Shown here: piece after piece, positions 1 to 64,000 of the stretch
Layout of the letters: each line of letters starts with the position of its first letter
Numbering within the stretch: the stretch's first letter is position 1
NCBI GenBank assembly: GCA_003282825.1
Contig: QBYM01000001.1
Coordinates: forward strand, 56,567 to 120,566
DNA from: Pelagibacteraceae bacterium AG-325-J17
GTDB taxonomy: Bacteria > Pseudomonadota > Alphaproteobacteria > Pelagibacterales > Pelagibacteraceae
Length of the DNA stretch: 64,000 bases
Direction: 5' to 3'
Notes under the pieces: model-generated
Database searches by the model: none
The model's input: only the letters and a program-made list of their open reading frames with translations
Told to the model about the DNA's origin: nothing
Program-made: the position numbers and the translations under genes

Positions 1-819
1 CTTAGTGAAAATTTTATAAGAAACACTGTTAAGCTTGCACTTAATGAAGATTTATTTCCATCAGGAGATATAACCTCTAATCTTGTTGAAAATAATAAAA
101 TAGTAAAAGTAAAATTAATATCAAATCAAGATGCTATTATTGGTGGTCTTTTATTTGCAAAGCATGCTTTTTCTTTAGTTGATAAAAAAATTAAATTCTT
201 AATCAAAAAAAAAGATGGTTCTTTTGTAAAGAAAAAATCATTAATTGCTACAATACAAGGAAAAGCCCAAAATATACTAATTGCAGAGAGAGTTGCTTTA
301 AATTATTTGTCTCATATTTCAGGAATTGCAACTAAAACAAACCAGTTTATTAAATTGGCTGGTAAAAAATGTAAAATTTGTTGTACACGTAAAACAATTC
401 CAAATTTAAGAGTAATTCAAAAATATGCTGTAAAATTGGGTGGAGGAACTAATCATAGATTTAATTTAAGTGATGAGTATTTGATTAAAGACAATCATAT
501 AGCTTCTTCAAATATAAAAAGATTGGTCTCTTTAGCTATTAAAAATAAAAGAGGAAAAAAAATTACAGTTGAAGTTGACAATTTAAAACAACTTAAACAA
601 ATAATAGGACTTAAATTTAATACTGTTTTATTTGACAATATGAATATTAAAAATTTAAAAGCAGGTGTTAAAATTGCAAAGAAATATTATGAAACTGAAG
701 CTTCTGGAAATATAAAACTCAAAACTGTCAAAACAGTTGCTGCAACTGGGGTGAGTAGAATTTCAGTTGGAAGTATCACTCATAGTGCTCCAGCTATCGA
801 TTTTAAATTAGAAATTTAG
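1..819 (+). CDS. nadC: Nicotinate-nucleotide pyrophosphorylase (carboxylating), 5' end outside window
   Basis: The frame is open from base 1, so the gene starts upstream of the window; about 272 residues are visible. NadC converts quinolinate and PRPP to nicotinate mononucleotide, CO2 and PPi in de novo NAD synthesis. Visible family features are an N-terminal ALNEDLFPSGDIT segment, the ERVALNYLSHISGIAT stretch, the CTRKTIPNLR motif, the GGGTNHR loop and KDNHI, all substrate-binding elements of the type II phosphoribosyltransferase fold. The C-terminal VSRISVGSITHSAPAIDF is also typical. Its stop codon interlocks with that of the convergent next gene in the tetranucleotide TTAG. Confidence 0.96.
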   Translation, partial: LSENFIRNTVKLALNEDLFPSGDITSNLVENNKIVKVKLISNQDAIIGGLLFAKHAFSLVDKKIKFLIKKKDGSFVKKKSLIATIQGKAQNILIAERVALNYLSHISGIATKTNQFIKLAGKKCKICCTRKTIPNLRVIQKYAVKLGGGTNHRFNLSDEYLIKDNHIASSNIKRLVSLAIKNKRGKKITVEVDNLKQLKQIIGLKFNTVLFDNMNIKNLKAGVKIAKKYYETEASGNIKLKTVKTVAATGVSRISVGSITHSAPAIDFKLEI

Positions 820-1187
820 TTTACAAATTTTGAAAGATCAGGTTTAAAGTAGTTAGGACCTTTCATAACTTTTCCTGACTCATTATAGATTGGCTTTCCA
901 TTTTCATCCAATTTACTCATATTAGAGTTTTGAACCTCCTCAAAACACTTGTCTAAATCAATACCAAATGCATGCCCTGCTCCATAAGTAACATACAAGA
1001 TATCTGTAAGTGCATCAGCTACCTCTAGTAAATCATTATTTTTCATAGCCTCAGTAAGCTCATCAAGTTCCTCTTTAATTAGGTCAATCCTAAGTTTATT
1101 GATTTTATCTGTACTAAATGCGGGTTTATCCTTTACCTCTTGACCAAAAGTTTTCATGAAAGCTCCAACCTTACTAAAATTTGACAT
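816..1187 (-). CDS. MazG-like / PRA-PH-type nucleotide pyrophosphohydrolase
   Basis: This is a 123-residue protein of the all-alpha NTP pyrophosphohydrolase superfamily. The metal-binding pattern is visible as KEELDEL (about residues 37-43) followed by VADALTDILYVTYG (about 56-69), that is EExxE and ADxxxD. Members hydrolyse (d)NTPs or phosphoribosyl-ATP to monophosphates and PPi. The rest of the his pathway is not nearby, so a HisE role is not supported; pool cleaning or a modified-nucleotide substrate is possible. The C-terminal half with KLDENGKPIYNESGKVMKGPNY resembles the Cof/HAD-associated subgroup. The substrate is not determinable from sequence. It diverges from fumC with 66 bp between them. 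Confidence 0.82.
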   Translation of the reverse strand: MSNFSKVGAFMKTFGQEVKDKPAFSTDKINKLRIDLIKEELDELTEAMKNNDLLEVADALTDILYVTYGAGHAFGIDLDKCFEEVQNSNMSKLDENGKPIYNESGKVMKGPNYFKPDLSKFVN

Positions 1188-1212
1188 ATTGCTCCTGTAA
1201 GTTTTATATAAT
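1181..1212 (+). promoter_or_regulatory. Candidate promoter for fumC
   Basis: TTGACA at 1181-1186 is followed by TATATA at 1205-1210 (18-bp spacer) or TATAAT at 1207-1212 (20-bp spacer), about 40 bp upstream of the fumC ATG. The -35 hexamer overlaps the start codon of the divergent MazG-like gene. In such AT-rich DNA, TATAAT occurs often by chance; another lies at 1224-1229. Only the exact TTGACA makes this worth listing. Confidence 0.35.
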
Positions 1213-1253
1213 TAATGTATATTTATAATAATTTATTAATTACTTGTTAATCA

Positions 1254-2642
1254 ATGAAATTAAGAAAAGAATTCGATAGCATTGGCTCAATAAATGTTCC
1301 TGGTGATAAATATTGGGGTGCTTCAACACAAAGATCAAAAAAATATTTTGATATTGGTGAATTTTTAGTAAGACCAGTTTTAATCAAATCAATAGCTATT
1401 ATTAAAAAAGCTGCTGCAATAGTTCATGGTAAAGAAAAACAAATCTTGCCACAAATTTCAAAAGCTATCATAAAAGCATCTAATGAAGTTATATCTGGTA
1501 AGTTAGATGAACATTTTCCTCTAAAAGTTTGGCAAACAGGATCTGGTACTCAAACAAATATGAATGTAAATGAAGTCATAGCAAACAGAGCAATTGAAAT
1601 TTTAGGGGGTAAAAAGGGTTCCAAAAAACCTGTACACCCTAATGATCATGTCAATAAATCTCAATCTACCAATGATGTTTTTCCTACTGCAATGCATATT
1701 GCTATCGCAATGGAAACTAAAAATAAACTATTACCTTCTTTGGAGTTATTGAATAAAGAATTAAAAAAAAAAGTTTCTAAGTTCAAAAATATAATTAAAG
1801 TAGGTAGAACTCACTTACAAGATGCAACGCCATTGTCTTTAGGACAAGAATTTTCAGGATACCAATCTCAGATAGAGGATTGTATTAGCAGAATAAAAAA
1901 TGCTTTGAATGAAATTTACTCATTAGCTCAAGGTGGCACTGCAGTTGGAACTGGAATTAATAGCAAAAAAGGTTTTGATAAAAAAATTATCAATGAAATA
2001 AAAAAGATTACCAAACTACCTTTTAAACCAACTAAAAATAAATTTGCATCTTTAGCAGCCCACGATGAAATAGTAAACTTTTCTGGTACTTTGAATACCA
2101 CAGCAGTTAGTTTAATGAAAATTGCAAACGATATTAGATTTTTAGGATCTGGTCCTAGAGCTGGATATGGTGAAATTATTTTGCCCGCCAATGAACCTGG
2201 TTCTTCAATAATGCCTGGTAAAATTAATCCAACACAATCAGAAGCAGTAACAATGGTATGTGTTAAAGTTATAGGGAATCATAATGGGATTACGATAGCA
2301 GGTTCTCATGGTCACTTTGAATTGAATGTTTTTAAGCCTTTAATTGCTCACAATATTTTACAATCAATTGATCTACTTGCTGACAGCACTAATAATTTTT
2401 CATTGTATTGTGTAAAAGGAATAAGGGCTGATAAAATTAAAATTAAAAAATTTTTAGATAATTCATTAATGCTTGTTACAGCCCTAGCACCTCATATTGG
2501 CTACGATAATGCTGCAAAGATTGCTAAATCAGCTTTAAAAAAAGGAACTACTTTAAAAGAGGAGGCTTTAAAAACTAACTTAATTAACAAAAAAGATTTC
2601 GAGAGAATTGTAGATCCTAAAAAAATGATTTACCCAAAATAA
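1254..2642 (+). CDS. fumC: Fumarate hydratase class II
   Basis: FumC (462 residues, normal family length) interconverts fumarate and malate in the TCA cycle without an iron-sulphur cluster. It has the aspartase/fumarase signatures: [12 protein letters not shown] (about residues 98-109), [10 protein letters not shown] (184-193) and the signature loop [11 protein letters not shown] (316-326) with the catalytic serine. HLNDHVN-type residues are present as [13 protein letters not shown] (129-141). This start gives [11 protein letters not shown], which matches the usual fumarase N-terminus. The last 13 bp overlap the 3' end of the convergent AsmA-like gene. Confidence 0.97.
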
Positions 2643-4114
2643 GCTAAAAAAATATTATTAACAAAACTCTTAAAGGTAATTTTATTAAAAACTTTTTCAT
2701 CACTTGAATTGAAATTCATTATAAATCTCTCTAATTTATTGTTTGATTTATTATTAATCTTAAAATTATCAAATGAAACCTCTCTATCAATTATGTTATA
2801 ATTGAAATCAAATTCTATTTTTTCTAATTTTTTTCTTAAATCTTTATTAATTTGAAAATGTCTAAAGAAATTATCTTTTTCCTTGATAGTAATTAGCATT
2901 CTACCATTTAAATTAATTGAGTCTTCATCATAATCTATTAAACCTTCAAGTAATGAAAGACTTATGCTTTCTTTCCATTTAATATTTGACTCAGAAAAAG
3001 TTAAATCGCCTTCCTCAATTTTCAATTTTAAAACTAAATCTGTGAAACGATCAAAATCAACTATTTTTTTAATATTAATATTTATTTCAGCATTTAAATT
3101 TTCATTACTAATTATTTGAGTTTTGATAATATCATTTAATAGAGAATTATTGATCAAATCTGAAAGCTTTAAGTTTTGATAATTTAAATTTGAGACCATA
3201 TAAAATGGTTTAAATTCAATATTCCCATTATAAGTTCTATTCGAGTCCTCTAAAGAAAAATCTAATGAATTTTTTTTAAGCTTATAATTTATAAGGTTAT
3301 TTCTATTTTTAAAATTTATTTTTAAAAATCCAATCTTATTTTCTTTTCTATAATTAACTTGATTTTCAATTTTCAACCTTAATTTATTTAAAACTAATGT
3401 TGTAAATGAGGTTTGATTTAATTTATCATTTTTAATTGTTATTTTGTATGGGATATTAAAAATCTTATTTTTTGATGAATAAACATTTTTTAGATTATTA
3501 AAGTCAAAATAGAATTTACTGTTATCTATTTGATTTATTAACAAAACCTCTTCATCTTTATCTAAAAAAAAAATACTACTATTTTTAATGATAAGTTTTT
3601 GTCTACTTGGCTCAGCTTCTAAAATATTTTTAAAAAAGTTTAAATCTGATTTTTGAATATTAAATTCTAGTTTATTAAAAATTAAATCTTTCATTTGAAT
3701 TTGATCAAACTTAAAAAAATTTTTAAACCCTATAAAAATTTTTAAATTATCTGCAAGTGCTATTTTTTTTTTGTCATTAAATATAGATAAATCTTTTGCT
3801 ACAAAATGTGGCTTTGGAAATAAGCTATAATTAATTTTATCATTAAATTCTATTCTAATTTGATATTTTAAAAAAACTTGATTCTTTATTTCTTTTTGAA
3901 TTAAATCTTTATTGTATGCTGTTGGAACTAAAAAGTAAGCAAGAGTCAAAAAAATAATTCCTGTAAATACGAAAATAACTCTATTATCACTGGTGAATTG
4001 AAATTTTTTAGGATTCGAGATGAATGATCTCAGCTTGTTAAAATAGCTTTCTATTAAATTATTTATAGATAAGATTTGTTTTCCAATTTTTTTAAATGAT
4101 AAATTTTTTCCCAT
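2630..4114 (-). CDS. AsmA-like envelope protein
   Basis: This is a 494-residue protein with a cytoplasmic N-terminal stretch, one membrane segment at about residues 45-64 ([20 protein letters not shown]), and a long beta-rich, Asn/Lys-rich exported part. The segment directly after the membrane anchor (long helix, then [17 protein letters not shown]) matches the N-terminal pattern of the AsmA/TamB-like superfamily, where a Pro-rich 'P-P-h-h-h-c-c-h' run follows the anchor. These proteins are thought to be bridges or chaperones for lipid and outer-membrane traffic. No catalytic residues are expected. It diverges from uvrD across 34 bp. The family call rests on pattern, not on alignment. Confidence 0.62.
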
Positions 4115-4148
4115 AAAAATTGGAACAAGTTATAATTAAAAATTAAAA

Positions 4149-6182
4149 ATGTTAAACTCTGAATATATTAAAAATCTAAATAAAGCCCAAAAAGAGGCGG
4201 TTATGCACCTTGATGGGCCTCTATTAATAGTGGCAGGAGCAGGTTCAGGAAAAACTAAAGTCCTAACTACGAGAATAGCTAACATTATAAAAGGGGGGAA
4301 AGCATATCCTAATCAAATTTTAGCGGTTACTTTCACAAATAAAGCGGCAAAAGAAATGCAATTAAGAGTGAGTAAAATTCTTGGCTCTGCTGCTACAGGA
4401 TTATCCTGGTTAGGAACTTTTCATTCTATATGTGCCAAACTTTTAAGAAAACATGCTCCAGCAGTAAATCTTAATTCAAATTTCACAATTATTGATACTG
4501 ATGATCAAACCAGATTAATTAAAAATATTTGTAAGGCAGAAAACATTGATATTAAACAGTTGGCTCCAAGATATATTTTAACAATAATTGATAGATGGAA
4601 AAATAAAGGTTTCTATCCAGATGAGGTGATAATTAATCAAAATGATATATATGAAAAAACTGTGTTACCAATATATAAAATTTATCAACAAAAACTTACT
4701 GACCTAAATTCTTGTGATTTTGGAGATTTGATTTTACATGCTGTAAAGATTTTAGAAAAAAATTTAGATATTAGAGAAATTTATTCTAAAAATTTCAAAT
4801 ATATTTTAGTTGACGAATATCAGGATACAAACTTTATTCAGAGTAAGTGGTTGAAATTACTCTCAGATAAAAATAAAAATATTTGTTGTGTTGGAGACGA
4901 TGATCAGTCTATTTACAGTTGGAGAGGTGCAGAAATAAAAAATTTCTTAGAATTTGATCAAGTTTATGAAAATACAAAAGTAATTAGACTTGAAGAAAAC
5001 TATCGATCTACTGAAAATATTTTATCTGTTGCATCAGATCTAATATCAAATAATCAAAATAGAGTTGGTAAAACCCTTAAAACCACAATGGAAGAAGGAG
5101 AATTAGTCAAATTAAATTGTTTTAAAAATGGAAAAGATGAAGCAATTGGTATTTCTGATGAAATCGAAAAGTTAAAAAAAAAATACACATATAATAATAT
5201 TACGATCCTTGTAAGAGCAATATTTCAAACACGAGAATTCGAAGAAAGATTTTTGAAAATTGGTTTGCCTTATAGAATTTTGGGAGGTACAAAATTTTAT
5301 GAAAGAGCAGAAATCAAAGACTGTGTAGCTTATTTGAGATTAATATATCAAGACAAGGATGATTTAGCTTTTGAAAGAATTGTGAATAACCCAAAACGTT
5401 CAATTGGAGAAAGTTCTCTTAAAAGTATTCATGAATATTCTAAAAAGTATAAAATTTGTTTGGAAAGTTCGTCTAAGAAAATGATACAAGAAAATCTAAT
5501 CAAACCTAAAGCAAAAATTGGTTTATCTTCATTTTTAGAATTAATTTTAAAATGGAGAAATGATTTTAAAATAAAAAAAATAAGTCATGTTAAGTTACTT
5601 CAATTGGTCCTAGATGAATCTGGTTATTCTGCAATGTTAAAAAATAAAAAAGATATTGAAAATGAAAATAGACTTGAAAATATTAAAGAGCTTTTAAGTG
5701 CGATGAAAGAATTTGATAATTTAGAGAGTTTTTTAGAGCATGTCTCTTTAGCTACTTCGGTTGATCAAGAATGGGAGGGAGAAAAGATTAACATGATGAC
5801 AATGCACGCAGCAAAAGGTTTGGAATTTGAAGTTGTTTTTTTACCGGGTTGGGAGGAAGGTCTATTTCCCCATCAAAAATCTATTGAAGAAAAAGGTCAA
5901 AGTGGCCTTGAGGAAGAAAGAAGATTGGCATATGTCGGACTGACAAGAGCTAAAAAAAAAGCAATTATATCGTTTTCTATGAATAGATTTTATCAAGGTG
6001 ATTGGATTGATAGTATGGCTTCAAGATTCATTGATGAACTACCGGAAAAATATTTAGAAAAAAATTCATTTTTTGACGAAGAAAAAGAGGAATTAGAAGA
6101 ATTTGAATTTAATCAAGATTTTGATAATGACGATAACATCAAAAGTCCAGGATGGATAAGATATCAAAAGCGAATTAAATGA
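4149..6182 (+). CDS. uvrD: ATP-dependent 3'-5' DNA helicase, UvrD/PcrA type
   Basis: A 677-residue superfamily 1A helicase. Motif I is GAGSGKT (about residues 30-36), motif Ia is AVTFTNKAAKEM, motif II is DEYQDTN (about 221-227), motif III is GDDDQSIYSWRGA, motif IV has the ENYRS segment, motif V is MTMHAAKGLEFEVVFLPG and motif VI is LAYVGLTRAKK. It unwinds DNA in nucleotide excision repair and mismatch repair, which fits uvrB and uvrC elsewhere in this window. It lacks the long linker and Tudor-like tail of some UvrD proteins and ends in an acidic stretch. Its stop overlaps the next start (ATGA). Confidence 0.93.
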   Translation: MLNSEYIKNLNKAQKEAVMHLDGPLLIVAGAGSGKTKVLTTRIANIIKGGKAYPNQILAVTFTNKAAKEMQLRVSKILGSAATGLSWLGTFHSICAKLLRKHAPAVNLNSNFTIIDTDDQTRLIKNICKAENIDIKQLAPRYILTIIDRWKNKGFYPDEVIINQNDIYEKTVLPIYKIYQQKLTDLNSCDFGDLILHAVKILEKNLDIREIYSKNFKYILVDEYQDTNFIQSKWLKLLSDKNKNICCVGDDDQSIYSWRGAEIKNFLEFDQVYENTKVIRLEENYRSTENILSVASDLISNNQNRVGKTLKTTMEEGELVKLNCFKNGKDEAIGISDEIEKLKKKYTYNNITILVRAIFQTREFEERFLKIGLPYRILGGTKFYERAEIKDCVAYLRLIYQDKDDLAFERIVNNPKRSIGESSLKSIHEYSKKYKICLESSSKKMIQENLIKPKAKIGLSSFLELILKWRNDFKIKKISHVKLLQLVLDESGYSAMLKNKKDIENENRLENIKELLSAMKEFDNLESFLEHVSLATSVDQEWEGEKINMMTMHAAKGLEFEVVFLPGWEEGLFPHQKSIEEKGQSGLEEERRLAYVGLTRAKKKAIISFSMNRFYQGDWIDSMASRFIDELPEKYLEKNSFFDEEKEELEEFEFNQDFDNDDNIKSPGWIRYQKRIK

Positions 6183-7879
6183 TAAAAAAAAGAATTCAAA
6201 AATTAGTTAATAAATTTGATAAACATAAAATCGACGGCTACGTAATTCCTAAAAATGATGAGTTTTTTTCTGAATATTCAAGAAATGATAGATTAAAAAC
6301 GATATCAAATTTTACTGGTTCGGCAGGTTATTCAGTTATCTTAAAAGATAAATATTATTTATTTGTTGATGGAAGATATACGATTCAAGCTGATAAAGAG
6401 TCTGGTAAAATTTTTAAGATAGTAAGTTACGATAAAATTGTAAATTGCAGTTTATTTAAAAATCTTACTTTGGGAGTTGATCCAAAAATATTTACCTCAC
6501 AACAAATTAAGAGATTTTTTAGTAAACACAATAAGATTAAGATTATTAATGAGAATTTAATTGATCAAGTATATAAAGAAAAGTCTTTTTTTCATAAACC
6601 TTTCTTTTCAATCGAAGATAATATAGTTGGAGAAAGCTATGAAGCAAAGCTTTTAAAAATCAAAGAATATCTTAATAAAAATAATTCAGATTTAATGTTA
6701 ATAACTGCTCCTGAGAATGTTGCATGGTTGTTGAACATCCGAGGATTTGATAATCCCAATAGTCCAATACCAAACTGCCATTTATTGATAGATAAAAAGA
6801 ATAATCCGTATTTAATTTGTGAAGAAAAGAAGGCCAAAAAGATAATTTTAGAAAAAAAAATTAGAAAAAAACAAGTTATAGAATTTAAAAATTTTGAAAA
6901 ACTTATCAAAGATCTCAAGGGAAATAAGATAATTATTGATTATAAAACTTGTTCATTATTCTTTGAGAATATTTTAAAAAAAAAGTTTAAGATTTTAAAA
7001 AAAGAAGATCCTATTTATTTATTAAAATCAATTAAAAGCAATAAAGAGATAAAAAATATGATTTCTTGCCATGTAATCGATGGTGCTGCATTAACCAAGT
7101 TTCTTTATTGGATCAAAATAAAAAATAAGAAAAAAATTACTGAATATGAAGCTCAAAAAAAATTAGAATATTTTAGAAAAAAAAATAAAAAATATTTATA
7201 TCCAAGTTTCAATACTATTGCTGGGACTGGATCCAATGGTGCTATTGTTCATTATAGAGCAACAAAAAATAATTCTCAGAATATAAAAAAAAGTGACATT
7301 TTTTTGTGTGACTCTGGTGGGCAATATAAATATGGAACTACTGATGTCACTAGGACAATTTGTTTTTCAAAACCAAAAAAAAGAATAAAAAATATTTTTA
7401 CCAGAGTTTTGAAAGGCCATATTGCAGTTTTTCAGTCTGATCTGACTAAATATAAAACTGGTAAAGATATTGACATACGAGCAAGAAAATTTTTAAAAAA
7501 AATTAATTTAGATTATGCTCATGGAACGGGACACGGTGTTGGTTTCTTTTTGAATGTTCATGAAGGACCACAATCAATCTCTAAATTTAATAAAATAAAT
7601 ATTCAGGAAGGTATGATTTTAAGTAATGAACCAGGCTTTTATAAAAAAAATGATTTTGGAATTAGAATTGAAAATCTAGTTTATGTAAAAAAAATTCAAA
7701 ATAAGCTTTTTTTTGAAAATTTAACTTTAGCTCCAATTGATAAAGATTTAATTGATCATAACCTGTTGACTAAAAATGAAAAAAATTATTTATTTAAGTA
7801 TAATTTAGAAGTCTATTCTAAACTATATAATTACCTTAATATTAATGAAAAACGGTGGCTAGCTAGTTTTATTAATTAA
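6179..7879 (+). CDS. pepP: Xaa-Pro aminopeptidase (M24B, aminopeptidase P)
   Basis: A 566-residue, three-part aminopeptidase P of the longer eukaryote/alphaproteobacterial form: two creatinase-like N-terminal domains and a C-terminal pita-bread catalytic domain. The dinuclear metal site can be read in order: CDSGGQY (Asp), TTDVTRT (Asp), HGTGHGVG (His), EPGFY (Glu) and GIRIENL (Glu). It releases an N-terminal residue ahead of proline in the cytoplasm. It starts inside the uvrD stop (4-bp overlap), so the two are probably cotranscribed. Its last 21 bp overlap the 3' end of convergent ligA. Confidence 0.93.
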   Translation: MIKKRIQKLVNKFDKHKIDGYVIPKNDEFFSEYSRNDRLKTISNFTGSAGYSVILKDKYYLFVDGRYTIQADKESGKIFKIVSYDKIVNCSLFKNLTLGVDPKIFTSQQIKRFFSKHNKIKIINENLIDQVYKEKSFFHKPFFSIEDNIVGESYEAKLLKIKEYLNKNNSDLMLITAPENVAWLLNIRGFDNPNSPIPNCHLLIDKKNNPYLICEEKKAKKIILEKKIRKKQVIEFKNFEKLIKDLKGNKIIIDYKTCSLFFENILKKKFKILKKEDPIYLLKSIKSNKEIKNMISCHVIDGAALTKFLYWIKIKNKKKITEYEAQKKLEYFRKKNKKYLYPSFNTIAGTGSNGAIVHYRATKNNSQNIKKSDIFLCDSGGQYKYGTTDVTRTICFSKPKKRIKNIFTRVLKGHIAVFQSDLTKYKTGKDIDIRARKFLKKINLDYAHGTGHGVGFFLNVHEGPQSISKFNKINIQEGMILSNEPGFYKKNDFGIRIENLVYVKKIQNKLFFENLTLAPIDKDLIDHNLLTKNEKNYLFKYNLEVYSKLYNYLNINEKRWLASFIN

Positions 7880-9886
7880 TCTAAGCCATTCAGATTGGTT
7901 TATAATTTTTATATTCAATTCTCTAGCAACTTCAATTTTTCTATTTGTAGGTTTTTCTCCTATAATTAAATAATCAAGTTTTTTTGATACATTACTAATT
8001 ATTGAACCAGAATTTTTTTCAATTAAAGATTTAGCCTCAGCCCTACTTATACCGTTTAGTTTACCAGTTAACATAAATGTTTTGTTACTTAAAACTCCAC
8101 CCTTTTTATTCTCAATAGCCTTTTTAATATTTAAAATTTTTTGAAGATTATTTATTATATTCAAATTGGTTTTATTTTTATAAAAATTTTTAATGGAATT
8201 AATTTGTGTTTCTCCTATTCCATCAATATTTAGTAGATCATCAAATTTATTATCTTTAGAAAGATTAACAAAACTTTCTGGTAACTTTAGTGTTTTAGCT
8301 ATCAATTTTGCATTCTCAAAACCTATGTGTCTTATACCAAGTGAATAAATAAATCTTTCAAATGAAATATTTTTTTTATCATCTATTGCGTATTTAAGAT
8401 TTAAAACTGATTGTTTGCCCCAACCATCTAATGACTCTATTTTTTTATAATTTAGATTAAATATATCCTGTGGAAGTCTTACTAATTTTAAATCCCAAAA
8501 GTTTTCAACTATTTTTTTACCAAAACCGTCAATATTAAAACCTTCCTTCGAGACAAAATGTTTTAGTCTTTCCTTAGCCATTCTATCACATTCAAACCCT
8601 CTATCAGGACATCTTCTTACTGCATCAAATTTTTTAGTTATTTTGTTGTATTCTTTTATTGTTTCATAACCACATGGACACTTTTTTGGAAAGATAAACT
8701 TTTTAGACTCCTTTTTCCTTTTTTTTACATCTACTGAAACAACATGAGGAATCACATCACCAGCTCTTTCTACGACAACAGTATCGTTTACTCTAATATC
8801 TTTTCTTATTATTTCATCCTCATTATGGAGAGTAGCATTTGAAACAACTACCCCACCAATATTTATTGGGTTTATTTTTGCTACAGGAGTTAAGGCACCT
8901 GTTCTTCCAACCTGAATATCTATGTTAAGTATTTTGGAAACACCCTTATTAGCAGAAAATTTATGTGCTATAGCCCATCGAGGAGAATTTGCTACATTTC
9001 CTAAACGTTTTTGTAAATTAAAATCGTTAATTTTGTAAACAATCCCGTCAATATCAAAATCAATTTGATTTCTTTTTTTTTCGATTTCATAATAATTATT
9101 CATTAAATTTTGAACACCTTTTAAAGTTTTATTAAAAGGATTTGTTTTAAATCCCCACTCTGTTAGCTTTTGTAAATATTCATTTTGTTTTTTGGTTTTC
9201 ATTCCTTTTTCATAGCCAAATGTGTAAGCAATAAATTTAAGGGGAATTTTCTTAGTATCATGAGGATTTTTTTGTCTTAAAGACCCTGATGCAGCATTTC
9301 TAGGATTGGCAAACTTATCTTTTATTTTTTCAAAATCTTTATTGCCAATAAAAACCTCTCCTCGTACATCAATGTCAGTTGGAAAATCTTTAATAAAAAT
9401 TTCTTTAGGTATATCATTTATTGTTTTTAAATTTTGAGTGATATCTTCTCCTTCTTTCCCATCACCTCTAGACAGACCCATTACAAATTTTCCTTTTTTA
9501 TAAGTCAATGATGCTGAAATTCCATCTATCTTTGGTTCTGCGCTATATTCGATTTTAAACGAACTATCCTTATCCAAAAAATTAATTATCTTTTTTTCAA
9601 AATTTATTAAATCTTCCTCAGAGAATGCATTTGACAGGGAAAGCATTGAAACTTTATGAAGAACTTTTTTAAAAGTTTTTGAAGGCCTATAACCAACTTT
9701 TTTTGAGGGAGACTCTTTGCTTTTTAAAAAATCATATTTTTTTTCTAGTGAAATAATCTCAAATTTTATCTTATCATATTCTTGATCCTCAACAAGAGGC
9801 TTGCTTAATTCATAATAATTTCTGTCAAGTTTAATTAGATCTTTAATTTTCTTTTGGTACTCTTTCTTAATTTTTATTTTGTCCAT
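7859..9886 (-). CDS. ligA: NAD-dependent DNA ligase LigA
   Basis: A 675-residue ligase that seals nicks using NAD+. In order it has: an N-terminal NAD-binding Ia domain (YYELSKPLVEDQEYD); the adenylation domain with the active lysine in EPKIDG (about K119); RGDGKEGEDIT; the OB fold; a four-cysteine zinc site (CPCG near residue 405, then RRCPDRGFEC); tandem HhH motifs; and a C-terminal BRCT domain (SNKTFMLTGKLNGISRAEA). The first zinc pair is C-x-C rather than C-x2-C. It directly follows bamD with 1 bp between them. In many alphaproteobacteria recN lies between the two; here it does not. Confidence 0.97.
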   Translation of the reverse strand: MDKIKIKKEYQKKIKDLIKLDRNYYELSKPLVEDQEYDKIKFEIISLEKKYDFLKSKESPSKKVGYRPSKTFKKVLHKVSMLSLSNAFSEEDLINFEKKIINFLDKDSSFKIEYSAEPKIDGISASLTYKKGKFVMGLSRGDGKEGEDITQNLKTINDIPKEIFIKDFPTDIDVRGEVFIGNKDFEKIKDKFANPRNAASGSLRQKNPHDTKKIPLKFIAYTFGYEKGMKTKKQNEYLQKLTEWGFKTNPFNKTLKGVQNLMNNYYEIEKKRNQIDFDIDGIVYKINDFNLQKRLGNVANSPRWAIAHKFSANKGVSKILNIDIQVGRTGALTPVAKINPINIGGVVVSNATLHNEDEIIRKDIRVNDTVVVERAGDVIPHVVSVDVKKRKKESKKFIFPKKCPCGYETIKEYNKITKKFDAVRRCPDRGFECDRMAKERLKHFVSKEGFNIDGFGKKIVENFWDLKLVRLPQDIFNLNYKKIESLDGWGKQSVLNLKYAIDDKKNISFERFIYSLGIRHIGFENAKLIAKTLKLPESFVNLSKDNKFDDLLNIDGIGETQINSIKNFYKNKTNLNIINNLQKILNIKKAIENKKGGVLSNKTFMLTGKLNGISRAEAKSLIEKNSGSIISNVSKKLDYLIIGEKPTNRKIEVARELNIKIINQSEWLRLINKTS

Positions 9887-9887
9887 C

Positions 9888-10736
9888 TCAATTGATAAGA
9901 GATTTAAATTTTTTTATAAAACTATTGCTCTTTTTTTTATAAGTTTTAAATCTCTCCTTTTTTTTTATCTCATAGTTTTTATTAAATAAACTATAAGAAT
10001 TTTCATACCATTTTGATGATTGATAATTATAGCCTAATAATTGAGCATATTTTTCAGCTTCATCAACTAAACCAAGGGTATAATGCACTTCAACTAATCT
10101 GTGTAATGCTTCTTCTGCGTAAATAGTTGTGTCATATTCATCAGTAATTTTTCTAAATCTATTTATAGCTGGTATCCATTTTTTTTTGTCAAAATAGTAT
10201 CTAGCTATGTACATTTCCTTTGCAGCAAGAATATCGTTTATTAAGTCTATTTTAAATTCTGCATCTATAGCATATTCGGTATTAGGGTAATTTTTAATAA
10301 CTATTTGAAAATTTTTTTTTGCTTTAATTATTGCTTGTAAATCTTTTTTTTCATCAACAATTTGTTCGTAATAACAAACTGAAAGTAAATAATAAGCATA
10401 ACCTAAATCTTTATGTAATGGATACACTTTTATAAACCTTTCTAGCTCTGCAATTGAGTCTCCATAATAATCTTGAGTGTAATATGAATATGCTGCCATC
10501 AAAGCAGCTTTAGGCGCCCATTTACTTTGTGGAAATAATATTTCAGCTTCATTAAATTTTTTTGCTGCATATAAAACATCACCATCGTCTAAAGCTTCTA
10601 ATCCACCCTGATAAGCTTCAAGCACTTGTAAATCTAAACTTTTTTCATTGATTGTAGATTCTTGAATATTTTTTTTTGAGCAAGAATTGCCAAAAACAAG
10701 AAGTATTAAAAGTAAAAAAATCTTAAGTTTAATCAT
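9888..10736 (-). CDS. bamD: Outer-membrane assembly lipoprotein BamD
   Basis: A 282-residue lipoprotein with a signal peptide ending in the lipobox-like GNSC at about residues 16-19, so Cys19 would be lipidated. The body is TPR-like, with the YfiO signature AYQGGLEALDDGDVLYAAKKFNEAE (about residues 43-67) and PQSKWAPKAALMAAYSYY. BamD is the essential lipoprotein of the BAM complex that inserts beta-barrel proteins into the outer membrane. The gene order lpxC-bamD-ligA is as in other alphaproteobacteria. The lysine-rich C-terminus is probably lineage-specific. Confidence 0.92.
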   Translation of the reverse strand: MIKLKIFLLLILLVFGNSCSKKNIQESTINEKSLDLQVLEAYQGGLEALDDGDVLYAAKKFNEAEILFPQSKWAPKAALMAAYSYYTQDYYGDSIAELERFIKVYPLHKDLGYAYYLLSVCYYEQIVDEKKDLQAIIKAKKNFQIVIKNYPNTEYAIDAEFKIDLINDILAAKEMYIARYYFDKKKWIPAINRFRKITDEYDTTIYAEEALHRLVEVHYTLGLVDEAEKYAQLLGYNYQSSKWYENSYSLFNKNYEIKKKERFKTYKKKSNSFIKKFKSLIN

Positions 10737-10783
10737 ATTTGTTTTATATAGATTTAACTTACAATTTAAAAGATCTATATAAC

Positions 10784-11704
10784 CTATGCAATCGATCTTA
10801 ATAAACTTTTATTTATTATAGTGTGTGGAAGATTTCTTTCTTGAATTTCAATGATTGAAAAATTTTCTTTATTTTGGAATACCTTTTTCAATAATTGATT
10901 GGTTAAATAATGGCCACCCTGAGAACAATTTACACTAGCTACAATTCTATAGCCACTGGTGTAAAGATCACCAATACAATCAAGTATTTTATGATTAACA
11001 AATTCTTTGGAATTTCTAAGTTTTTCTTTGTTTAATATTTCAGAACCTTTTACTACAACTGCATTATCTAGGCTTCCACCTTTTGCCAGTCCATTTTTTT
11101 TAATTTTTTCTATATCTTCATATAAACAAAAAGTTCTAGAGTTAAAAATGTCATTCAAATCATCCTCATAAACATTAACTTTGTTTTTTTGATTTCCTAT
11201 TACAGGATTATCATATTTTAATTGAAAATTTATATCTAAACTTAACTTAGAGGGTTCAATAGATATTGATCTTTCACCCTCATTGAATGAAATCTTTTTT
11301 TTAATTTTTATAATCTTAATTGGGACTTCACTTTGTTTTAATCCACTAATGATTAACTTTTCAATAAATTCTTTTGCTGAACCATCTAAAATGGGAACTT
11401 CTTCATTATCAATTTCAATTAAAGCATTGTCTATTCCCAATCCAAATAATGCACCCATTAAATGTTCTATCGTAGAAACTCTAACTCCAAAATCATTAGA
11501 TATTGTGGTATTAAGTGAGGTATTGGTGACATTTGCAAAACTTGGAAATATTAGATTATTATTTTTTAAATCAACTCTTTTAAATACAATTCCACTGTTA
11601 GGTTCCGAAGGATTGATGGAAATATTAACAATTTGGCCACTATGAAGACCTATTCCTGTAAATTTTACAGGATCGTTAATTGTTTTTTGGTTTAATAAAG
11701 TCAC
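10784..11704 (-). CDS. lpxC: UDP-3-O-acyl-N-acetylglucosamine deacetylase LpxC
   Basis: A 306-residue zinc amidase that catalyses the first committed step of lipid A synthesis, so this organism has LPS-type lipid A. Zinc ligands are visible in STIEHLMGAL (His) and NHKILDCIGDLY (His and Asp). GIGLHSG near the N-terminus and the EVPILDGSAKEF loop are also typical. The start is GTG (reverse complement of CAC at 11702-11704); no better ATG is in frame. A 63-bp gap separates it from the FtsA-like gene, exactly where ftsZ sits in most related clusters. Confidence 0.96.
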   Translation of the reverse strand: MTLLNQKTINDPVKFTGIGLHSGQIVNISINPSEPNSGIVFKRVDLKNNNLIFPSFANVTNTSLNTTISNDFGVRVSTIEHLMGALFGLGIDNALIEIDNEEVPILDGSAKEFIEKLIISGLKQSEVPIKIIKIKKKISFNEGERSISIEPSKLSLDINFQLKYDNPVIGNQKNKVNVYEDDLNDIFNSRTFCLYEDIEKIKKNGLAKGGSLDNAVVVKGSEILNKEKLRNSKEFVNHKILDCIGDLYTSGYRIVASVNCSQGGHYLTNQLLKKVFQNKENFSIIEIQERNLPHTIINKSLLRSIA

Positions 11705-11767
11705 ATCGCACTTTTAAGCCTGAAGATCAAAAAACTGAAAACAACAAATATTACTGTAAAATACAGA

Positions 11768-12472
11768 TTAACTAAAAAGGTTAAAAAATTTTTCAAAAAA
11801 ACCCTTACTTTTTAGGGTTTTATTGACTAATGATATCTCATTTTTGTTATAACCTGAAATTATTCTGCTTGCAGTTGTATAAATATTTGGATTTTGTTGA
11901 TCTTGAAACTGTTTAATATACTCAGCATTTAATATTTGATTTACTAAAATGTGATACCTTTTTAGAATTGACTCATAATTTTCAATCAAATTTTTGGATA
12001 AACATATAAATTTAATGTCTAAAGAAAAGTTATTACACTTTAAATTTTCAGGTAAAAAAGAATAGTCTTTACCATCAATTTGATAATTTTCTATTAACAT
12101 ATGAATGATTTTTTTATCCTTAAAACTAAATTGACACAAATTTTTTAAAACATTTAATGGATTTATTAAGTTTTCTTGAGATATAAAATTACCATTGTGA
12201 GCTTTTTTAATTGAAATTGCGATTGGAAAAAATTCTCTATTATCTAAAATTATGTATGTATCTTTAACAAAATTTTTTAAATTTTTTTCTATTTTTAAGA
12301 TATTTTGTGCAAGAAATTCATCCAATATTTTTAATTTAGAGTCTTCATTATCATCATTCAATAATTTTTCTTCTTTAAAAATAACTTCAAATGTTTTTTT
12401 TTTAATAACACAAATTACTAATTTTTTTTTTTCTATAAATAAATAGGTCTCAAATTTTAGTGCCTCATTCAT
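11768..12472 (-). CDS. ftsA: Shrunken FtsA-like division protein lacking the ATPase half
   Basis: A 234-residue protein in the ftsA position (after ftsQ, 8-bp overlap); FtsA is normally about 400-420. Visible matches to FtsA are: DTYIILDN (residues 71-78), like the 'VYLALSG' strand; KIIHMLIENYQIDG (about 121-134), like the 'RVLHVIPQEYAID' segment entering subdomain 1C; a 1C-like stretch to about 185; YTTASRIISGY (198-208), like the 'YSTAVGLLHYG' helix near the FtsA C-terminus; and KSKGFFEKFFNLFS (221-234), an amphipathic membrane-targeting-type helix. The phosphate-1 loop of the actin fold and essentially all of subdomains 2A/2B are missing. No frameshift is seen. Identity is inferred from synteny plus these patterns. 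It could instead be an unrelated protein that replaced ftsA. Confidence 0.68.
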   Translation of the reverse strand: MNEALKFETYLFIEKKKLVICVIKKKTFEVIFKEEKLLNDDNEDSKLKILDEFLAQNILKIEKNLKNFVKDTYIILDNREFFPIAISIKKAHNGNFISQENLINPLNVLKNLCQFSFKDKKIIHMLIENYQIDGKDYSFLPENLKCNNFSLDIKFICLSKNLIENYESILKRYHILVNQILNAEYIKQFQDQQNPNIYTTASRIISGYNKNEISLVNKTLKSKGFFEKFFNLFS

Positions 12473-13133
12473 AAGTAATTACCTGATTTTGAGGTCGAAC
12501 ATCAATAGATTTAATATTATCAAATTGCTTTTCATTTAATAAATTTAAAGATAATTCTAGAGACTTTTCTATATTTTCAATTGGTAATTTAATTAAGACT
12601 CCTGAAGATGTTTCTATATCCCATCTACCAGAAGGAAAAAAAAATAAATTTTCAATATCTTTGTAATCTAAATTTGAATTATCAATTATTCTTTTTAAAG
12701 ATAAGAATTTATCAATATTTGGGTCACCAAAAATATATGGCAAATCTTTTAATTTACCTTCTGCCTCAATTAGTTTTCCATTTGATCCAACATAAAAGCT
12801 TTTTCCTCTTTTGCTTAAATGTGCCAATAACTTAGTTTCAGTTATCTTAATTTCTAAAGAGGAAGGATATCTTTTTGAAATTACATATTTCTCAATCAAA
12901 TTATTTGAATTTAATAATTTTGTAACTTTTAGTTTATCTAGATGAAATAATGTACCCATTTTAAATAAATCTAAACTTTTTTGAAATTCTTTATTTTCAA
13001 TTGCTAACCCTTCAATTTTAATTTTTTCGATATTTGGAAATTTTAATTGAGCTAAATTCTTATTATTCAATGATCCAAAAATTATAAATAAAAAAAAATA
13101 TACTAAAATTTTTTTACTTATTTGTTGAGGCAT
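12465..13133 (-). CDS. ftsQ: Cell division protein FtsQ
   Basis: A 222-residue bitopic protein: a short N-terminus, a membrane segment at about residues 9-27 (ILVYFFLFIIFGSLNNK), then a POTRA-like domain (FPNIEKIKIEGLAIENKEFQKSL, read as strand-turn-helix) and the FtsQ beta domain (YVGSNGKLIEAEG, GRWDIETSSGVLIKLP, IKSIDVRPQNQVITY). FtsQ links early and late divisome proteins (FtsB/FtsL). It is shorter than enteric FtsQ. It overlaps ddl upstream by 20 bp and the FtsA-like gene downstream by 8 bp, which suggests tight translational coupling. Confidence 0.88.
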   Translation of the reverse strand: MPQQISKKILVYFFLFIIFGSLNNKNLAQLKFPNIEKIKIEGLAIENKEFQKSLDLFKMGTLFHLDKLKVTKLLNSNNLIEKYVISKRYPSSLEIKITETKLLAHLSKRGKSFYVGSNGKLIEAEGKLKDLPYIFGDPNIDKFLSLKRIIDNSNLDYKDIENLFFFPSGRWDIETSSGVLIKLPIENIEKSLELSLNLLNEKQFDNIKSIDVRPQNQVITYE

Positions 13134-14028
13134 CTTTTAAAATTAATCTTATGAGCTTAATAAAACTTATACCATGAAATGCAGCTATTTCAGGAACTAA
13201 AGATAGACTAGTCATTCCTGGCTGAGTATTTATTTCAAGAAGATAAAATCTACCTTTGTAAAATTTAAAATCAGAGCGAGTTACACCTCTACATCCCATT
13301 AATTTGTGAGCTTTAAGAGCTAAGTCCATAAGTTTATCAAAATCTTTTTTACTTAATTCTACTGGAATAATATGTTTTGTTTTTGCTTTTGAGTTATATT
13401 TGGCTTGGTAATCATAAAACTTTCTTTTTGGTTGTAATTCAATTGCTCCTAGTTTTTTGCTACCAATTATAGCTGCCTGAATTTCACGTCCTGGAATAAA
13501 TTGTTCTATCATTATTTTTTTATAATCTTTTAATAATTTAATTTTTTTTAAAACATCATTTTTTGAACAAATAAATACATTTACACTAGATCCCTCATTA
13601 ATTGGCTTAATTACTACAGGAAACTTTAATCTTTGATTAATCAATTTAATCAAGTCTTTATTAGATTTATCAAAACAATATGAAAAATATTTTGGGGTTA
13701 ATATTCTATTTTTAATAAATATTTTTTTGGATAACACCTTGTCCATAGCTAAAGATGATGAAATTATACCTGAGTGTGTGTATGGAATTTCTGTAGTTTC
13801 TAAAATAGTTTGAATATATCCATCTTCACCAAACTGACCATGCAATGCATTAAAAATAATATTTGGCTTAAATAATTTAATTACATCAAATAATCGATAA
13901 TCTGGTTCTGAAATTTTAACATTATAACCATTTTTAATTAGCTCTTTTGCAACCTGCTTACCAGTATCGAGACTGATTATTCTTTCTTTAGATATTCCAC
14001 CAGAGATTACTAATATTCTTTTTTTCAA
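13114..14028 (-). CDS. ddl: D-alanine--D-alanine ligase
   Basis: A 304-residue ATP-grasp ligase that makes the D-Ala-D-Ala dipeptide used by MurF. Visible elements are GISKERIISLDTG near the N-terminus, FNALHGQFGEDGYIQ (about residues 59-73), the PVVIKPINEGSSVNVF ATP-grasp strand and the metal-binding FYLLEINTQPGMTSLSLVP. The start codon is TTG (reverse complement of CAA at 14026-14028), one base after the murB stop; no upstream ATG fits. It lies between murB and ftsQ, as in other dcw clusters. Confidence 0.96.
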   Translation of the reverse strand: MKKRILVISGGISKERIISLDTGKQVAKELIKNGYNVKISEPDYRLFDVIKLFKPNIIFNALHGQFGEDGYIQTILETTEIPYTHSGIISSSLAMDKVLSKKIFIKNRILTPKYFSYCFDKSNKDLIKLINQRLKFPVVIKPINEGSSVNVFICSKNDVLKKIKLLKDYKKIMIEQFIPGREIQAAIIGSKKLGAIELQPKRKFYDYQAKYNSKAKTKHIIPVELSKKDFDKLMDLALKAHKLMGCRGVTRSDFKFYKGRFYLLEINTQPGMTSLSLVPEIAAFHGISFIKLIRLILKDASTNK

Positions 14029-14029
14029 G

Positions 14030-14938
14030 TTATTCCAAAATTTTAATTTCTTTTTCTAAACTAATTCCAGTCTTTTCTAAAACGTTTTTAGCAACAAAAT
14101 CTATTAATTTTTTCATGTCTTCAAATTTTGCATCTCCTTTATTTACAAAAAAATTACAATGTTTTTTAGAAATACATGCATCACCAAAACTTTTATCTAA
14201 AGGGACTGACTCTTTAATAAGTTCCCAAACTTTTTTTTGAGTTTGTGATGTTGGGTTTTTAAAAGTACTACCACTAGTTTTTATTTTTGTTGGTTGGTTT
14301 TTTTCTTTTTCTAATTTTAATTTATCAGTATTTTCTTTAATTTTTGCATAATCATCTTTGACACCTTTAAAAGAAGCACTTAAAAAAATTAAGTCATCAG
14401 ATAAATTGCTTTTTCTGTATTCAAACTTAATATCTTTGGATGGTATTGAAATTACTTTTCCAGATTTATCAATTGCTTGAATTGATAACAATATATCTTT
14501 AAACTCTTTTCCAAAACAACCAGCGTTCATCCTTATTCCTCCACCAATTGTTCCAGGAATACAAGATAAAAATTCAAAACCAGTCAGGTCATTTTTCATT
14601 GCAAAATCTGAAAGAGATTTATCTAAAACTGCACTTCCAGCTATTATTGTATTTTCACCTAATAGAGAAATATTATTAAAATTTTTACTTAATTTTATTA
14701 CTACTCCATCAAACAATTCATCTTTTATTAATGTATTCGAGCCTGCACCTAGTACAAAAATTTTTTCTTTTTTATTTAATTTTTTTAAAAGATTTACTAA
14801 CTCTTTTAAATTATCTGCTTTATAAAAAACCTTTGTTTTTCCCCCAATATTAAACCAATTTTTTTTTTTAAGGTCATGTTCGTATCTTACATTTGCACCA
14901 AATTCTTTTAATATATTTTTTAATTCAGAAATTTGCAT
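14030..14938 (-). CDS. murB: UDP-N-acetylenolpyruvoylglucosamine reductase MurB
   Basis: MurB reduces UDP-GlcNAc-enolpyruvate to UDP-MurNAc with NADPH and FAD. Visible are KKNWFNIGGKTKVFY (FAD-binding entry), VLGAGSNTLI, the SCIPGTIGGGIRMNAG motif, EYRKSNL and GSTFKNPTSQ, and the C-terminal CNFFVNKGDAKFEDM. I start it at the ATG at 14938, which shares one base with the murC stop (TAATG) and gives 302 residues. The frame is open to 14968 with another possible start, which would add 10 residues inside murC and looks less natural. Confidence 0.94.
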   Translation of the reverse strand: MQISELKNILKEFGANVRYEHDLKKKNWFNIGGKTKVFYKADNLKELVNLLKKLNKKEKIFVLGAGSNTLIKDELFDGVVIKLSKNFNNISLLGENTIIAGSAVLDKSLSDFAMKNDLTGFEFLSCIPGTIGGGIRMNAGCFGKEFKDILLSIQAIDKSGKVISIPSKDIKFEYRKSNLSDDLIFLSASFKGVKDDYAKIKENTDKLKLEKEKNQPTKIKTSGSTFKNPTSQTQKKVWELIKESVPLDKSFGDACISKKHCNFFVNKGDAKFEDMKKLIDFVAKNVLEKTGISLEKEIKILE

Positions 14939-16332
14939 TACATTAACTCTGGCAGTTTCCTCATCCAATTAGAAATAGATCCAGCACCCATTCCAATTAC
15001 AATTTTTTTACCATACATATTTTTTTTTAAAAATTTTGCTAGTTGAACATTATCTTTAACTAAAAAAAGTTTTACTTTTGAATTTTTAATAAGCTGTTTT
15101 GCAAAATTTAAATAATTAAATCCTAATCTTATTTTCTCTCCAGCAGCATAAATTGGACATAGAATAACTGTATTGGCATCCTTAAAAGCAAAAGAAAATT
15201 CATTCTTTAAATCTTTTAATCTTGAAATTCTATGTGGTTGGAATACACAAATTTTATCATATCCCTCATAGACTTTATTAACTCCTTCTAATACAACTTT
15301 AATCTCAGTTGGATGATGTGCATAATCATCAAAAAAATCTACTCCATTATAAGTAAAAATTTTATTAAATCTTCTTTGTACTCCCTTAAATTTTAGTAAT
15401 CCCTTTTTTATATCAGAAACTGATATTCCAACAGTAATAGCAACCGCTGCTGCTGCAACAGAATTTCTAATATTATGAATCCCCAATAAAGGAATTCTAA
15501 TTTTTTTAACTATAATTTTTTTTTTATTTGGAAGATTTACTTGCAAATCAAACTCTGAAAATTTCATACTTCGCTTAATATTTTTAATCAAAAAATTTGA
15601 TTTTGAATTCACACCATAGGTATAAAAATTTTTACCTTTCAATCTTTTTACAAGTTCATTATTAATTTTATCATCAATACAAATAAACGATTTTCCAAAT
15701 GAAGGTACCTTTTCAATAAATTCTATAAAATATTTTTTTAAGTCTTCCATAGATTTATAAAAATCCATATGTTCCCTATCTATATTTGTAATGATGGAAT
15801 AAGTTGGTGGAATATGAATGAAGCTTCCATCAGACTCATCTGCTTCTAGAATTGACCAATCACTTTTACCCAATTTTGCAGTATTCTTAATTGAATTTAT
15901 TACACCTCCATTAATAATAGTTGGATCTATCTTTGTTGTTTGAAAAATTGATGTAATTAATGAGGTTGTAGTTGTTTTCCCGTGTGAACCAACTACAACT
16001 ATATTTTTCATTAGGGATACAATATGTGCCAACATTTTGCCCCTTTTAATTATTGGTAAATTTTTTCTTTTTGCTTCAATAATTTCTGGATTATTTTTTT
16101 TTATAGCTGAAGATACTACAACTATTGTTGCATCTTTAAGATTTTGTTTTTTCTGCCCTATAAAAATTTTAATTTTTTCTTTTTTAAGTCTTTCAACATT
16201 TTTATTTAAACTCAAGTCACTTCCTTGAACTTTAAAACCCTTACCTTTCATAATCAAAGAAAGTCCACTCATCCCTATTCCACCGATTCCAACAAAATGT
16301 ATTATCTCAGTTTTTGCTATTTCAATTTTCAT
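14938..16332 (-). CDS. murC: UDP-N-acetylmuramate--L-alanine ligase MurC
   Basis: A 464-residue Mur ligase adding L-Ala to UDP-MurNAc. It has the N-terminal IHFVGIGGIGMSGLS nucleotide fold (about residues 11-25), VVGSHGKTTTTSLI (P-loop, about 113-126), EADESDGSF, TNIDREHMD, the HNIRNSVAAAAVA motif and DDYAHHPTEI. The C-terminus reaches GMGAGSISNWMRKLPEL. It overlaps murG by 11 bp upstream and murB by 1 bp downstream. This is the normal order murG-murC-murB-ddl. Confidence 0.97.
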   Translation of the reverse strand: MKIEIAKTEIIHFVGIGGIGMSGLSLIMKGKGFKVQGSDLSLNKNVERLKKEKIKIFIGQKKQNLKDATIVVVSSAIKKNNPEIIEAKRKNLPIIKRGKMLAHIVSLMKNIVVVGSHGKTTTTSLITSIFQTTKIDPTIINGGVINSIKNTAKLGKSDWSILEADESDGSFIHIPPTYSIITNIDREHMDFYKSMEDLKKYFIEFIEKVPSFGKSFICIDDKINNELVKRLKGKNFYTYGVNSKSNFLIKNIKRSMKFSEFDLQVNLPNKKKIIVKKIRIPLLGIHNIRNSVAAAAVAITVGISVSDIKKGLLKFKGVQRRFNKIFTYNGVDFFDDYAHHPTEIKVVLEGVNKVYEGYDKICVFQPHRISRLKDLKNEFSFAFKDANTVILCPIYAAGEKIRLGFNYLNFAKQLIKNSKVKLFLVKDNVQLAKFLKKNMYGKKIVIGMGAGSISNWMRKLPELM

Positions 16333-17386
16333 TTATAATTTTCAATATTTTTTGATTAACATTAATCCAAGTATTTTGATAATTTAATTTCTTTAAATTT
16401 TCCTTTTTTTTTAAGTAATCAATTTTATCAGTTAAAATCTCACTCAAAAGATGCTCAATTTTTTTCTCAAAATTAGTTTGTTCAATTAACCAGCAACAAT
16501 CATTTTCTTTATAAAAATTAGCATTTTCTAATTGATGATTGTCTTTTGAAGTTGGCAATGGGACAGCTATAAAAGGAATGTTGATAACTGATAGCTCTGC
16601 CAGAGTTGATGCGCCCGATCTAGTTATACAAAGATCTGCATCTTTAATAATATTTTCAAAATTATTTTCAAAATTAAAAATTTTATTTTCAATGTTATTT
16701 TTTGAATAAAAATCCTTTAAGTACGAAACATTTTCTTTATTAGTCTGCTGAATAATCTTAATTGGTTTTTTATTTGATATATTAACAATTGAATTCTTAA
16801 GATTCATATTAAAAATACTGGCACTTTGACTTCCACCTACTATCAATATTGTAAATTTATCTTTGATGCTACCTGATGATTTTAATTTATAAATATTCTC
16901 TCTTACTAAAGGATTTATTATAACCATCTTATTTAAAAAATTTTCGGGAAAATTTAAAATTTTTTTATTATAGCAAAAAATTTTTTTACAAGAACTTAAA
17001 AAATATTTATTTGCACGTCCTAATACTTGATTGGGTTCTAATAAAAAAATTTCTAATTTAAGTATCTTTCCTGCTAAAATAAGTGGTAAAGACATATATC
17101 CACCAGTAGATAAAATTTTCTCTATTTTTTTATTTTTTAATAGAAATAATGATTTTAAGGTTAAGATAATTATCTTAATTATATTGTAGGGTAAAAGAAA
17201 AATATTATCTAATCTTGGAGTGTTAATAATTTTGCATTTATAAAATTCGTCATTTAAATATCTTAATCCTCTTTTATCAGTTGATATAATTACATTTGCT
17301 TCTTTTGATAAATGTTCATTAAGAATTAAAGCTGGTATGACATGACCTCCAGAACCTCCAGTAGTAATTAAGAAATTTTTTTTCAT
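16322..17386 (-). CDS. murG: UDP-GlcNAc:lipid I N-acetylglucosaminyltransferase MurG
   Basis: A 354-residue GT-B glycosyltransferase that converts lipid I to lipid II at the inner membrane face. The N-terminal GGSGGHVIPAL G-loop (about residues 10-20), the STGGYMSLP segment, EPNQVLGRANK (usually 'EQNAxxGxxNR'), GGSQSASIFN and the CITRSGASTLAELSVINIPFIAVPLPTSKDNHQ-type donor site are visible. It follows ftsW with 1 bp between them and overlaps murC, consistent with one transcript. Confidence 0.95.
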   Translation of the reverse strand: MKKNFLITTGGSGGHVIPALILNEHLSKEANVIISTDKRGLRYLNDEFYKCKIINTPRLDNIFLLPYNIIKIIILTLKSLFLLKNKKIEKILSTGGYMSLPLILAGKILKLEIFLLEPNQVLGRANKYFLSSCKKIFCYNKKILNFPENFLNKMVIINPLVRENIYKLKSSGSIKDKFTILIVGGSQSASIFNMNLKNSIVNISNKKPIKIIQQTNKENVSYLKDFYSKNNIENKIFNFENNFENIIKDADLCITRSGASTLAELSVINIPFIAVPLPTSKDNHQLENANFYKENDCCWLIEQTNFEKKIEHLLSEILTDKIDYLKKKENLKKLNYQNTWINVNQKILKIINEN

Positions 17387-17387
17387 T

Positions 17388-18512
17388 TTAATTAATTTTT
17401 CTTTTTGTCAAATTTAAGATTATACCTGATAAAATTGAGATACTTATAATAGAAGAACCACCGTAACTAATAAAAGGTAGAGTCATACCAGTTGTTGGAA
17501 ATAGTCTTATATTAACTCCAATATGTATCATCGCTTGCATCAAAATAAGACTTATACAACCTACTAAAATTAATTTTATTTTTTCCTCATTTTCAAAATA
17601 AACTTTTTTAAATACTGAATAGATAAATATTAAAAACAATAGTAAAATTAGTATTATAGCAATAACACCAAACTCTTCAGAAATAACAGAAATAATATAA
17701 TCAGTGTGAGCCTCAGGAACCCTATTTTTTAATGTTCCTTCTCCAATTCCTTTTCCAAAAAAACCCCCACTTGTAATTGAGTCTATGGCTTTATCAGATT
17801 GAAAATTATGTGTTCCTGTCTCTGAGTTAAAGAAAGATACCAATCTATTTTTAATGTATTCAAACTTTGGAACAAAAAAAACTAAATATGAAAATACAAA
17901 TATTAAAAGTAAAAATAAAATTAATAAAAAAACAATACTTATACCTGAGGTAAAAATTAAAATTGACCAGCTAAAAAAAACTAAAAGAGTCTGTCCTATG
18001 TCAGGCTGAACAGCAAGCAATAGGGCTACTAACAACGTGATTAAAAAAGTAAAAAAGTATTTTAAGTAAATATTAGTATATTTTTCACTACTCAAAATTA
18101 AACTTATAAAAATTATCAAAAAAGGCTTTACAAGTTCAATTGGTTGAAATCTAGGTAAAAAATATAAATCAATCCACCTTTTAGATCCCTTAACTTCAAC
18201 ACCTATAACTGGGACTAAAATCAGTGAAATTAATGAGATGATAAAAATTATGCTAGAAAATTTTAAAAGTTTTTCTTGTTTAATTGAAGAAAGAAAAAAA
18301 ATTGTGATGATGCCTAATAAAATAAAAATTAAATGTTTAAAAAAAAATGAATAATCATTAGTGTCTAGTTTATCTGATACTACCAATGAGGTAGATGCTA
18401 ATGAAAAAAACAATCCAATAAAAAATAATAAAAGAATTAAAGAAAATATGAATTTATCAATATTTTTCCACCAATCATAATATAAATTGTATAAAAAATT
18501 ATTATTTTCCAT
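17388..18512 (-). CDS. ftsW: Lipid II glycan polymerase FtsW (SEDS family)
   Basis: A 374-residue polytopic membrane protein with about ten hydrophobic segments. SEDS hallmarks are visible: GSKRWIDL with the FQPIELVKP motif after it, QPDIGQTLL, FFGKGIGEGTLKNRVPEAHTDYIISVISEEFG, and the final SYGGSS. It polymerises septal glycan with FtsI (PBP3), encoded in the same run. It overlaps murD by 11 bp. FtsW rather than RodA is inferred from its place between murD and murG. Confidence 0.95.
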   Translation of the reverse strand: MENNNFLYNLYYDWWKNIDKFIFSLILLLFFIGLFFSLASTSLVVSDKLDTNDYSFFFKHLIFILLGIITIFFLSSIKQEKLLKFSSIIFIISLISLILVPVIGVEVKGSKRWIDLYFLPRFQPIELVKPFLIIFISLILSSEKYTNIYLKYFFTFLITLLVALLLAVQPDIGQTLLVFFSWSILIFTSGISIVFLLILFLLLIFVFSYLVFFVPKFEYIKNRLVSFFNSETGTHNFQSDKAIDSITSGGFFGKGIGEGTLKNRVPEAHTDYIISVISEEFGVIAIILILLLFLIFIYSVFKKVYFENEEKIKLILVGCISLILMQAMIHIGVNIRLFPTTGMTLPFISYGGSSIISISILSGIILNLTKRKIN

Positions 18513-19797
18513 TGAAATATTTTTTAACTAATTGATTAAAATAGAGCCCTCTGTCCTCAAAATTTTTAAAACTATCAAACGAAGCTGCACAAGGACTAAA
18601 TAGTATTGTACTGTGAGCTTGTTTTTCCTTCTTAACTAAATATGAAATATTTTTTAGAGCATCTTTTAATTCACTAAAGTTTTTTGATTTTAATTTATTT
18701 TTAAGCTGTTTATTAAAAAAGTTTTTGTTTTTTCCGTATATGAACGCTCTTACATTATTCAATTCTTTTTTTTTCAAATTAAATTTATCACCTTTTTTAT
18801 TAATTCCACCTAATAACCATAAGATATTAGAATTTGCTTTCAAAATACTAAGAGTAGAAGAAAAACTAGTTGATTTTGAGTCATTAATAATTTTCAAACC
18901 ATTTTTTTTTAAAATAGTTTGTTGACGATATTTCAAACCCTTAAAATTTTGAATAGTTTTTAAAAACAAATTATTTTTAAGCTTAAATTTTTTTACTATT
19001 TCAATCACAAATGATAGATTTTCTTTATTCGCATCAGTGGCAAAATAATTATTTTTAATTTTTTTAAAAAAATGATTACTGTGACTTGTATCAACTTTAA
19101 TAATTTTACTTTTAAATTTATTTAATCTTAAATTTTTATTAATTAGCTCATCATTTTTTTTTACAAAAGCAAAACTTTTTTTATCTTGAAATTTAAGAAG
19201 TTTAAATTTTGCATCTACATAACTTTTCAAATTTTTATGTCTTTCAAGGTGATCTGGGCTTATATTCAAAATAATCGCGTACTTTGAATTAAATATTTTG
19301 CTATAATCTAATTGATAAGAAGATGCCTCAATTACAAAAATTGTTTCTTTTTTTATTTTTCTTTCATTTAATATCGGATTACCAATGTTCCCAACAAGCC
19401 TCACATCTTTTTTTTGATCCAATAAAACGTCATGTAAAATTTTAGCTGTTGTTGATTTTCCATTTGTTCCTGTAACGGTGATACTCTTATTTTTATAAAA
19501 TGAGTAAAACACATCTAAATCAGTAAAAATTTTTGAATTATTTTTTTTTAAAAATTTTGATAATTTACAATTAGAAATATTAATACCTGGACTGATAATG
19601 ATTATATCTACTTCTATTTTTGTTATTTCACTTAGATTAATAAATTTTTGATTAAATGATTTGTTTATTTTTAAATTATCATCAAATAAATATATTTGAG
19701 CTAAGTCCTTTAAAAATTTAAAAGATGAAATTCCACTCTTACCAAGGCCATAAATTAATATTTTTTTTTCTAAAAAAATATTTCGAGCTATTTTCAT
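18502..19797 (-). CDS. murD: UDP-N-acetylmuramoylalanine--D-glutamate ligase MurD
   Basis: A 431-residue Mur ligase adding D-Glu. Visible are ILIYGLGKSGISSFKFL (N-terminal Rossmann), IIISPGI, TVTGTNGKSTTAKI (P-loop, about residues 106-119), IEASSYQLDYS, NISPDHLERH, the KYRQQ/NDSKSTSFSS region and a C-terminal LLFSPCAASFDSFKNFEDRG, the MurD signature. The mid-region is enriched in Lys and Asn. It shares its first base with the end of mraY and overlaps ftsW at its 3' end. Confidence 0.95.
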   Translation of the reverse strand: MKIARNIFLEKKILIYGLGKSGISSFKFLKDLAQIYLFDDNLKINKSFNQKFINLSEITKIEVDIIIISPGINISNCKLSKFLKKNNSKIFTDLDVFYSFYKNKSITVTGTNGKSTTAKILHDVLLDQKKDVRLVGNIGNPILNERKIKKETIFVIEASSYQLDYSKIFNSKYAIILNISPDHLERHKNLKSYVDAKFKLLKFQDKKSFAFVKKNDELINKNLRLNKFKSKIIKVDTSHSNHFFKKIKNNYFATDANKENLSFVIEIVKKFKLKNNLFLKTIQNFKGLKYRQQTILKKNGLKIINDSKSTSFSSTLSILKANSNILWLLGGINKKGDKFNLKKKELNNVRAFIYGKNKNFFNKQLKNKLKSKNFSELKDALKNISYLVKKEKQAHSTILFSPCAASFDSFKNFEDRGLYFNQLVKKYFNGK

Positions 19798-20882
19798 TAT
19801 CTTAATTTAAGTGTAGCTAAGCCTACCATTGCCAAAATTATCGAAATAATCCAAAATCTGATTACAACAGTTGACTCTGGCCAGCCTTTCTTTTCAAAAT
19901 GATGGTGTATTGGGGCCATTTTAAAAATTCTTTTTCCAGTAAGTTTGAATGAAATTACTTGAACCATCACTGAAACTGCCTCTAAAACAAATAGACCTCC
20001 AGTAATTGCTAAAACAATTTCATGTTTAGTAATTATCCCCACTGCACCTAAAGATCCTCCTAGAGATAATGAGCCAGTGTCACCCATAAAAATTTTGGCA
20101 GGTGGAGCATTGAACCACAAAAAACCTAAACAGGAACCTATTATCGCTCCACAAAAAATTGAAATTTCACCTGTTCCTTTAATATAAGGAATATTTAAAT
20201 AGTCTGAAAATACTATGTTACCAGTTACGTAACTAATAAAAGCAAAACAAGCTGCAACTAGTATTACTGGTACTGTGGCTAGACCATCCAAACCATCGGT
20301 AAGATTAACAGCGTTTGATGATCCAATAATTACAAATACTGAAAAAGGAACAAAGAACCATCCAAGGTTTATGATTAAATCTTTAAAAAATGGAAAATAT
20401 AAATTCGTTACATCTTGATAGTCAACAAATTGTAGATAAAAAATAACTCCTATAATTGCTAATATTATTTGTAAAACAATTTTTAATTTCGATGAGATAC
20501 CTGAAGAGTTAGTAAATTTAATCTTTTTGTAATCATCATAGGCACCTAATAATCCAAAAGAGATTGCAATATATATACAAAATAAAATGTTAATATTAGA
20601 TAAATCTGCCCAACATAAAACTGATACAAGTAATCCTAATAAGATGATTACCCCCCCCATTGTTGGAGTACCAATTTTTTTTATAATATGATCTTCTGGT
20701 CCATCATCACGGATTGGGTTATAAATTTTTTGATTAGAAGAAAATTTTATAAATGGACCTCCAATTATTAAAACTATTAACAAAGATGTAAAAACCGACA
20801 AACCAGTTCGAAATGTTAAATACTTAAAAACATTTAAAAATCCAAATGTATCTACAAAATTTAATAAAAATTGGTAAAGCAT
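19797..20882 (-). CDS. mraY: Phospho-N-acetylmuramoyl-pentapeptide transferase MraY
   Basis: A 361-residue, ten-segment membrane enzyme that links UDP-MurNAc-pentapeptide to undecaprenyl phosphate (lipid I). It carries GTPTMGGVIIL (about residues 71-81), the aspartate-rich LGAYDDYKK, SSNAVNLTDGLDGLATVP, the magnesium-site FMGDTGSLSLGGSLG and the C-terminal MAPIHHHFEKKGWPESTVV loop. All invariant motifs are present. It overlaps the MurE-MurF gene and murD by one base each. Confidence 0.97.
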   Translation of the reverse strand: MLYQFLLNFVDTFGFLNVFKYLTFRTGLSVFTSLLIVLIIGGPFIKFSSNQKIYNPIRDDGPEDHIIKKIGTPTMGGVIILLGLLVSVLCWADLSNINILFCIYIAISFGLLGAYDDYKKIKFTNSSGISSKLKIVLQIILAIIGVIFYLQFVDYQDVTNLYFPFFKDLIINLGWFFVPFSVFVIIGSSNAVNLTDGLDGLATVPVILVAACFAFISYVTGNIVFSDYLNIPYIKGTGEISIFCGAIIGSCLGFLWFNAPPAKIFMGDTGSLSLGGSLGAVGIITKHEIVLAITGGLFVLEAVSVMVQVISFKLTGKRIFKMAPIHHHFEKKGWPESTVVIRFWIISIILAMVGLATLKLR

Positions 20883-23722
20883 TAATTCAGACCCTTTAAA
20901 TCTTTCACTATTCTATTGAAACCTGTTGCATTTGAGGCTTTGATCATCAAATAATCATTATTATTTAATTCATCTCTTATCAAATTAATAATTTGTGATT
21001 TATTTTGCAAAATTCTACCTTTTTTAGATTTTGTAAGTTGATTAAATATAGATGACACCTTGGTTCCTTTAACAAAAACTTTATCTACCTTAGTTTGATT
21101 AATTATAGGTATAATAGATTGATGAAGTTTTTTTGAGTGATTTCCTAGTTCCAACATATCACCGAGCAAAAGGTATTTTTTTGATTTTTTTGTGTTAATT
21201 TTATCATAATTAAGTATTGCAGATTTTAATGATAATGGATTTGAATTGTAACTTTCATCTATTAAATTAATATTTTTGCCATCAACTTTAATTTTAGAAA
21301 AGTCTCCTCTTCCATTAGGTACTTCAAAATTTAAAAAAATATTTTTATTCAATTCAAAGATATTTATATTAATATTAATAACAGCTATTGCAGCTAAAAT
21401 ATTATATACATTATTTTGAAAATCATTTGAAATTAAAAAATATTTTTTTAAATTATTTATCTTAATGTAAATTTCAAAATTATCATTTTTTTTCACACAA
21501 TTTAATAATTTAACATCAGATGAAGGATTTTTAATTCCAAAAGAAATTATTTTAAGATTATTTTTAAAAGCTTTTTTTTTATGTAGTTTAAAAAATTTAT
21601 CATCTGCATTTAAAATAACAATACCACCAGATTTAGTATTATTAATAATTTCAGATTTGGCTAAAGCAATTTGTTTTATATTTTTAAAATTTTTTGCGTG
21701 TGCGTAGTTTACGTTAGTTATAACGCTAACATCTGGTTGTATGATTTTTGTGAGATAGTCAATTTCACCTTTTTTATCCATTCCAACTTCTAAAACACCA
21801 AAATTATCTTTACTAGTTAAATTAAAAAGACTTAAGGGGACTCCATATTTATTGTTATATGATTTAGGAGAGATGCTTACTTTTGAAATTTTTTTCAATG
21901 TGTTGCCCAATAATTCTTTCAATGTAGTTTTGCCACAACTCCCTGTTATAGCAATTATTTTAGCATCTATGTTTTTTCTAAAAATTTTAGAGATATCTGT
22001 CAAAAATTTTAGAGAATCTTTTACTTTAATTTGTTTAGATTTGTTTAAACTATTTTGAAATCGATTTACAATAGCTAAGGACGCCCTATTTTTAAATGAT
22101 TGTTTTACAAATTTATTTCCATCATTTTTTTCACCTTTTATTGCAAAAAAAATATCATCTTTTTTCACTTCGTTTGAATTAATTTTTGCTTGCTTAATAG
22201 ATAATGATGAAGAAACTCTTTTATTACCTGAAATCTCTTTAATTATATTTAACTTTAAATTATCAGATAAACTTAGGTTTTTAATTTTAATTGCTTTAAG
22301 AATAATTTTTTTATCTGAAAAATAAATTTTTCGCTTACCTATATCCTGAATTTTTTCATGCCCCTTACCAGCAACTAATAAAATTTCTCCAGTATTCAAA
22401 TTTTTTGTTGCTTCAAATATTGCTTTCGCTCTATTAGAAATCTCAATTATTTTTTTTCTCTTAATTCCTTTTTTAATATCTCTTCTAATTTTATCTGGGT
22501 TCTCAAATCTAGGATTATCATCAGTAAGATAAATTTTATCAGAGAAATCAGATGCAATTTTACCCATTTTTGATCTTTTATTTTGATCTCTATTTCCACC
22601 ACAACCAAATAATAAACAGAGCTTTTTATCTGGAAATTGTTCTCTAAGGTTTAAAAGGCAAGTTTTTAAGGCCTCTGGAGTATGTGCATAATCAAGAATT
22701 ATTTTTGATTTGTTTTTAATTTTACCAATCTTTTCAAATCTACCCTCTACTGGTTTAATTTTTTTAACAATATCTAAAATTTTTTTTAAATTAATAATTT
22801 TTTTAGCAGCAAATATTGCCATTAATATATTCTTTAATTGAATTTTCCCTATCAAGTTGAGACTTATCTCTTTTATGGAGTTGTTATATTTGATCTTTAG
22901 TAATTGAATTTCACCCTTAAAACTATGAGACAAAATTCTGAAATCATTTTTTTTATCATTCAATGTAATTATTTTTAATTTTTTTTGTTTTGCAATTTTA
23001 TTAATTTTTTTAAATTCAGGTATTTTATCATCTGTTATTATATTCCCCTTTTTTTTGATAAGATTTCTAAATAGGTAAAGTTTTGCATTAAGATAATCAT
23101 TTAAATTTTTGTGATAATCTAAATGGTCTTGAGATAAATTTGTAAATATTCCAGAATTAAACCTTAAACCATCAAGTCTATTCTGTTTTAAGCCATGACT
23201 TGAAGCCTCCATAATAACATTGTCTATTCTTTGATGTTTAAGTTTTTTTAATAACTCACCTAATTGAATTGGATCGATTGTAGTATTAGATAAATCTAAA
23301 TTTAAACTATTGGACTTAACCCCCAAAGTTCCAATTGAGGCAACTCTTTTATTATTTAATTTTAAAATTTGATAATAAAAATCTGCAATAGATGATTTCC
23401 CGTTTGTTCCTGTAACGGCAATTAAATTTTTTGGTATTCTATTGAAAATTTTAAATGAAACTTCAGATAATAATTTTCTAATATTTCTTGTATAAATAAA
23501 CAAAATCCCATTTTGAAATTCTTTAACTTTTTTTTCAGTAACAATAATTCTTGAGCCTTTTTTAATCGCAATAGAGATAAAATTGTTTCCATCAATTTTA
23601 TTACCTTTGATAGCAAAAAAAATATTATTTTTTTTTAATTTAGAACTATTAAAGGATATTCCTGAAAAAAAGATATTTCCAAATTTTTTATTAATATTAG
23701 GGATGTAATCTTTCAGTAACAT
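20882..23722 (-). CDS. murE-murF: MurE-MurF fusion (UDP-MurNAc-tripeptide synthetase / D-Ala-D-Ala adding enzyme)
   Basis: One uninterrupted 946-residue reading frame holds two complete Mur ligases. Residues about 1-482 are MurE: SSKLKKNNIFFAIKG, P-loop VTGTNGKS (103-110), EASSHGL, TNLSQDHLDYH and the meso-diaminopimelate specificity motif DNPR (402-405). Residues about 486-946 are MurF: VKKDDIFFAIKGEKNDG, P-loop ITGSCGKTT (592-600), GVPLSLFNL, the ESYNSNPLSLKSA-type ligand loop and LLGDMLELG. It would add meso-DAP and then D-Ala-D-Ala. In most bacteria these are adjacent separate genes; fusions are known in a few lineages. The join contains no stop or frameshift signal, so I read it as a real fusion. 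Confidence 0.94.
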   Translation of the reverse strand: MLLKDYIPNINKKFGNIFFSGISFNSSKLKKNNIFFAIKGNKIDGNNFISIAIKKGSRIIVTEKKVKEFQNGILFIYTRNIRKLLSEVSFKIFNRIPKNLIAVTGTNGKSSIADFYYQILKLNNKRVASIGTLGVKSNSLNLDLSNTTIDPIQLGELLKKLKHQRIDNVIMEASSHGLKQNRLDGLRFNSGIFTNLSQDHLDYHKNLNDYLNAKLYLFRNLIKKKGNIITDDKIPEFKKINKIAKQKKLKIITLNDKKNDFRILSHSFKGEIQLLKIKYNNSIKEISLNLIGKIQLKNILMAIFAAKKIINLKKILDIVKKIKPVEGRFEKIGKIKNKSKIILDYAHTPEALKTCLLNLREQFPDKKLCLLFGCGGNRDQNKRSKMGKIASDFSDKIYLTDDNPRFENPDKIRRDIKKGIKRKKIIEISNRAKAIFEATKNLNTGEILLVAGKGHEKIQDIGKRKIYFSDKKIILKAIKIKNLSLSDNLKLNIIKEISGNKRVSSSLSIKQAKINSNEVKKDDIFFAIKGEKNDGNKFVKQSFKNRASLAIVNRFQNSLNKSKQIKVKDSLKFLTDISKIFRKNIDAKIIAITGSCGKTTLKELLGNTLKKISKVSISPKSYNNKYGVPLSLFNLTSKDNFGVLEVGMDKKGEIDYLTKIIQPDVSVITNVNYAHAKNFKNIKQIALAKSEIINNTKSGGIVILNADDKFFKLHKKKAFKNNLKIISFGIKNPSSDVKLLNCVKKNDNFEIYIKINNLKKYFLISNDFQNNVYNILAAIAVINININIFELNKNIFLNFEVPNGRGDFSKIKVDGKNINLIDESYNSNPLSLKSAILNYDKINTKKSKKYLLLGDMLELGNHSKKLHQSIIPIINQTKVDKVFVKGTKVSSIFNQLTKSKKGRILQNKSQIINLIRDELNNNDYLMIKASNATGFNRIVKDLKGLN

Positions 23723-23724
23723 TT

Positions 23725-25413
23725 TTAATTAATTTCACTGTATTTTGTGGCTAAAATAGGCCCAATTTTTTCAACTATTTGACCTGTTGTTTCTACTGTG
23801 GTCCATCCAGCAGTATTATATGGAGTACCTTTGTATTTTATATTGGACCCATCTCTATAATGATAAACATAATCTTGATTAGTCTTTGGCTCATCTAGCA
23901 TGACTGCTAAAACAAATTTTGGACTAGATGTGGGAAATACCGAAATAAAAGAATTTATCTTTTTTTTAGAATAACCTCCCGTTATACTTTTTTGTGCTGT
24001 TCCTGTTTTTCCACCAATTTCATATCCATTAACGTTGGCTAAAGAAGCTGTCCCCTCTTTAGTGTTAACAATTTTTCTTAAAATAGGTAAAATTTTTTCT
24101 GACACTTCTTGGTCTAAAATTTTTTCTTTTTTTTCTTTTTGAGATTTTTTAATTATAGTAGGACTTATTTGATACCCTCCATTCACAATAATCGCATAGG
24201 CTTTTGCTAGCTGTAACAAAGTTGTGGTAATTCCATGCCCAAAAGAAGCAGTAGCCAGAGGACATTTGCCCCAATTGAATTTAATTGGTTTTCCAACTTC
24301 CTCAATATCAAAGTTTATCTTTTCCAAAATTCCAATTTTGGATAAGAATAATCTGAACTTTTCCTCACCAATTTGCTGACCAATTCTAACTGAACCTATA
24401 TTTCCTGATCTAATAAGAATTTGTTCTGCAGTCAAATCTGGTGGTATTTTATCGTCATACTCTCTAATAGGAAATCCTGCACAAGTTAATGATTTTGGTA
24501 AATCACTATATTCTGTTTCAGGTTCAATAATTTTTTCATCCAAAGCTGCTGCTAAAGTAAAGGTTTTGAAAACGGATCCAAATTCATAAACTCCTTTAGT
24601 TGCTCTATTTATTAAATTTATATCAGAAATAGTTTCTCTTTTATTTGGATCAAAATCTGGCAAAGACACTAAAGATAAAATTTCACCGTTATTAACATTC
24701 ATTAAAATCGCAGCACTACCTTTAGTTTGAAAAATCTGATTAAATTTTAAAAGCTCATCTCTAATTAAAAATTGTATGTCTTTATCAACTGTTAGTTTTA
24801 TTGGTTCTTGAAGATTTTTTAGTTCGTTATCTAATGACTTTTCAAGACCTGATATACCGTTGTTATCATTATCAATTTGACCAATAATATGACTAAATAA
24901 ATTTTTTTCAGGATATATTCTAGTCAACTTTTCTTCAGGCTGAATAGACTTATCGCCTAATTTCATTATTTTTTCATAATTTTCATCAGAAATAATTTTT
25001 TCAAGATAGAAAAATTTTTTATTTATCAAGTTAGATTCAATTTTTTTGTAATCTTTATTGGGAAAAATATACTTTAAATTAATTATTAATTTTTTTTTAT
25101 CAATAACTTTTTGTGTGCTTATGCCTATATCAACAGAACTTACAGTCTTACTTAAAAATTTTCCGTTTCTATCAAGAATATCTGCCCTGTAAAGATTATT
25201 CATTGGATTATTTATATTTTCATTTATCTCATTTTTTGATTTTCTGGATCCCAAATGAATTAGATGAATTGAGTAAATAAAGAAAATAATAAAAAAAATA
25301 AAAAAAATAAATGATACCCTATTAAAAGATAAATCTAAATTTGACTTACTTTTTTTATACGAAAAATCATCTTTATGATCCTCTAAAATGATTTTGGAAT
25401 TTCTATTATTCAT
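23725..25413 (-). CDS. ftsI: Septal peptidoglycan transpeptidase FtsI (PBP3)
   Basis: A 562-residue class B penicillin-binding protein. It has a cytoplasmic N-terminus, one membrane segment at about residues 34-52, a PBP dimer domain (YRADILDRNGKFLSKTV) and a transpeptidase domain. The catalytic motifs are S280-V-F-K (SxxK), S336-G-N (SxN) and K469-T-G (KTG). A further YxxxDxxxIxPxP-type stretch is not seen. It crosslinks septal peptidoglycan with FtsW. It overlaps the ftsL-like gene by 8 bp and is followed by the MurE-MurF fusion after 2 bp. Confidence 0.95.
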   Translation of the reverse strand: MNNRNSKIILEDHKDDFSYKKSKSNLDLSFNRVSFIFFIFFIIFFIYSIHLIHLGSRKSKNEINENINNPMNNLYRADILDRNGKFLSKTVSSVDIGISTQKVIDKKKLIINLKYIFPNKDYKKIESNLINKKFFYLEKIISDENYEKIMKLGDKSIQPEEKLTRIYPEKNLFSHIIGQIDNDNNGISGLEKSLDNELKNLQEPIKLTVDKDIQFLIRDELLKFNQIFQTKGSAAILMNVNNGEILSLVSLPDFDPNKRETISDINLINRATKGVYEFGSVFKTFTLAAALDEKIIEPETEYSDLPKSLTCAGFPIREYDDKIPPDLTAEQILIRSGNIGSVRIGQQIGEEKFRLFLSKIGILEKINFDIEEVGKPIKFNWGKCPLATASFGHGITTTLLQLAKAYAIIVNGGYQISPTIIKKSQKEKKEKILDQEVSEKILPILRKIVNTKEGTASLANVNGYEIGGKTGTAQKSITGGYSKKKINSFISVFPTSSPKFVLAVMLDEPKTNQDYVYHYRDGSNIKYKGTPYNTAGWTTVETTGQIVEKIGPILATKYSEIN

Positions 25414-25711
25414 TACCTAATATTAGATTATTTATTTGAAGCTGTTTTGTGCTTTGATCTATTATCTTAATTTCATTTATGTCTTTTTTAACTAATTCAT
25501 CATCAAAGTATAAATTTTGAAATTCAAGTAATTTTTCTGTTGAACTTAAAAATTCAAATTCTAACTTAATATTTTCAAAATCCTTTTTTAGTGCCCTAAT
25601 ATTCTCCTTTATTGTAAAAATCTCATCATCAGTTCTTTTTGTTGAATTTTTTACAAGTGCTGTAGATAAGATTAAAAATACTATTAAAAAAATGACTGAA
25701 AATTTCTTCAT
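25406..25711 (-). CDS. ftsL: FtsL-like small divisome membrane protein
   Basis: A 101-residue bitopic protein: an N-terminal hydrophobic segment (about residues 4-20) followed by a predicted coiled coil (about 30-70, heptad-like [20 protein letters not shown]). Sequence alone is weak, but length, topology and position between rsmH and ftsI are exactly those of FtsL, which pairs with FtsB and FtsQ. Its start overlaps the rsmH stop (4 bp, ATGA type). Confidence 0.8.
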
Positions 25712-26718
25712 AGCTTGTTTCCAAAATTTTCTATCTCTATTAAATGCTCAAATTTCTCTAAAATATCTGTTTTGAAATTATAAAAATCATCTTTTTTAAC
25801 AATATATCTAAGTTTCGCTGATCTTGATGGCAAATTTTCTTTCAGTTCTTTTTTAGAGGGAGTCCTGGGTTTTTTTTCCAACATTCGAAATAACGTGTCA
25901 GACTCCTCAATTTTAGGAACATATCTTGATATACTTTTTTTCTCTGACAAACTTTTAAAGAAATATTTAACTATTTTATCCTCCAGTGAATGAAAAGTAA
26001 CAACTGCTAAAATACCATCTTTTTTTAAAACTTTTGCTGCAGCTATTAATCCATAGATAAGTTCTGTAATCTCTTTATTAACAAAGATTCTTAATGCTTG
26101 AAAAACTTTTGTAGCACTATGGATCTTAAAATTTTTTTTCTTTTTAGTCTTTTCGATTATTTCTACTAAACTTTTTGTATCAATTTTATTTTTATTTCTT
26201 TGTTTAACAATACTGCTAGCTATTTTTTTTGCGTACTTTTCTTCCCCAAAAAATTTAAATATTTTCTCAAGATCTTTTGCATCTAGTCTATTAATTGCCT
26301 CTTTTGCTGAAAAATCATTTATCCCCATTTGCATATTTAGGTCTCCTAATGAATGAAATGATAACCCTTTTTTTGGATCTTTAATTTGTGTGGTTGAGTA
26401 ACCTAAATCAAAAACTATTCCCCTTACATTCGTATTTTTAATTTTTAAATCATCTAATTGACTAAATTTCTTATTTTTAAAAATAAATCTATCTTGAAAC
26501 TCTTTTGAAATTTTATCTGCTTTTTTTTTACTTTCTAGATCTCTGTCTAAAGCAATGACTTGAGTATTTTGATAACTTAAAATTTTTTTTGTATAACCAC
26601 CTTGACCAAACGTGCAGTCAATAAATGTGCCACCATACTGAGGGGTAATAATGCTAATTAATTCATTTAGCAAAACCGGATAGTGTTTTACAACATCCGA
26701 TTGCATGGTGGCTTGCAT
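25708..26718 (-). CDS. rsmH: 16S rRNA (cytosine1402-N4)-methyltransferase RsmH (MraW)
   Basis: A 336-residue SAM-dependent methyltransferase that modifies C1402 in the ribosomal P site. Visible are [26 protein letters not shown] (SAM motif I), [20 protein letters not shown] with the family-typical 'S-x-Q' region, [13 protein letters not shown], and the C-terminal [22 protein letters not shown]. Two ATGs (26718 and 26706) are possible starts; I keep the longer. It is the second member of the usual mraZ-rsmH pair but is separated from mraZ by ftsZ here. Confidence 0.95.
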
Positions 26719-26736
26719 TTATTTTTTTGAAGACCA

Positions 26737-28194
26737 TTAATTTTTTTGTCTTCTTAAAAATGCTGGAATTTCAAGATCATCATCTTCTTGATCTTCTTCG
26801 GATGACCCCAGTAAATCATCTGAATTTTTTGTTTCAATATCTGAATTAAATAAATCTGGCTCATCTATATCAACACCAAATTCTTTTAAATCTCCTGAAA
26901 CTTCTTCTTTGTCTGATGAGTTTATTGCTTCTTCTGAAAAGGAAACTTCATTCTCCTCAGATGTGTTCTCAACAATATTTTCTACTTCTTGATTTTTGAG
27001 TAACTCTTCATGATACTGATTGTTAACCTCATCTATAGTTTCATTTTGATTTTCTGTGACAACTTCATTTTCAAGTTTTAAAGCATTTGCTCCATGAGTA
27101 ACTGGATTTGAATTGCTATTAGAAAATGAAAAAGATGCTGTGTGATTGTTTGAACCAAAATCAGAATATCCAGTATTACGATTTTGTATTCTATGCACCA
27201 TATTAACAACTGACTTAGATTCAGGTTGTTGATTGTCTAATGATGTAGCAACTATTGAAACTCTTATTTTACCTGCAAGAGCTTCATCAGTTATTGCACC
27301 TATAATAACTTCAGCATCAGCTTCAACTTCTGATCTAATTTTATTAACTACTTCATCAACTTCAAAAAGTTTAAGATCTTTTCCGCCAGTAATATTAACT
27401 AATAAACCTTTTGCTCCTTTAAGTGTATAATCGTCTATTAAAGGATTGCTAATTGCCATTTCAGTAGCCTGCATAGCTCTACCTTCTCCATCAGCTTCTC
27501 CTGTTCCCATCATGGCTTTACCCATTGATGCCATAACAGTTTCTACATCAGCAAAATCTAAATTAATTATTCCAGGTCTAACCATTAAGTCAGTTACACT
27601 TTGAACTCCATGCATCAAAACATTATTTGAAAGATTAAAAGACTCCTCAAATGTGGTTTGTTCATTTGCTATTTTAAATAAATTTTGATTTGGTATCACA
27701 ATTATTGTATCTACATGCTTTCTTAATTCCTCAAGACCAATTTGAGCTCTTCTCATTCTTGAAGGCCCTTCGTATAAGAAAGGAAGTGTAACTACACCTA
27801 CAGTAAGTATATTTAATTCTTTTGCTGCTCTAGCAATAACATGCGCTGCACCAGTTCCAGTTCCACCACCCATTCCTGCAGCGATGAAAACCATATTGGC
27901 ACCTTGCAAAATATTTACAATTTCATTTAAAGACTCATCAGCTGCAGCCTGTCCAATATCAAGCTTAGCACCTGCACCCAATCCTTTAGTTAAATTTAAA
28001 CCAATTTGAATTTTTGATTTTGCTTTACTATGCTTTAAATCTTGTGCGTCTGTATTTACAGCTATAAATTCAACTCCCTGCATTCCATTCTCAATCATCT
28101 CATTAATTGCATTTCCTCCTGCACCTCCAACTCCCATTACTAGAAGTCGTGGTTGCAACTCTTTAATCTCTGGTGCTCTTAAGTTAATTGTCAT
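26737..28194 (-). CDS. ftsZ: Cell division GTPase FtsZ, relocated to between mraZ and rsmH
   Basis: A 485-residue tubulin-like GTPase that forms the Z ring. The core contains VGGAGGNAIN (about residues 22-31), the tubulin signature GGGTGTG (109-115), a PFLYEGPSRMRRA segment and NxDFADV. A long acidic, Asn/Ser/Glu-rich linker (about 340-470) ends in the conserved C-terminal peptide LEIPAFLRRQ, which binds FtsA, ZipA or other anchors. The gene follows mraZ by 1 bp. In almost all dcw clusters ftsZ comes after ftsA; here that place is empty. Confidence 0.97.
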   Translation of the reverse strand: MTINLRAPEIKELQPRLLVMGVGGAGGNAINEMIENGMQGVEFIAVNTDAQDLKHSKAKSKIQIGLNLTKGLGAGAKLDIGQAAADESLNEIVNILQGANMVFIAAGMGGGTGTGAAHVIARAAKELNILTVGVVTLPFLYEGPSRMRRAQIGLEELRKHVDTIIVIPNQNLFKIANEQTTFEESFNLSNNVLMHGVQSVTDLMVRPGIINLDFADVETVMASMGKAMMGTGEADGEGRAMQATEMAISNPLIDDYTLKGAKGLLVNITGGKDLKLFEVDEVVNKIRSEVEADAEVIIGAITDEALAGKIRVSIVATSLDNQQPESKSVVNMVHRIQNRNTGYSDFGSNNHTASFSFSNSNSNPVTHGANALKLENEVVTENQNETIDEVNNQYHEELLKNQEVENIVENTSEENEVSFSEEAINSSDKEEVSGDLKEFGVDIDEPDLFNSDIETKNSDDLLGSSEEDQEDDDLEIPAFLRRQKN

Positions 28195-28195
28195 T

Positions 28196-28663
28196 TTATT
28201 CCCCCTCTTTATTGTTTAAATGTTTTTCCCATTTAAGGCTTGCTCGATTTATATTTGCTTTTTTTCTTGCACTAGCCCTAAATTTTTCAAAAGTTGTTGG
28301 TTCCCATATTTGAAAAGTTTTACCTTGACCAACAAACAACATGCTATTTTTTATTTTTGCATGTTTTAATAATTTTGTAGTGAGTGAAATTCTTCCTTCG
28401 CTATCAAATTGTAAATTTATACTTTCAGATAGTATTGATGTAGCAAAAAAATCTCTTTTTTCTTCAAAGGGATTTAGCTTATCTATTGTATTTGAAATTT
28501 TTTCTATTCTGTCTTGAGGCCACACTTCTATAGATTGATTATTAAATGATGGATAACAAATTACTCCATTGTATCCTAAATTAGATAAATAAGATCTATA
28601 GCTTGCAGGCACTGACACCCTTCCTTTTTTGTCTAATTTGTTTTCGTAGGTTGATAAAAACAT
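28196..28663 (-). CDS. mraZ: Transcriptional regulator MraZ
   Basis: A 155-residue protein with two SpoVT-AbrB/MraZ repeats: STYENKLDKKGRVSVPASYR (about residues 4-23, the DxKGRxxxP motif) and the second copy ESINLQFDSEGRISLTTKLLKHA (about 84-106). MraZ is a ring-shaped DNA-binding protein; in E. coli it represses its own dcw promoter through TGGG repeats. Matching repeats lie directly upstream here. An AAAGGA sequence 11 bases before the ATG could serve as ribosome binding site. It heads an 18-gene minus-strand run. Confidence 0.95.
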   Translation of the reverse strand: MFLSTYENKLDKKGRVSVPASYRSYLSNLGYNGVICYPSFNNQSIEVWPQDRIEKISNTIDKLNPFEEKRDFFATSILSESINLQFDSEGRISLTTKLLKHAKIKNSMLFVGQGKTFQIWEPTTFEKFRASARKKANINRASLKWEKHLNNKEGE

Positions 28664-28693
28664 AAACCATAAATTCCTTTATTCCCTTACATA

Positions 28694-28718
28694 TGGGAAT
28701 ATTTGGGATATTATGGGT
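28694..28718 (-). promoter_or_regulatory. Three MraZ-box-like TGGG repeats at 10-bp spacing
   Basis: On the plus strand TGGGA occurs at 28694-28698, TGGGA at 28704-28708 and TGGGT at 28714-28718, so the starts are exactly 10 bp apart with 5-bp spacers. This is the arrangement described for E. coli MraZ operators. The repeats flank and touch the candidate -10 element of the mraZ promoter, which would suit repression by MraZ. The first box is also one arm of a perfect inverted repeat ATTCCC-N8-GGGAAT (28681-28700). Confidence 0.66.
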
Positions 28719-28736
28719 TTTTAATCACAGAGTCAA
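28708..28736 (-). promoter_or_regulatory. Candidate sigma-70 promoter of mraZ / dcw cluster
   Basis: Read on the minus strand, TTGACT (complement of 28731-28736) is followed after exactly 17 bp by TAATAT (complement of 28708-28713). Transcription would begin near 28701, giving a leader of about 37 bases before the mraZ ATG. Both hexamers are near consensus and spacing is ideal, which is better than the many chance TATAAT strings in this AT-rich DNA. Confidence 0.6.
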
Positions 28737-28825
28737 TACTTACAATTTAGGGTTTTATTTATAAATATTGATCGAAAAAAGTGAATCAAAACGTGAACAT
28801 TGGAACTTTTATTTAAAGAAGATTT

Positions 28826-29180
28826 GCCAGATAAACTATAAGCCGGGTTCTGTCATTTAAACTTATCATTTGTCTAGGCTTAAGATCACTCTTAAGCTCA
28901 AGCAACTAACCCTGATGACTAGCCAAGGACGGCTTTTAGTTTTTCAACAGTGTCATCTCTACTTAGTCTTGCTCCCAGTGGGGTTTTCCAGCGTTCATTG
29001 TTACCAATAGAACCGGTGTGCTCTTACCACACCTTTTCACCCTTGCCATGTTATGGCGGTTTATTTTCTGTGGCACTATCCCTAGGGTTTCCCCTGCCAG
29101 GTATTACCTGGCACTGTGTCCTTGTAGAGCCCGGACTTTCCTCTTTAAACTAATTTAAAGCGACAAGTCATTTATCTGGC
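28826..29180 (-). ncRNA. rnpB: RNase P RNA (type A)
   Basis: The catalytic RNA that matures tRNA 5' ends. On the minus strand the 5' part has GAGGAAAGTCCGGGCTC (complement around 29128-29144). The centre has GGGGAAACCCTAGGGATAG and GGTAAGAGCACACCGG, and the 3' part ends in GACAGAACCCGGCTTA. These are the universally conserved RNase P blocks. The ends GCCAGATAAA and TTTATCTGGC pair perfectly as helix P1, which fixes both borders, about 355 nt. The plus strand over the region contains a chance open frame that should not be annotated. Confidence 0.95.
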
Positions 29181-29224
29181 AATACTAATTTATTATGAAA
29201 TTTTAAAAATTCAAGTTTAATAAT

Positions 29225-29968
29225 TTAAGAAAGTACAAGATTTTTGCTTATTAAAAAACACTCTTTATCAACTATACCGTTTACTAAGTCTTGTCTAAAT
29301 CTTCTTTGAAACGCCTTAATTATCAACCGGTCTTTTTTTGATCTTTTTTGACTAATCTTCATATACCCTATTTTATTAAGATTTTTAGTAAAACTTTTTT
29401 CTTCTACCTTTGAGGAAAGTCTAATTTTTCTAAATTTTTTTATTTTTTTTAAATCTAAATTATGCCACCAGGCTAATCTATTTTGAGCTAGTTTACGCCA
29501 GGGAAATTTTTCACCTGGATCTTTTTTACGATCTGGCGATATATCTGAATGACCGAGAATATACTTATGGCCTATTCTATATTTTTTAATTAGATATTTC
29601 AAAAGTTTTTTCAGTGAAGTAATTTGTTTTGAAGAAAAACTTTTATATCCATAATCATGACCTGGATTCGTGATTTCGATTCCAATAGAATTTTTATTCA
29701 ATGATTTAAAATTTTTCCACCTTGATTTCCCAGCATGCCAAGCTTCATATAAATCAGGAACTAGGTTAAGCACATTGCCATTTTTTTTTATATAATAATG
29801 TGAACTTACTTTTGACTTGGGGTCCTGCAATCTTTTGATGGCAGTTGATTCTGCTTTCATTCCTGTATAATGAATTATTATAAACTTAATTCTATTTTTT
29901 GATCTTTTTGGAAAACTGAAGCTATATGAATAGCTGGTGGTCAATTTTATGCCGATTTTTGAATACAA
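29225..29968 (-). CDS. N-acetylmuramoyl-L-alanine amidase (Amidase_2 / AmiD-AmpD type)
   Basis: A 247-residue zinc amidase that cleaves the MurNAc-L-Ala bond of peptidoglycan fragments. Motifs are FIIIHYTGM (first zinc His, about residue 33), SSHYYIKKNG, AWHAGKSRW, SIGIEITNPGHDYGY and ILGHSDISPDRKKDPGEKFPW (second His and Asp). The C-terminus (KAFQRRFRQDLVNGIVD) looks like a peptidoglycan-binding helical repeat. There is no evident signal peptide, so either cytoplasmic recycling or an atypical export is possible. The given start is TTG (complement at 29966-29968) and is uncertain. Confidence 0.88.
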   Translation of the reverse strand: MYSKIGIKLTTSYSYSFSFPKRSKNRIKFIIIHYTGMKAESTAIKRLQDPKSKVSSHYYIKKNGNVLNLVPDLYEAWHAGKSRWKNFKSLNKNSIGIEITNPGHDYGYKSFSSKQITSLKKLLKYLIKKYRIGHKYILGHSDISPDRKKDPGEKFPWRKLAQNRLAWWHNLDLKKIKKFRKIRLSSKVEEKSFTKNLNKIGYMKISQKRSKKDRLIIKAFQRRFRQDLVNGIVDKECFLISKNLVLS

Positions 29969-30020
29969 TTTAAATAAATAGTTAATTTACATTAATGTTT
30001 AATATATTATAAAAGCGCTA

Positions 30021-30806
30021 ATGATCAAAAAAATACTAATAATTATTTTTACAACTTACGCGCTAACTGTAAATGTTATTGCTAGCGACGATGGAGAATT
30101 GACATTAAAAAAAAATGATCCAGCAATAATAGAAGATTGTTTCGAAAACTTTAATAGAGCAACTTTTAAATTTAACCAAGCATTAGATGGTGTAATTTTC
30201 CAACCTATAGCCTCGGTCTATAGAAAACTGCCTTCACCTGCAAAAGCAGGGGTTAGCAATTCACTTGAAAATATTTCTCATCTTATAACTATTCCAAATA
30301 ATCTTATTCAAGGAGACTTCAAACAAGCTGGTATAAATACTGGAAGATTTTTAGTAAACACAACTATTGGTGTTTTAGGACTTTTCGATGTGGCTCAGCA
30401 TTTAGGTTTAACTGGTTTTGAAAAAGAAGACTACGGTCAGTCTTTAGCTTCTTTAGGCGTTGGTCCTGGATGCTATGTTGTACTTCCAATTTTAGGGCCT
30501 AGTACTGCGAGAGATACTGTGGGATCAACTTTAAATTTTTTGGGTGGTGACCCCTGGTACAATGTAACTGTAAGAAATGACACTCAATATTTTAATGAGG
30601 CTAATTACTATTCCTCAAAAGGAGTTTCAGGAGTTGATTTCAGAGCAAAGAACTATGACTCTATAGAAAATTTAGAAAAAAATTCTTTAGATTTTTATGC
30701 TTCAGTTAAAAGTTTATATTTACAAGATAGACAGCAAAAAATACTTAATACAAAAAAGATTATTGAAACTCAAGACGATAGCGATTGGGAAGAAATCAGC
30801 CAATAA
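30021..30806 (+). CDS. mlaA: MlaA / VacJ outer-membrane lipid-asymmetry protein
   Basis: A 261-residue protein with a signal peptide (about residues 1-21, ending VIA). The VacJ core is clear: ENFNRATFKFNQALDG (DPLEPFNRxxFxFN-like), RKLPSPAKAGVSNSLENIS, IPNNLIQGDFKQA, TGRFLVNTTIGVLGLFDVA, KEDYGQSLASLGVGPGCYVVLPILGPSTARD. It removes mislocalised phospholipids from the outer leaflet. No lipobox cysteine is seen after the signal, so unlike E. coli MlaA it may not be lipidated. mlaC follows after 6 bp. Confidence 0.93.
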   Translation: MIKKILIIIFTTYALTVNVIASDDGELTLKKNDPAIIEDCFENFNRATFKFNQALDGVIFQPIASVYRKLPSPAKAGVSNSLENISHLITIPNNLIQGDFKQAGINTGRFLVNTTIGVLGLFDVAQHLGLTGFEKEDYGQSLASLGVGPGCYVVLPILGPSTARDTVGSTLNFLGGDPWYNVTVRNDTQYFNEANYYSSKGVSGVDFRAKNYDSIENLEKNSLDFYASVKSLYLQDRQQKILNTKKIIETQDDSDWEEISQ

Positions 30807-30812
30807 TAAGCT

Positions 30813-31403
30813 ATGAAAATAAAAAGAATTGTTCTCTTAGTTTTTTTATATCTTTTAAATTGTAATTATTCATATTCTATAGAGCCTGAAATATTTGTAC
30901 AGTCAACTGTAAACAGAGCCTCAAAAATACTATCTGAAAATATTTCAAAAGAAAAAAAAATGGATGAACTAAAATTAATTGCGAAAGAAACTGTAGATAT
31001 AAGAGGTATAGGGTTTTATACTCTTGGGCCTGTAAGAAAAGTCATTAATAATGAGCAAAAAAAAAAGTATATTGTTTTATTCGAAAAATATTTTCTTAAA
31101 AGTTTTTCAAGTAGATTAGCAGAATATACAAATCCAGAAATTGATGTTCAATCTAAAGAAATATTAAGTGAAAATTATACGATTGTTAATAGCATTTTAA
31201 AGGGAACAGCTCAGCGACCAGAAGTAAAAATAGACTGGAGAATTTATACAAAAAATTCTGAAAATCCTTTAATAAGAGATTTGATTATTGAAGGTTTGAG
31301 TTTAGCAAGAACTCAAAAAGAGGAGTTTTCCTCAATATTAAACTCAAATGATAATGATATAAATGCTCTCTTTAGAACTTTAGAAGAGTTTTCTAAAAAT
31401 TAA
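30813..31403 (+). CDS. mlaC: MlaC / Ttg2D periplasmic phospholipid carrier
   Basis: A 196-residue exported protein with a signal peptide at about residues 1-22. The MlaC fold is suggested by KETVDIRGIGFYTLGP (DFxxia...LG), EQKKKYIVLFEKYFLKSFSSRLAEY, a central SILKGTAQRPEVKIDWRIY and IRDLIIEGLSLARTQKEEFSSIL, the last being highly typical ('DhhhEGhShhxxxRxEF'). It shuttles phospholipids between the MlaA complex and an inner-membrane Mla ABC transporter, whose genes are not in this window. Confidence 0.9.
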   Translation: MKIKRIVLLVFLYLLNCNYSYSIEPEIFVQSTVNRASKILSENISKEKKMDELKLIAKETVDIRGIGFYTLGPVRKVINNEQKKKYIVLFEKYFLKSFSSRLAEYTNPEIDVQSKEILSENYTIVNSILKGTAQRPEVKIDWRIYTKNSENPLIRDLIIEGLSLARTQKEEFSSILNSNDNDINALFRTLEEFSKN

Positions 31404-31414
31404 ATTAAAACATT

Positions 31415-31491
31415 TGGTGGGCCCGCCAGGACTCGAACCTGGGACCAATACATTATGAGTGTACTGCTCTAACCAACTGAGCTACAGGCCC
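31415..31491 (-). tRNA. tRNA with CAT anticodon (elongator Met or Ile2)
   Basis: A 77-nt cloverleaf read on the minus strand: acceptor GGGCCTG with CGGGCCC at the 3' end, then encoded CCA. The D arm GCTCAGTTGGTTAGAGC has the normal GG. The anticodon stem GTACA/TGTAT closes loop CTCATAA with anticodon CAT. The T loop TTCGAGT is canonical. An initiator is unlikely because the D arm and anticodon stem lack initiator features (no GGG/CCC pairs). Whether it is Met or lysidine-modified Ile2 cannot be settled by eye. Confidence 0.93.
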
Positions 31492-31562
31492 TTTTTTTAA
31501 CATCTTAAAACTTTTTATAACTTTTAAAATTAAAATCTACTTATAAATTATTCTTTTATAAA

Positions 31563-31637
31563 TGGTGGGCCGTGTTGGTTACGCTCCAACTACCCCTGCA
31601 ATGTCAATGCAGTACTCTACTATTGAGCTAACGGCCC
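31563..31637 (-). tRNA. tRNA-Val(GAC) with non-canonical elbow
   Basis: A 75-nt cloverleaf on the minus strand with encoded CCA. Acceptor stem GGGCCGT/ACGGCCC is perfect. The D arm is GCTC-AATAGTA-GAGT. The anticodon stem CTGCA/TGCAG holds loop TTGACAT, anticodon GAC (valine). The T stem GTTGG/CCAAC is perfect, but its loop is AGCGTAA instead of TTCRANY. By position, G18 is A, T54 is A, T55 is G and A58 is T, while G19, C56 and a purine at 57 remain. All stems pair, so I call it a tRNA gene, but function is less certain. It follows rpoD by 14 bp. Confidence 0.8.
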
Positions 31638-31651
31638 AAAGTTAATAAATT

Positions 31652-33478
31652 TTAACTTTCTAAGAAACTTTTTAATTGTTTTGATCTACTTGGATGTTTC
31701 AGTTTTCTAAGAGCTTTGGCTTCTATTTGTCGAATTCTTTCTCTTGTAACTGAGAATTGCAATCCAACTTCTTCTAGTGTGTGGTCTGTATTCATTCCTA
31801 CACCAAATCTCATTCTCAAAACCCTTTCTTCTCGTGGGGTTAAAGTAGATAAAATTTTGGTTGTTGCTTCACCCAAATTAGATTTAATTGCCTGTTCTAA
31901 CGGAGCAAGTGCTTTTGTATCTTCAATAAAATCTCCCAAACTACTATCTTCTTCATCACCAACTGGCTTTTCAAGTGAAACTGGCTCTTTAGAAATTTTT
32001 AATACTTTTCTTACTTTGTCTAATGGCATTCTGAGTTTTTTAGCCAATTCTTCTGGAGTGGCTTCTCTACCAAACTCACTTAAAATCAATCTTTGAGTCC
32101 TGACAATTTTATTAATTGTTTCGATCATATGAACTGGAATTCTAATTGTTCTTGCTTGATCAGCAATTGATCTTGTAATAGCTTGTCGTATCCACCAAGT
32201 TGCATAAGTAGAAAATTTGTAACCTCTTCTATACTCAAATTTATCAACTGCTTTCATAAGTCCAATATTTCCCTCTTGAATTAAATCTAAAAACTGCAAA
32301 CCTCTATTCGTATATTTTTTAGCAATAGAAATTACCAATCTTAGATTAGCTTCGACCATTTCTTTTTTTGCAATTCTGGACTCTTTTTCTCCTTTTTGAA
32401 CTCTACTGACCAACTTTTTAAAGTCAGTTACAGACATTCCTATTTTGTGACTAAATTCAATTAATCTCTCTCTTATTTCCTTAAATTGATCTTTATTTTT
32501 AGAAAAAAATTGTTTCCAAACAGGATTAGTATCTAAAAATTTTTTTAAATTTGGATTAATTTCATTTCCTATATAAAACTTTATAAATTCATTTCTAGGA
32601 ATTTTGTGATCTATAGCCAATCTTAAAAGATTTCCTTCTAACGAAATAATCTTTTTATTTTCTACATAATGCTTTTGTACTAATTCCTCTAAAACGGATG
32701 GAGATAATTGAAGAGATTTAATATTTTCTAATACTTCTTGTACAATTTTCTCGTAGCTTTTTTCTTTAGCTGACGAAAAACTTCTTAAAGATAATATGCA
32801 ATCTAGTTTTTCTTTTTGATATTTTATAAGTTTACTATAATCTTTAGTTAATAGAGCAACTGTTTTTAAAACTTTAGGTTTAATCTCTGTTTCCATAGCA
32901 GCAAGAGTAGGATTGAATTCTTCATCGGTGTCCTCTCCAGAACCATCTTCGCTAACAGTTTCACCTGCATTTTTTTGTTTTGCACTTGGACCTGTTGACT
33001 CATCCTCCATATAATTAGTGTCGATATCAATAATTTCCCTTACTAAAATTTCATCTTTTTGTAATTGCTCATTCCAATCTGAAAATTGTTGTGCTGTAAT
33101 TGGACTTTGTGAAAGCGCGATTAACATTACATCTTTTCCAGCTTCTATTCTTTTTGCTATAGCAATCTCTCCTTCTCTTGATAGTAACTCAACACCACCC
33201 ATCTCTCTCAAATACATTCTTATAGGATCGTCACTTTTCTCCATCGTCTTGCCCTCTTCTTTAGAAGAACCCTCTTTTTTTCTTAAAACTTTGAAGTCTG
33301 ATTTTTTTTCAACAAGAGCAATTTTTTCGTCTAAGATATGGATAAAAGCCTGAGATAAATTATCATCAGAGAGATTTCTTTTTCCTAAAGATTTACTTAG
33401 TTCCTCATAAGTAATGAATCCTCTATGAGTTCCTCGACCCATTAATCTAGCAAATGATTTAGTAATTATTCTTTCCAC
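31652..33478 (-). CDS. rpoD: RNA polymerase primary sigma factor RpoD (sigma-70)
   Basis: A 608-residue group 1 sigma factor. Region 1.1 is at the N-terminus ([13 protein letters not shown]). Region 1.2 is [21 protein letters not shown]-type. A long acidic non-conserved insert follows. Region 2 includes [14 protein letters not shown] and the -10 recognition helix [18 protein letters not shown]. Region 3 has HMIETINKI. Region 4 has ERVLRMRFG and the -35 helix [27 protein letters not shown]. The start is GTG (complement at 33476-33478); an in-frame stop lies not far upstream. It follows dnaG by 67 bp in a yqeY-dnaG-rpoD block, with two tRNA genes downstream. Confidence 0.97.
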
Positions 33479-33545
33479 AATAATTAAATTTGAAGAGTCT
33501 TATATAATATTAAATCTATAAAAATCCATTGTTTATTTGCAAAGA

Positions 33546-35321
33546 TTAGTTGATATTTTGCTTTTTTTTTAACTCTTTTAGCTCGTTAAATGTCGCTTCA
33601 CTCAAATCTTTAGAAAACTTAGATTCTAATTCTTGAATTCTATATTCTAAATCAAAGTTATTAAGATCTCGATCAATATCCTCTAATATTTCAATAACAG
33701 CATTTTCATTTTCTGATTTATTTTTCAAAATATGTTTTATTGGTGCAAATTTATTTATTTTATCAATCAATTGAGTGTCAATATCTAAATCACTTATTGA
33801 AATTTGCTGTTCAGATCTTAACTTCATAATAATCTTTTTGAAAATTTGCTTGTTTACTTCAGTGAATAACTTAACATTTTCAATCAAATGAATATTTTCC
33901 TGCATCAACTTTAGATTTGTTATAACCAGGTAAATTAATGAAAATTCTTTTAACTCGACCCCAGTCAAAGATTGACTTTCGGCAAAATATCTTTTTGTAG
34001 ACTCTAATGATCTAGTTTTTTTGACATAAAAGTTTTTTCTATTTTGACTAGTGTGTGGAGTAAGCTCAGAAATCTTTTCTAAGAAATACTCTAAAACATA
34101 TTTTTTTATGTAATTATCTTTAATGGTATTTGCTATAGCTCTTAATCTTTTATCAAAAATTGCCATAGAAGATGGATTATTTTCAGTTTGCTTTTTATAA
34201 TGGCTAAATATGAATTGATGTATTGAGATTTTACTTTGTTTAGTAAAATCAATAAAATAATTTTTACCATTTTTATTAACGAAACTATCAGGGTCTTCTT
34301 TGTCTGGTAAAAATAAAAATGAAATTTGTTTTTCAGGTTTTAAATCTTTTATAGAATTTTCTGCTGCTCTTAAAGCTGCTTTGTAACCACTTTCATCACC
34401 ATCAAAACAAATAATTATATCATCAAAAAACTGATTTAAAGTTAGGATTTGTTTATCTGTCAAAGAAGTGCCAAGATTAGCTACAGCATTTTCAATTCCA
34501 TTTTTACTTAAGCCTACGACATCCATATAACCTTCAACTAAATAAATGTTGCTTAATTTATTTGATAACTTTCTTGCCAAATCTAAATTATATAAGTTTG
34601 AGCCTTTCTTAAAAAAAATAGTTTCAGGAGAATTAATATATTTTGCTAAATAATCTAATTGCTCAATAATTCTTCCACCTAACGCGATTGGCTGACCTGA
34701 AATATTATTTATTGGAAAAATTAATCTACCCCTAAATCTTTCAACATATTCTTTTTTTTTTTCATCTAAGTAAAATAATCCACTATCAACTAGTGTTTGT
34801 TCACTAAATTGATCTTTTAATTTATTTAAAAAATTTGGATTTTTTTTTATATAACCAATTTTAAATTTTTTAACTTCTTTTTTACCTAAAGATCTATTTT
34901 TTAAATAATCTCTTGCATTTAAACAGGCATCATTTTTTAATAACTCGTTATGATAATAATCAACATATTGACTATATATAGATAAGTATTCCTTCCACTT
35001 TTTTTCTCTTTCCTCGTCTTGTTTAGAAAACATGTAAGGCTGCATTCCTGCTAGTTGAGCTAAATGTTTTACTGCTTCACCAAATTTAAGGTTTTGAGTT
35101 TTCATTACAAAATCAAAAATATTTCCATGTTCAGATGTTGCAAAACAATGGTAAAACTCTTTTTCATCATTAACTGTGAATGAGGGTGTTTTTTCATTTT
35201 TAAATGGAGATAATCCTAAATATTCTTTACCTCTTTTTTTTAAAACAACCGATTTTGAAACAACTGTAGAAACTTTTAATCTTGTTTTAATTTCATCAAG
35301 ATATTCCTTAGGATATTTCAT
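33546..35321 (-). CDS. dnaG: DNA primase DnaG with degenerate zinc motif
   Basis: A 591-residue primase. The N-terminal CHC2 domain is recognisable (EYLGLSPFKNEKTPSFTVND, about residues 33-52, then FYHCFATSEHGN), but the zinc ligands of E. coli DnaG (C, H, C, C) read here as S38, K41, C59 and T62. The TOPRIM core is intact: LVEGYMDVVGL, IICFDGDESGYKAA and PDKEDPDSFV. The C-terminal DnaB-binding part is helical and divergent. It synthesises RNA primers at the fork. It overlaps the yqeY-like gene by 4 bp. Confidence 0.95.
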   Translation of the reverse strand: MKYPKEYLDEIKTRLKVSTVVSKSVVLKKRGKEYLGLSPFKNEKTPSFTVNDEKEFYHCFATSEHGNIFDFVMKTQNLKFGEAVKHLAQLAGMQPYMFSKQDEEREKKWKEYLSIYSQYVDYYHNELLKNDACLNARDYLKNRSLGKKEVKKFKIGYIKKNPNFLNKLKDQFSEQTLVDSGLFYLDEKKKEYVERFRGRLIFPINNISGQPIALGGRIIEQLDYLAKYINSPETIFFKKGSNLYNLDLARKLSNKLSNIYLVEGYMDVVGLSKNGIENAVANLGTSLTDKQILTLNQFFDDIIICFDGDESGYKAALRAAENSIKDLKPEKQISFLFLPDKEDPDSFVNKNGKNYFIDFTKQSKISIHQFIFSHYKKQTENNPSSMAIFDKRLRAIANTIKDNYIKKYVLEYFLEKISELTPHTSQNRKNFYVKKTRSLESTKRYFAESQSLTGVELKEFSLIYLVITNLKLMQENIHLIENVKLFTEVNKQIFKKIIMKLRSEQQISISDLDIDTQLIDKINKFAPIKHILKNKSENENAVIEILEDIDRDLNNFDLEYRIQELESKFSKDLSEATFNELKELKKKQNIN

Positions 35322-35782
35322 CGATTATTTAATAATTCTTTAATAAGAGGACCAGCTTTAGAAAAATCAATTTCATCAGAGTATAATTTTTTTAGTTCAC
35401 CCATTACTTTACCCATATCTTTTATAGAACTTGCTCTAAGCTTAGCAATTATATCAGTGCATATTTTTCTAGTTTCTTCTTCACTTAATTGTTTGGGTAA
35501 AAATCCTGTTAAAATATCATGCTCACTTTGCTCAACCTCTAAAAGATCTTTTCTGTTATTTTTTTTGTAAATATCAATCGATTCGGCTCTTTGTTTAACC
35601 ATTTTTTTTAGAAGTTTTTTAATGTCCTCATCATCTGTTTCTTTTTTATTTGGGCCAGATCTGTTTGTTATATCTAAGTCTTTTATAGAAGACAAAATTA
35701 ACCTATAAGTTGATATTTTAGTTTTATCTTTGGCTTTTAAAGCATTTTTATATTCAGTTTCAATTGTTTCTTTTAAAGGCAT
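35318..35782 (-). CDS. GatB/YqeY domain protein
   Basis: A 154-residue, all-helical YqeY-type protein: KNALKAKDKTKISTYRLILSSIKD (about residues 11-34), KMVKQRAESIDIYKKNNRKDLLEVEQSEHDILTGFLPKQLSEEE (about 75-118) and KDMGKVMGELKKLY (about 140). The fold resembles the tRNA-binding tail domain of GatB. Its role is not established; an effect on tRNA-dependent amidation has been proposed. It lies directly upstream of dnaG with a 4-bp overlap, a common association in bacteria. Confidence 0.92.
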   Translation of the reverse strand: MPLKETIETEYKNALKAKDKTKISTYRLILSSIKDLDITNRSGPNKKETDDEDIKKLLKKMVKQRAESIDIYKKNNRKDLLEVEQSEHDILTGFLPKQLSEEETRKICTDIIAKLRASSIKDMGKVMGELKKLYSDEIDFSKAGPLIKELLNNR

Positions 35783-35843
35783 ATCTTTTTAATTTACTTC
35801 AAAGAAAAAAATCTTCAAAAGAAAAATTGTTTTTTTACAATTT

Positions 35844-35849
35844 TATAAT
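35844..35849 (+). promoter_or_regulatory. Possible -10 element for carAB
   Basis: TATAAT lies 60 bp upstream of the carA start in the 126-bp divergent gap with the yqeY-like gene, the longest gap between protein genes here apart from the RNA loci. No good -35 is at proper spacing (TTGTTT at 35827 leaves only 11 bp). The preceding ATTGT-T6-ACAAT (35826-35841) is a short inverted repeat. I see no riboswitch in this gap. Confidence 0.28.
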
Positions 35850-35908
35850 ACATCTCTGTTGCGATAATAAATCAATTATTGTATTAACCTTTAACTTATG
35901 AGTTGTAA

Positions 35909-37102
35909 TTGATTAAAAAAGTAAAAAAAACTCACTCAAAAAATTCTCAAATTTGTACAGGTATTTTAGTTCTTGAAAATAAGAAAATTTTTAAAGGAAT
36001 TGGGATGGGTTACCAAGGAGAAGCAACTGGAGAAGTCTGCTTTAATACCTCACTAACGGGATACCAAGAAATAATATCAGACCCATCCTATGCAGAGCAA
36101 ATTATAAACTTTACATTTCCACATATTGGCAATGTTGGAACTAACAAAGAAGATTTTGAGTCAGATAAAATTTGGACTAAAGGAGTAATTTTTAATTCAG
36201 AAATAACTTCACCATCAAACTATAGATCTTTTCAACATTTAGATGCTTGGCTTAAAAAAAATAAAATAGTTGGGATCACAGGACTGGATACTAGAAGTTT
36301 AACTAGTTATATCAGAGAGAAAGGTGCTCCAAAGGGGACTATTGCTTACTCAAAAAAAGGAAAATTTAATATTAGTAAGCTTACAAACTTAACAATAAAA
36401 TGGAGTGGATTAAAAAATTTAGATCTTGCAGAAGCTGTAACCACACCAAAGAATTATATTTGGAAAGGACTAAAAACGTGGAAAAAAGAAATAGGTTATA
36501 AAAAAAATACTAAAAATTCTTTTCACGTAGTGGCTATAGATTATGGAATCAAAAAAAATATTTTAAGATATTTTTCTGACTTTAAATGCAAAGTAACAGT
36601 AGTTTCTTGTAAGACGCCTGCTGAAAATATTTTATCTCTTAAACCTAATGGTATATTTTTATCAAATGGACCTGGGGATCCAGCTGCAACTGGAAAATAT
36701 GCAATTAAAATAATTAAAAGTCTAATTGAAAAAAAATTACCTTTATTTGGTATTTGTCTTGGTCATCAAATACTTGCACTAGCATTAGGTGGCAAAACAA
36801 AAAAAATGAAATTGGGGCATAGAGGTGCAAACCACCCAGTTAAAAATTTAATTAATGACAATGTAGAAATTACTAGTCAAAATCATGGTTTTGAAGTTGT
36901 CAAAGAAAATTTACCAAAAAATATTGAGGTCACTCATAAATCTTTATTCGATAACAGTATTGAGGGTATTAAATTAAAAAATAAACCAGTGTTTTCTGTT
37001 CAATACCATCCAGAGTCAAACCCTGGACCACAAGACAGCGTGTATTTATTTCAAGAATTTATTAACAACATGAAAAAAAATGCCAAAAAGAAAAGATCTT
37101 AA
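35909..37102 (+). CDS. carA: Carbamoyl-phosphate synthase small subunit (glutaminase)
   Basis: A 397-residue subunit that hydrolyses glutamine and passes ammonia to CarB for arginine and pyrimidine synthesis. The N-terminal domain shows [31 protein letters not shown]-type sequence. The class I amidotransferase domain has the nucleophile in LFGICLGHQ and the His-Glu pair in [10 protein letters not shown]. The start is TTG at 35909, 4 bases before the end of a four-codon ATG frame (35898-35912). Later starts would cut into conserved sequence. It overlaps carB by 23 bp. Confidence 0.95.
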
Positions 37103-40100
37103 AAAAATATTAGTTGTTGGTGCGGGGCCCATTATTATTGGTCAAGCATGTGAATTTGATTATTCAGGAACCCAAGCATGTAAAGCATTAAGAGATGAGG
37201 GATACAAGGTTGTGTTAATTAATTCAAATCCAGCAACAATTATGACCGATCCAGATGTTGCTGATAAAACTTATATTGAGCCCATTACTTTAGAGGTTTT
37301 AGAAAAAATTCTCAAAAAAGAAAAACCAGATGCAATATTACCCACCATGGGAGGTCAAACTGCTCTTAATCTAGCAATTGAAGCAGAAAAAAAAGGAATT
37401 TTAAAAAGATACAAAATAGAACTTATTGGAGCAAATTCTAAAGCTATTGCTAATGCAGAGGATAGAAAGAAGTTCAGAAAAAATATGATTGATATTGGTT
37501 TAGATTTACCTAAATCTGAAATCGTTAATAACATAAACCAATCTTCCAAAGTTTTAAAAAAAATAGGGTTACCTGCAATTATTAGGCCTGCATTTACACT
37601 AGGAGGTTTAGGCGGAGGTATAGCTAAAAATAAAAAGGACTACTTAAAAATTATCAAAACTGGTTTGCACGAATCCCCTGTTAGCCAAGTTCTAGTAGAG
37701 GAATGTTTAGAGGGTTGGAAAGAATTCGAAATGGAAGTTGTAAGAGATAAAAAAGATAACTGTATAATCATCTGCTCAATTGAAAATGTTGATCCAATGG
37801 GAATACATACTGGAGACTCTGTAACTGTTGCCCCAGCACTCACTTTAACTGATAAAGAATACCAGGTAATGAGAAATGCTTCTATTGCTTGTTTAAGAAA
37901 AATTGGAGTTGAAACAGGTGGTTCAAATGTTCAATTTGCTATAAATCCTAAAAATGGTCGCATGGTGGTGATTGAAATGAACCCAAGAGTATCTAGATCA
38001 TCGGCTCTTGCATCAAAAGCAACTGGATTTCCAATCGCAAAAGTTGCAGCTAAACTTGCTGTTGGTTATACTTTGGATGAATTAAAAAATGAAATTACTA
38101 AAGTAACTCCAGCATCATTCGAGCCAAGTATAGACTATGTGGTAACTAAAATTCCAAGATTTACTTTTGAAAAATTTTCGACTTCCCCAGCAACTTTAGG
38201 TACATCAATGAAGTCTGTTGGAGAAGCAATGGCAATAGGTAGAAATTTCAAAGAGTCGCTTCAGAAAGCTTTGGTCTCTCTCGAAACTGGTTTTTCAGGA
38301 TTAGATAGAATTTTCTATTTAAATAAAAAACAAATTGAAAAAAAACTTAAAGAAAATATTCCTAATAAATTACTATTAGTTGCTGAAGCAATTAGAAAGA
38401 AAATTAATATAAAAAGAATATTTGCATTATCTAAAATTGATCCTTGGTTTTTAGAACAAATAAAAGAAATAATAGATAGTGAATTTAAAATCAAAAGCAA
38501 AGGATTACCAAAAAATTTTAATGAATTAAATAGAATAAAATCAATTGGTTTTTCTGATAAAAAATTAGCAGAATTAACAAATACCTCGGAAGATATAATA
38601 AGGCAAAAAAGAACTGCTCTTAAAATTTTACCTGTGTTCAAGAAAGTTGATACCTGTGCGGCTGAATTTAAATCCTTTACACCCTATATGTACTCAACTT
38701 ATCAAAGAAATTTTTCAATAAAGTCTGAGTGTGAAGCCGATCCATCAGCTAAGAAGAAAATTATAATATTGGGAGGAGGTCCAAATAGAATTGGACAAGG
38801 AATTGAATTTGATTATTGCTGTTGTCAGGCAAGTTTTTCTCTTAAAGATGCTGGTTTTGAAACTATAATGGTCAATTGTAATCCAGAAACAGTTTCTACT
38901 GATTATGATACCAGTGACAGATTATATTTTGAGCCCTTAAAAGAGGAGTATGTTTTTAACATAATTAAAAGAGAAAGGGAGAAAGGTAATTTAATTGGTA
39001 TTATTGCACAATTCGGTGGTCAAACTCCAATTAAACTAGCAAAATTTTTATATGAGAATAGACTTCCAATTTTAGGAACACAATATACTTCAATAGACTT
39101 AGCTGAGGATAGAGATAGATTTAGAAATCTTCTTAATAGATTAAAATTAAAACAAGCAGAAAGTGGAATTGCAAAAACTTATAAACAAGCAATCCAAATA
39201 GCAGAAAAGATTGGTCTGCCGTTGATGGTAAGACCTTCATATGTGTTAGGTGGAAGAGCTATGGAAATTGTTCATGAAAAAAGTCAACTTAAAAAATTTG
39301 TTCAAGAAGCATTTAAAGCTGCAGAGGATAACCCAATTTTAATAGACAAATTTATTGATCATGCAATGGAGGTAGATGTTGATGCAATATCTGATGGGAC
39401 ACAAGTACATGTTGCTGGTATTATGCAGCATATAGAGGAAGCTGGTATTCATTCGGGAGACTCAGCTTGCAGCTTACCTCCTGTATCAATTAAACCATAC
39501 TTGATTAAAGAAATTGAAAATCAAACTAAAAAATTAGCTTTAGCATTAAAGGTTAAAGGTTTCATGAATATTCAGTTTGCTATCAAAAAAGATGAAATTT
39601 ATGTTATCGAAGTAAACCCGAGGGCAAGTAGAACAGTACCATTTGTTTCAAAAGCAAAAGGTCTTCCTTTTGCAAAAATTGCTTCAAGAGTAATGGCTGG
39701 AGAAAAATTATCTAAGTTTAATTTAAAAGATAAATCTAATGGTATGTTTGCTGTTAAAGAGGCAGTGTTTCCATTTAATAAATTTCCTAATAGTGATTTA
39801 CTTTTGGGTCCTGAAATGAAATCAACTGGGGAAGTTATGGGGTTTGACAAAAACTTTGGAATGGCGTTTGCTAAAAGTCAAATAGCTTCAGCTAACTCTT
39901 TACCTAAGCAAGGTCTTGCTTTTATTTCTTTAAAAAATTCTCATAAAGATGAGGGAATTGGTTTGGCAAAAGAATTAATAAAACTTAAATTTTCTCTGTG
40001 TGCTACAAAGGGAACTGCAGATTATATCAGAAAACATGGTATGAGATGTAAAATTATAAATAAGGTCAGTAGTGGCTCACCTCACATAGTTGATGTTTTA

Positions 40101-40304
40101 GACTCTAAGAAAATTGCATTGGTAATAAACACTGGAGGTGGAAATAGTGAACATAGATTAAATGATGCAATAGCTCTTAGAAGAGGAACGCTTAAAAACA
40201 AAGTTCCATATTGTACTAATATGTCAACTGCACTTGCATGTTTAGAGGCTATTAAATCTCTTAAAACTAAAAAATTAGAAGTCAATTCTCTACAGGATAT
40301 TTAA
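37080..40304 (+). CDS. carB: Carbamoyl-phosphate synthase large subunit
   Basis: A 1074-residue enzyme with two homologous ATP-grasp halves. The first half has [19 protein letters not shown] (about residues 12-30), [12 protein letters not shown] and [22 protein letters not shown]. The second half has [32 protein letters not shown] and [22 protein letters not shown]. An oligomerisation domain lies between them, and a C-terminal MGS-like allosteric domain ([14 protein letters not shown]) follows. Length is normal. The stop codon forms the palindrome TTAA with the stop of the convergent downstream gene. Confidence 0.98.
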
Positions 40305-40966
40305 GTATTTACTTTCCAATCAGTTTCGAAAGTCACATAATTTACTTGAATACATCTTCTCTCTTTAACTATTTTCTTCTTTTCCATCCCATGCCAAGTA
40401 TTTGGTCCACTAGTAAACAAATATCCATAATTATGCTTATAAGGAACTGTTTTAACTTTTTCTAATTTCTCATTATAAAAATCTGTACCTAAGTCTTCAG
40501 ACTCATTTGCATTATTTACAAAAATTAAACCAGACATTAGTTTTTCTTTGATGTCACAATGAGGCTTCAACCAAAAACCTTCTCGATCACAGATAACTTC
40601 CAACCTAACATATGAATTTGATAAATCTTTATTTATCATTTTTGAAATATTTTCATAAACCTCTTTTGATTGTAGTTCATTAATAAATTTTACTAAATGA
40701 GGAAATTGTGAAGCATTATCTTTTGTTATAAAACATCTAAATTTAATTGCCTTACCTCCAGAAGAATCTCCTTTTCTAAATTCTGCAGCACCTCCATCAA
40801 TCGCTCTTGTTCCATCATAATTTAGATTATGTTTACTGACATCTGGTATATCAGCTTTGACAATTTCTTCTATTGCAGCATCAGTAAGTGCATCGTAATA
40901 CTCATAATGTTCAAATGGAAATTCATGTTTTTTGGATTGCTTTTGAATTGAATTGATAAAAGACAT
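40301..40966 (-). CDS. 2-oxoglutarate/Fe(II)-dependent oxygenase-like protein
   Basis: A 221-residue protein not assigned to a named family. The double-stranded beta-helix iron site can be read: [10 protein letters not shown] (His-x-Asp, about residues 133-142), then [11 protein letters not shown] (distal His, about 190-200) and [10 protein letters not shown] (the arginine that would bind 2-oxoglutarate, about 206-215). LGTDFY between them fits the core strand. The substrate is unknown. It shares one base with the upstream ELM1-like gene, so the two are very likely cotranscribed and may act on the same (glycan or surface) product, which is inference. Confidence 0.72.
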
Positions 40967-41910
40967 TAAGGGTTAATTTTTTGTTTAATTATTTTTGCTA
41001 CTCTATTAGTTTCATCTAGTTTTTGATAGTTCCAATTTTCCTCTTCCTCACCTAAATTTCTAATTATATTTAATTCTCTAAATAATTTCCTAAATTTTTG
41101 AAATCTTTTATCATTTTTTCTAGGTAAAATATTTGCGACATAAATAGGTTTTCCAGTTAAAGCTGCCTCTGAAATCATTGAGCTTGAGTCACAAGTTACC
41201 ACTATACTTTGAGATATTGCTAAAGCAGATAAATAAGCTTTTTTATCAATATTATCAATAATTGTATGATTTTTCCCAAAATATTTTTTAGCATAAACGA
41301 TTGAATTTTTTGGTGTTCTCATAGATGGAATGACAACAAGCTGAAAATCATTTTTTTTTATGAAATTATTTAAAAGAAAGAAAATATTTTTAATATTTTT
41401 TAAAGAATAGTCATAATACCTAGTTGGACCACCCAAAATTAAAGTACAAATTTTTCTTTGATCTTTTTTAATAAATAAATTTAAATAATCTTTATTCTTA
41501 ATTATTTCATCATTTGTAAGATAGTGAATTGCACCTTTCGTATTAATTACATTTAGACCTTTTATGGAGTCATGTTCAGGAGCAACTATAAAATCAAAAT
41601 TATTGAAATTTACTTTTGGATCTTGAATATGAATGCTAATTACTTTTTTTTTTAAACTATTTTTAAGATGAATTGAGGGAATTACACTTTTGCGTCCACA
41701 AGAAATAATCATATCAAAATCAGATTGATTAACTTTTTTGTAAACTATTTGTGAAATTGGAGTGAATTTTGGAGGAATCATTTTCCAAAAATTATTTAGT
41801 TCAACTGTGTGGTGTGTAAAATCTATGTCTAAAGCTTTTGCTAAACCCTTTACTTGGCTGATCATGCCATGCATGCCTTGAGTTAATAATATACCTTTTA
41901 ATTTGTTCAT
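40966..41910 (-). CDS. ELM1/DUF1022-family protein, GT-B-like
   Basis: A 314-residue protein with the pattern of the 'mitochondrial fission ELM1' family: LLTQGMHGMISQVKGLAKAL at the N-terminus, DMIISCGRKSVIPSIHL, ISIHIQDPKVNFNNFDFIVAPEHD (the QDP...PEHD signature), NTKGAIHYL, LILGGPTRYYDY, and a C-terminal VTCDSSSMISEAALTGKPIYV (nucleotide-sugar-type site). The fold is GT-B-like. Bacterial members are widespread in Alphaproteobacteria, with unclear function. It diverges from trxB across only 21 bp. Confidence 0.84.
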   Translation of the reverse strand: MNKLKGILLTQGMHGMISQVKGLAKALDIDFTHHTVELNNFWKMIPPKFTPISQIVYKKVNQSDFDMIISCGRKSVIPSIHLKNSLKKKVISIHIQDPKVNFNNFDFIVAPEHDSIKGLNVINTKGAIHYLTNDEIIKNKDYLNLFIKKDQRKICTLILGGPTRYYDYSLKNIKNIFFLLNNFIKKNDFQLVVIPSMRTPKNSIVYAKKYFGKNHTIIDNIDKKAYLSALAISQSIVVTCDSSSMISEAALTGKPIYVANILPRKNDKRFQKFRKLFRELNIIRNLGEEEENWNYQKLDETNRVAKIIKQKINP

Positions 41911-41931
41911 TAATTACTATATAGCTTTCAT

Positions 41932-42879
41932 ATGAGTCAAAATCCAACTAAACACACAAAAGTGTTAATAATTGGATCCGGTCCAGCTGGTTACACAGCT
42001 GCAGTTTATGCAGCTCGTGCAATGTTAAACCCAATTTTGGTTTATGGATCTGAACCTGGAGGGCAATTAACAACAACTACTGATGTTGAAAATTATCCTG
42101 GGTTTGCTGATGTTATTCAAGGACCTTGGTTAATGGATCAAATGAAAGAACAAGCAAAAGCAGTTGGCACTGAGATGATAGAGGATCATATTGGATCAGT
42201 AAATTTAAAATCGACTCCATTTGAAGCAGTTGGTGATAGTGGTCAAAGATTTACCGCTGATAGTATTATTATTTCAACTGGTGCTCAGGCAAGATGGTTA
42301 AACATAAAATCAGAGCAAGAATTTAGAGGTTTTGGAGTTTCAGCATGTGCTACATGTGATGGATTTTTCTTTAAAGAGAAAGAGGTAGCAGTTGTTGGTG
42401 GTGGTAATGCTGCCGTTGAAGAAGCAATGTTTCTTACAAAGTTTGCTTCAAAGGTAAAATTAATTCACAGACGTGATAGTTTGAGAGCAGAAAAAATGCT
42501 TCAAAAAAAATTAATGGAAAATAAAAAAATTGAAATTATTTGGGATACTGTAATTGAAGACGTGATAGGTGATAAAGAGCCTAAAAATGTCAAAGGTATT
42601 AAAATAAAAAATGTAAAAACAAATAAAATCGAAGAAATTAAAGTTGACGGTTTATTTGTTGCAATTGGTCATGATCCAGCAACTTCTTTATTTAAAGATC
42701 AATTAAAAATGGATAATGAAGGATATTTAATTACCAAACCAGATTCTACAGAAACTAACGTCCCTGGAGTTTATGCTGCAGGAGATGTGAAGGACAAAAC
42801 TTTTAGACAGGCTGTAACTGCTGCAGGGATGGGATGTATGGCTGCTCTTGAGGCCGAAAAGCATCTTTCACACAAGTAA
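41932..42879 (+). CDS. trxB: Thioredoxin reductase (NADPH)
   Basis: A 315-residue flavoprotein reducing thioredoxin. It has the FAD motif IIGSGPAGYTAAVYAARA (about residues 12-29), TTTTDVENYPGF, the redox-active CATCDG (about residues 139-144), the NADPH motif VVGGGNAAVEEA and the C-terminal YAAGDVKDKTFRQAVTAAGMGCMAA. All motifs are canonical. The intergenic space to the divergent ELM1-like gene is only 21 bp, so its promoter must overlap that gene's start. Confidence 0.98.
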   Translation: MSQNPTKHTKVLIIGSGPAGYTAAVYAARAMLNPILVYGSEPGGQLTTTTDVENYPGFADVIQGPWLMDQMKEQAKAVGTEMIEDHIGSVNLKSTPFEAVGDSGQRFTADSIIISTGAQARWLNIKSEQEFRGFGVSACATCDGFFFKEKEVAVVGGGNAAVEEAMFLTKFASKVKLIHRRDSLRAEKMLQKKLMENKKIEIIWDTVIEDVIGDKEPKNVKGIKIKNVKTNKIEEIKVDGLFVAIGHDPATSLFKDQLKMDNEGYLITKPDSTETNVPGVYAAGDVKDKTFRQAVTAAGMGCMAALEAEKHLSHK

Positions 42880-42880
42880 A

Positions 42881-43828
42881 GTGAAAAATAACTTACACGT
42901 CTTTTTAGGAGCAACTGTAGCTGATGCTGCAGCTAGACCATTACATTGGGTTTATAATCAGAAAAAACTGCTAACTTATATTAAGGGAAAACAAGACTTT
43001 ACTTTCTTAAAAAAAAATAAAAGTCCTTTTTACAACATTAAAACTGGCAAAGTTTCTGGTTATAATGAAGTTGGTCAAGTGATGTTCAAAACTTTGGTTG
43101 AAGGTCATCAAGATATAGAAGAAAGATTTAAAAAAAATATTACAAAAAATTTTGGTCCAGGAAGTATTTACTGGAAAAATTTAAATTTAAGAGCAAAATA
43201 CAGAAAAGTTAAAGACTGGCGAGGAATAATAAAAGGACCTTGGATCCATCAGAATATCATTGAAACTGTAAAAAATATTAAGTCTAAAAAAAAATTAACT
43301 GGGGGTAAAAAGGTAAACGAGTCTGATGGTTATTGTGCTGCTCTTCCATATTTTTTGTATGGCTATAATCTTAAAGATGTTAAAAAGATTATCTCTACAG
43401 TAACTGTTTCAAAAATAAGTCTCAAATATGCTTTAGCAAAATTTTTTCTAATAGATTTAGCACTAAAAGGTTGCAAAGATCCTATAAACGAATTTATGAA
43501 GATATTTAAAAAAAATTCATATTTTAAAAGTGTTGTTGAAGATATTAAAAAAGTTAAAAGATTAAAATCAAAACCTCACCCTCTTGTGGTTAAAAAATTA
43601 GGCATGGCTTGTAGCTATCCAGGAACATTTAATAGCTCAATTCACTCAATTATTAATTCCACAAATTATAAAGGGGCTATTTTAAAAACTATTAAAGCTG
43701 GTGGCTGTAACTGTTCTAGAGTTAATTTTATTGGAGCTTATTTTGCTGCTTTAAAAGGATTAGGTACTATCCCAAAATCTTGGATAAAAAAAACTGATTT
43801 AGCTAAAAAAATATTAGAGCAAAAATAA
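42881..43828 (+). CDS. ADP-ribosylglycohydrolase / J1-crystallin-like protein
   Basis: A 315-residue helical protein. FLGATVADAAARPLHWVYN (about residues 8-26) matches the J1-crystallin-like branch of the ADP-ribosylglycohydrolase superfamily, and KAGGCNCSRVNFIGAYFAALKGLGTIPKSW (about 277-306) matches the second signature. The usual metal-binding Asp of GGDN is Cys here, and no clear TDD-type cluster is seen, so hydrolase activity is doubtful. I start it at GTG 42881, one base after the trxB stop; a longer frame would begin inside trxB. Function is unknown. Confidence 0.74.
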   Translation: MKNNLHVFLGATVADAAARPLHWVYNQKKLLTYIKGKQDFTFLKKNKSPFYNIKTGKVSGYNEVGQVMFKTLVEGHQDIEERFKKNITKNFGPGSIYWKNLNLRAKYRKVKDWRGIIKGPWIHQNIIETVKNIKSKKKLTGGKKVNESDGYCAALPYFLYGYNLKDVKKIISTVTVSKISLKYALAKFFLIDLALKGCKDPINEFMKIFKKNSYFKSVVEDIKKVKRLKSKPHPLVVKKLGMACSYPGTFNSSIHSIINSTNYKGAILKTIKAGGCNCSRVNFIGAYFAALKGLGTIPKSWIKKTDLAKKILEQK

Positions 43829-43834
43829 AATTGT

Positions 43835-45022
43835 TTATTCTAAACTTTCACAAAAAGATTTAATTCTATCCATAGCTTTTTTTAAATTCTTCATTGAAGT
43901 TGCATAAGAAATTCTAAAATATCCATTTAAGCCAAATGCTGATCCCTGAACAACTGCTACATTAGATTTTTCAAGCAACTTTTGAACAAAATCAGTATCA
44001 GTTTTTAATTTTGTTTTTTTATTTAATAGACCTTTGCAGCTTGGAAAAACATAAAATGCTCCATTTGGTTTTAGGCAACTAATTCCTTTGATATTATTTA
44101 AACTTTTAACTACAAAATCTCTTCTTTGTTTAAATGCGTTAGACCTTTTCTTAATAAAATCCTGTTTTCCATTCAATGCTTCAACAGCAGCTGCTTGACT
44201 TATAGAGGAGGGGTTTGAGGTGGATTGTGATTGAATTTTACCAATCGCTTTAATTATATCTTTTGGACCTGCTGCATACCCTATTCTCCACCCTGTCATT
44301 GCATAAGATTTACTAACACCATTCATTGTTAGTGTTCTATTTTTAAGTTTTGAAAGTTGAGCTATTGTGAAAAAATTAAAATTATCATATCTAACATGTT
44401 CATAAATATCATCACTTAAGATATATACTTTTTTATTTCTAATTAGAATCTTTGCTAAATCTTGAATTTCTTTTTTTGTATATCCTGCTCCTGTCGGATT
44501 GGATGGTGAATTGAGGATTACCCATTTTGTTTTTTTCGAAATTGCTTTTTTAAGTTTTTTTGCTGTAAGTTTAAAACCCTCTTGCTCTGTACATTTAATT
44601 ATTTTTGGTTTTCCTCCAGCTAACAAAACCATATCTGGATAAGAAACCCAAAAAGGTGCTGGAATGATAACTTCATCACCTTTATTTAAAGTTGCCATAA
44701 AAGCATTGTAGAGGACTTGCTTGCCCCCAGTACCTACTGTTATTTGATCAGTTGAAAAATTAAGTTTATTTTCTCTTTTGAATTTTCTAATAACAGCTTT
44801 TTTTAATGCTGGGGTGCCATCTACAGCAGTATATTTAGTGTCTCCTTTTTTAATAGCTTTAATTGCTGCATTTTTAATATTTTCTGGAGTATCAAAATCT
44901 GGCTCTCCAGCACCAAGACCAATTACATCTTTTCCTGCTGCTCTTAATTCTCTTGCCTTTTGAGTTACAGCTATTGTAGGAGATGGTTTAATTCTCTTTA
45001 AACTGTCTGATATTATGCTCAT
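43835..45022 (-). CDS. aspC: Aspartate aminotransferase, class I
   Basis: A 395-residue PLP enzyme of the alphaproteobacterial AatA/AspC type, interconverting aspartate/oxaloacetate with glutamate/2-oxoglutarate; it may also act on prephenate. It has VIGLGAGEPDFDTPENI (about residues 35-51), NSPSNPTGAGYTKKE, LSDDIYEHVRYD and the PLP lysine in NGVSKSYAMTGWRIGY (about 233-248), and ends with YFRISYATS. It diverges from uvrB across 35 bp. The 3' ends of this gene and the preceding one are only 6 bp apart. Confidence 0.94.
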   Translation of the reverse strand: MSIISDSLKRIKPSPTIAVTQKARELRAAGKDVIGLGAGEPDFDTPENIKNAAIKAIKKGDTKYTAVDGTPALKKAVIRKFKRENKLNFSTDQITVGTGGKQVLYNAFMATLNKGDEVIIPAPFWVSYPDMVLLAGGKPKIIKCTEQEGFKLTAKKLKKAISKKTKWVILNSPSNPTGAGYTKKEIQDLAKILIRNKKVYILSDDIYEHVRYDNFNFFTIAQLSKLKNRTLTMNGVSKSYAMTGWRIGYAAGPKDIIKAIGKIQSQSTSNPSSISQAAAVEALNGKQDFIKKRSNAFKQRRDFVVKSLNNIKGISCLKPNGAFYVFPSCKGLLNKKTKLKTDTDFVQKLLEKSNVAVVQGSAFGLNGYFRISYATSMKNLKKAMDRIKSFCESLE

Positions 45023-45057
45023 TGAAATATAATTTAATTCTACTACTTTCTTAATAT

Positions 45058-47232
45058 ATGGAAAATACTTATCAAGATTTAATTACAGATATTCAGAGTA
45101 AAAATCCAAAAATCAGTGGAAAACTTGAAGGTGGAAAAAAATTTAAAATTAAATCAGATTTTAAACCCGCAGGCGATCAGCCAGAAGCTATTAAAAAATT
45201 AGTAAATGGAGCTAATAAAGAGGCATTTAATCAAGTTCTGCTTGGAGTTACTGGTTCTGGAAAAACATTTACAATGGCAAAGGTTATTGAAGCTACAAAT
45301 AGACCAGCCTTAATTTTGGCTCCTAATAAAACCCTGGCTGCTCAACTTTATGGTGAGATGAAAAATTTTTTCCCAGATAATGCAGTTGAGTATTTTGTGT
45401 CTTATTATGACTATTACACTCCAGAGGCTTATGTACCTAGATCAGATACCTACATCGAAAAAGAGGCTTCTATCAATGAACAAATAGATAGAATGAGACA
45501 TTCAGCAACAAGATCTCTCCTTGAAAGAGATGATGTTTTAATAGTTGCAAGTGTATCATGTATATATGGTTTAGGCTCAGTTGAAGCATATAGTAAAATG
45601 ACATTAACCCTTCAAAAAAATTATGAATATAATAGAGAGCAAATAATTAAATCTTTAGTAGCACTTCAATATAAACGTAATGATCAAAATTTTTATAGAG
45701 GCACATTTAGAGCTCGAGGTGAATACTTAGAAATTTTTCCATCTCATTTAGAAGATAGAGCTTGGAGATTGAGTTTATTTGGAGATAAACTTGAAAAAAT
45801 AGAGGAATTTGATCCTTTAACTGGTGATCAGGTTAGAGAGCTTAGTTTGGTTAAAGTTTATGCCAATAGCCATTACATCACTCCTAAACCAACTATTGAA
45901 CAAGCAATCATCAATATTAAAAAGGAGTTAGAAATTACTTTAAAAAAACACAAGGCTGAAAATAAATTACTTGAAGCACAAAGATTAGAGGAAAGAACTA
46001 AATTTGATCTTGAAATGATAGAGGCAACTGGATCTTGTGCTGGAATTGAAAATTATTCCAGATTTTTATCAGGAAGAAAACCAGGTGAACCACCTCCTAC
46101 TCTTTTCGAGTATTTTCCAGATAATACTTTAATTTTTGTTGACGAATGCCATGTCACAGTTCCACAATTAAACGGAATGTACAAAGGTGATAGATCAAGA
46201 AAAAGTACTTTAGCTGAATATGGATTTAGACTTCCATCTTGCATGGATAACAGACCATTAAAATTTGAAGAATGGGATTTAATGAGAACTCAAACTGTAT
46301 TCGTGTCAGCAACACCCGGACCATGGGAATTAGAGCAAACAAAAGGTAAATTTATTGATCAAGTAATTAGACCTACTGGATTAATTGATCCACCAGTTGA
46401 AATAAGACCAGCAAAAAACCAAGTGGATGATTTAATGCATGAATGTAAAAAAGTAATTGAAAATAATCACAGAGTTTTAGTAACAACGCTAACAAAAAAA
46501 ATGGCTGAGGATTTAACTGAATACCTTCATGAGAATGGAGTTAAGGTTAGATATCTGCACTCAGATATCGATACGTTAGAAAGAATAGAAATCATGAGAG
46601 ATTTACGTATGGGGGTTTTTGATGTGCTTGTTGGAATAAATTTATTAAGAGAGGGTTTAGATATACCTGAATGTGCTTTAGTAGGAATTTTAGATGCAGA
46701 TAAAGAAGGTTTTTTGAGATCAGAAACCTCTCTAATTCAAACGATCGGGAGAGCAGCAAGAAATGTTGATGGTAAAGTAATTTTGTATGCTGATAAAGAA
46801 ACTAAAAGTATTAAAAAAGCAATTCAAGAAACAGATAGAAGAAGAAAAATTCAATTAGATTATAACAAAAAATATAAAATAGATGCTAAATCAGTCAAAA
46901 AAGAAATCAGTGATATTTTAGAGAGTGTTTATGAAAAAGATTACGTTAAAATTAGCGAAGGTTCAAATGTTGGTGGAAATTTAAAAAAGCATCTTAAAGC
47001 TCTTGATAAAAAGATGAAGGAAGCCGCCTCTAATCTTGAGTTTGAAGAAGCTGCAAAAATTAGAGATGAAATTAGAAAATTAGAAAGCACAGAATTAGAA
47101 ATTACATTAAACCCTAAAATAAGACAGTATGATGTTAAAAATAAACTTTACCCAAAAGGTAGATCAACTATGGGTATGCCGGGGACTAAAGTTACAAAAA
47201 AAAGAGATAAAAAATGGAAGCACGGAAAATAA
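45058..47232 (+). CDS. uvrB: Excinuclease ABC subunit B
   Basis: A 724-residue damage-verification helicase of nucleotide excision repair. It has the N-terminal [14 protein letters not shown], Walker A GVTGSGKT, the beta-hairpin [20 protein letters not shown], the DECHVT Walker B motif, [23 protein letters not shown] and QTIGRAARN motifs, and the C-terminal UVR motif ([24 protein letters not shown]) that binds UvrC. The last 19 bp overlap the next gene, starting a uvrB-SDR-folB-uvrC-pgsA operon. Confidence 0.97.
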
Positions 47233-47969
47233 TTATTACCGGAGGAGCGACCAGAATAGGTGCTGCAATAGCAAAAAAATTATCAGGACCAAAGATTGAA
47301 ATTGTAATTCACTATAACAAATCAAAATCCAAGGCAGAAAAGCTTAAAAAAGAGTTAAAAAAGAATGGTACCATCGTTTATTTAGTAAAAGCAGATCTAG
47401 GTAGCGAAAATGATGTGGATAAAATTATCAAATTTTCAAAATTAAAATTGAAATATTTTGACTGTTTAATAAATAATGCCTCCTTATTTGAAAACGATAA
47501 ATTAGAAAATTTTACAGTTAAAAGTTGGGATCTTCATTTAAATGCAAATCTTAAAGCACCTGCATTGCTATCTAAGGGTTTTGCAAAAAATACCAGAGGA
47601 AAAAATAATAATATAATTAACATTATTGATCAAAGAGTCTTTAAATTAACACCTTATTTTTTTTCGTACACATTAAGTAAAACAGGTCTTTTTACTCTAA
47701 CTAAAACTAGTGCAATGAGCTTAGCTCCAAAGATACGTGTCAACGGCATAGCTCCAGGTCCAACAATTAAAAATAAAAGACAAACTGAAAAACACTTCAA
47801 AAAACAGTATTTTGCTACACCATTAAAACAGCAAGTTGATGTTAACGAGATCTGTAGTGCTGTTGACTTTTTTATTAAAAACAGCTCTATTACAGGTCAG
47901 GTTTTAGCCATTGATAGTGGTCAAAGTTTAAACTGGCAAACACCAGACATTATGGGAAGTAAAGAATGA
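47214..47969 (+). CDS. Pteridine-reductase-like short-chain dehydrogenase (FolM/PTR1 type)
   Basis: A 251-residue SDR. The NADPH motif is TGGATRIG (about residues 9-16) with the TGxxxRxG arginine of pteridine reductases rather than TGxxxGxG. LINNAS follows. At the active site the usual Ser is Asp (INIIDQR, about 134-140), with Tyr and Lys in YFFSYTLSK, as in PTR1 and Fol[12 protein letters not shown] is the SDR C-terminal loop. It overlaps folB by 4 bp, so a role in dihydropterin or folate reduction is a reasonable inference. It is also coupled to uvrB. Confidence 0.85.
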
Positions 47970-48391
47970 AAAAAAATAATCTTAAAATAGTAAAGATAGA
48001 CAAATCAAAAAATTTATTTAATTACGAGAAAAAAATTTTAATTAATGAGCTAATTTTAAATCTTAAACTTGGCTATTATGACTTCGAAAAGGAAAAGTCC
48101 CAAAAAGTTAAATTTAGTCTTGAAATTGATTATGAGGATAAAAAACCAACAAATGATAGAGATATAAAGTCTATAGTAAACTATGGAACAATCGTTAAAT
48201 TAATAACGAAACTAGTTAAAAAGAAACATTATAATTTCTTAGAATCCCTTGCGGAGGCAGTTTTTGATGAATTATTTAAAGACAAAAGGATTGGTAAAAT
48301 ATTGTTAAAAATTGAGAAATTAGAAATTTTAAAAGACTGTTCATCAGTTGGTATTCAAATTACCAAAAAAAGAAGTCATGATAAGTTCTGA
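47966..48391 (+). CDS. folB: Dihydroneopterin aldolase FolB
   Basis: A 141-residue member of the tunnelling fold: [33 protein letters not shown] (about residues 24-56), then [35 protein letters not shown] (about 75-109) with the substrate Glu (FLESLAE), and [17 protein letters not shown] at the end. It cleaves dihydroneopterin to hydroxymethyl-dihydropterin in folate synthesis. The first 20 residues are an extra Lys-rich segment. It overlaps the SDR gene upstream and uvrC downstream. Confidence 0.9.
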
Positions 48392-50213
48392 TATTGGAAA
48401 AGAAGTAATTAAAAAAGAGCTCACACTTATTCCTAAACTCCCTGGGGTATATAGGATGCTTAATGAAAAAGGAGATATTCTCTACGTCGGTAAAGCAAAA
48501 AATTTACCAAATAGACTTAAAAGTTATATAGCTGAAAAGAATCATATTATTAGAACAGAGAGAATGTTATCTCAAACCAGGAAACTCGAGATAACAACTA
48601 CTTCAAATGAGAGTGAGGCATTACTTCTTGAAGCAAACTTAATTAAAAAACATAAACCTAAGTTTAACATTCTATTGAGAGACGATAAATCTTTTCCATT
48701 TATCTTTATTAGTAATAAAGACAAATGGCCACAAATTAAAAGACACCGTGGAAAGAAAACAGGTGAAGGTTTTTATTTTGGTCCTTTTGCATCAGCAGGA
48801 TCAGCTAATTGGACAATTAAAATGATACAGAAGATTTTCCACTTAAGAGTTTGTGATGATACAGTTTTCAAAAATAGAGAACGTCCTTGTATTTTATATC
48901 AAATTAAAAGATGCTCTGGACCTTGTGTCGGGTATATAGAGAAAGAAGAGTATAAAAAAACAGTAGATGATGCAATAGAATTTGTATCTGGCAAATCAAG
49001 AAAGATACAAAAAAGTCTTTCTGACCAGATGGAAAAAGCTAGTGAGGATTTGGACTTTGAAAAAGCAACAATTTTAAGAGATAGGATAAAATCTTTAAAT
49101 ATTATTCAATCTTCACAAAGAATTAATGAAGCTAATTTAATCGAGGCTGATGTAATTGCAGGATATAAAGAGTCTGGCAAAACTTGCATTCAAGTTTTTT
49201 TTTATAGATCAAAACAGAATTGGGGCAATCAAGCTTTTTTTCCTAAACACGATCCAGATGAAAAATTATGTAATATATTAAATTCATTTATCTCTCAATT
49301 TTATGAGAACAAGAGTGTACCATCATCAATAATTTTATCTGAGGATATTAAAGAAAAAATTTTAATAGAAAAAACTCTTTCTCAAAAAGAAAGTAAACAA
49401 ATTAATATCTCTGTTGCAAAAAAAGGATCAAAATTAAAAGTAATTAATCAAGCAATAAAAAATGCTAAAGATAGCTTAAACCGAAAACTTTATGAAAGTC
49501 AGAATAATCGAGAATTATTTGATGCTGTTGTAAGGAAGTTTAATTTAGAGATAAATATTAATCTAATTGAGGTTTATGATAACAGTCATATTCAAGGAAC
49601 CAATAGCGTAGGTGCTTTAATTGCATACGGAGACGAGGGATTTATAAAAAAAAGATACAGAAAATTTAATATAAAAAATAAAAAAAATGAACAAGATGAT
49701 TATGGAATGATGCGAGAGGTATTGAATAGACGATTTAAAAGGGCTGTCCAAGAAAAAGATAACTACTTATCTTTTCCAGATTTGGTTATTGTAGATGGTG
49801 GAAAAGGACAATATTCTGTTGCAAGAGAGACTTTAAATGAATTAGGACTACATGACATACCCATCATTGCGATAGCAAAAGGTAAATTTAGGAATAGTGG
49901 AAATGAGACCTTTTTTTATAATGGAAAAGAATTTAAATTTACCAAAAATGATCCTACCCTTTTCTTTCTTCAGCGAATTCGAGATGAGTCACATCGATTT
50001 GCAATAAGCGCTCATAGAGCTAAAAGAAAAAAAGGAATTAATAAATCTTTACTTGATCAAATAGAGGGTATTGGCTCTATTAGAAAAAGAGCTCTATTGA
50101 ACCATTTTGGCTCTGCTAGGGCAGTAGAATCTGCAAGTCTTGATGAAATAAAATCGGTTGAAGGTGTTGAGGTAAAAGTTGCAAAAAAGATATATAACTT
50201 TTTTCATGAATAA
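48378..50213 (+). CDS. uvrC: Excinuclease ABC subunit C
   Basis: UvrC makes both incisions in nucleotide excision repair. From the ATG at 48378 it has 611 residues. In order it has: an N-terminal GIY-YIG nuclease ([27 protein letters not shown], then [22 protein letters not shown]); a cysteine motif ([27 protein letters not shown]-type); the UVR motif; the RNase H-like nuclease ([27 protein letters not shown]); and C-terminal HhH repeats. I prefer 48378 over the upstream TTG at 48348 because it gives the usual N-terminus and a smaller overlap with folB (14 bp). Confidence 0.96.
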
Positions 50214-50221
50214 AAACTTGT

Positions 50222-50806
50222 ATGCTTAGAAAAATACCTAATATATTAACTATAGGTCGGATATTAATAGTCCCATTTTTTGTTTTAGCATTTTATTTGC
50301 CAGGTTTTTACGGAGATTTGACTGCTTTAATTTTGTTTATAGTTGCTTCATTTACTGATTTTTTAGATGGAATGCTAGCAAGATTGCTTGGTCAAGAATC
50401 AAAATTAGGTGAATTGTTAGATCCGATTGCAGACAAGATTATTGTAGCGACAGCTTTAATTCTTTTAGTTATGGATGGAACAATACGTCATTATGAAGTC
50501 ATAGCAGCAATAATAATTTTAACACGTGAAATTCTGATATCTGGTTTAAGAGAGTTTTTAGCCAAAGGTAAAATTAAACTTCCTGTTTCAAGTCTTGCAA
50601 AATTAAAAACAGTTTTACAAATGGTTTCTATTGCACTTTTACTTTCTGGAGAAACTGGAAATAAAATTATTAATTTTCAAGATTACAATGCACAAACAAT
50701 TGGTATAATTCTTCTATGGCTTTCGGCAGCTTTAACTCTTTTTACTGGTTACGATTATATGCGTAAAGGAATAGACCATGCAATATCAGAAGACAATAAA
50801 GATTAA
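50222..50806 (+). CDS. pgsA: CDP-diacylglycerol--glycerol-3-phosphate 3-phosphatidyltransferase
   Basis: A 194-residue inner-membrane enzyme of phosphatidylglycerol synthesis. The CDP-alcohol phosphotransferase signature D-G-x2-A-R-x8-G-x3-D-x3-D is visible as DGMLARLLGQESKLGELLDPIAD (about residues 49-71). The start is MLRKIPNILTIGRILIVPFF, typical of PgsA, with about five hydrophobic segments. It follows uvrC by 8 bp, a conserved pairing in proteobacteria. The stop forms the palindrome TTAA with the ilvE stop. Confidence 0.96.
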   Translation: MLRKIPNILTIGRILIVPFFVLAFYLPGFYGDLTALILFIVASFTDFLDGMLARLLGQESKLGELLDPIADKIIVATALILLVMDGTIRHYEVIAAIIILTREILISGLREFLAKGKIKLPVSSLAKLKTVLQMVSIALLLSGETGNKIINFQDYNAQTIGIILLWLSAALTLFTGYDYMRKGIDHAISEDNKD

Positions 50807-51687
50807 GCAGCCGTTTTTTTCTTTTTAACAACAGATTGATAACTCTCATTTAAATCTATTATCAAATCACAAACTTTAAATTGATTTTCAGCTATACATG
50901 ATACAGGTGTTACTTCTGCAGCAGTTCCTGTTAAAAAACACCCAACAAAGTTTTTAAGCTCTTCAGGTTTAATTTTTCTTTCATGAACTTTAATATTTTT
51001 TGATTTTGCAATTTCAATTACAGTTCTTCTAGTAATACCATCTAAAAATGAATCTGGAATTGGTGTATGTAATTCTCCATTTTTGTCCTTAAAAAAAACA
51101 TTTGCACCAGTTGCTTCTGCAATATTGTCCTCGTGATCTAACATTAGTGAATCTGTAAATCCTTGTTTTTCAGCTTCATGTTTAGAGAGTGTACAAATCA
51201 TATAAAGACCAGATGCTTTAGTATCCCAAGGAATTGTATTGGGTGCTGGTCTTCTCCAGCTGGATATATTTAATTTTATTCCTTCAATTTTAAGTTTGGG
51301 ATCAAAATAAGATCCCCATTCCCAAGTTGCTATAGCTACATGAATTTTAGTTTGTTGTGCAGAGATAGCCATCATCTCACTTCCTCTCCAAGCTACAGGC
51401 CTCACATAGCCATTTTCTACTTTTTGAGTTGTGATTATTTTTTTTGATGCCATATTAATTTCATTTTCACTATACGGAATTTCAAATCCCATTCTTTTTG
51501 CAGAGTAAAATAGTCTTGAAGTATGTTCTTCCAGCTTAAAAATAGATCCATCGTATACTCGCTCACCTTCAAAAACACAGCTAGCATAATGTAATCCATG
51601 GCTCAAAACATGCACTTTAACATCTGACCAATCAACCAATTCGCCATTGTACCATATTTTGCCGGATCTTTTATCGTAAGGTATCAT
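50803..51687 (-). CDS. ilvE: Branched-chain amino acid aminotransferase
   Basis: A 294-residue fold-type IV PLP transaminase for Val, Leu and Ile. Visible are KIWYNGELVDWSDVKVHVLSHGLHYASCVFEGER (about residues 10-43), YVRPVAWRGSEMM, the PLP lysine in DTKASGLYMI (about 156-165), EATGANVFF, LDGITRRTVIEIAK and CFLTGTAAEVTPV. It diverges from a MarR-OmpR-kinase operon across 71 bp, a neighbourhood shared with other alphaproteobacteria. Confidence 0.95.
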   Translation of the reverse strand: MIPYDKRSGKIWYNGELVDWSDVKVHVLSHGLHYASCVFEGERVYDGSIFKLEEHTSRLFYSAKRMGFEIPYSENEINMASKKIITTQKVENGYVRPVAWRGSEMMAISAQQTKIHVAIATWEWGSYFDPKLKIEGIKLNISSWRRPAPNTIPWDTKASGLYMICTLSKHEAEKQGFTDSLMLDHEDNIAEATGANVFFKDKNGELHTPIPDSFLDGITRRTVIEIAKSKNIKVHERKIKPEELKNFVGCFLTGTAAEVTPVSCIAENQFKVCDLIIDLNESYQSVVKKKKTAA

Positions 51688-51758
51688 TTTATGAAATTTA
51701 AAAATTCTTACTGAAAAATATCTTTGTATCTATAATATGTCAATATAACTTACCAATA

Positions 51759-52196
51759 ATGAAACAACTTTTATATCTAAAAGATGATCAATTAAAAGAG
51801 CTAATCGAAAAGCTATTTATAAGTTATAGAGAAACTTTCTCAGACTCTAAAAAAATTCTAAATAAATACAAAATTGGTTTAGCTCACCAAAAAGTAATAC
51901 ATTTACTGTCTATGTATAAGGGTATTTCTATTTCTGAATTGCTTAAGAGACTGAAAGTAACCAAACAAAGTTTAAACAGAGTTCTTAAAGACCTAATTAA
52001 ATTAGAAATTATTTTTTTTAAAAAGGATGATCAAGATACAAGAATAAAGCATATATTTTTAAATGAAAAAGGAGAGAGGGTATTTACTGAAATTTTTGAA
52101 GTACAAAAAAAAAGGATTCACGGAGCACTTTTAAATTCTAGCTCTGAAGAAGTGGTCAATTTCGATAAAGTATTAAAAAAAATTATTAATGGATAA
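51759..52196 (+). CDS. MarR-family transcriptional regulator (PetP-like)
   Basis: A 145-residue winged-helix regulator: an N-terminal dimerisation helix, then HQKVIHLLSMYKGISISELLKRLKVTKQSLNRVLKDLIKLEIIF (about residues 43-86, helix-turn-helix) and the wing KKDDQDTRIKHIFLNEKGERVF with the DxR typical of MarR. The MarR plus OmpR-type pair resembles petP-petR of Rhodobacter capsulatus, which sits by petABC there; here petABC is about 7 kb further on. It overlaps the response regulator gene by 8 bp. A TATAAT at 51731-51736 may be its -10. Confidence 0.86.
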   Translation: MKQLLYLKDDQLKELIEKLFISYRETFSDSKKILNKYKIGLAHQKVIHLLSMYKGISISELLKRLKVTKQSLNRVLKDLIKLEIIFFKKDDQDTRIKHIFLNEKGERVFTEIFEVQKKRIHGALLNSSSEEVVNFDKVLKKIING

Positions 52197-52866
52197 CTTT
52201 ATAGCACATATATTAGTTGTTGATGATGATGATGGTATTAGATCATTAGTTAAAAAATATTTAAATGAAAATGATTATCTTGTTACAACTGCTAATAGCG
52301 CTGAGGATGCAAATGAAAAAGTAAATATTATAAAATTTGATTTAATAATATTAGATATCATGATGCCAGGAAAAAGTGGACTAGAGTTCATTCAAGAAAA
52401 TCAAAAAAAACTTAAAACACCTATCATATTATTAACTGCTAAAGGCCAGGCTAATGAGAGAATAGAAGGTTTAGAAGTTGGTGCAGATGATTATCTTCCA
52501 AAACCTTTTGAGCCAAAAGAACTTATTTTAAGAATTCAAAATATTATTACGAAAACTAAAATAACTGACCCAAAAAGAGTTATAGAATTTGAAAATATTA
52601 AAATTGATTTAAATAAACAATTAATTTTTAAAAAAAATGTTGAATTTAAAATTAATAATACAGAAAAAAAAATTTTAGAAAATATGATTAATAACCCTGG
52701 TAAAACATTTTCAAGAGATGATATTGGATCATTAATTGATTTAGATAAAGAAAGATCTATTGATGTAATTATAACGAGATTAAGAAAGAAAATAGAAATT
52801 GATCCAAAAAATCCAAAATTTCTGCAAACCATTAGAGGAGCTGGATATGTTTTATGGATTGAGTAA
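52189..52866 (+). CDS. OmpR-family response regulator (PetR-like)
   Basis: A 225-residue two-domain regulator. The receiver has the acidic pocket VVDDDDG (about residues 10-16), phosphoacceptor D56 in LDIMMPGKSG, the Thr/Lys pair LLTAKGQ and DDYLPKPFEP. The DNA-binding winged helix ends in RSIDVIITRLRKKIEIDPKNPKFLQTIRGAGYVL. It overlaps the MarR gene at its start and the kinase gene at its end, so it is translated as part of one operon and is the likely partner of that kinase. Confidence 0.93.
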   Translation: MDNFIAHILVVDDDDGIRSLVKKYLNENDYLVTTANSAEDANEKVNIIKFDLIILDIMMPGKSGLEFIQENQKKLKTPIILLTAKGQANERIEGLEVGADDYLPKPFEPKELILRIQNIITKTKITDPKRVIEFENIKIDLNKQLIFKKNVEFKINNTEKKILENMINNPGKTFSRDDIGSLIDLDKERSIDVIITRLRKKIEIDPKNPKFLQTIRGAGYVLWIE

Positions 52867-54166
52867 TTTTTTTAAGAATATTCTTCCCAAAAGATTATTT
52901 TACCGTGCTTTATTGATTGTTGCTATCCCGATCATAGTTTTGCAATTAGTCATAACAATAGTTTTCTTTGATAGCCTTTGGATTAAAACAAATAAAGGAA
53001 TGACTAAGGCTTTAATAAATGAGGTTAAAACATTCATAGAAGTTTATAAAGATGAAATTTATAATAAAGATGAAATAACAAATCTTTTTTCAATCTATCA
53101 AGATCTGAATATAGAATATGTTGATAATGAAAAATTTGATTATGAATATGATGAAAGATGGTTTAGCCCAATAGATCGAACTCTGAGAAGAGAACTTAAA
53201 TCGAGATTTCAATCAGAAAAATTTTGGTTTGATACTACGGGATACAAAGAATTAATAGATTTAAGAATAAAATATAAATCTGGATACTTTAAATTTTTAA
53301 TTCCTAAGGATAGAGTCACAAGTTCATCTGCTAGAATTTTTGCATTATGGATTACTGTCCCAGCAATTATAATGGTTTTTATTTCTTTAATCTTTTTAAA
53401 AAACCAAACAAGACCTATCACAAATCTTGCTAAGGCTGCTGCAAAGTTTGGTAGAGGTGAAGAAGTAGAAGAGTTCAAACCATCAGGTGCATCGGAAATA
53501 CGCTTAGCAGGTTATGAGTTTGATAGAATGAGAAAAAGAATAAAAAGACACCTTAATCAACGCTCTGAGATGTTATCTGGAATTAGTCATGATTTAAGAA
53601 CACCTTTAACAAGAATGAAACTACAAATTGCCTTTATCAAAGATAAACAATTAGCAGTTAAAATGTCTGAAGATATCAACGAAATGGAAAAAATGTTAAA
53701 TGAATATCTACAATTCACAAGTTCATCAAATATTGAGAAAAATGATCAATTCAATCTAAGTGAATTAATTAATGACATTGTAGAAAAATATAATAATGAA
53801 AATATCTCAACAGATATAATGCCTCGACTTTATATTAACGGAAGAAAAAATTTAATAAGAAGGTGCATCAATAATTTATTAGATAATGCAATCAAGTATG
53901 CTGATAAAGTTCAGATCGAAATCAACAAAAGAAATAATAATTTATTCATCAAAATTGAAGATAATGGCCCAGGAATACCAGAAAGTGAATACGAGAATGT
54001 CTTTAAGCCTTTTTACAAAATTGATAAAGGTAGGGCAGATACAAAAGCAAGTGTAGGATTGGGACTATCTATAGCCTCAGATATAGTTAGATCACATGGA
54101 GGAAATATTAAATTGGATAAATCGTCGATGAATGGCTTATCAGTTAAGATTTTCTTACCTTTTTAG
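52847..54166 (+). CDS. EnvZ-like sensor histidine kinase
   Basis: A 439-residue inner-membrane kinase. Membrane segments lie at about residues 15-38 and 160-182, flanking a periplasmic sensor region of about 120 residues with no domain I recognise. HAMP follows (NQTRPITNLAKAAAKFGRGEE). The H-box is SGISHDLRTPLTRMKL, the N-box NLLDNAIKYA, and G-boxes are DNGPGIP and VGLGLSIA. I use the ATG at 52847, 20 bp inside the regulator gene; the frame is open further upstream but the shorter start gives a normal N-terminus. The last 23 bp overlap the convergent ubiK-like gene. Confidence 0.92.
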   Translation: MFYGLSNFFKNILPKRLFYRALLIVAIPIIVLQLVITIVFFDSLWIKTNKGMTKALINEVKTFIEVYKDEIYNKDEITNLFSIYQDLNIEYVDNEKFDYEYDERWFSPIDRTLRRELKSRFQSEKFWFDTTGYKELIDLRIKYKSGYFKFLIPKDRVTSSSARIFALWITVPAIIMVFISLIFLKNQTRPITNLAKAAAKFGRGEEVEEFKPSGASEIRLAGYEFDRMRKRIKRHLNQRSEMLSGISHDLRTPLTRMKLQIAFIKDKQLAVKMSEDINEMEKMLNEYLQFTSSSNIEKNDQFNLSELINDIVEKYNNENISTDIMPRLYINGRKNLIRRCINNLLDNAIKYADKVQIEINKRNNNLFIKIEDNGPGIPESEYENVFKPFYKIDKGRADTKASVGLGLSIASDIVRSHGGNIKLDKSSMNGLSVKIFLPF

Positions 54167-54395
54167 ACTTATTTTTTTTTAAACTTTTAAATTGACTGGT
54201 TTTTTTTTCTAAATTTTCTACTCTTTTCTTCAAAATTTCAAATTCATCCTTACTTGTAAGTCTCATTCTAAAAACAATTTCATCTCTCTTTGATTTTAAA
54301 ATATTCATTAATTCATTTGCCAGATCTTTAGATGATACTAAACCCTGTTCAAATAATTTAGCCAATTTATCAATAACAAATTTTGAATTTTTCAT
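54144..54395 (-). CDS. ubiK: UbiK / BMFP-family accessory factor
   Basis: An 83-residue protein: an N-terminal amphipathic helix (FVIDKLAKLFEQGL), a middle helix and a C-terminal coiled coil (TSKDEFEILKKRVENLEKKTSQF), ending in a Lys-rich tail. This is the BMFP (YqiC/UbiK) pattern; UbiK helps ubiquinone synthesis enzymes under aerobic conditions and has membrane-fusing activity in vitro. It is a lone gene, divergent from lgt by 51 bp, with its 3' end overlapping the kinase gene. Confidence 0.82.
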   Translation of the reverse strand: MKNSKFVIDKLAKLFEQGLVSSKDLANELMNILKSKRDEIVFRMRLTSKDEFEILKKRVENLEKKTSQFKSLKKNKSKKVRKS

Positions 54396-54446
54396 ATATA
54401 TTTATATTAACCTATTATATTAATAGCTTACAATTATAATTCAAAA

Positions 54447-55229
54447 ATGTTCATTAATAATTTTGACCCAGTTGCAGTCCAAATTTTCTCCATTAACATC
54501 AAATGGTATTCTTTAGCTTATATTGTTGGAATATTACTGGGTTGGATTTTAAGTAAAAAAATTTTTATTTCTGATCAGAACATTAAAGAAAAATTTGATG
54601 ATTTTATTACATATATAATATTAGGTATAATTGTTGGCGGTCGTTTAGGGTATATATTTTTTTATAATTTTGGTTACTACTTGGATAACTTATTAGACAT
54701 TATTAAAATTTGGCAAGGCGGGATGTCATTTCATGGAGGTCTTATAGGAGTTATATTTGCAAGTTTTTTATTTGCCAAAAAAAATAATCAAAATATTTTC
54801 AGTTATTTAGATATTATTTCTATTGTGGCTCCGATTGGCATTTTTTTTGGAAGAATTGCAAATTTTATTAACTCTGAATTATATGGGATAGAAACAAATC
54901 TTCCGTGGGCTGTAAAATTCATCCAGATAGATGATTTATATCGGCATCCTTCTCAACTGTATGAAGCATTATTTGAAGGATTAATTTTATTAGTTATTTT
55001 ATTATATTTTAGAAAAAAAGGTTTTATGAAAATCCCAGGCCTTATCTCTGGGTTATTTCTTATTTTTTACTCAACATTTAGATTCGCAATTGAATTTTTA
55101 AGAGTCCCAGATGAACAGTTAGGATACTTATTTTTTGATTTAACGATGGGACAGTTAATAAGCATTGTATTCTTATTAATTGGTACTTATTTAGTTATAA
55201 ATAAATATGAAACTAAAAAAGAAAAATAG
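54447..55229 (+). CDS. lgt: Prolipoprotein diacylglyceryl transferase
   Basis: A 260-residue integral membrane enzyme with about seven segments that adds diacylglycerol to the lipobox Cys of lipoproteins such as BamD. Visible are IKWYSLAYIVGILLGW, GIIVGGRLGYIFFYN, GGMSFHGGLIGV (essential His), the signature GRIANFINSELYG and YRHPSQLYEALFEGLI. The next gene starts within its last 23 bp, indicating translational coupling. Confidence 0.96.
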   Translation: MFINNFDPVAVQIFSINIKWYSLAYIVGILLGWILSKKIFISDQNIKEKFDDFITYIILGIIVGGRLGYIFFYNFGYYLDNLLDIIKIWQGGMSFHGGLIGVIFASFLFAKKNNQNIFSYLDIISIVAPIGIFFGRIANFINSELYGIETNLPWAVKFIQIDDLYRHPSQLYEALFEGLILLVILLYFRKKGFMKIPGLISGLFLIFYSTFRFAIEFLRVPDEQLGYLFFDLTMGQLISIVFLLIGTYLVINKYETKKEK

Positions 55230-56253
55230 TCTTTCTATAGATAAATTTATAAATTTTTCTCTTTATGATAAAAAATTTGGTTATTATATGAAAAAAAATC
55301 CTTTCGGACAGGAAAGTGATTTTATAACTGCACCTAATATTTCAAGACTATTTTCTGAAATGATTGCAATATGGATTATAAGTTTCTGGCAAAGCTTAGG
55401 GTCTCCAAAAAAATTTAATTTAGTTGAGCTCGGAGCAGGTAATGGAGAAATGATGAAAACAATTATTGAAAGTTTTCAAAATTTTCCATTTTTTTTAAAA
55501 TCTTGTAATTTTATGATTCATGAAAAAAGTCCTACTTTAATCAATATTCAAAAAAAAAAACTGATTAAAAATAAGATTAAATGGATTCCAAATATAGACA
55601 AAATCAATAAGAACCCAAGTATATTTATTGCAAATGAATTCTTTGATGCAATGGCAATCAAACAATTTAATAAAAAAAAAAGTTTATGGTTTGAAAAATT
55701 TGTAAATTTAGAAAATCCAAAAAGACCATTTTTTTTTGAAAAAAGAGTAGATATAAAAAAAATCGAAAAGAAGATTAAATTCAAAATATCACAAAATCAA
55801 AATTTTATCGAATATTCAAAACTTGGATTAGATTACTTAAAAAATATCTCCAATATTATAAAAAAAAATACTGGTGGTTTATTGCTTATTGATTATGGAT
55901 ATACAGATAAAAAAATGAAAAATACATTACAAGCAGTGTCTAATCACAAATTTGCCAATATTTTAAGTAATATAGGAAATATTGATATCACTCATAATAT
56001 AAATTTTAATATTTTCGAAAAGTTTGTAAAACAAATGAATGGTTTGAAAACTAACTTAACATCACAGAAAGACTTTCTGACAAAGCTAGGAATAAAAGAA
56101 AGAGCAGAGATCATATCTAAAAATAAAAATTTCACTAAAAAATCAGATATATACTATCGACTTGAAAGACTTATTAACAAAAAACAAATGGGTCTTTTAT
56201 TTAAAGTAATGCTTATTAAAAACGAGAATAATAAATTTAAATTAGGTTTCTAA
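55207..56253 (+). CDS. MidA-type (NDUFAF7-like) SAM-dependent methyltransferase
   Basis: A 348-residue protein of the DUF185/MidA family: KFGYYMKKNPFGQESDFITAPNISRLFSEMIAIW-type N-terminus, NLVELGAGNGEMM (SAM motif I, about residues 72-84), IFIANEFFDAMAI, and GLLLIDYGYTDKK. The mitochondrial homologue NDUFAF7 dimethylates an arginine of complex I subunit NDUFS2; the bacterial substrate is probably similar but unproven. It sits between lgt and pgeF with a 23-bp overlap and a 1-bp gap, a conserved alphaproteobacterial order. Confidence 0.88.
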   Translation: MKLKKKNSLSIDKFINFSLYDKKFGYYMKKNPFGQESDFITAPNISRLFSEMIAIWIISFWQSLGSPKKFNLVELGAGNGEMMKTIIESFQNFPFFLKSCNFMIHEKSPTLINIQKKKLIKNKIKWIPNIDKINKNPSIFIANEFFDAMAIKQFNKKKSLWFEKFVNLENPKRPFFFEKRVDIKKIEKKIKFKISQNQNFIEYSKLGLDYLKNISNIIKKNTGGLLLIDYGYTDKKMKNTLQAVSNHKFANILSNIGNIDITHNINFNIFEKFVKQMNGLKTNLTSQKDFLTKLGIKERAEIISKNKNFTKKSDIYYRLERLINKKQMGLLFKVMLIKNENNKFKLGF

Positions 56254-56254
56254 A

Positions 56255-57013
56255 TTGATAAAATCTAAAAGATTGTTGAAACAAAAAAAAATTAGTCATG
56301 GTTTTTTTAACAAAAACGGAGGTAAATCAGAAGGTATTTATAAAAGTTTAAATTGTGGACTTGGCTCAAATGATAAAAGAAATAATGTCAAAAAAAATTT
56401 AAAAATAGTTAAAAAAAAGATTAGTAAAAAATCTAGAGATATTTTTTTACCTCATCAAATTCACAGTAATAAGATTATTTTTATTAAAAATTTCTCAAAA
56501 CTAAAAAAAAAAATTGAAGCTGATGCAATTATAACTAATCAAGAAAAATTACCTATAGGCGTTTTAACAGCAGACTGTGTTCCTATATTGCTTCATGATA
56601 GTAAAAAAAATTTTATCGCAGCAGTTCATGCTGGTTGGAAAGGAGCTTTTAAAGGTATTATAAACAAAGTAATAAGTTTTATGATAATGAAAGGAAGTGA
56701 TGCGAAGTCTATCACCGCCGCAATAGGCCCTTGTATTAAAAAAGAGAGCTACAATGTGAAAGAAGACTTTAAGAAAAAATTTATTAAAAAGGATAAAAAA
56801 AACAAAAAATTTTTTATGACTAAAAAAAAAGTTATTTATTTTGATTTACCTAATTTTGTTAAATCTCAACTAAAATCAAATAAAATTACAAATATCGATA
56901 TGATAAATATGGATACTTTTGACAAAAAAAATAATTTTTTCAGTGCAAGAAGATCTTTAAAATTAAAACATGCGGATTATGGTAGAAATATTTCAATAAT
57001 TATGATTAATTAA
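56255..57013 (+). CDS. pgeF: Peptidoglycan editing factor PgeF (YfiH / polyphenol-oxidase family)
   Basis: A 252-residue copper/zinc-type protein: [31 protein letters not shown]-like start, [10 protein letters not shown] (about residues 65-74), TADCVPILL (about 107-115), [13 protein letters not shown] (about 127-139) and [14 protein letters not shown]. These hold the conserved His, Cys and Cys/His metal site. Homologues remove wrong amino acids from peptidoglycan precursors or act on purine nucleosides. The start is TTG at 56255, right after the midA-like stop. Confidence 0.9.
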
Positions 57014-57021
57014 ACTTTTCA

Positions 57022-57954
57022 ATGAAATTATTAACTGGAAATAGCAATAAAGTTCTCAGTAAAAATATTGCAAAATATTTGAAAACAAAACTTGTAAACT
57101 CAAGTATAAGAAAGTTTTCTGATGGGGAAATCTACGTTGAAATAAATGAAAATATTAGAGGCAACAGTATTTTTATTATTCAATCAAGTTCTTCTCCAGC
57201 AAATGATAATTTGATGGAATTGTTACTTTGTATAGATGCTCTTAAAAGATCCTCTGCAAAAAATATAACAGCAGTAATTCCATATTTTGGATATGCTAGA
57301 CAAGATAGAAAAGTTGTACCAAGAACATCTATTTCAGCAAAACTTGTTTCAAATTTAATTACTAAAGCTGGTGCTAATAGAGTGGTGACTGTTGATTTGC
57401 ATGCAGGACAAATCCAAGGATTTTTTGATATTCCTGTGGATAACCTTTTTGCAACACCAATATTTGCAAGACATGCAAGAAAAAAAATTAAAAGTAAAAG
57501 AATTGTTTGTGTTGCACCCGATGTAGGTGGAACAGAACGAGCTAGAGCACTAGGAAAACTTCTTAACGTAGGCTTGGCTATTGTTGACAAGAGAAGACCA
57601 AAGCCTGGGCAATCACAGGTGATGAATGTTATTGGAGATGTGAAAGGTCAAACTTGCATCATTGTAGATGACATAATTGACTCAGGTGGAACTATTGTGA
57701 ATGCAGCAAAAGCATTAAAAGCAAAAGGTGCTAAAGAAGTTTTTGTTTATATCACTCATGGCGTTCTTAGCGGTGATGCTGTAAGAAAAATTAAAAACTC
57801 TGTAATTAAAAATTTAGTTATTACTGATACAATTGATAATATAGAAAAAATTAAAAATGTTAAAAATATAGAAGTTTTACCAATTTCAGGGCTAATAGGT
57901 GAAGCTATTAAAAGAATATCTAACTCAACATCTGTATCAGATTTATTCAAATAA
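57022..57954 (+). CDS. prs: Ribose-phosphate pyrophosphokinase
   Basis: A 310-residue PRPP synthetase that supplies PRPP for purine, pyrimidine, His, Trp and NAD synthesis (including NadC at the left edge of this window). Visible are [60 protein letters not shown] (metal-binding), and the PRPP loop [18 protein letters not shown] (about residues 212-229). Length and all motifs are canonical. Confidence 0.97.
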
Positions 57955-57997
57955 TTACCTTGATTATTTATAAACATGGGTTAAAAAACTCTGTTTT

Positions 57998-58738
57998 ATG
58001 AATTCACTAGAAGCAAACATAAGGACTAACGAAACTAAAGGTCAATTAAACGCTATAAGATATAATGGTGATGTTCCAGCAATTATTTATGGAGGAAAAG
58101 GTGAAAATCAAAAAATCTATATTTCAAAAAAACTACTTAAAACTTTAATAGAAAAAGAAAATTTTTTATCTAGTATTATTACTCTAAATATTGATGGTAA
58201 GCCCCAAAATGTTTTGCCTAGAGAAGTAAAGTATCATATTTTAAGTGACGAACCTACCCATGTAGATTTTTTAAGAGTTTTACCAGGAGTAAAAATCAAA
58301 ATTGAAGTCCCAGTTAATTTTATTAATCATGAGAAATCTCCAGGATTGAAAAGAGGTGGTGTTTTAAACATTGTTAGAAGAAAGGTAGAATTAAAATGCC
58401 CAAGTGAAAAAATTCCTGAAAGTTTAACTTTAGATCTTGATGGTATTGATATTGGTGAAAGTTTTAAAATTTCGTCTGTTAAATTAGACTCTGAAGTTAC
58501 GCCGACAATCCAAGGACGAGACTTCGTTATAGCAACTTTAGCCGCTCCAACTGTTATGAAAGAGCCAGAGAAACCTGCAGAAGCTGAAGCAGCCGATGGA
58601 GAAGAAGGTGCTGAAGGAGCAGAGGCAGCAGCGGCAGCAGATGGTGATAAACCAGCAGCAGATGCAGCTAAAGGTGATAAAAAAGAAGGTGAAGAAAAAA
58701 AGCCTTCTGAAAAGAAACCTGCTGAAGAAAAAAAATAA
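57998..58738 (+). CDS. rplY: 50S ribosomal protein L25 (TL5/Ctc type) with long charged tail
   Basis: A 246-residue protein. The L25 beta-barrel is at residues about 1-92 (GQLNAIRYNGDVPAIIYGG, HVDFLRVLPG), followed by the TL5/Ctc C-terminal domain to about 188 (RRKVELKCPSEKIPESLTLDLDGIDIGES). L25 binds 5S rRNA. The last ~58 residues are a low-complexity Ala/Glu/Lys/Pro tail rich in G/C codons, unlike the surrounding coding sequence. Such tails occur in other alphaproteobacterial L25 proteins. pth and ychF follow. Confidence 0.95.
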   Translation: MNSLEANIRTNETKGQLNAIRYNGDVPAIIYGGKGENQKIYISKKLLKTLIEKENFLSSIITLNIDGKPQNVLPREVKYHILSDEPTHVDFLRVLPGVKIKIEVPVNFINHEKSPGLKRGGVLNIVRRKVELKCPSEKIPESLTLDLDGIDIGESFKISSVKLDSEVTPTIQGRDFVIATLAAPTVMKEPEKPAEAEAADGEEGAEGAEAAAAADGDKPAADAAKGDKKEGEEKKPSEKKPAEEKK

Positions 58739-58772
58739 TTAATCAAAATTGAAACTTTAATTCCATTTATTT

Positions 58773-59333
58773 ATGCTTTTATTCGTAGGATTAGGTAATC
58801 CAACACCTGACAGTGAAAACAATAGACACAATGTTGGATTCAAAATTATAGACACTATCAATAAAAAATTTAGTCTCTCAAAACAGAAACCCAAGTTCAA
58901 AGGACTTTTAACAACTGGAAATATTGGAGACAAAAAGGTTTATGCAATAAAGCCATTAACATTTATGAATAACTCTGGAGTTTGTATTAGAGAATTAATT
59001 GAGTATTTTAAAATAAATGCTGAAGACGTTATAGTATTTCATGATGATCTTGATATAGAATTTGGTAAGATTAAAGCTAAATTTGGTGGATCAAGTGCAG
59101 GCCATAATGGAATCGCTTCTATAGATAAATTCATAGGTAAAGATTATTCAAGGGTTAGAATTGGAATTGGAAAACCAAAAAATGGGATTGAAGTCGCTGA
59201 TTATGTTTTGCAAAATTTTGATGAGGATGAGTCAATTGGTATTGAAAAAATATCTAAGGATATAACAGAGTCTATTTCTATTCTTGTTGAAAAAAAATTA
59301 GATTTATTTTCAAGTGCTGTAAATAACAAATAA
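58773..59333 (+). CDS. pth: Peptidyl-tRNA hydrolase
   Basis: A 186-residue enzyme that recycles stalled peptidyl-tRNA. Motifs are VGLGNPTPDSENNRHNVGF (about residues 5-23, with the catalytic His in RHNVG), KPLTFMNNSG, VFHDDLDIEFGKIK and GGSSAGHNGIASI. The gene follows rplY by 34 bp and shares a base with the start of ychF; rplY-pth-ychF is a conserved order. Confidence 0.97.
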   Translation: MLLFVGLGNPTPDSENNRHNVGFKIIDTINKKFSLSKQKPKFKGLLTTGNIGDKKVYAIKPLTFMNNSGVCIRELIEYFKINAEDVIVFHDDLDIEFGKIKAKFGGSSAGHNGIASIDKFIGKDYSRVRIGIGKPKNGIEVADYVLQNFDEDESIGIEKISKDITESISILVEKKLDLFSSAVNNK

Positions 59334-60406
59334 TGAGTTTTAAATGCGGAATAGTAGGTTTACCAAATGTAGGTAAGTCTACTTTATTTAATGCATTAAC
59401 AAATTCAAGTAAAGCTCAGGCAGCAAATTTTCCATTTTGTACAATTGATCCAAATGTTGGTGTTGTGCCTGTTCCTGACCAAAGATTAAAAAAATTAGCA
59501 GAAATTTCTAAGTCAAAAAAGATTATAAATACTACAATTTCATTCGTTGATATTGCTGGATTAGTTAAAGGTGCTTCTAAAGGTGAAGGATTAGGAAATA
59601 AGTTTTTATCGCATATAAGAGAGGTTGATGCAATTATTCACATGGTAAGATGCTTTGACTCAAGTGATATCCAAAATGTTAACGAAACAGTAGATCCAGT
59701 TAGAGATCTTGAAATTATCGAGACTGAGATGATGTTGTCTGATCTGGAGTCTATTCAAAAGAGATTAGAAAAAAACAATAAAAAAAATGTTGAAGAAGAA
59801 CAATTAAAAATTCTTAATGCTGCTTTGGATTGTATTAATAAAGATCAAGATATTTCAATTTTGAATTCTCAATTTGAAAAAAAGCAACTGAGTCAAAGTG
59901 GTCTATTATCTTTAAAATCTAAAATATTTGTGTGTAATGTAGATGAAAAAAGTATTCAAAATGGAAATAATTATACCGAGGCATTTATTAATAAATTTGG
60001 TAATGAAAATACTCTAATTGTTTCTGCAGATATAGAAAATCAAATAAACGAATTAGATATTAGTGAAAAGAAAAATTACATGGAAATGATTGGTTTAAAA
60101 GAAACTGGATTGAATTTGTTAATACAAAGAGGTTATAAAATACTTGAATTAGATACCTACTTTACCTCTGGTCCTGAAGAAACCCGAGCATGGACAATTC
60201 CTAAAAACTGTACAGCTCCAAAAGCAGCATCTGAGATTCATACTGATTTTGAAAAAGGATTTATCCGAGCAGAAACAATTTCTTATGAAGACTTTGTTGC
60301 AAACAGCGGGTGGGTCAATTCAAAAACTAATGGTAAAATGAGATTAGAAGGAAAAGATTATATTGTAAAAGATGGTGATGTACTAAACTTCCGTTTCAAC
60401 ACGTGA
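59333..60406 (+). CDS. ychF: Redox-regulated ATPase YchF (Obg family)
   Basis: A 357-residue OBG-family NTPase. Visible are G1 GLPNVGKSTLFNAL (about residues 8-21), PFCTIDPNVG, G3 VDIAGLVKGASKGEGLGNKFLSHIRE, the altered G4 CNVDE (NxxE, giving ATP preference) and the C-terminal TGS domain (AWTIPKNCTAPKAASEIHTDFEKGFIRAE). It binds ribosomes and is linked to translation and stress. The last 24 bp overlap the 3' end of petC on the other strand. Confidence 0.97.
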   Translation: MSFKCGIVGLPNVGKSTLFNALTNSSKAQAANFPFCTIDPNVGVVPVPDQRLKKLAEISKSKKIINTTISFVDIAGLVKGASKGEGLGNKFLSHIREVDAIIHMVRCFDSSDIQNVNETVDPVRDLEIIETEMMLSDLESIQKRLEKNNKKNVEEEQLKILNAALDCINKDQDISILNSQFEKKQLSQSGLLSLKSKIFVCNVDEKSIQNGNNYTEAFINKFGNENTLIVSADIENQINELDISEKKNYMEMIGLKETGLNLLIQRGYKILELDTYFTSGPEETRAWTIPKNCTAPKAASEIHTDFEKGFIRAETISYEDFVANSGWVNSKTNGKMRLEGKDYIVKDGDVLNFRFNT

Positions 60407-61162
60407 CCAAATTCTTTTCATACTAAAGTAGACTAAGATAGTCAGAATAATTAAATACACTATTGCCTTGAAACCCATTTGATGTCTTGTTTCTAAATGA
60501 GGCTCTGCTGTCCACATCAAAAATGTAGTGACATCTTTGGACATTTGCTCAACTGTTGCATTAGTTCCATCAGAATATTCAATTAATCCATCAGATAGAG
60601 GGTTCGACATTTTAATTTTATTTCCATACATATATCTATTGTAATGAACGCCTTCATCTAAAGTAATGCCTACTGGTGGATCTTCATACCCTTGAAGTAA
60701 AGAATAAATATAATCTACTCCACCACCTCTAGCTTTCACTAAAACAGACATATCTGGTGGATAGGCTCCACCATTTGCTGCTTGAGCAGCTTTAACATTT
60801 TCATATGGCATTACAAATTTATCAGAAAGTTTTCCAGGTCTTGTAAACATCTCTCCATCTGAATTTGGTCCATCTGTTACATCAAAAGATGATGCAATTG
60901 CCTTAGCTTGTTGTTCAGTAAATTCAGGCCCACCTTTTTCTGCTAAATTTCTATAGCTCAGATATTTCATAGAATGACAAGATGCACATACTTCTGTGTA
61001 TACTTGATAGCCTCTTTGCAATGCTCCTCGATCAAATTTTCCAAAAAGACCTTTAAAACTCCAATCAGTTTTCAAGTATTCAACTTTTTCTGCTGCGTGA
61101 GAACTTAATGTAGTAGCTAAAAATACTATGATTAAAGATAAAATTCTTAGAAAATTTTTCAC
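60383..61162 (-). CDS. petC: Cytochrome c1 of the bc1 complex
   Basis: A 259-residue c-type cytochrome. It has a signal peptide (about residues 1-23), a haem-binding CASCH (about 59-63) followed by KYLSYRNLAEKGG, a loop with FVMPYENVKAAQAANGGAYPPDMSVLVKARGGG (P-P-D-L-S-like), a YMYGNKIKMSNPL methionine-ligand region and a C-terminal membrane anchor (GFKAIVYLIILTILVYFSMKRIW). It passes electrons from the Rieske protein to a soluble cytochrome c. It follows petB directly. Confidence 0.96.
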   Translation of the reverse strand: MKNFLRILSLIIVFLATTLSSHAAEKVEYLKTDWSFKGLFGKFDRGALQRGYQVYTEVCASCHSMKYLSYRNLAEKGGPEFTEQQAKAIASSFDVTDGPNSDGEMFTRPGKLSDKFVMPYENVKAAQAANGGAYPPDMSVLVKARGGGVDYIYSLLQGYEDPPVGITLDEGVHYNRYMYGNKIKMSNPLSDGLIEYSDGTNATVEQMSKDVTTFLMWTAEPHLETRHQMGFKAIVYLIILTILVYFSMKRIWSRVETEV

Positions 61163-62425
61163 TTATTTAATTGAACTTTCTTTATTTCTTGCAGTTGCCA
61201 AATTAGCTGTACCACCAAGTATAGGCTCAGTAATACTTAAGGGAATAGGAAGAGTTTTTTCTTTTAAACCTAATACAGGAAGAATTACTAGAAAGTGTAA
61301 AAAATAATATGCTGTAGCAACTCTTGCAACTAACAAGTATAATCCTTCAGCAGGCATTGCACCGACATATCCAAGTATTAAAACGTCAGCTACTAAAATC
61401 CAGTAAAACTGTTTATATAAAGGTCTGAAGACTGCAGATCTGATTTTAGATGTATCAAGCCATGGTAAAGCTGCTAAAATTAAAATTGCTGATAACATTG
61501 CAATTACTCCCAAAAGTTTATCAGGAACTGATCTTAAAATTGCATAAAATGGTAACAGATACCATTCAGGAACAATGTGTGCAGGTGTTACTAAAGGATC
61601 AGCTTCAATATAGTTATCAGCATGACCCAAAATATTAGGTGTATAAAAAACAAAAAATGCAAAAACAATCATAAACATTAGTAATGCAAAACCATCTTTT
61701 ATGACTATATAAGGATGGAATGGAACTGTGTCCTTTGAAGGTTTTTTAACATCAATTCCTACTGGATTATTATTTCCTGGGACATGTAGTGCCCAAATAT
61801 GTAACACAACTAAACCTAAAATTAAAAAAGGAATTAAATAATGTAATGTAAAAAATCTAGTTAAGGTTGGATTATCAACTGAGTAACCTCCCCATAACCA
61901 AGTAACTATACCCTCTCCTACTAATGGAATTGCACTGAATAAATTTGTAATTACAGTTGCACCCCAAAAACTCATTTGTCCCCAAGGCAGCACGTAACCC
62001 ATGAATGCTGCAGCCATCATTAACAAGTAAATAATAATACCTATTATCCAAATTATTTCTCTAGGGGCTTTGTAAGAACCATAAAACAAAGATCTGAAAA
62101 TATGAATATAAACTGCTAAAAAAAACATTGAAGCACCATTCGCATGTATATATCTAATTAGCCAACCATAGTTAACATCTCTCATAATATGTTCTACGCT
62201 TTCAAATGCCATATCTGCGTGAGCAATATAATGCATAGCTAATGTTAAACCTGTTACGATTTGAGTTATTAAACAAAAAGTAAGAATACCACCAAATGTC
62301 CACCAATAATTCAAATTTTTAGGTGTTGGGTAATCAGTTAAATGATTTGCTAAAGTTAATAATGGAAGTCTATCATTAAACCATTTTCCAGCTTTTGATT
62401 TCGGGGTATATTCGTGATCACTCAT
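61163..62425 (-). CDS. petB: Cytochrome b of the bc1 complex
   Basis: A 420-residue membrane protein with eight or more segments and the four haem-ligand histidines: [38 protein letters not shown] holds the first pair, and [27 protein letters not shown] the second. The Qo-site PEWY motif is present ([23 protein letters not shown]), and [20 protein letters not shown] is typical. It is a full-length, undivided cytochrome b, as in Alphaproteobacteria and mitochondria. It lies between petA and petC with gaps of 5 and 0 bp. Confidence 0.97.
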
Positions 62426-62430
62426 ATAAT

Positions 62431-62940
62431 TTATCCAATTTTAATCGTATTAGCATTTACAAATTCATATTTTGGGACTTCCATATTTGTAGGTGCAGGT
62501 CCCTTTCTAATTCTACCTGATGTATCATAATGTGATCCATGACAAGGACAGAACCATCCATTATAATCTCCCTTATCATTTAAGGGTACACATCCTAAGT
62601 GCGTACAAACTCCAAGCATCACAAGCCACTCAGGGTTTTTTGCTCTGTCTTCATCTTTCTCTGGATCTTTTAAATCATCAAGTTTAACTGATCGCGCATC
62701 TGCAATTTCATCTTCAGTTCTTCTTCTTATAAAAACAGGTTTTCCTCTCCAAAGAACAGTAATAGTTTTTCCCGGTGTTAATGAACTAACATCTACTTCC
62801 GTACTAGCTAGCGCTTTCACTGAAGCATCAGGATTCATTTGATCTATCATAGGCCAAACTGTAGCACCTACTCCCACCGCTCCAACTGCGTAGGTTGCGG
62901 TAAATAAGAAATCTCTTCTATTAGTTTTTTTTTCTGACAT
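62431..62940 (-). CDS. petA: Ubiquinol-cytochrome c reductase Rieske iron-sulphur subunit
   Basis: A 169-residue Rieske protein. The N-terminus has a twin-arginine motif ([24 protein letters not shown]) acting as Tat signal and membrane anchor. The [2Fe-2S] ligands are in [11 protein letters not shown] and [10 protein letters not shown] (about residues 109-140). The hinge after the anchor is [17 protein letters not shown]. First gene of petABC. The 92-bp divergent gap to trmL should hold both promoters, but I cannot define them. Confidence 0.97.
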
Positions 62941-63032
62941 TATTATTATTAGTAAATATACCCAATATTGATTTTTTCTACTTAAATATATGGTTTCATA
63001 TAATATAAAATACTAAATTTACTACTGATAGA

Positions 63033-63506
63033 ATGACACAGAAATTAATAAATGTAGGGCCTAAAATTGCATTATTTGAACCAGATATTCCTCAGAACAC
63101 TGGGGCAATAATCAGAACCTGTGCATGTCTTGGTGCAAAATTAGAGATAATTGAGCCATGTGGTTTTTTGCTAAGCGATAAGCGTTTTAAAAGAGTTGTA
63201 ATGGACTATATGGATGAGAGAGAAATTAAAATATATCAAAATTCAGATCATTTCTTTGAATCAAAAAAGAATCAAAGAGTAATATTAATGACTACTAAAG
63301 GATCCGATTCTTATACAAATTTTAAATTTGACGTGAACGATACAATTTTATTTGGAAGAGAAAGCGCTGGGGTGCCAAAAGATATTCATGGATTAGTTAC
63401 AAATAGACTAAAAATTCCAATGAAAAATGATAAACGTTCTCTAAATATTGCATCTTCAGTTGCAATTATATTGGCTGAATGTTTAAAACAAACTAAATTA
63501 ATTTAA
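63033..63506 (+). CDS. trmL: tRNA (cytidine/uridine-34-2'-O)-methyltransferase TrmL
   Basis: A 157-residue SPOUT methyltransferase that modifies the wobble base of tRNA-Leu. Motifs of the knotted SAM site are ALFEPDIPQNTGAIIRTCACLGAKLEIIEPCGF (about residues 13-45), ILFGRESAGVPKDI (about 105-118) and IPMKNDKRSLNIASSVAIILAE (about 128-149). It is immediately followed by hemF, whose ATG abuts its stop. Confidence 0.95.
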   Translation: MTQKLINVGPKIALFEPDIPQNTGAIIRTCACLGAKLEIIEPCGFLLSDKRFKRVVMDYMDEREIKIYQNSDHFFESKKNQRVILMTTKGSDSYTNFKFDVNDTILFGRESAGVPKDIHGLVTNRLKIPMKNDKRSLNIASSVAIILAECLKQTKLI

Positions 63507-64000
63507 ATGAATCTAGAAATTAAAAAAGACTTAACAAGTAATTGGTTTAAAACACTTCAAGAGTCTTTTTGTGATGACATAATCAAATTTGAAAAAAATA
63601 AAACTAAATTTAAATCAACAAATTGGAGAAGAAACACAAAAGTTGATGAAGGAGGAGGAGAATATCGAATACTGCAAGGAGGAAAAATTTTTGAAAAAGT
63701 AGGTGTAAACTTTTCCAAAGTTTACGGTAAATTTCCGAAACAATTTCAAAAAAATATACTAGGGGCAAATAAAGATCCAAGATTTTGGGCATCAGGGATT
63801 TCTGTAGTTATGCACATGAAAAATCCTTTGATCCCTGCAATGCATTTTAATACGAGATATATTTGTACTACCCAAGAGTGGTTTGGTGGAGGAATGGATG
63901 TGACTCCATCAAAAAAAGATCTTAAAGAAAAAAGAGAATTTCATAAGATTTTAAAGAATATGTGTGATCGTCACAATAAAAGCTATTATGCAAAATATAA
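63507..64000 (+). CDS. hemF: Oxygen-dependent coproporphyrinogen III oxidase, 3' end outside window
   Basis: The first 164 codons are visible and the frame runs off the right edge. HemF converts coproporphyrinogen III to protoporphyrinogen IX using O2. Family motifs are WRRNTKVDEGGGEYRILQGGKIFEKVGVNFS (about residues 40-70), ASGISVVMHMKNPLIPAMHFNTRYI (about 96-120, with the conserved P-x-x-P-x-x-H-x-N-x-R) and WFGGGMDVTP (about 125-134). Together with petABC it supports an aerobic lifestyle. The ATG at 63507 directly follows the trmL stop. Confidence 0.96.
   Translation, partial: MNLEIKKDLTSNWFKTLQESFCDDIIKFEKNKTKFKSTNWRRNTKVDEGGGEYRILQGGKIFEKVGVNFSKVYGKFPKQFQKNILGANKDPRFWASGISVVMHMKNPLIPAMHFNTRYICTTQEWFGGGMDVTPSKKDLKEKREFHKILKNMCDRHNKSYYAKY

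Follow-up and report, generated by a model that had tools for sequence, protein, structure and literature searches.

A predicted MraZ operator overlaps the mraZ promoter of Pelagibacteraceae and is oriented against the gene in most sampled Alphaproteobacteria

The mraZ locus and its gene run

The window analysed here, a 64,000-nucleotide stretch of the genome assembly of Pelagibacteraceae bacterium AG-325-J17, carries on its minus strand a dcw cluster that begins with mraZ and is preceded by the RNase P RNA gene:

28823..29179, minus strand: RNase P RNA gene (rnpB), directly upstream of mraZ (Rfam RF00010, 292 bits)
28196..28663, minus strand: mraZ, 155 amino acids, two MraZ domains (PF02381, 83.5 bits)
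26737..28194, minus strand: ftsZ, directly behind mraZ, the sole ftsZ found in the genome assembly
7859..26718, minus strand: remaining co-directional run from rsmH to ligA (open reading frames, Pfam, order in relatives)

From mraZ onward, 18 genes lie in the same direction: mraZ, ftsZ, rsmH, ftsL, ftsI, a murE-murF fusion, mraY, murD, ftsW, murG, murC, murB, ddl, ftsQ, an open reading frame (ORF) at the ftsA position, lpxC, bamD and ligA. For genes of this run outside the Pfam search, the names are based on translations. The dcw gene order of the window is kept in relatives. The run is co-directional as the original prediction had it, while the reach of one transcript to all 18 genes is predicted only. 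When we scanned the run for internal promoter and terminator patterns, the counts equalled those expected from shuffled sequence.

The murE and murF genes form a single 946-amino-acid ORF (20882-23722, minus strand) with two sets of Mur ligase domains in Pfam. They are apparently also fused in the family members L354 and L357, whereas in L353, from a second SAR11 family, and in L352 the two halves align to different stretches, as two distinct genes would. The ORF at the ftsA position (11768-12472, minus strand) encodes only 234 amino acids, and its similarity to FtsA is sub-threshold. The sole match to the FtsA model in this genome lies elsewhere, in a 353-amino-acid frame that is possibly MreB-like (G000:C2:91464), and several SAR11 relatives have a second FtsA-model match, in a frame of ~390 amino acids. 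Judging from these frames, some SAR11 members may have a degenerate FtsA.

The product of mraZ has its named relatives in the Pelagibacteraceae (SAR11), with protein identity up to 97%, and its kin in the PDB include 9qlr, 9sx6, 9qlg and 1n0e, with multi-chain entries among the matches. It is an intact, cognate MraZ that carries the DNA-binding residues: across six aligned MraZ proteins, including those of E. coli and Bacillus, neither R15 nor R91 of the paired DxxxR motifs varies.

Directly behind mraZ, ftsZ was found in all 118 SAR11 loci tested (98/98 in the same family and 20/20 in the second), whereas 91/95 of the other Alphaproteobacteria, and 48/48 other loci, have rsmH in this place. 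The usual ftsZ slot, between ftsA and lpxC (11704-11768), holds no ftsZ here. The loci L043 and L215, both from another alphaproteobacterial family, also have ftsZ behind mraZ, a shift that may, on gene order, bear on the kinship of that family to SAR11. The same family, whose cluster was read in L352, has rnpB upstream of mraZ as well.

The rnpB gene lies 160 bp upstream of mraZ on the same strand, and adjoins it in 98/99 loci of the family and 20/21 of the second SAR11 family. We considered this neighbourhood as a SAR11 speciality and rejected the idea, as at least 43/95 of the loci from other Alphaproteobacteria share it. Between the two genes, the coding strand carries GTTCACGTTTTGATTCAC (~28781-28800, minus strand), a stretch also present in several relatives, L015, L026 and L028 among them.

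The repeat array and the mraZ promoter

The interval between rnpB and mraZ contains the following elements, listed in the direction of transcription:

28731..28736, minus strand: -35 hexamer TTGACT of the mraZ promoter (sequence, and conservation in three-box SAR11 relatives)
28714..28717, plus strand: predicted MraZ box 1, TGGG on this strand and CCCA on the mraZ coding strand, just 5' of the -10
28708..28713, minus strand: -10 hexamer TAATAT, which exactly fills the 6-bp spacer of boxes 1 and 2
28704..28707, plus strand: predicted MraZ box 2, adjoining the -10 on its downstream side
28701, minus strand: predicted transcription start, 7 nt past the -10 and between boxes 2 and 3 (inferred from the hexamer positions)
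28694..28697, plus strand: predicted MraZ box 3, near the 5' end of the predicted transcript

The three TGGG(A/A/T) repeats that had been described are confirmed in the sequence, with TGGGA at 28694, TGGGA at 28704 and TGGGT at 28714 on the plus strand, in exact 10-bp steps. On the minus strand, which codes for mraZ, the same region reads TTGACT, 17 bp, and then CCCA-TAATAT-CCCA-AATATT-CCCA, in which the first CCCA forms the end of the 17-bp spacer. The pattern TGGG-N6-TGGG-N6-TGGG matched once in the 64-kb window, against no match in 100 shuffles, and nowhere else in the genome (977,881 bp, ~77% complete), for which base composition predicts ~0.0018 such arrays. A start at 28701 would give mraZ a leader of 38 nt, the same length as in E. 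coli (PMC5089854).

Taken alone, the promoter matches the consensus at 9 of 12 positions, and matches this good occur at chance level in such an AT-rich genome; it is credible because it is conserved at a fixed spacing and not from its own consensus match. For comparison we took the sequence upstream of mraZ in 98 family members, 97 from the genus of this bacterium and one from another genus. Three CCCA boxes at exact 10-bp steps were present in 97 of them and two boxes in the remaining one, so that the 10-bp periodicity, for which the original prediction had proposed this very comparison, is kept in other SAR11 genomes. With the 97 three-box relatives anchored on box 1, TTGA was found in all, the fifth -35 base was C in 96, and the -10 had its first T, its A and its final T in all 97, at the same distance from the boxes. 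The core positions of the predicted TTGACT-N17-TAATAT promoter overlapped by the array are thus conserved in 97/97 of these relatives. Indeed, boxes, TTGA and TA----T are invariant amid weakly conserved flanks: at most positions from the -35 to the A-run before box 1, the commonest base reaches only 34-67%. Among named Pelagibacteraceae loci, 79 of 80 had three boxes, and the 80th was truncated at the edge of its contig.

In the second SAR11 family, with 20 usable loci, we counted five boxes in 14, four in three, three in two and two in one, and most sequences had TAGACA, 17 bp, and TACTAT or TAATAT in an inter-box slot. Both families thus share the layout despite differing sequences, which means that the geometry survives.

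This fixed arrangement bears on the possibility that most dcw transcription is read-through from the RNase P RNA gene, with the array acting mainly as a roadblock or being idle. The proximity of rnpB on the same strand would permit it, no terminator-like site was found when we searched between rnpB and mraZ here, and in R. sphaeroides, which has the long UpsM leader, mraZ lacks its own promoter (PMC5089854). However, 97 SAR11 relatives share an invariant TTGAC-N17-TANNNT promoter at a set distance from the boxes, which one would hardly expect of an unused promoter, and we regard read-through as the main source of transcripts as quite improbable.

Across whole assemblies, the triple pattern occurred in 94 of 121 SAR11 genomes, as one array each on a single strand (five-box arrays count as up to three overlapping matches of the pattern), and the reversed-pattern control in none of the 121. 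Among the matches listed, the array lay at mraZ at least in all those that could be matched to mraZ coordinates, and in nearly all array-less SAR11 genomes mraZ was absent from the assembly or at a contig edge. Natural loss of mraZ was considered as a further test of the array and rejected: 12 of the 13 assemblies picked for having no full mraZ match also lacked ftsZ, so the whole region is missing there and these assemblies are uninformative on the array.

TAATAT-like promoters are common in AT-rich genomes, which might suggest a chance or merely inherited, functionless repeat. With ~0.002 arrays expected per genome, boxes invariant among diverged flanks and a reversed control of 0/121, this explanation is refuted by conservation and is hardly conceivable. 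The array also follows its putative regulator: the composite CCCATGNTATCCCA was present in 93 of 164 alphaproteobacterial genomes with mraZ and in 1 of 28 without (192 genomes; Fisher p = 4e-8, a value that overstates independence because the genomes are related).

Orientation of the boxes across bacteria

The promoter of mraZ in E. coli, mraZ1p, was reportedly described together with its MraZ boxes by Eraso et al. in 2014. Read from the sequence, the E. coli order is TTGACA, TAAACT and then TGGGaaattgTGGGgcaaagTGGG, with the boxes beginning 8 nt after the -10 hexamer. In both organisms TGGG units at 10-bp steps adjoin the mraZ promoter, the boxes lie on one DNA face and the MraZ proteins share the DxxxR residues. 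However, the E. coli boxes read TGGG on the mraZ coding strand and lie downstream of the -10, whereas in SAR11 that strand reads CCCA, the boxes being on the opposite strand, and the array straddles the -10, with boxes 1 and 2 on either side of it; behind mraZ, E. coli has rsmH and SAR11 has ftsZ. The description of the site as an E. coli-type MraZ box hence fits as regards the TGGG unit and its 10-bp period, but not as regards the orientation or the position relative to the -10.

The mycoplasma site, given as (AAAGTGKN3)3 by Fisunov et al. 2016 as quoted in a passage of PMC5282649, likewise comprises three direct repeats with a 10-bp period in a short division operon that includes ftsZ. It differs in having its GTG core on the coding strand, and mraW and MG_223 stand between mraZ and ftsZ in mycoplasma (PMC8475190), whereas in SAR11 ftsZ adjoins mraZ. 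PmraBc of B. cenocepacia, which MraZ bound in a gel shift, has four 7-nt repeats with 3-nt spacers, which share the 10-bp period and overlap the start site (PMC7761207), but these GTG repeats lie on the coding strand, downstream of the -10. That our array belongs to another regulator, or is a structural feature of the promoter, we consider very improbable: its unit and its 10-bp step are those of tested MraZ sites, and it tracks mraZ across Alphaproteobacteria and is nearly absent where mraZ is absent.

For a wider comparison, we counted boxes at exact 10-bp steps within at most 250 bp upstream of mraZ. Among 95 non-SAR11 alphaproteobacterial loci, 85 had at least two CCCA and 63 at least three. 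Three CCCA as a strict rule for all Alphaproteobacteria proved too strict and was dropped: several loci have CCAT or ACCAT at the 10-bp step, so we counted CCA too. At least three CCA were present in 80/95 of these loci and at least three TGG in 0/95, while in 49 loci from the phylum's other classes, E. coli among them, the corresponding counts were 0 for CCA and 38 for TGG. The reversed-word controls ACC and GGT gave three copies in no group except one of the 49 other-class loci. Named records of S. meliloti, R. leguminosarum, Shinella and Tistrella carry three to four CCCA, and thus share the orientation, box number and 10-bp steps of SAR11, whereas E. coli, Aeromonas, Burkholderia, Bacillus, Paenibacillus, Tsukamurella, Phocaeicola and Monoglobus carry three to four GTG units on the coding strand. 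In our samples of Gamma- and Betaproteobacteria, Bacillota, Actinomycetota and Bacteroidota, the array is on the coding strand. One Sphingomonas locus, a plasmid copy, had neither a CCCA nor a GTG array.

The alphaproteobacterial array is therefore directed opposite to mraZ and spans the -10 (80/95 of the loci outside SAR11, that of S. meliloti among them). A -10-like hexamer occupied an inter-box slot in 98/98 and 19/20 loci of the two SAR11 families and in 67 of 85 non-SAR11 alphaproteobacterial loci, but in 0/24 loci of the TGGG type. In those 85 loci, TTGAC was exactly in phase with the slots in 38 and one base off in 23. The other Alphaproteobacteria differ from SAR11 in their longer leader, in having rsmH behind mraZ, and in that TTGAC mostly lies 14-15 bp from the slot hexamer (17 here), a distance for which we rejected their promoters as ordinary sigma-70 promoters with 17-bp spacing. 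They may instead use a -10 read 3 nt later and overlapping the box, which the looser Caulobacter promoter consensus would permit. In L265 and L269, two loci from a single family that is possibly Rhodobacteraceae-like, no array lies near mraZ; two CCA boxes were found at about -283 and -294, roughly the place expected for the UpsM promoter of R. sphaeroides (268 nt upstream).

As the other sampled phyla share the coding-strand layout, inversion of the operator on the line to Alphaproteobacteria would be the simplest history, judged from the layouts in a small sample of other phyla. We found no account of the alphaproteobacterial orientation in the open-access papers searched, and the reversed layout is, provisionally, apparently new. 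The original prediction had called the operator notable for a streamlined genome; most Alphaproteobacteria share the same operator, and it is not peculiar to streamlined genomes.

Predicted feedback on mraZ and ftsZ

The array consists of at least three short direct repeats of the TGGG/GTG kind with a 10-bp period, sits at the mraZ/dcw promoter, at the same place in relatives, and is both conserved and co-occurring with mraZ. On these sequence grounds its identity as a MraZ operator is well supported, and autorepression by covering of the -10 is likely; conservation, uniqueness in the genome and co-occurrence with mraZ favour both, and the overlap with the promoter, as put forward in the original prediction. 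Taken together, we assign a probability of roughly 0.8 to the reading that the array is the MraZ operator of the Pelagibacteraceae dcw operon, where MraZ is predicted to cover the -10 and repress mraZ and ftsZ. We infer the binding of MraZ, repression as its sign, the start site and the reach along the run.

In this mechanism MraZ, the product of the first gene, would bind the three 4-bp boxes, which lie one helical turn apart on the same DNA face. Such a spacing is compatible with a MraZ ring built from several equal subunits, and mycoplasma MraZ is reported to be an octamer, as cited in a passage of PMC7761207. With boxes 1 and 2 flanking the -10 and box 3 just past the start, bound MraZ would cover the -10 and block RNA polymerase, resulting in negative feedback on mraZ itself and most directly on the next gene, ftsZ. 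Because ftsZ comes next after mraZ in SAR11, FtsZ should be the first and most promoter-near target of the predicted loop.

Repression of the dcw cluster by MraZ has experimental support in E. coli, as cited in a passage of PMC7761207, and in M. genitalium (PMC8475190). MraZ might alternatively bind the array and activate the mraZ promoter, or switch sign with its level. Indeed, loss of mraZ in Neisseria elongata lowered the expression of dcw genes, namely the first ones (PMC9395523), and mycoplasma MraZ has been described as an activator (cited in a passage of PMC7761207). Given these opposite results, the sign of MraZ control is not universal, and repression is the predicted sign here. However, boxes that flank the -10 and extend into the early transcript are placed as for a steric block, and the array has flipped its orientation between lineages, which would be hard to tolerate for a protein that touches polymerase in one way only. 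Activation is therefore unlikely, and the reversal across the class favours simple occlusion over polymerase contact.

A broader scenario could equally well prove right or wrong. In the ancestor of Alphaproteobacteria, the operator would have inverted and slid upstream, with the promoter hexamers coming to lie in its 6-bp gaps and MraZ serving as an orientation-indifferent cover of the -10; in the Pelagibacterales, ftsZ would then have moved from behind ftsA to behind mraZ, so that mraZ and ftsZ together would form a small feedback module controlling the amount of FtsZ.

Few bacterial regulators are as conserved as MraZ, and its published sites (E. coli, Burkholderia, mycoplasmas) follow one layout. 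A reversal across a whole class, in which the -10 lies between boxes, means that the recognition unit and the helical spacing were kept, but the orientation to the gene was not. In SAR11, which has few regulators, ftsZ beside mraZ places the central division protein under direct predicted feedback. If this is true, the mraZ-ftsZ unit would set the level of FtsZ in a bacterial group that is among the most abundant in the ocean.
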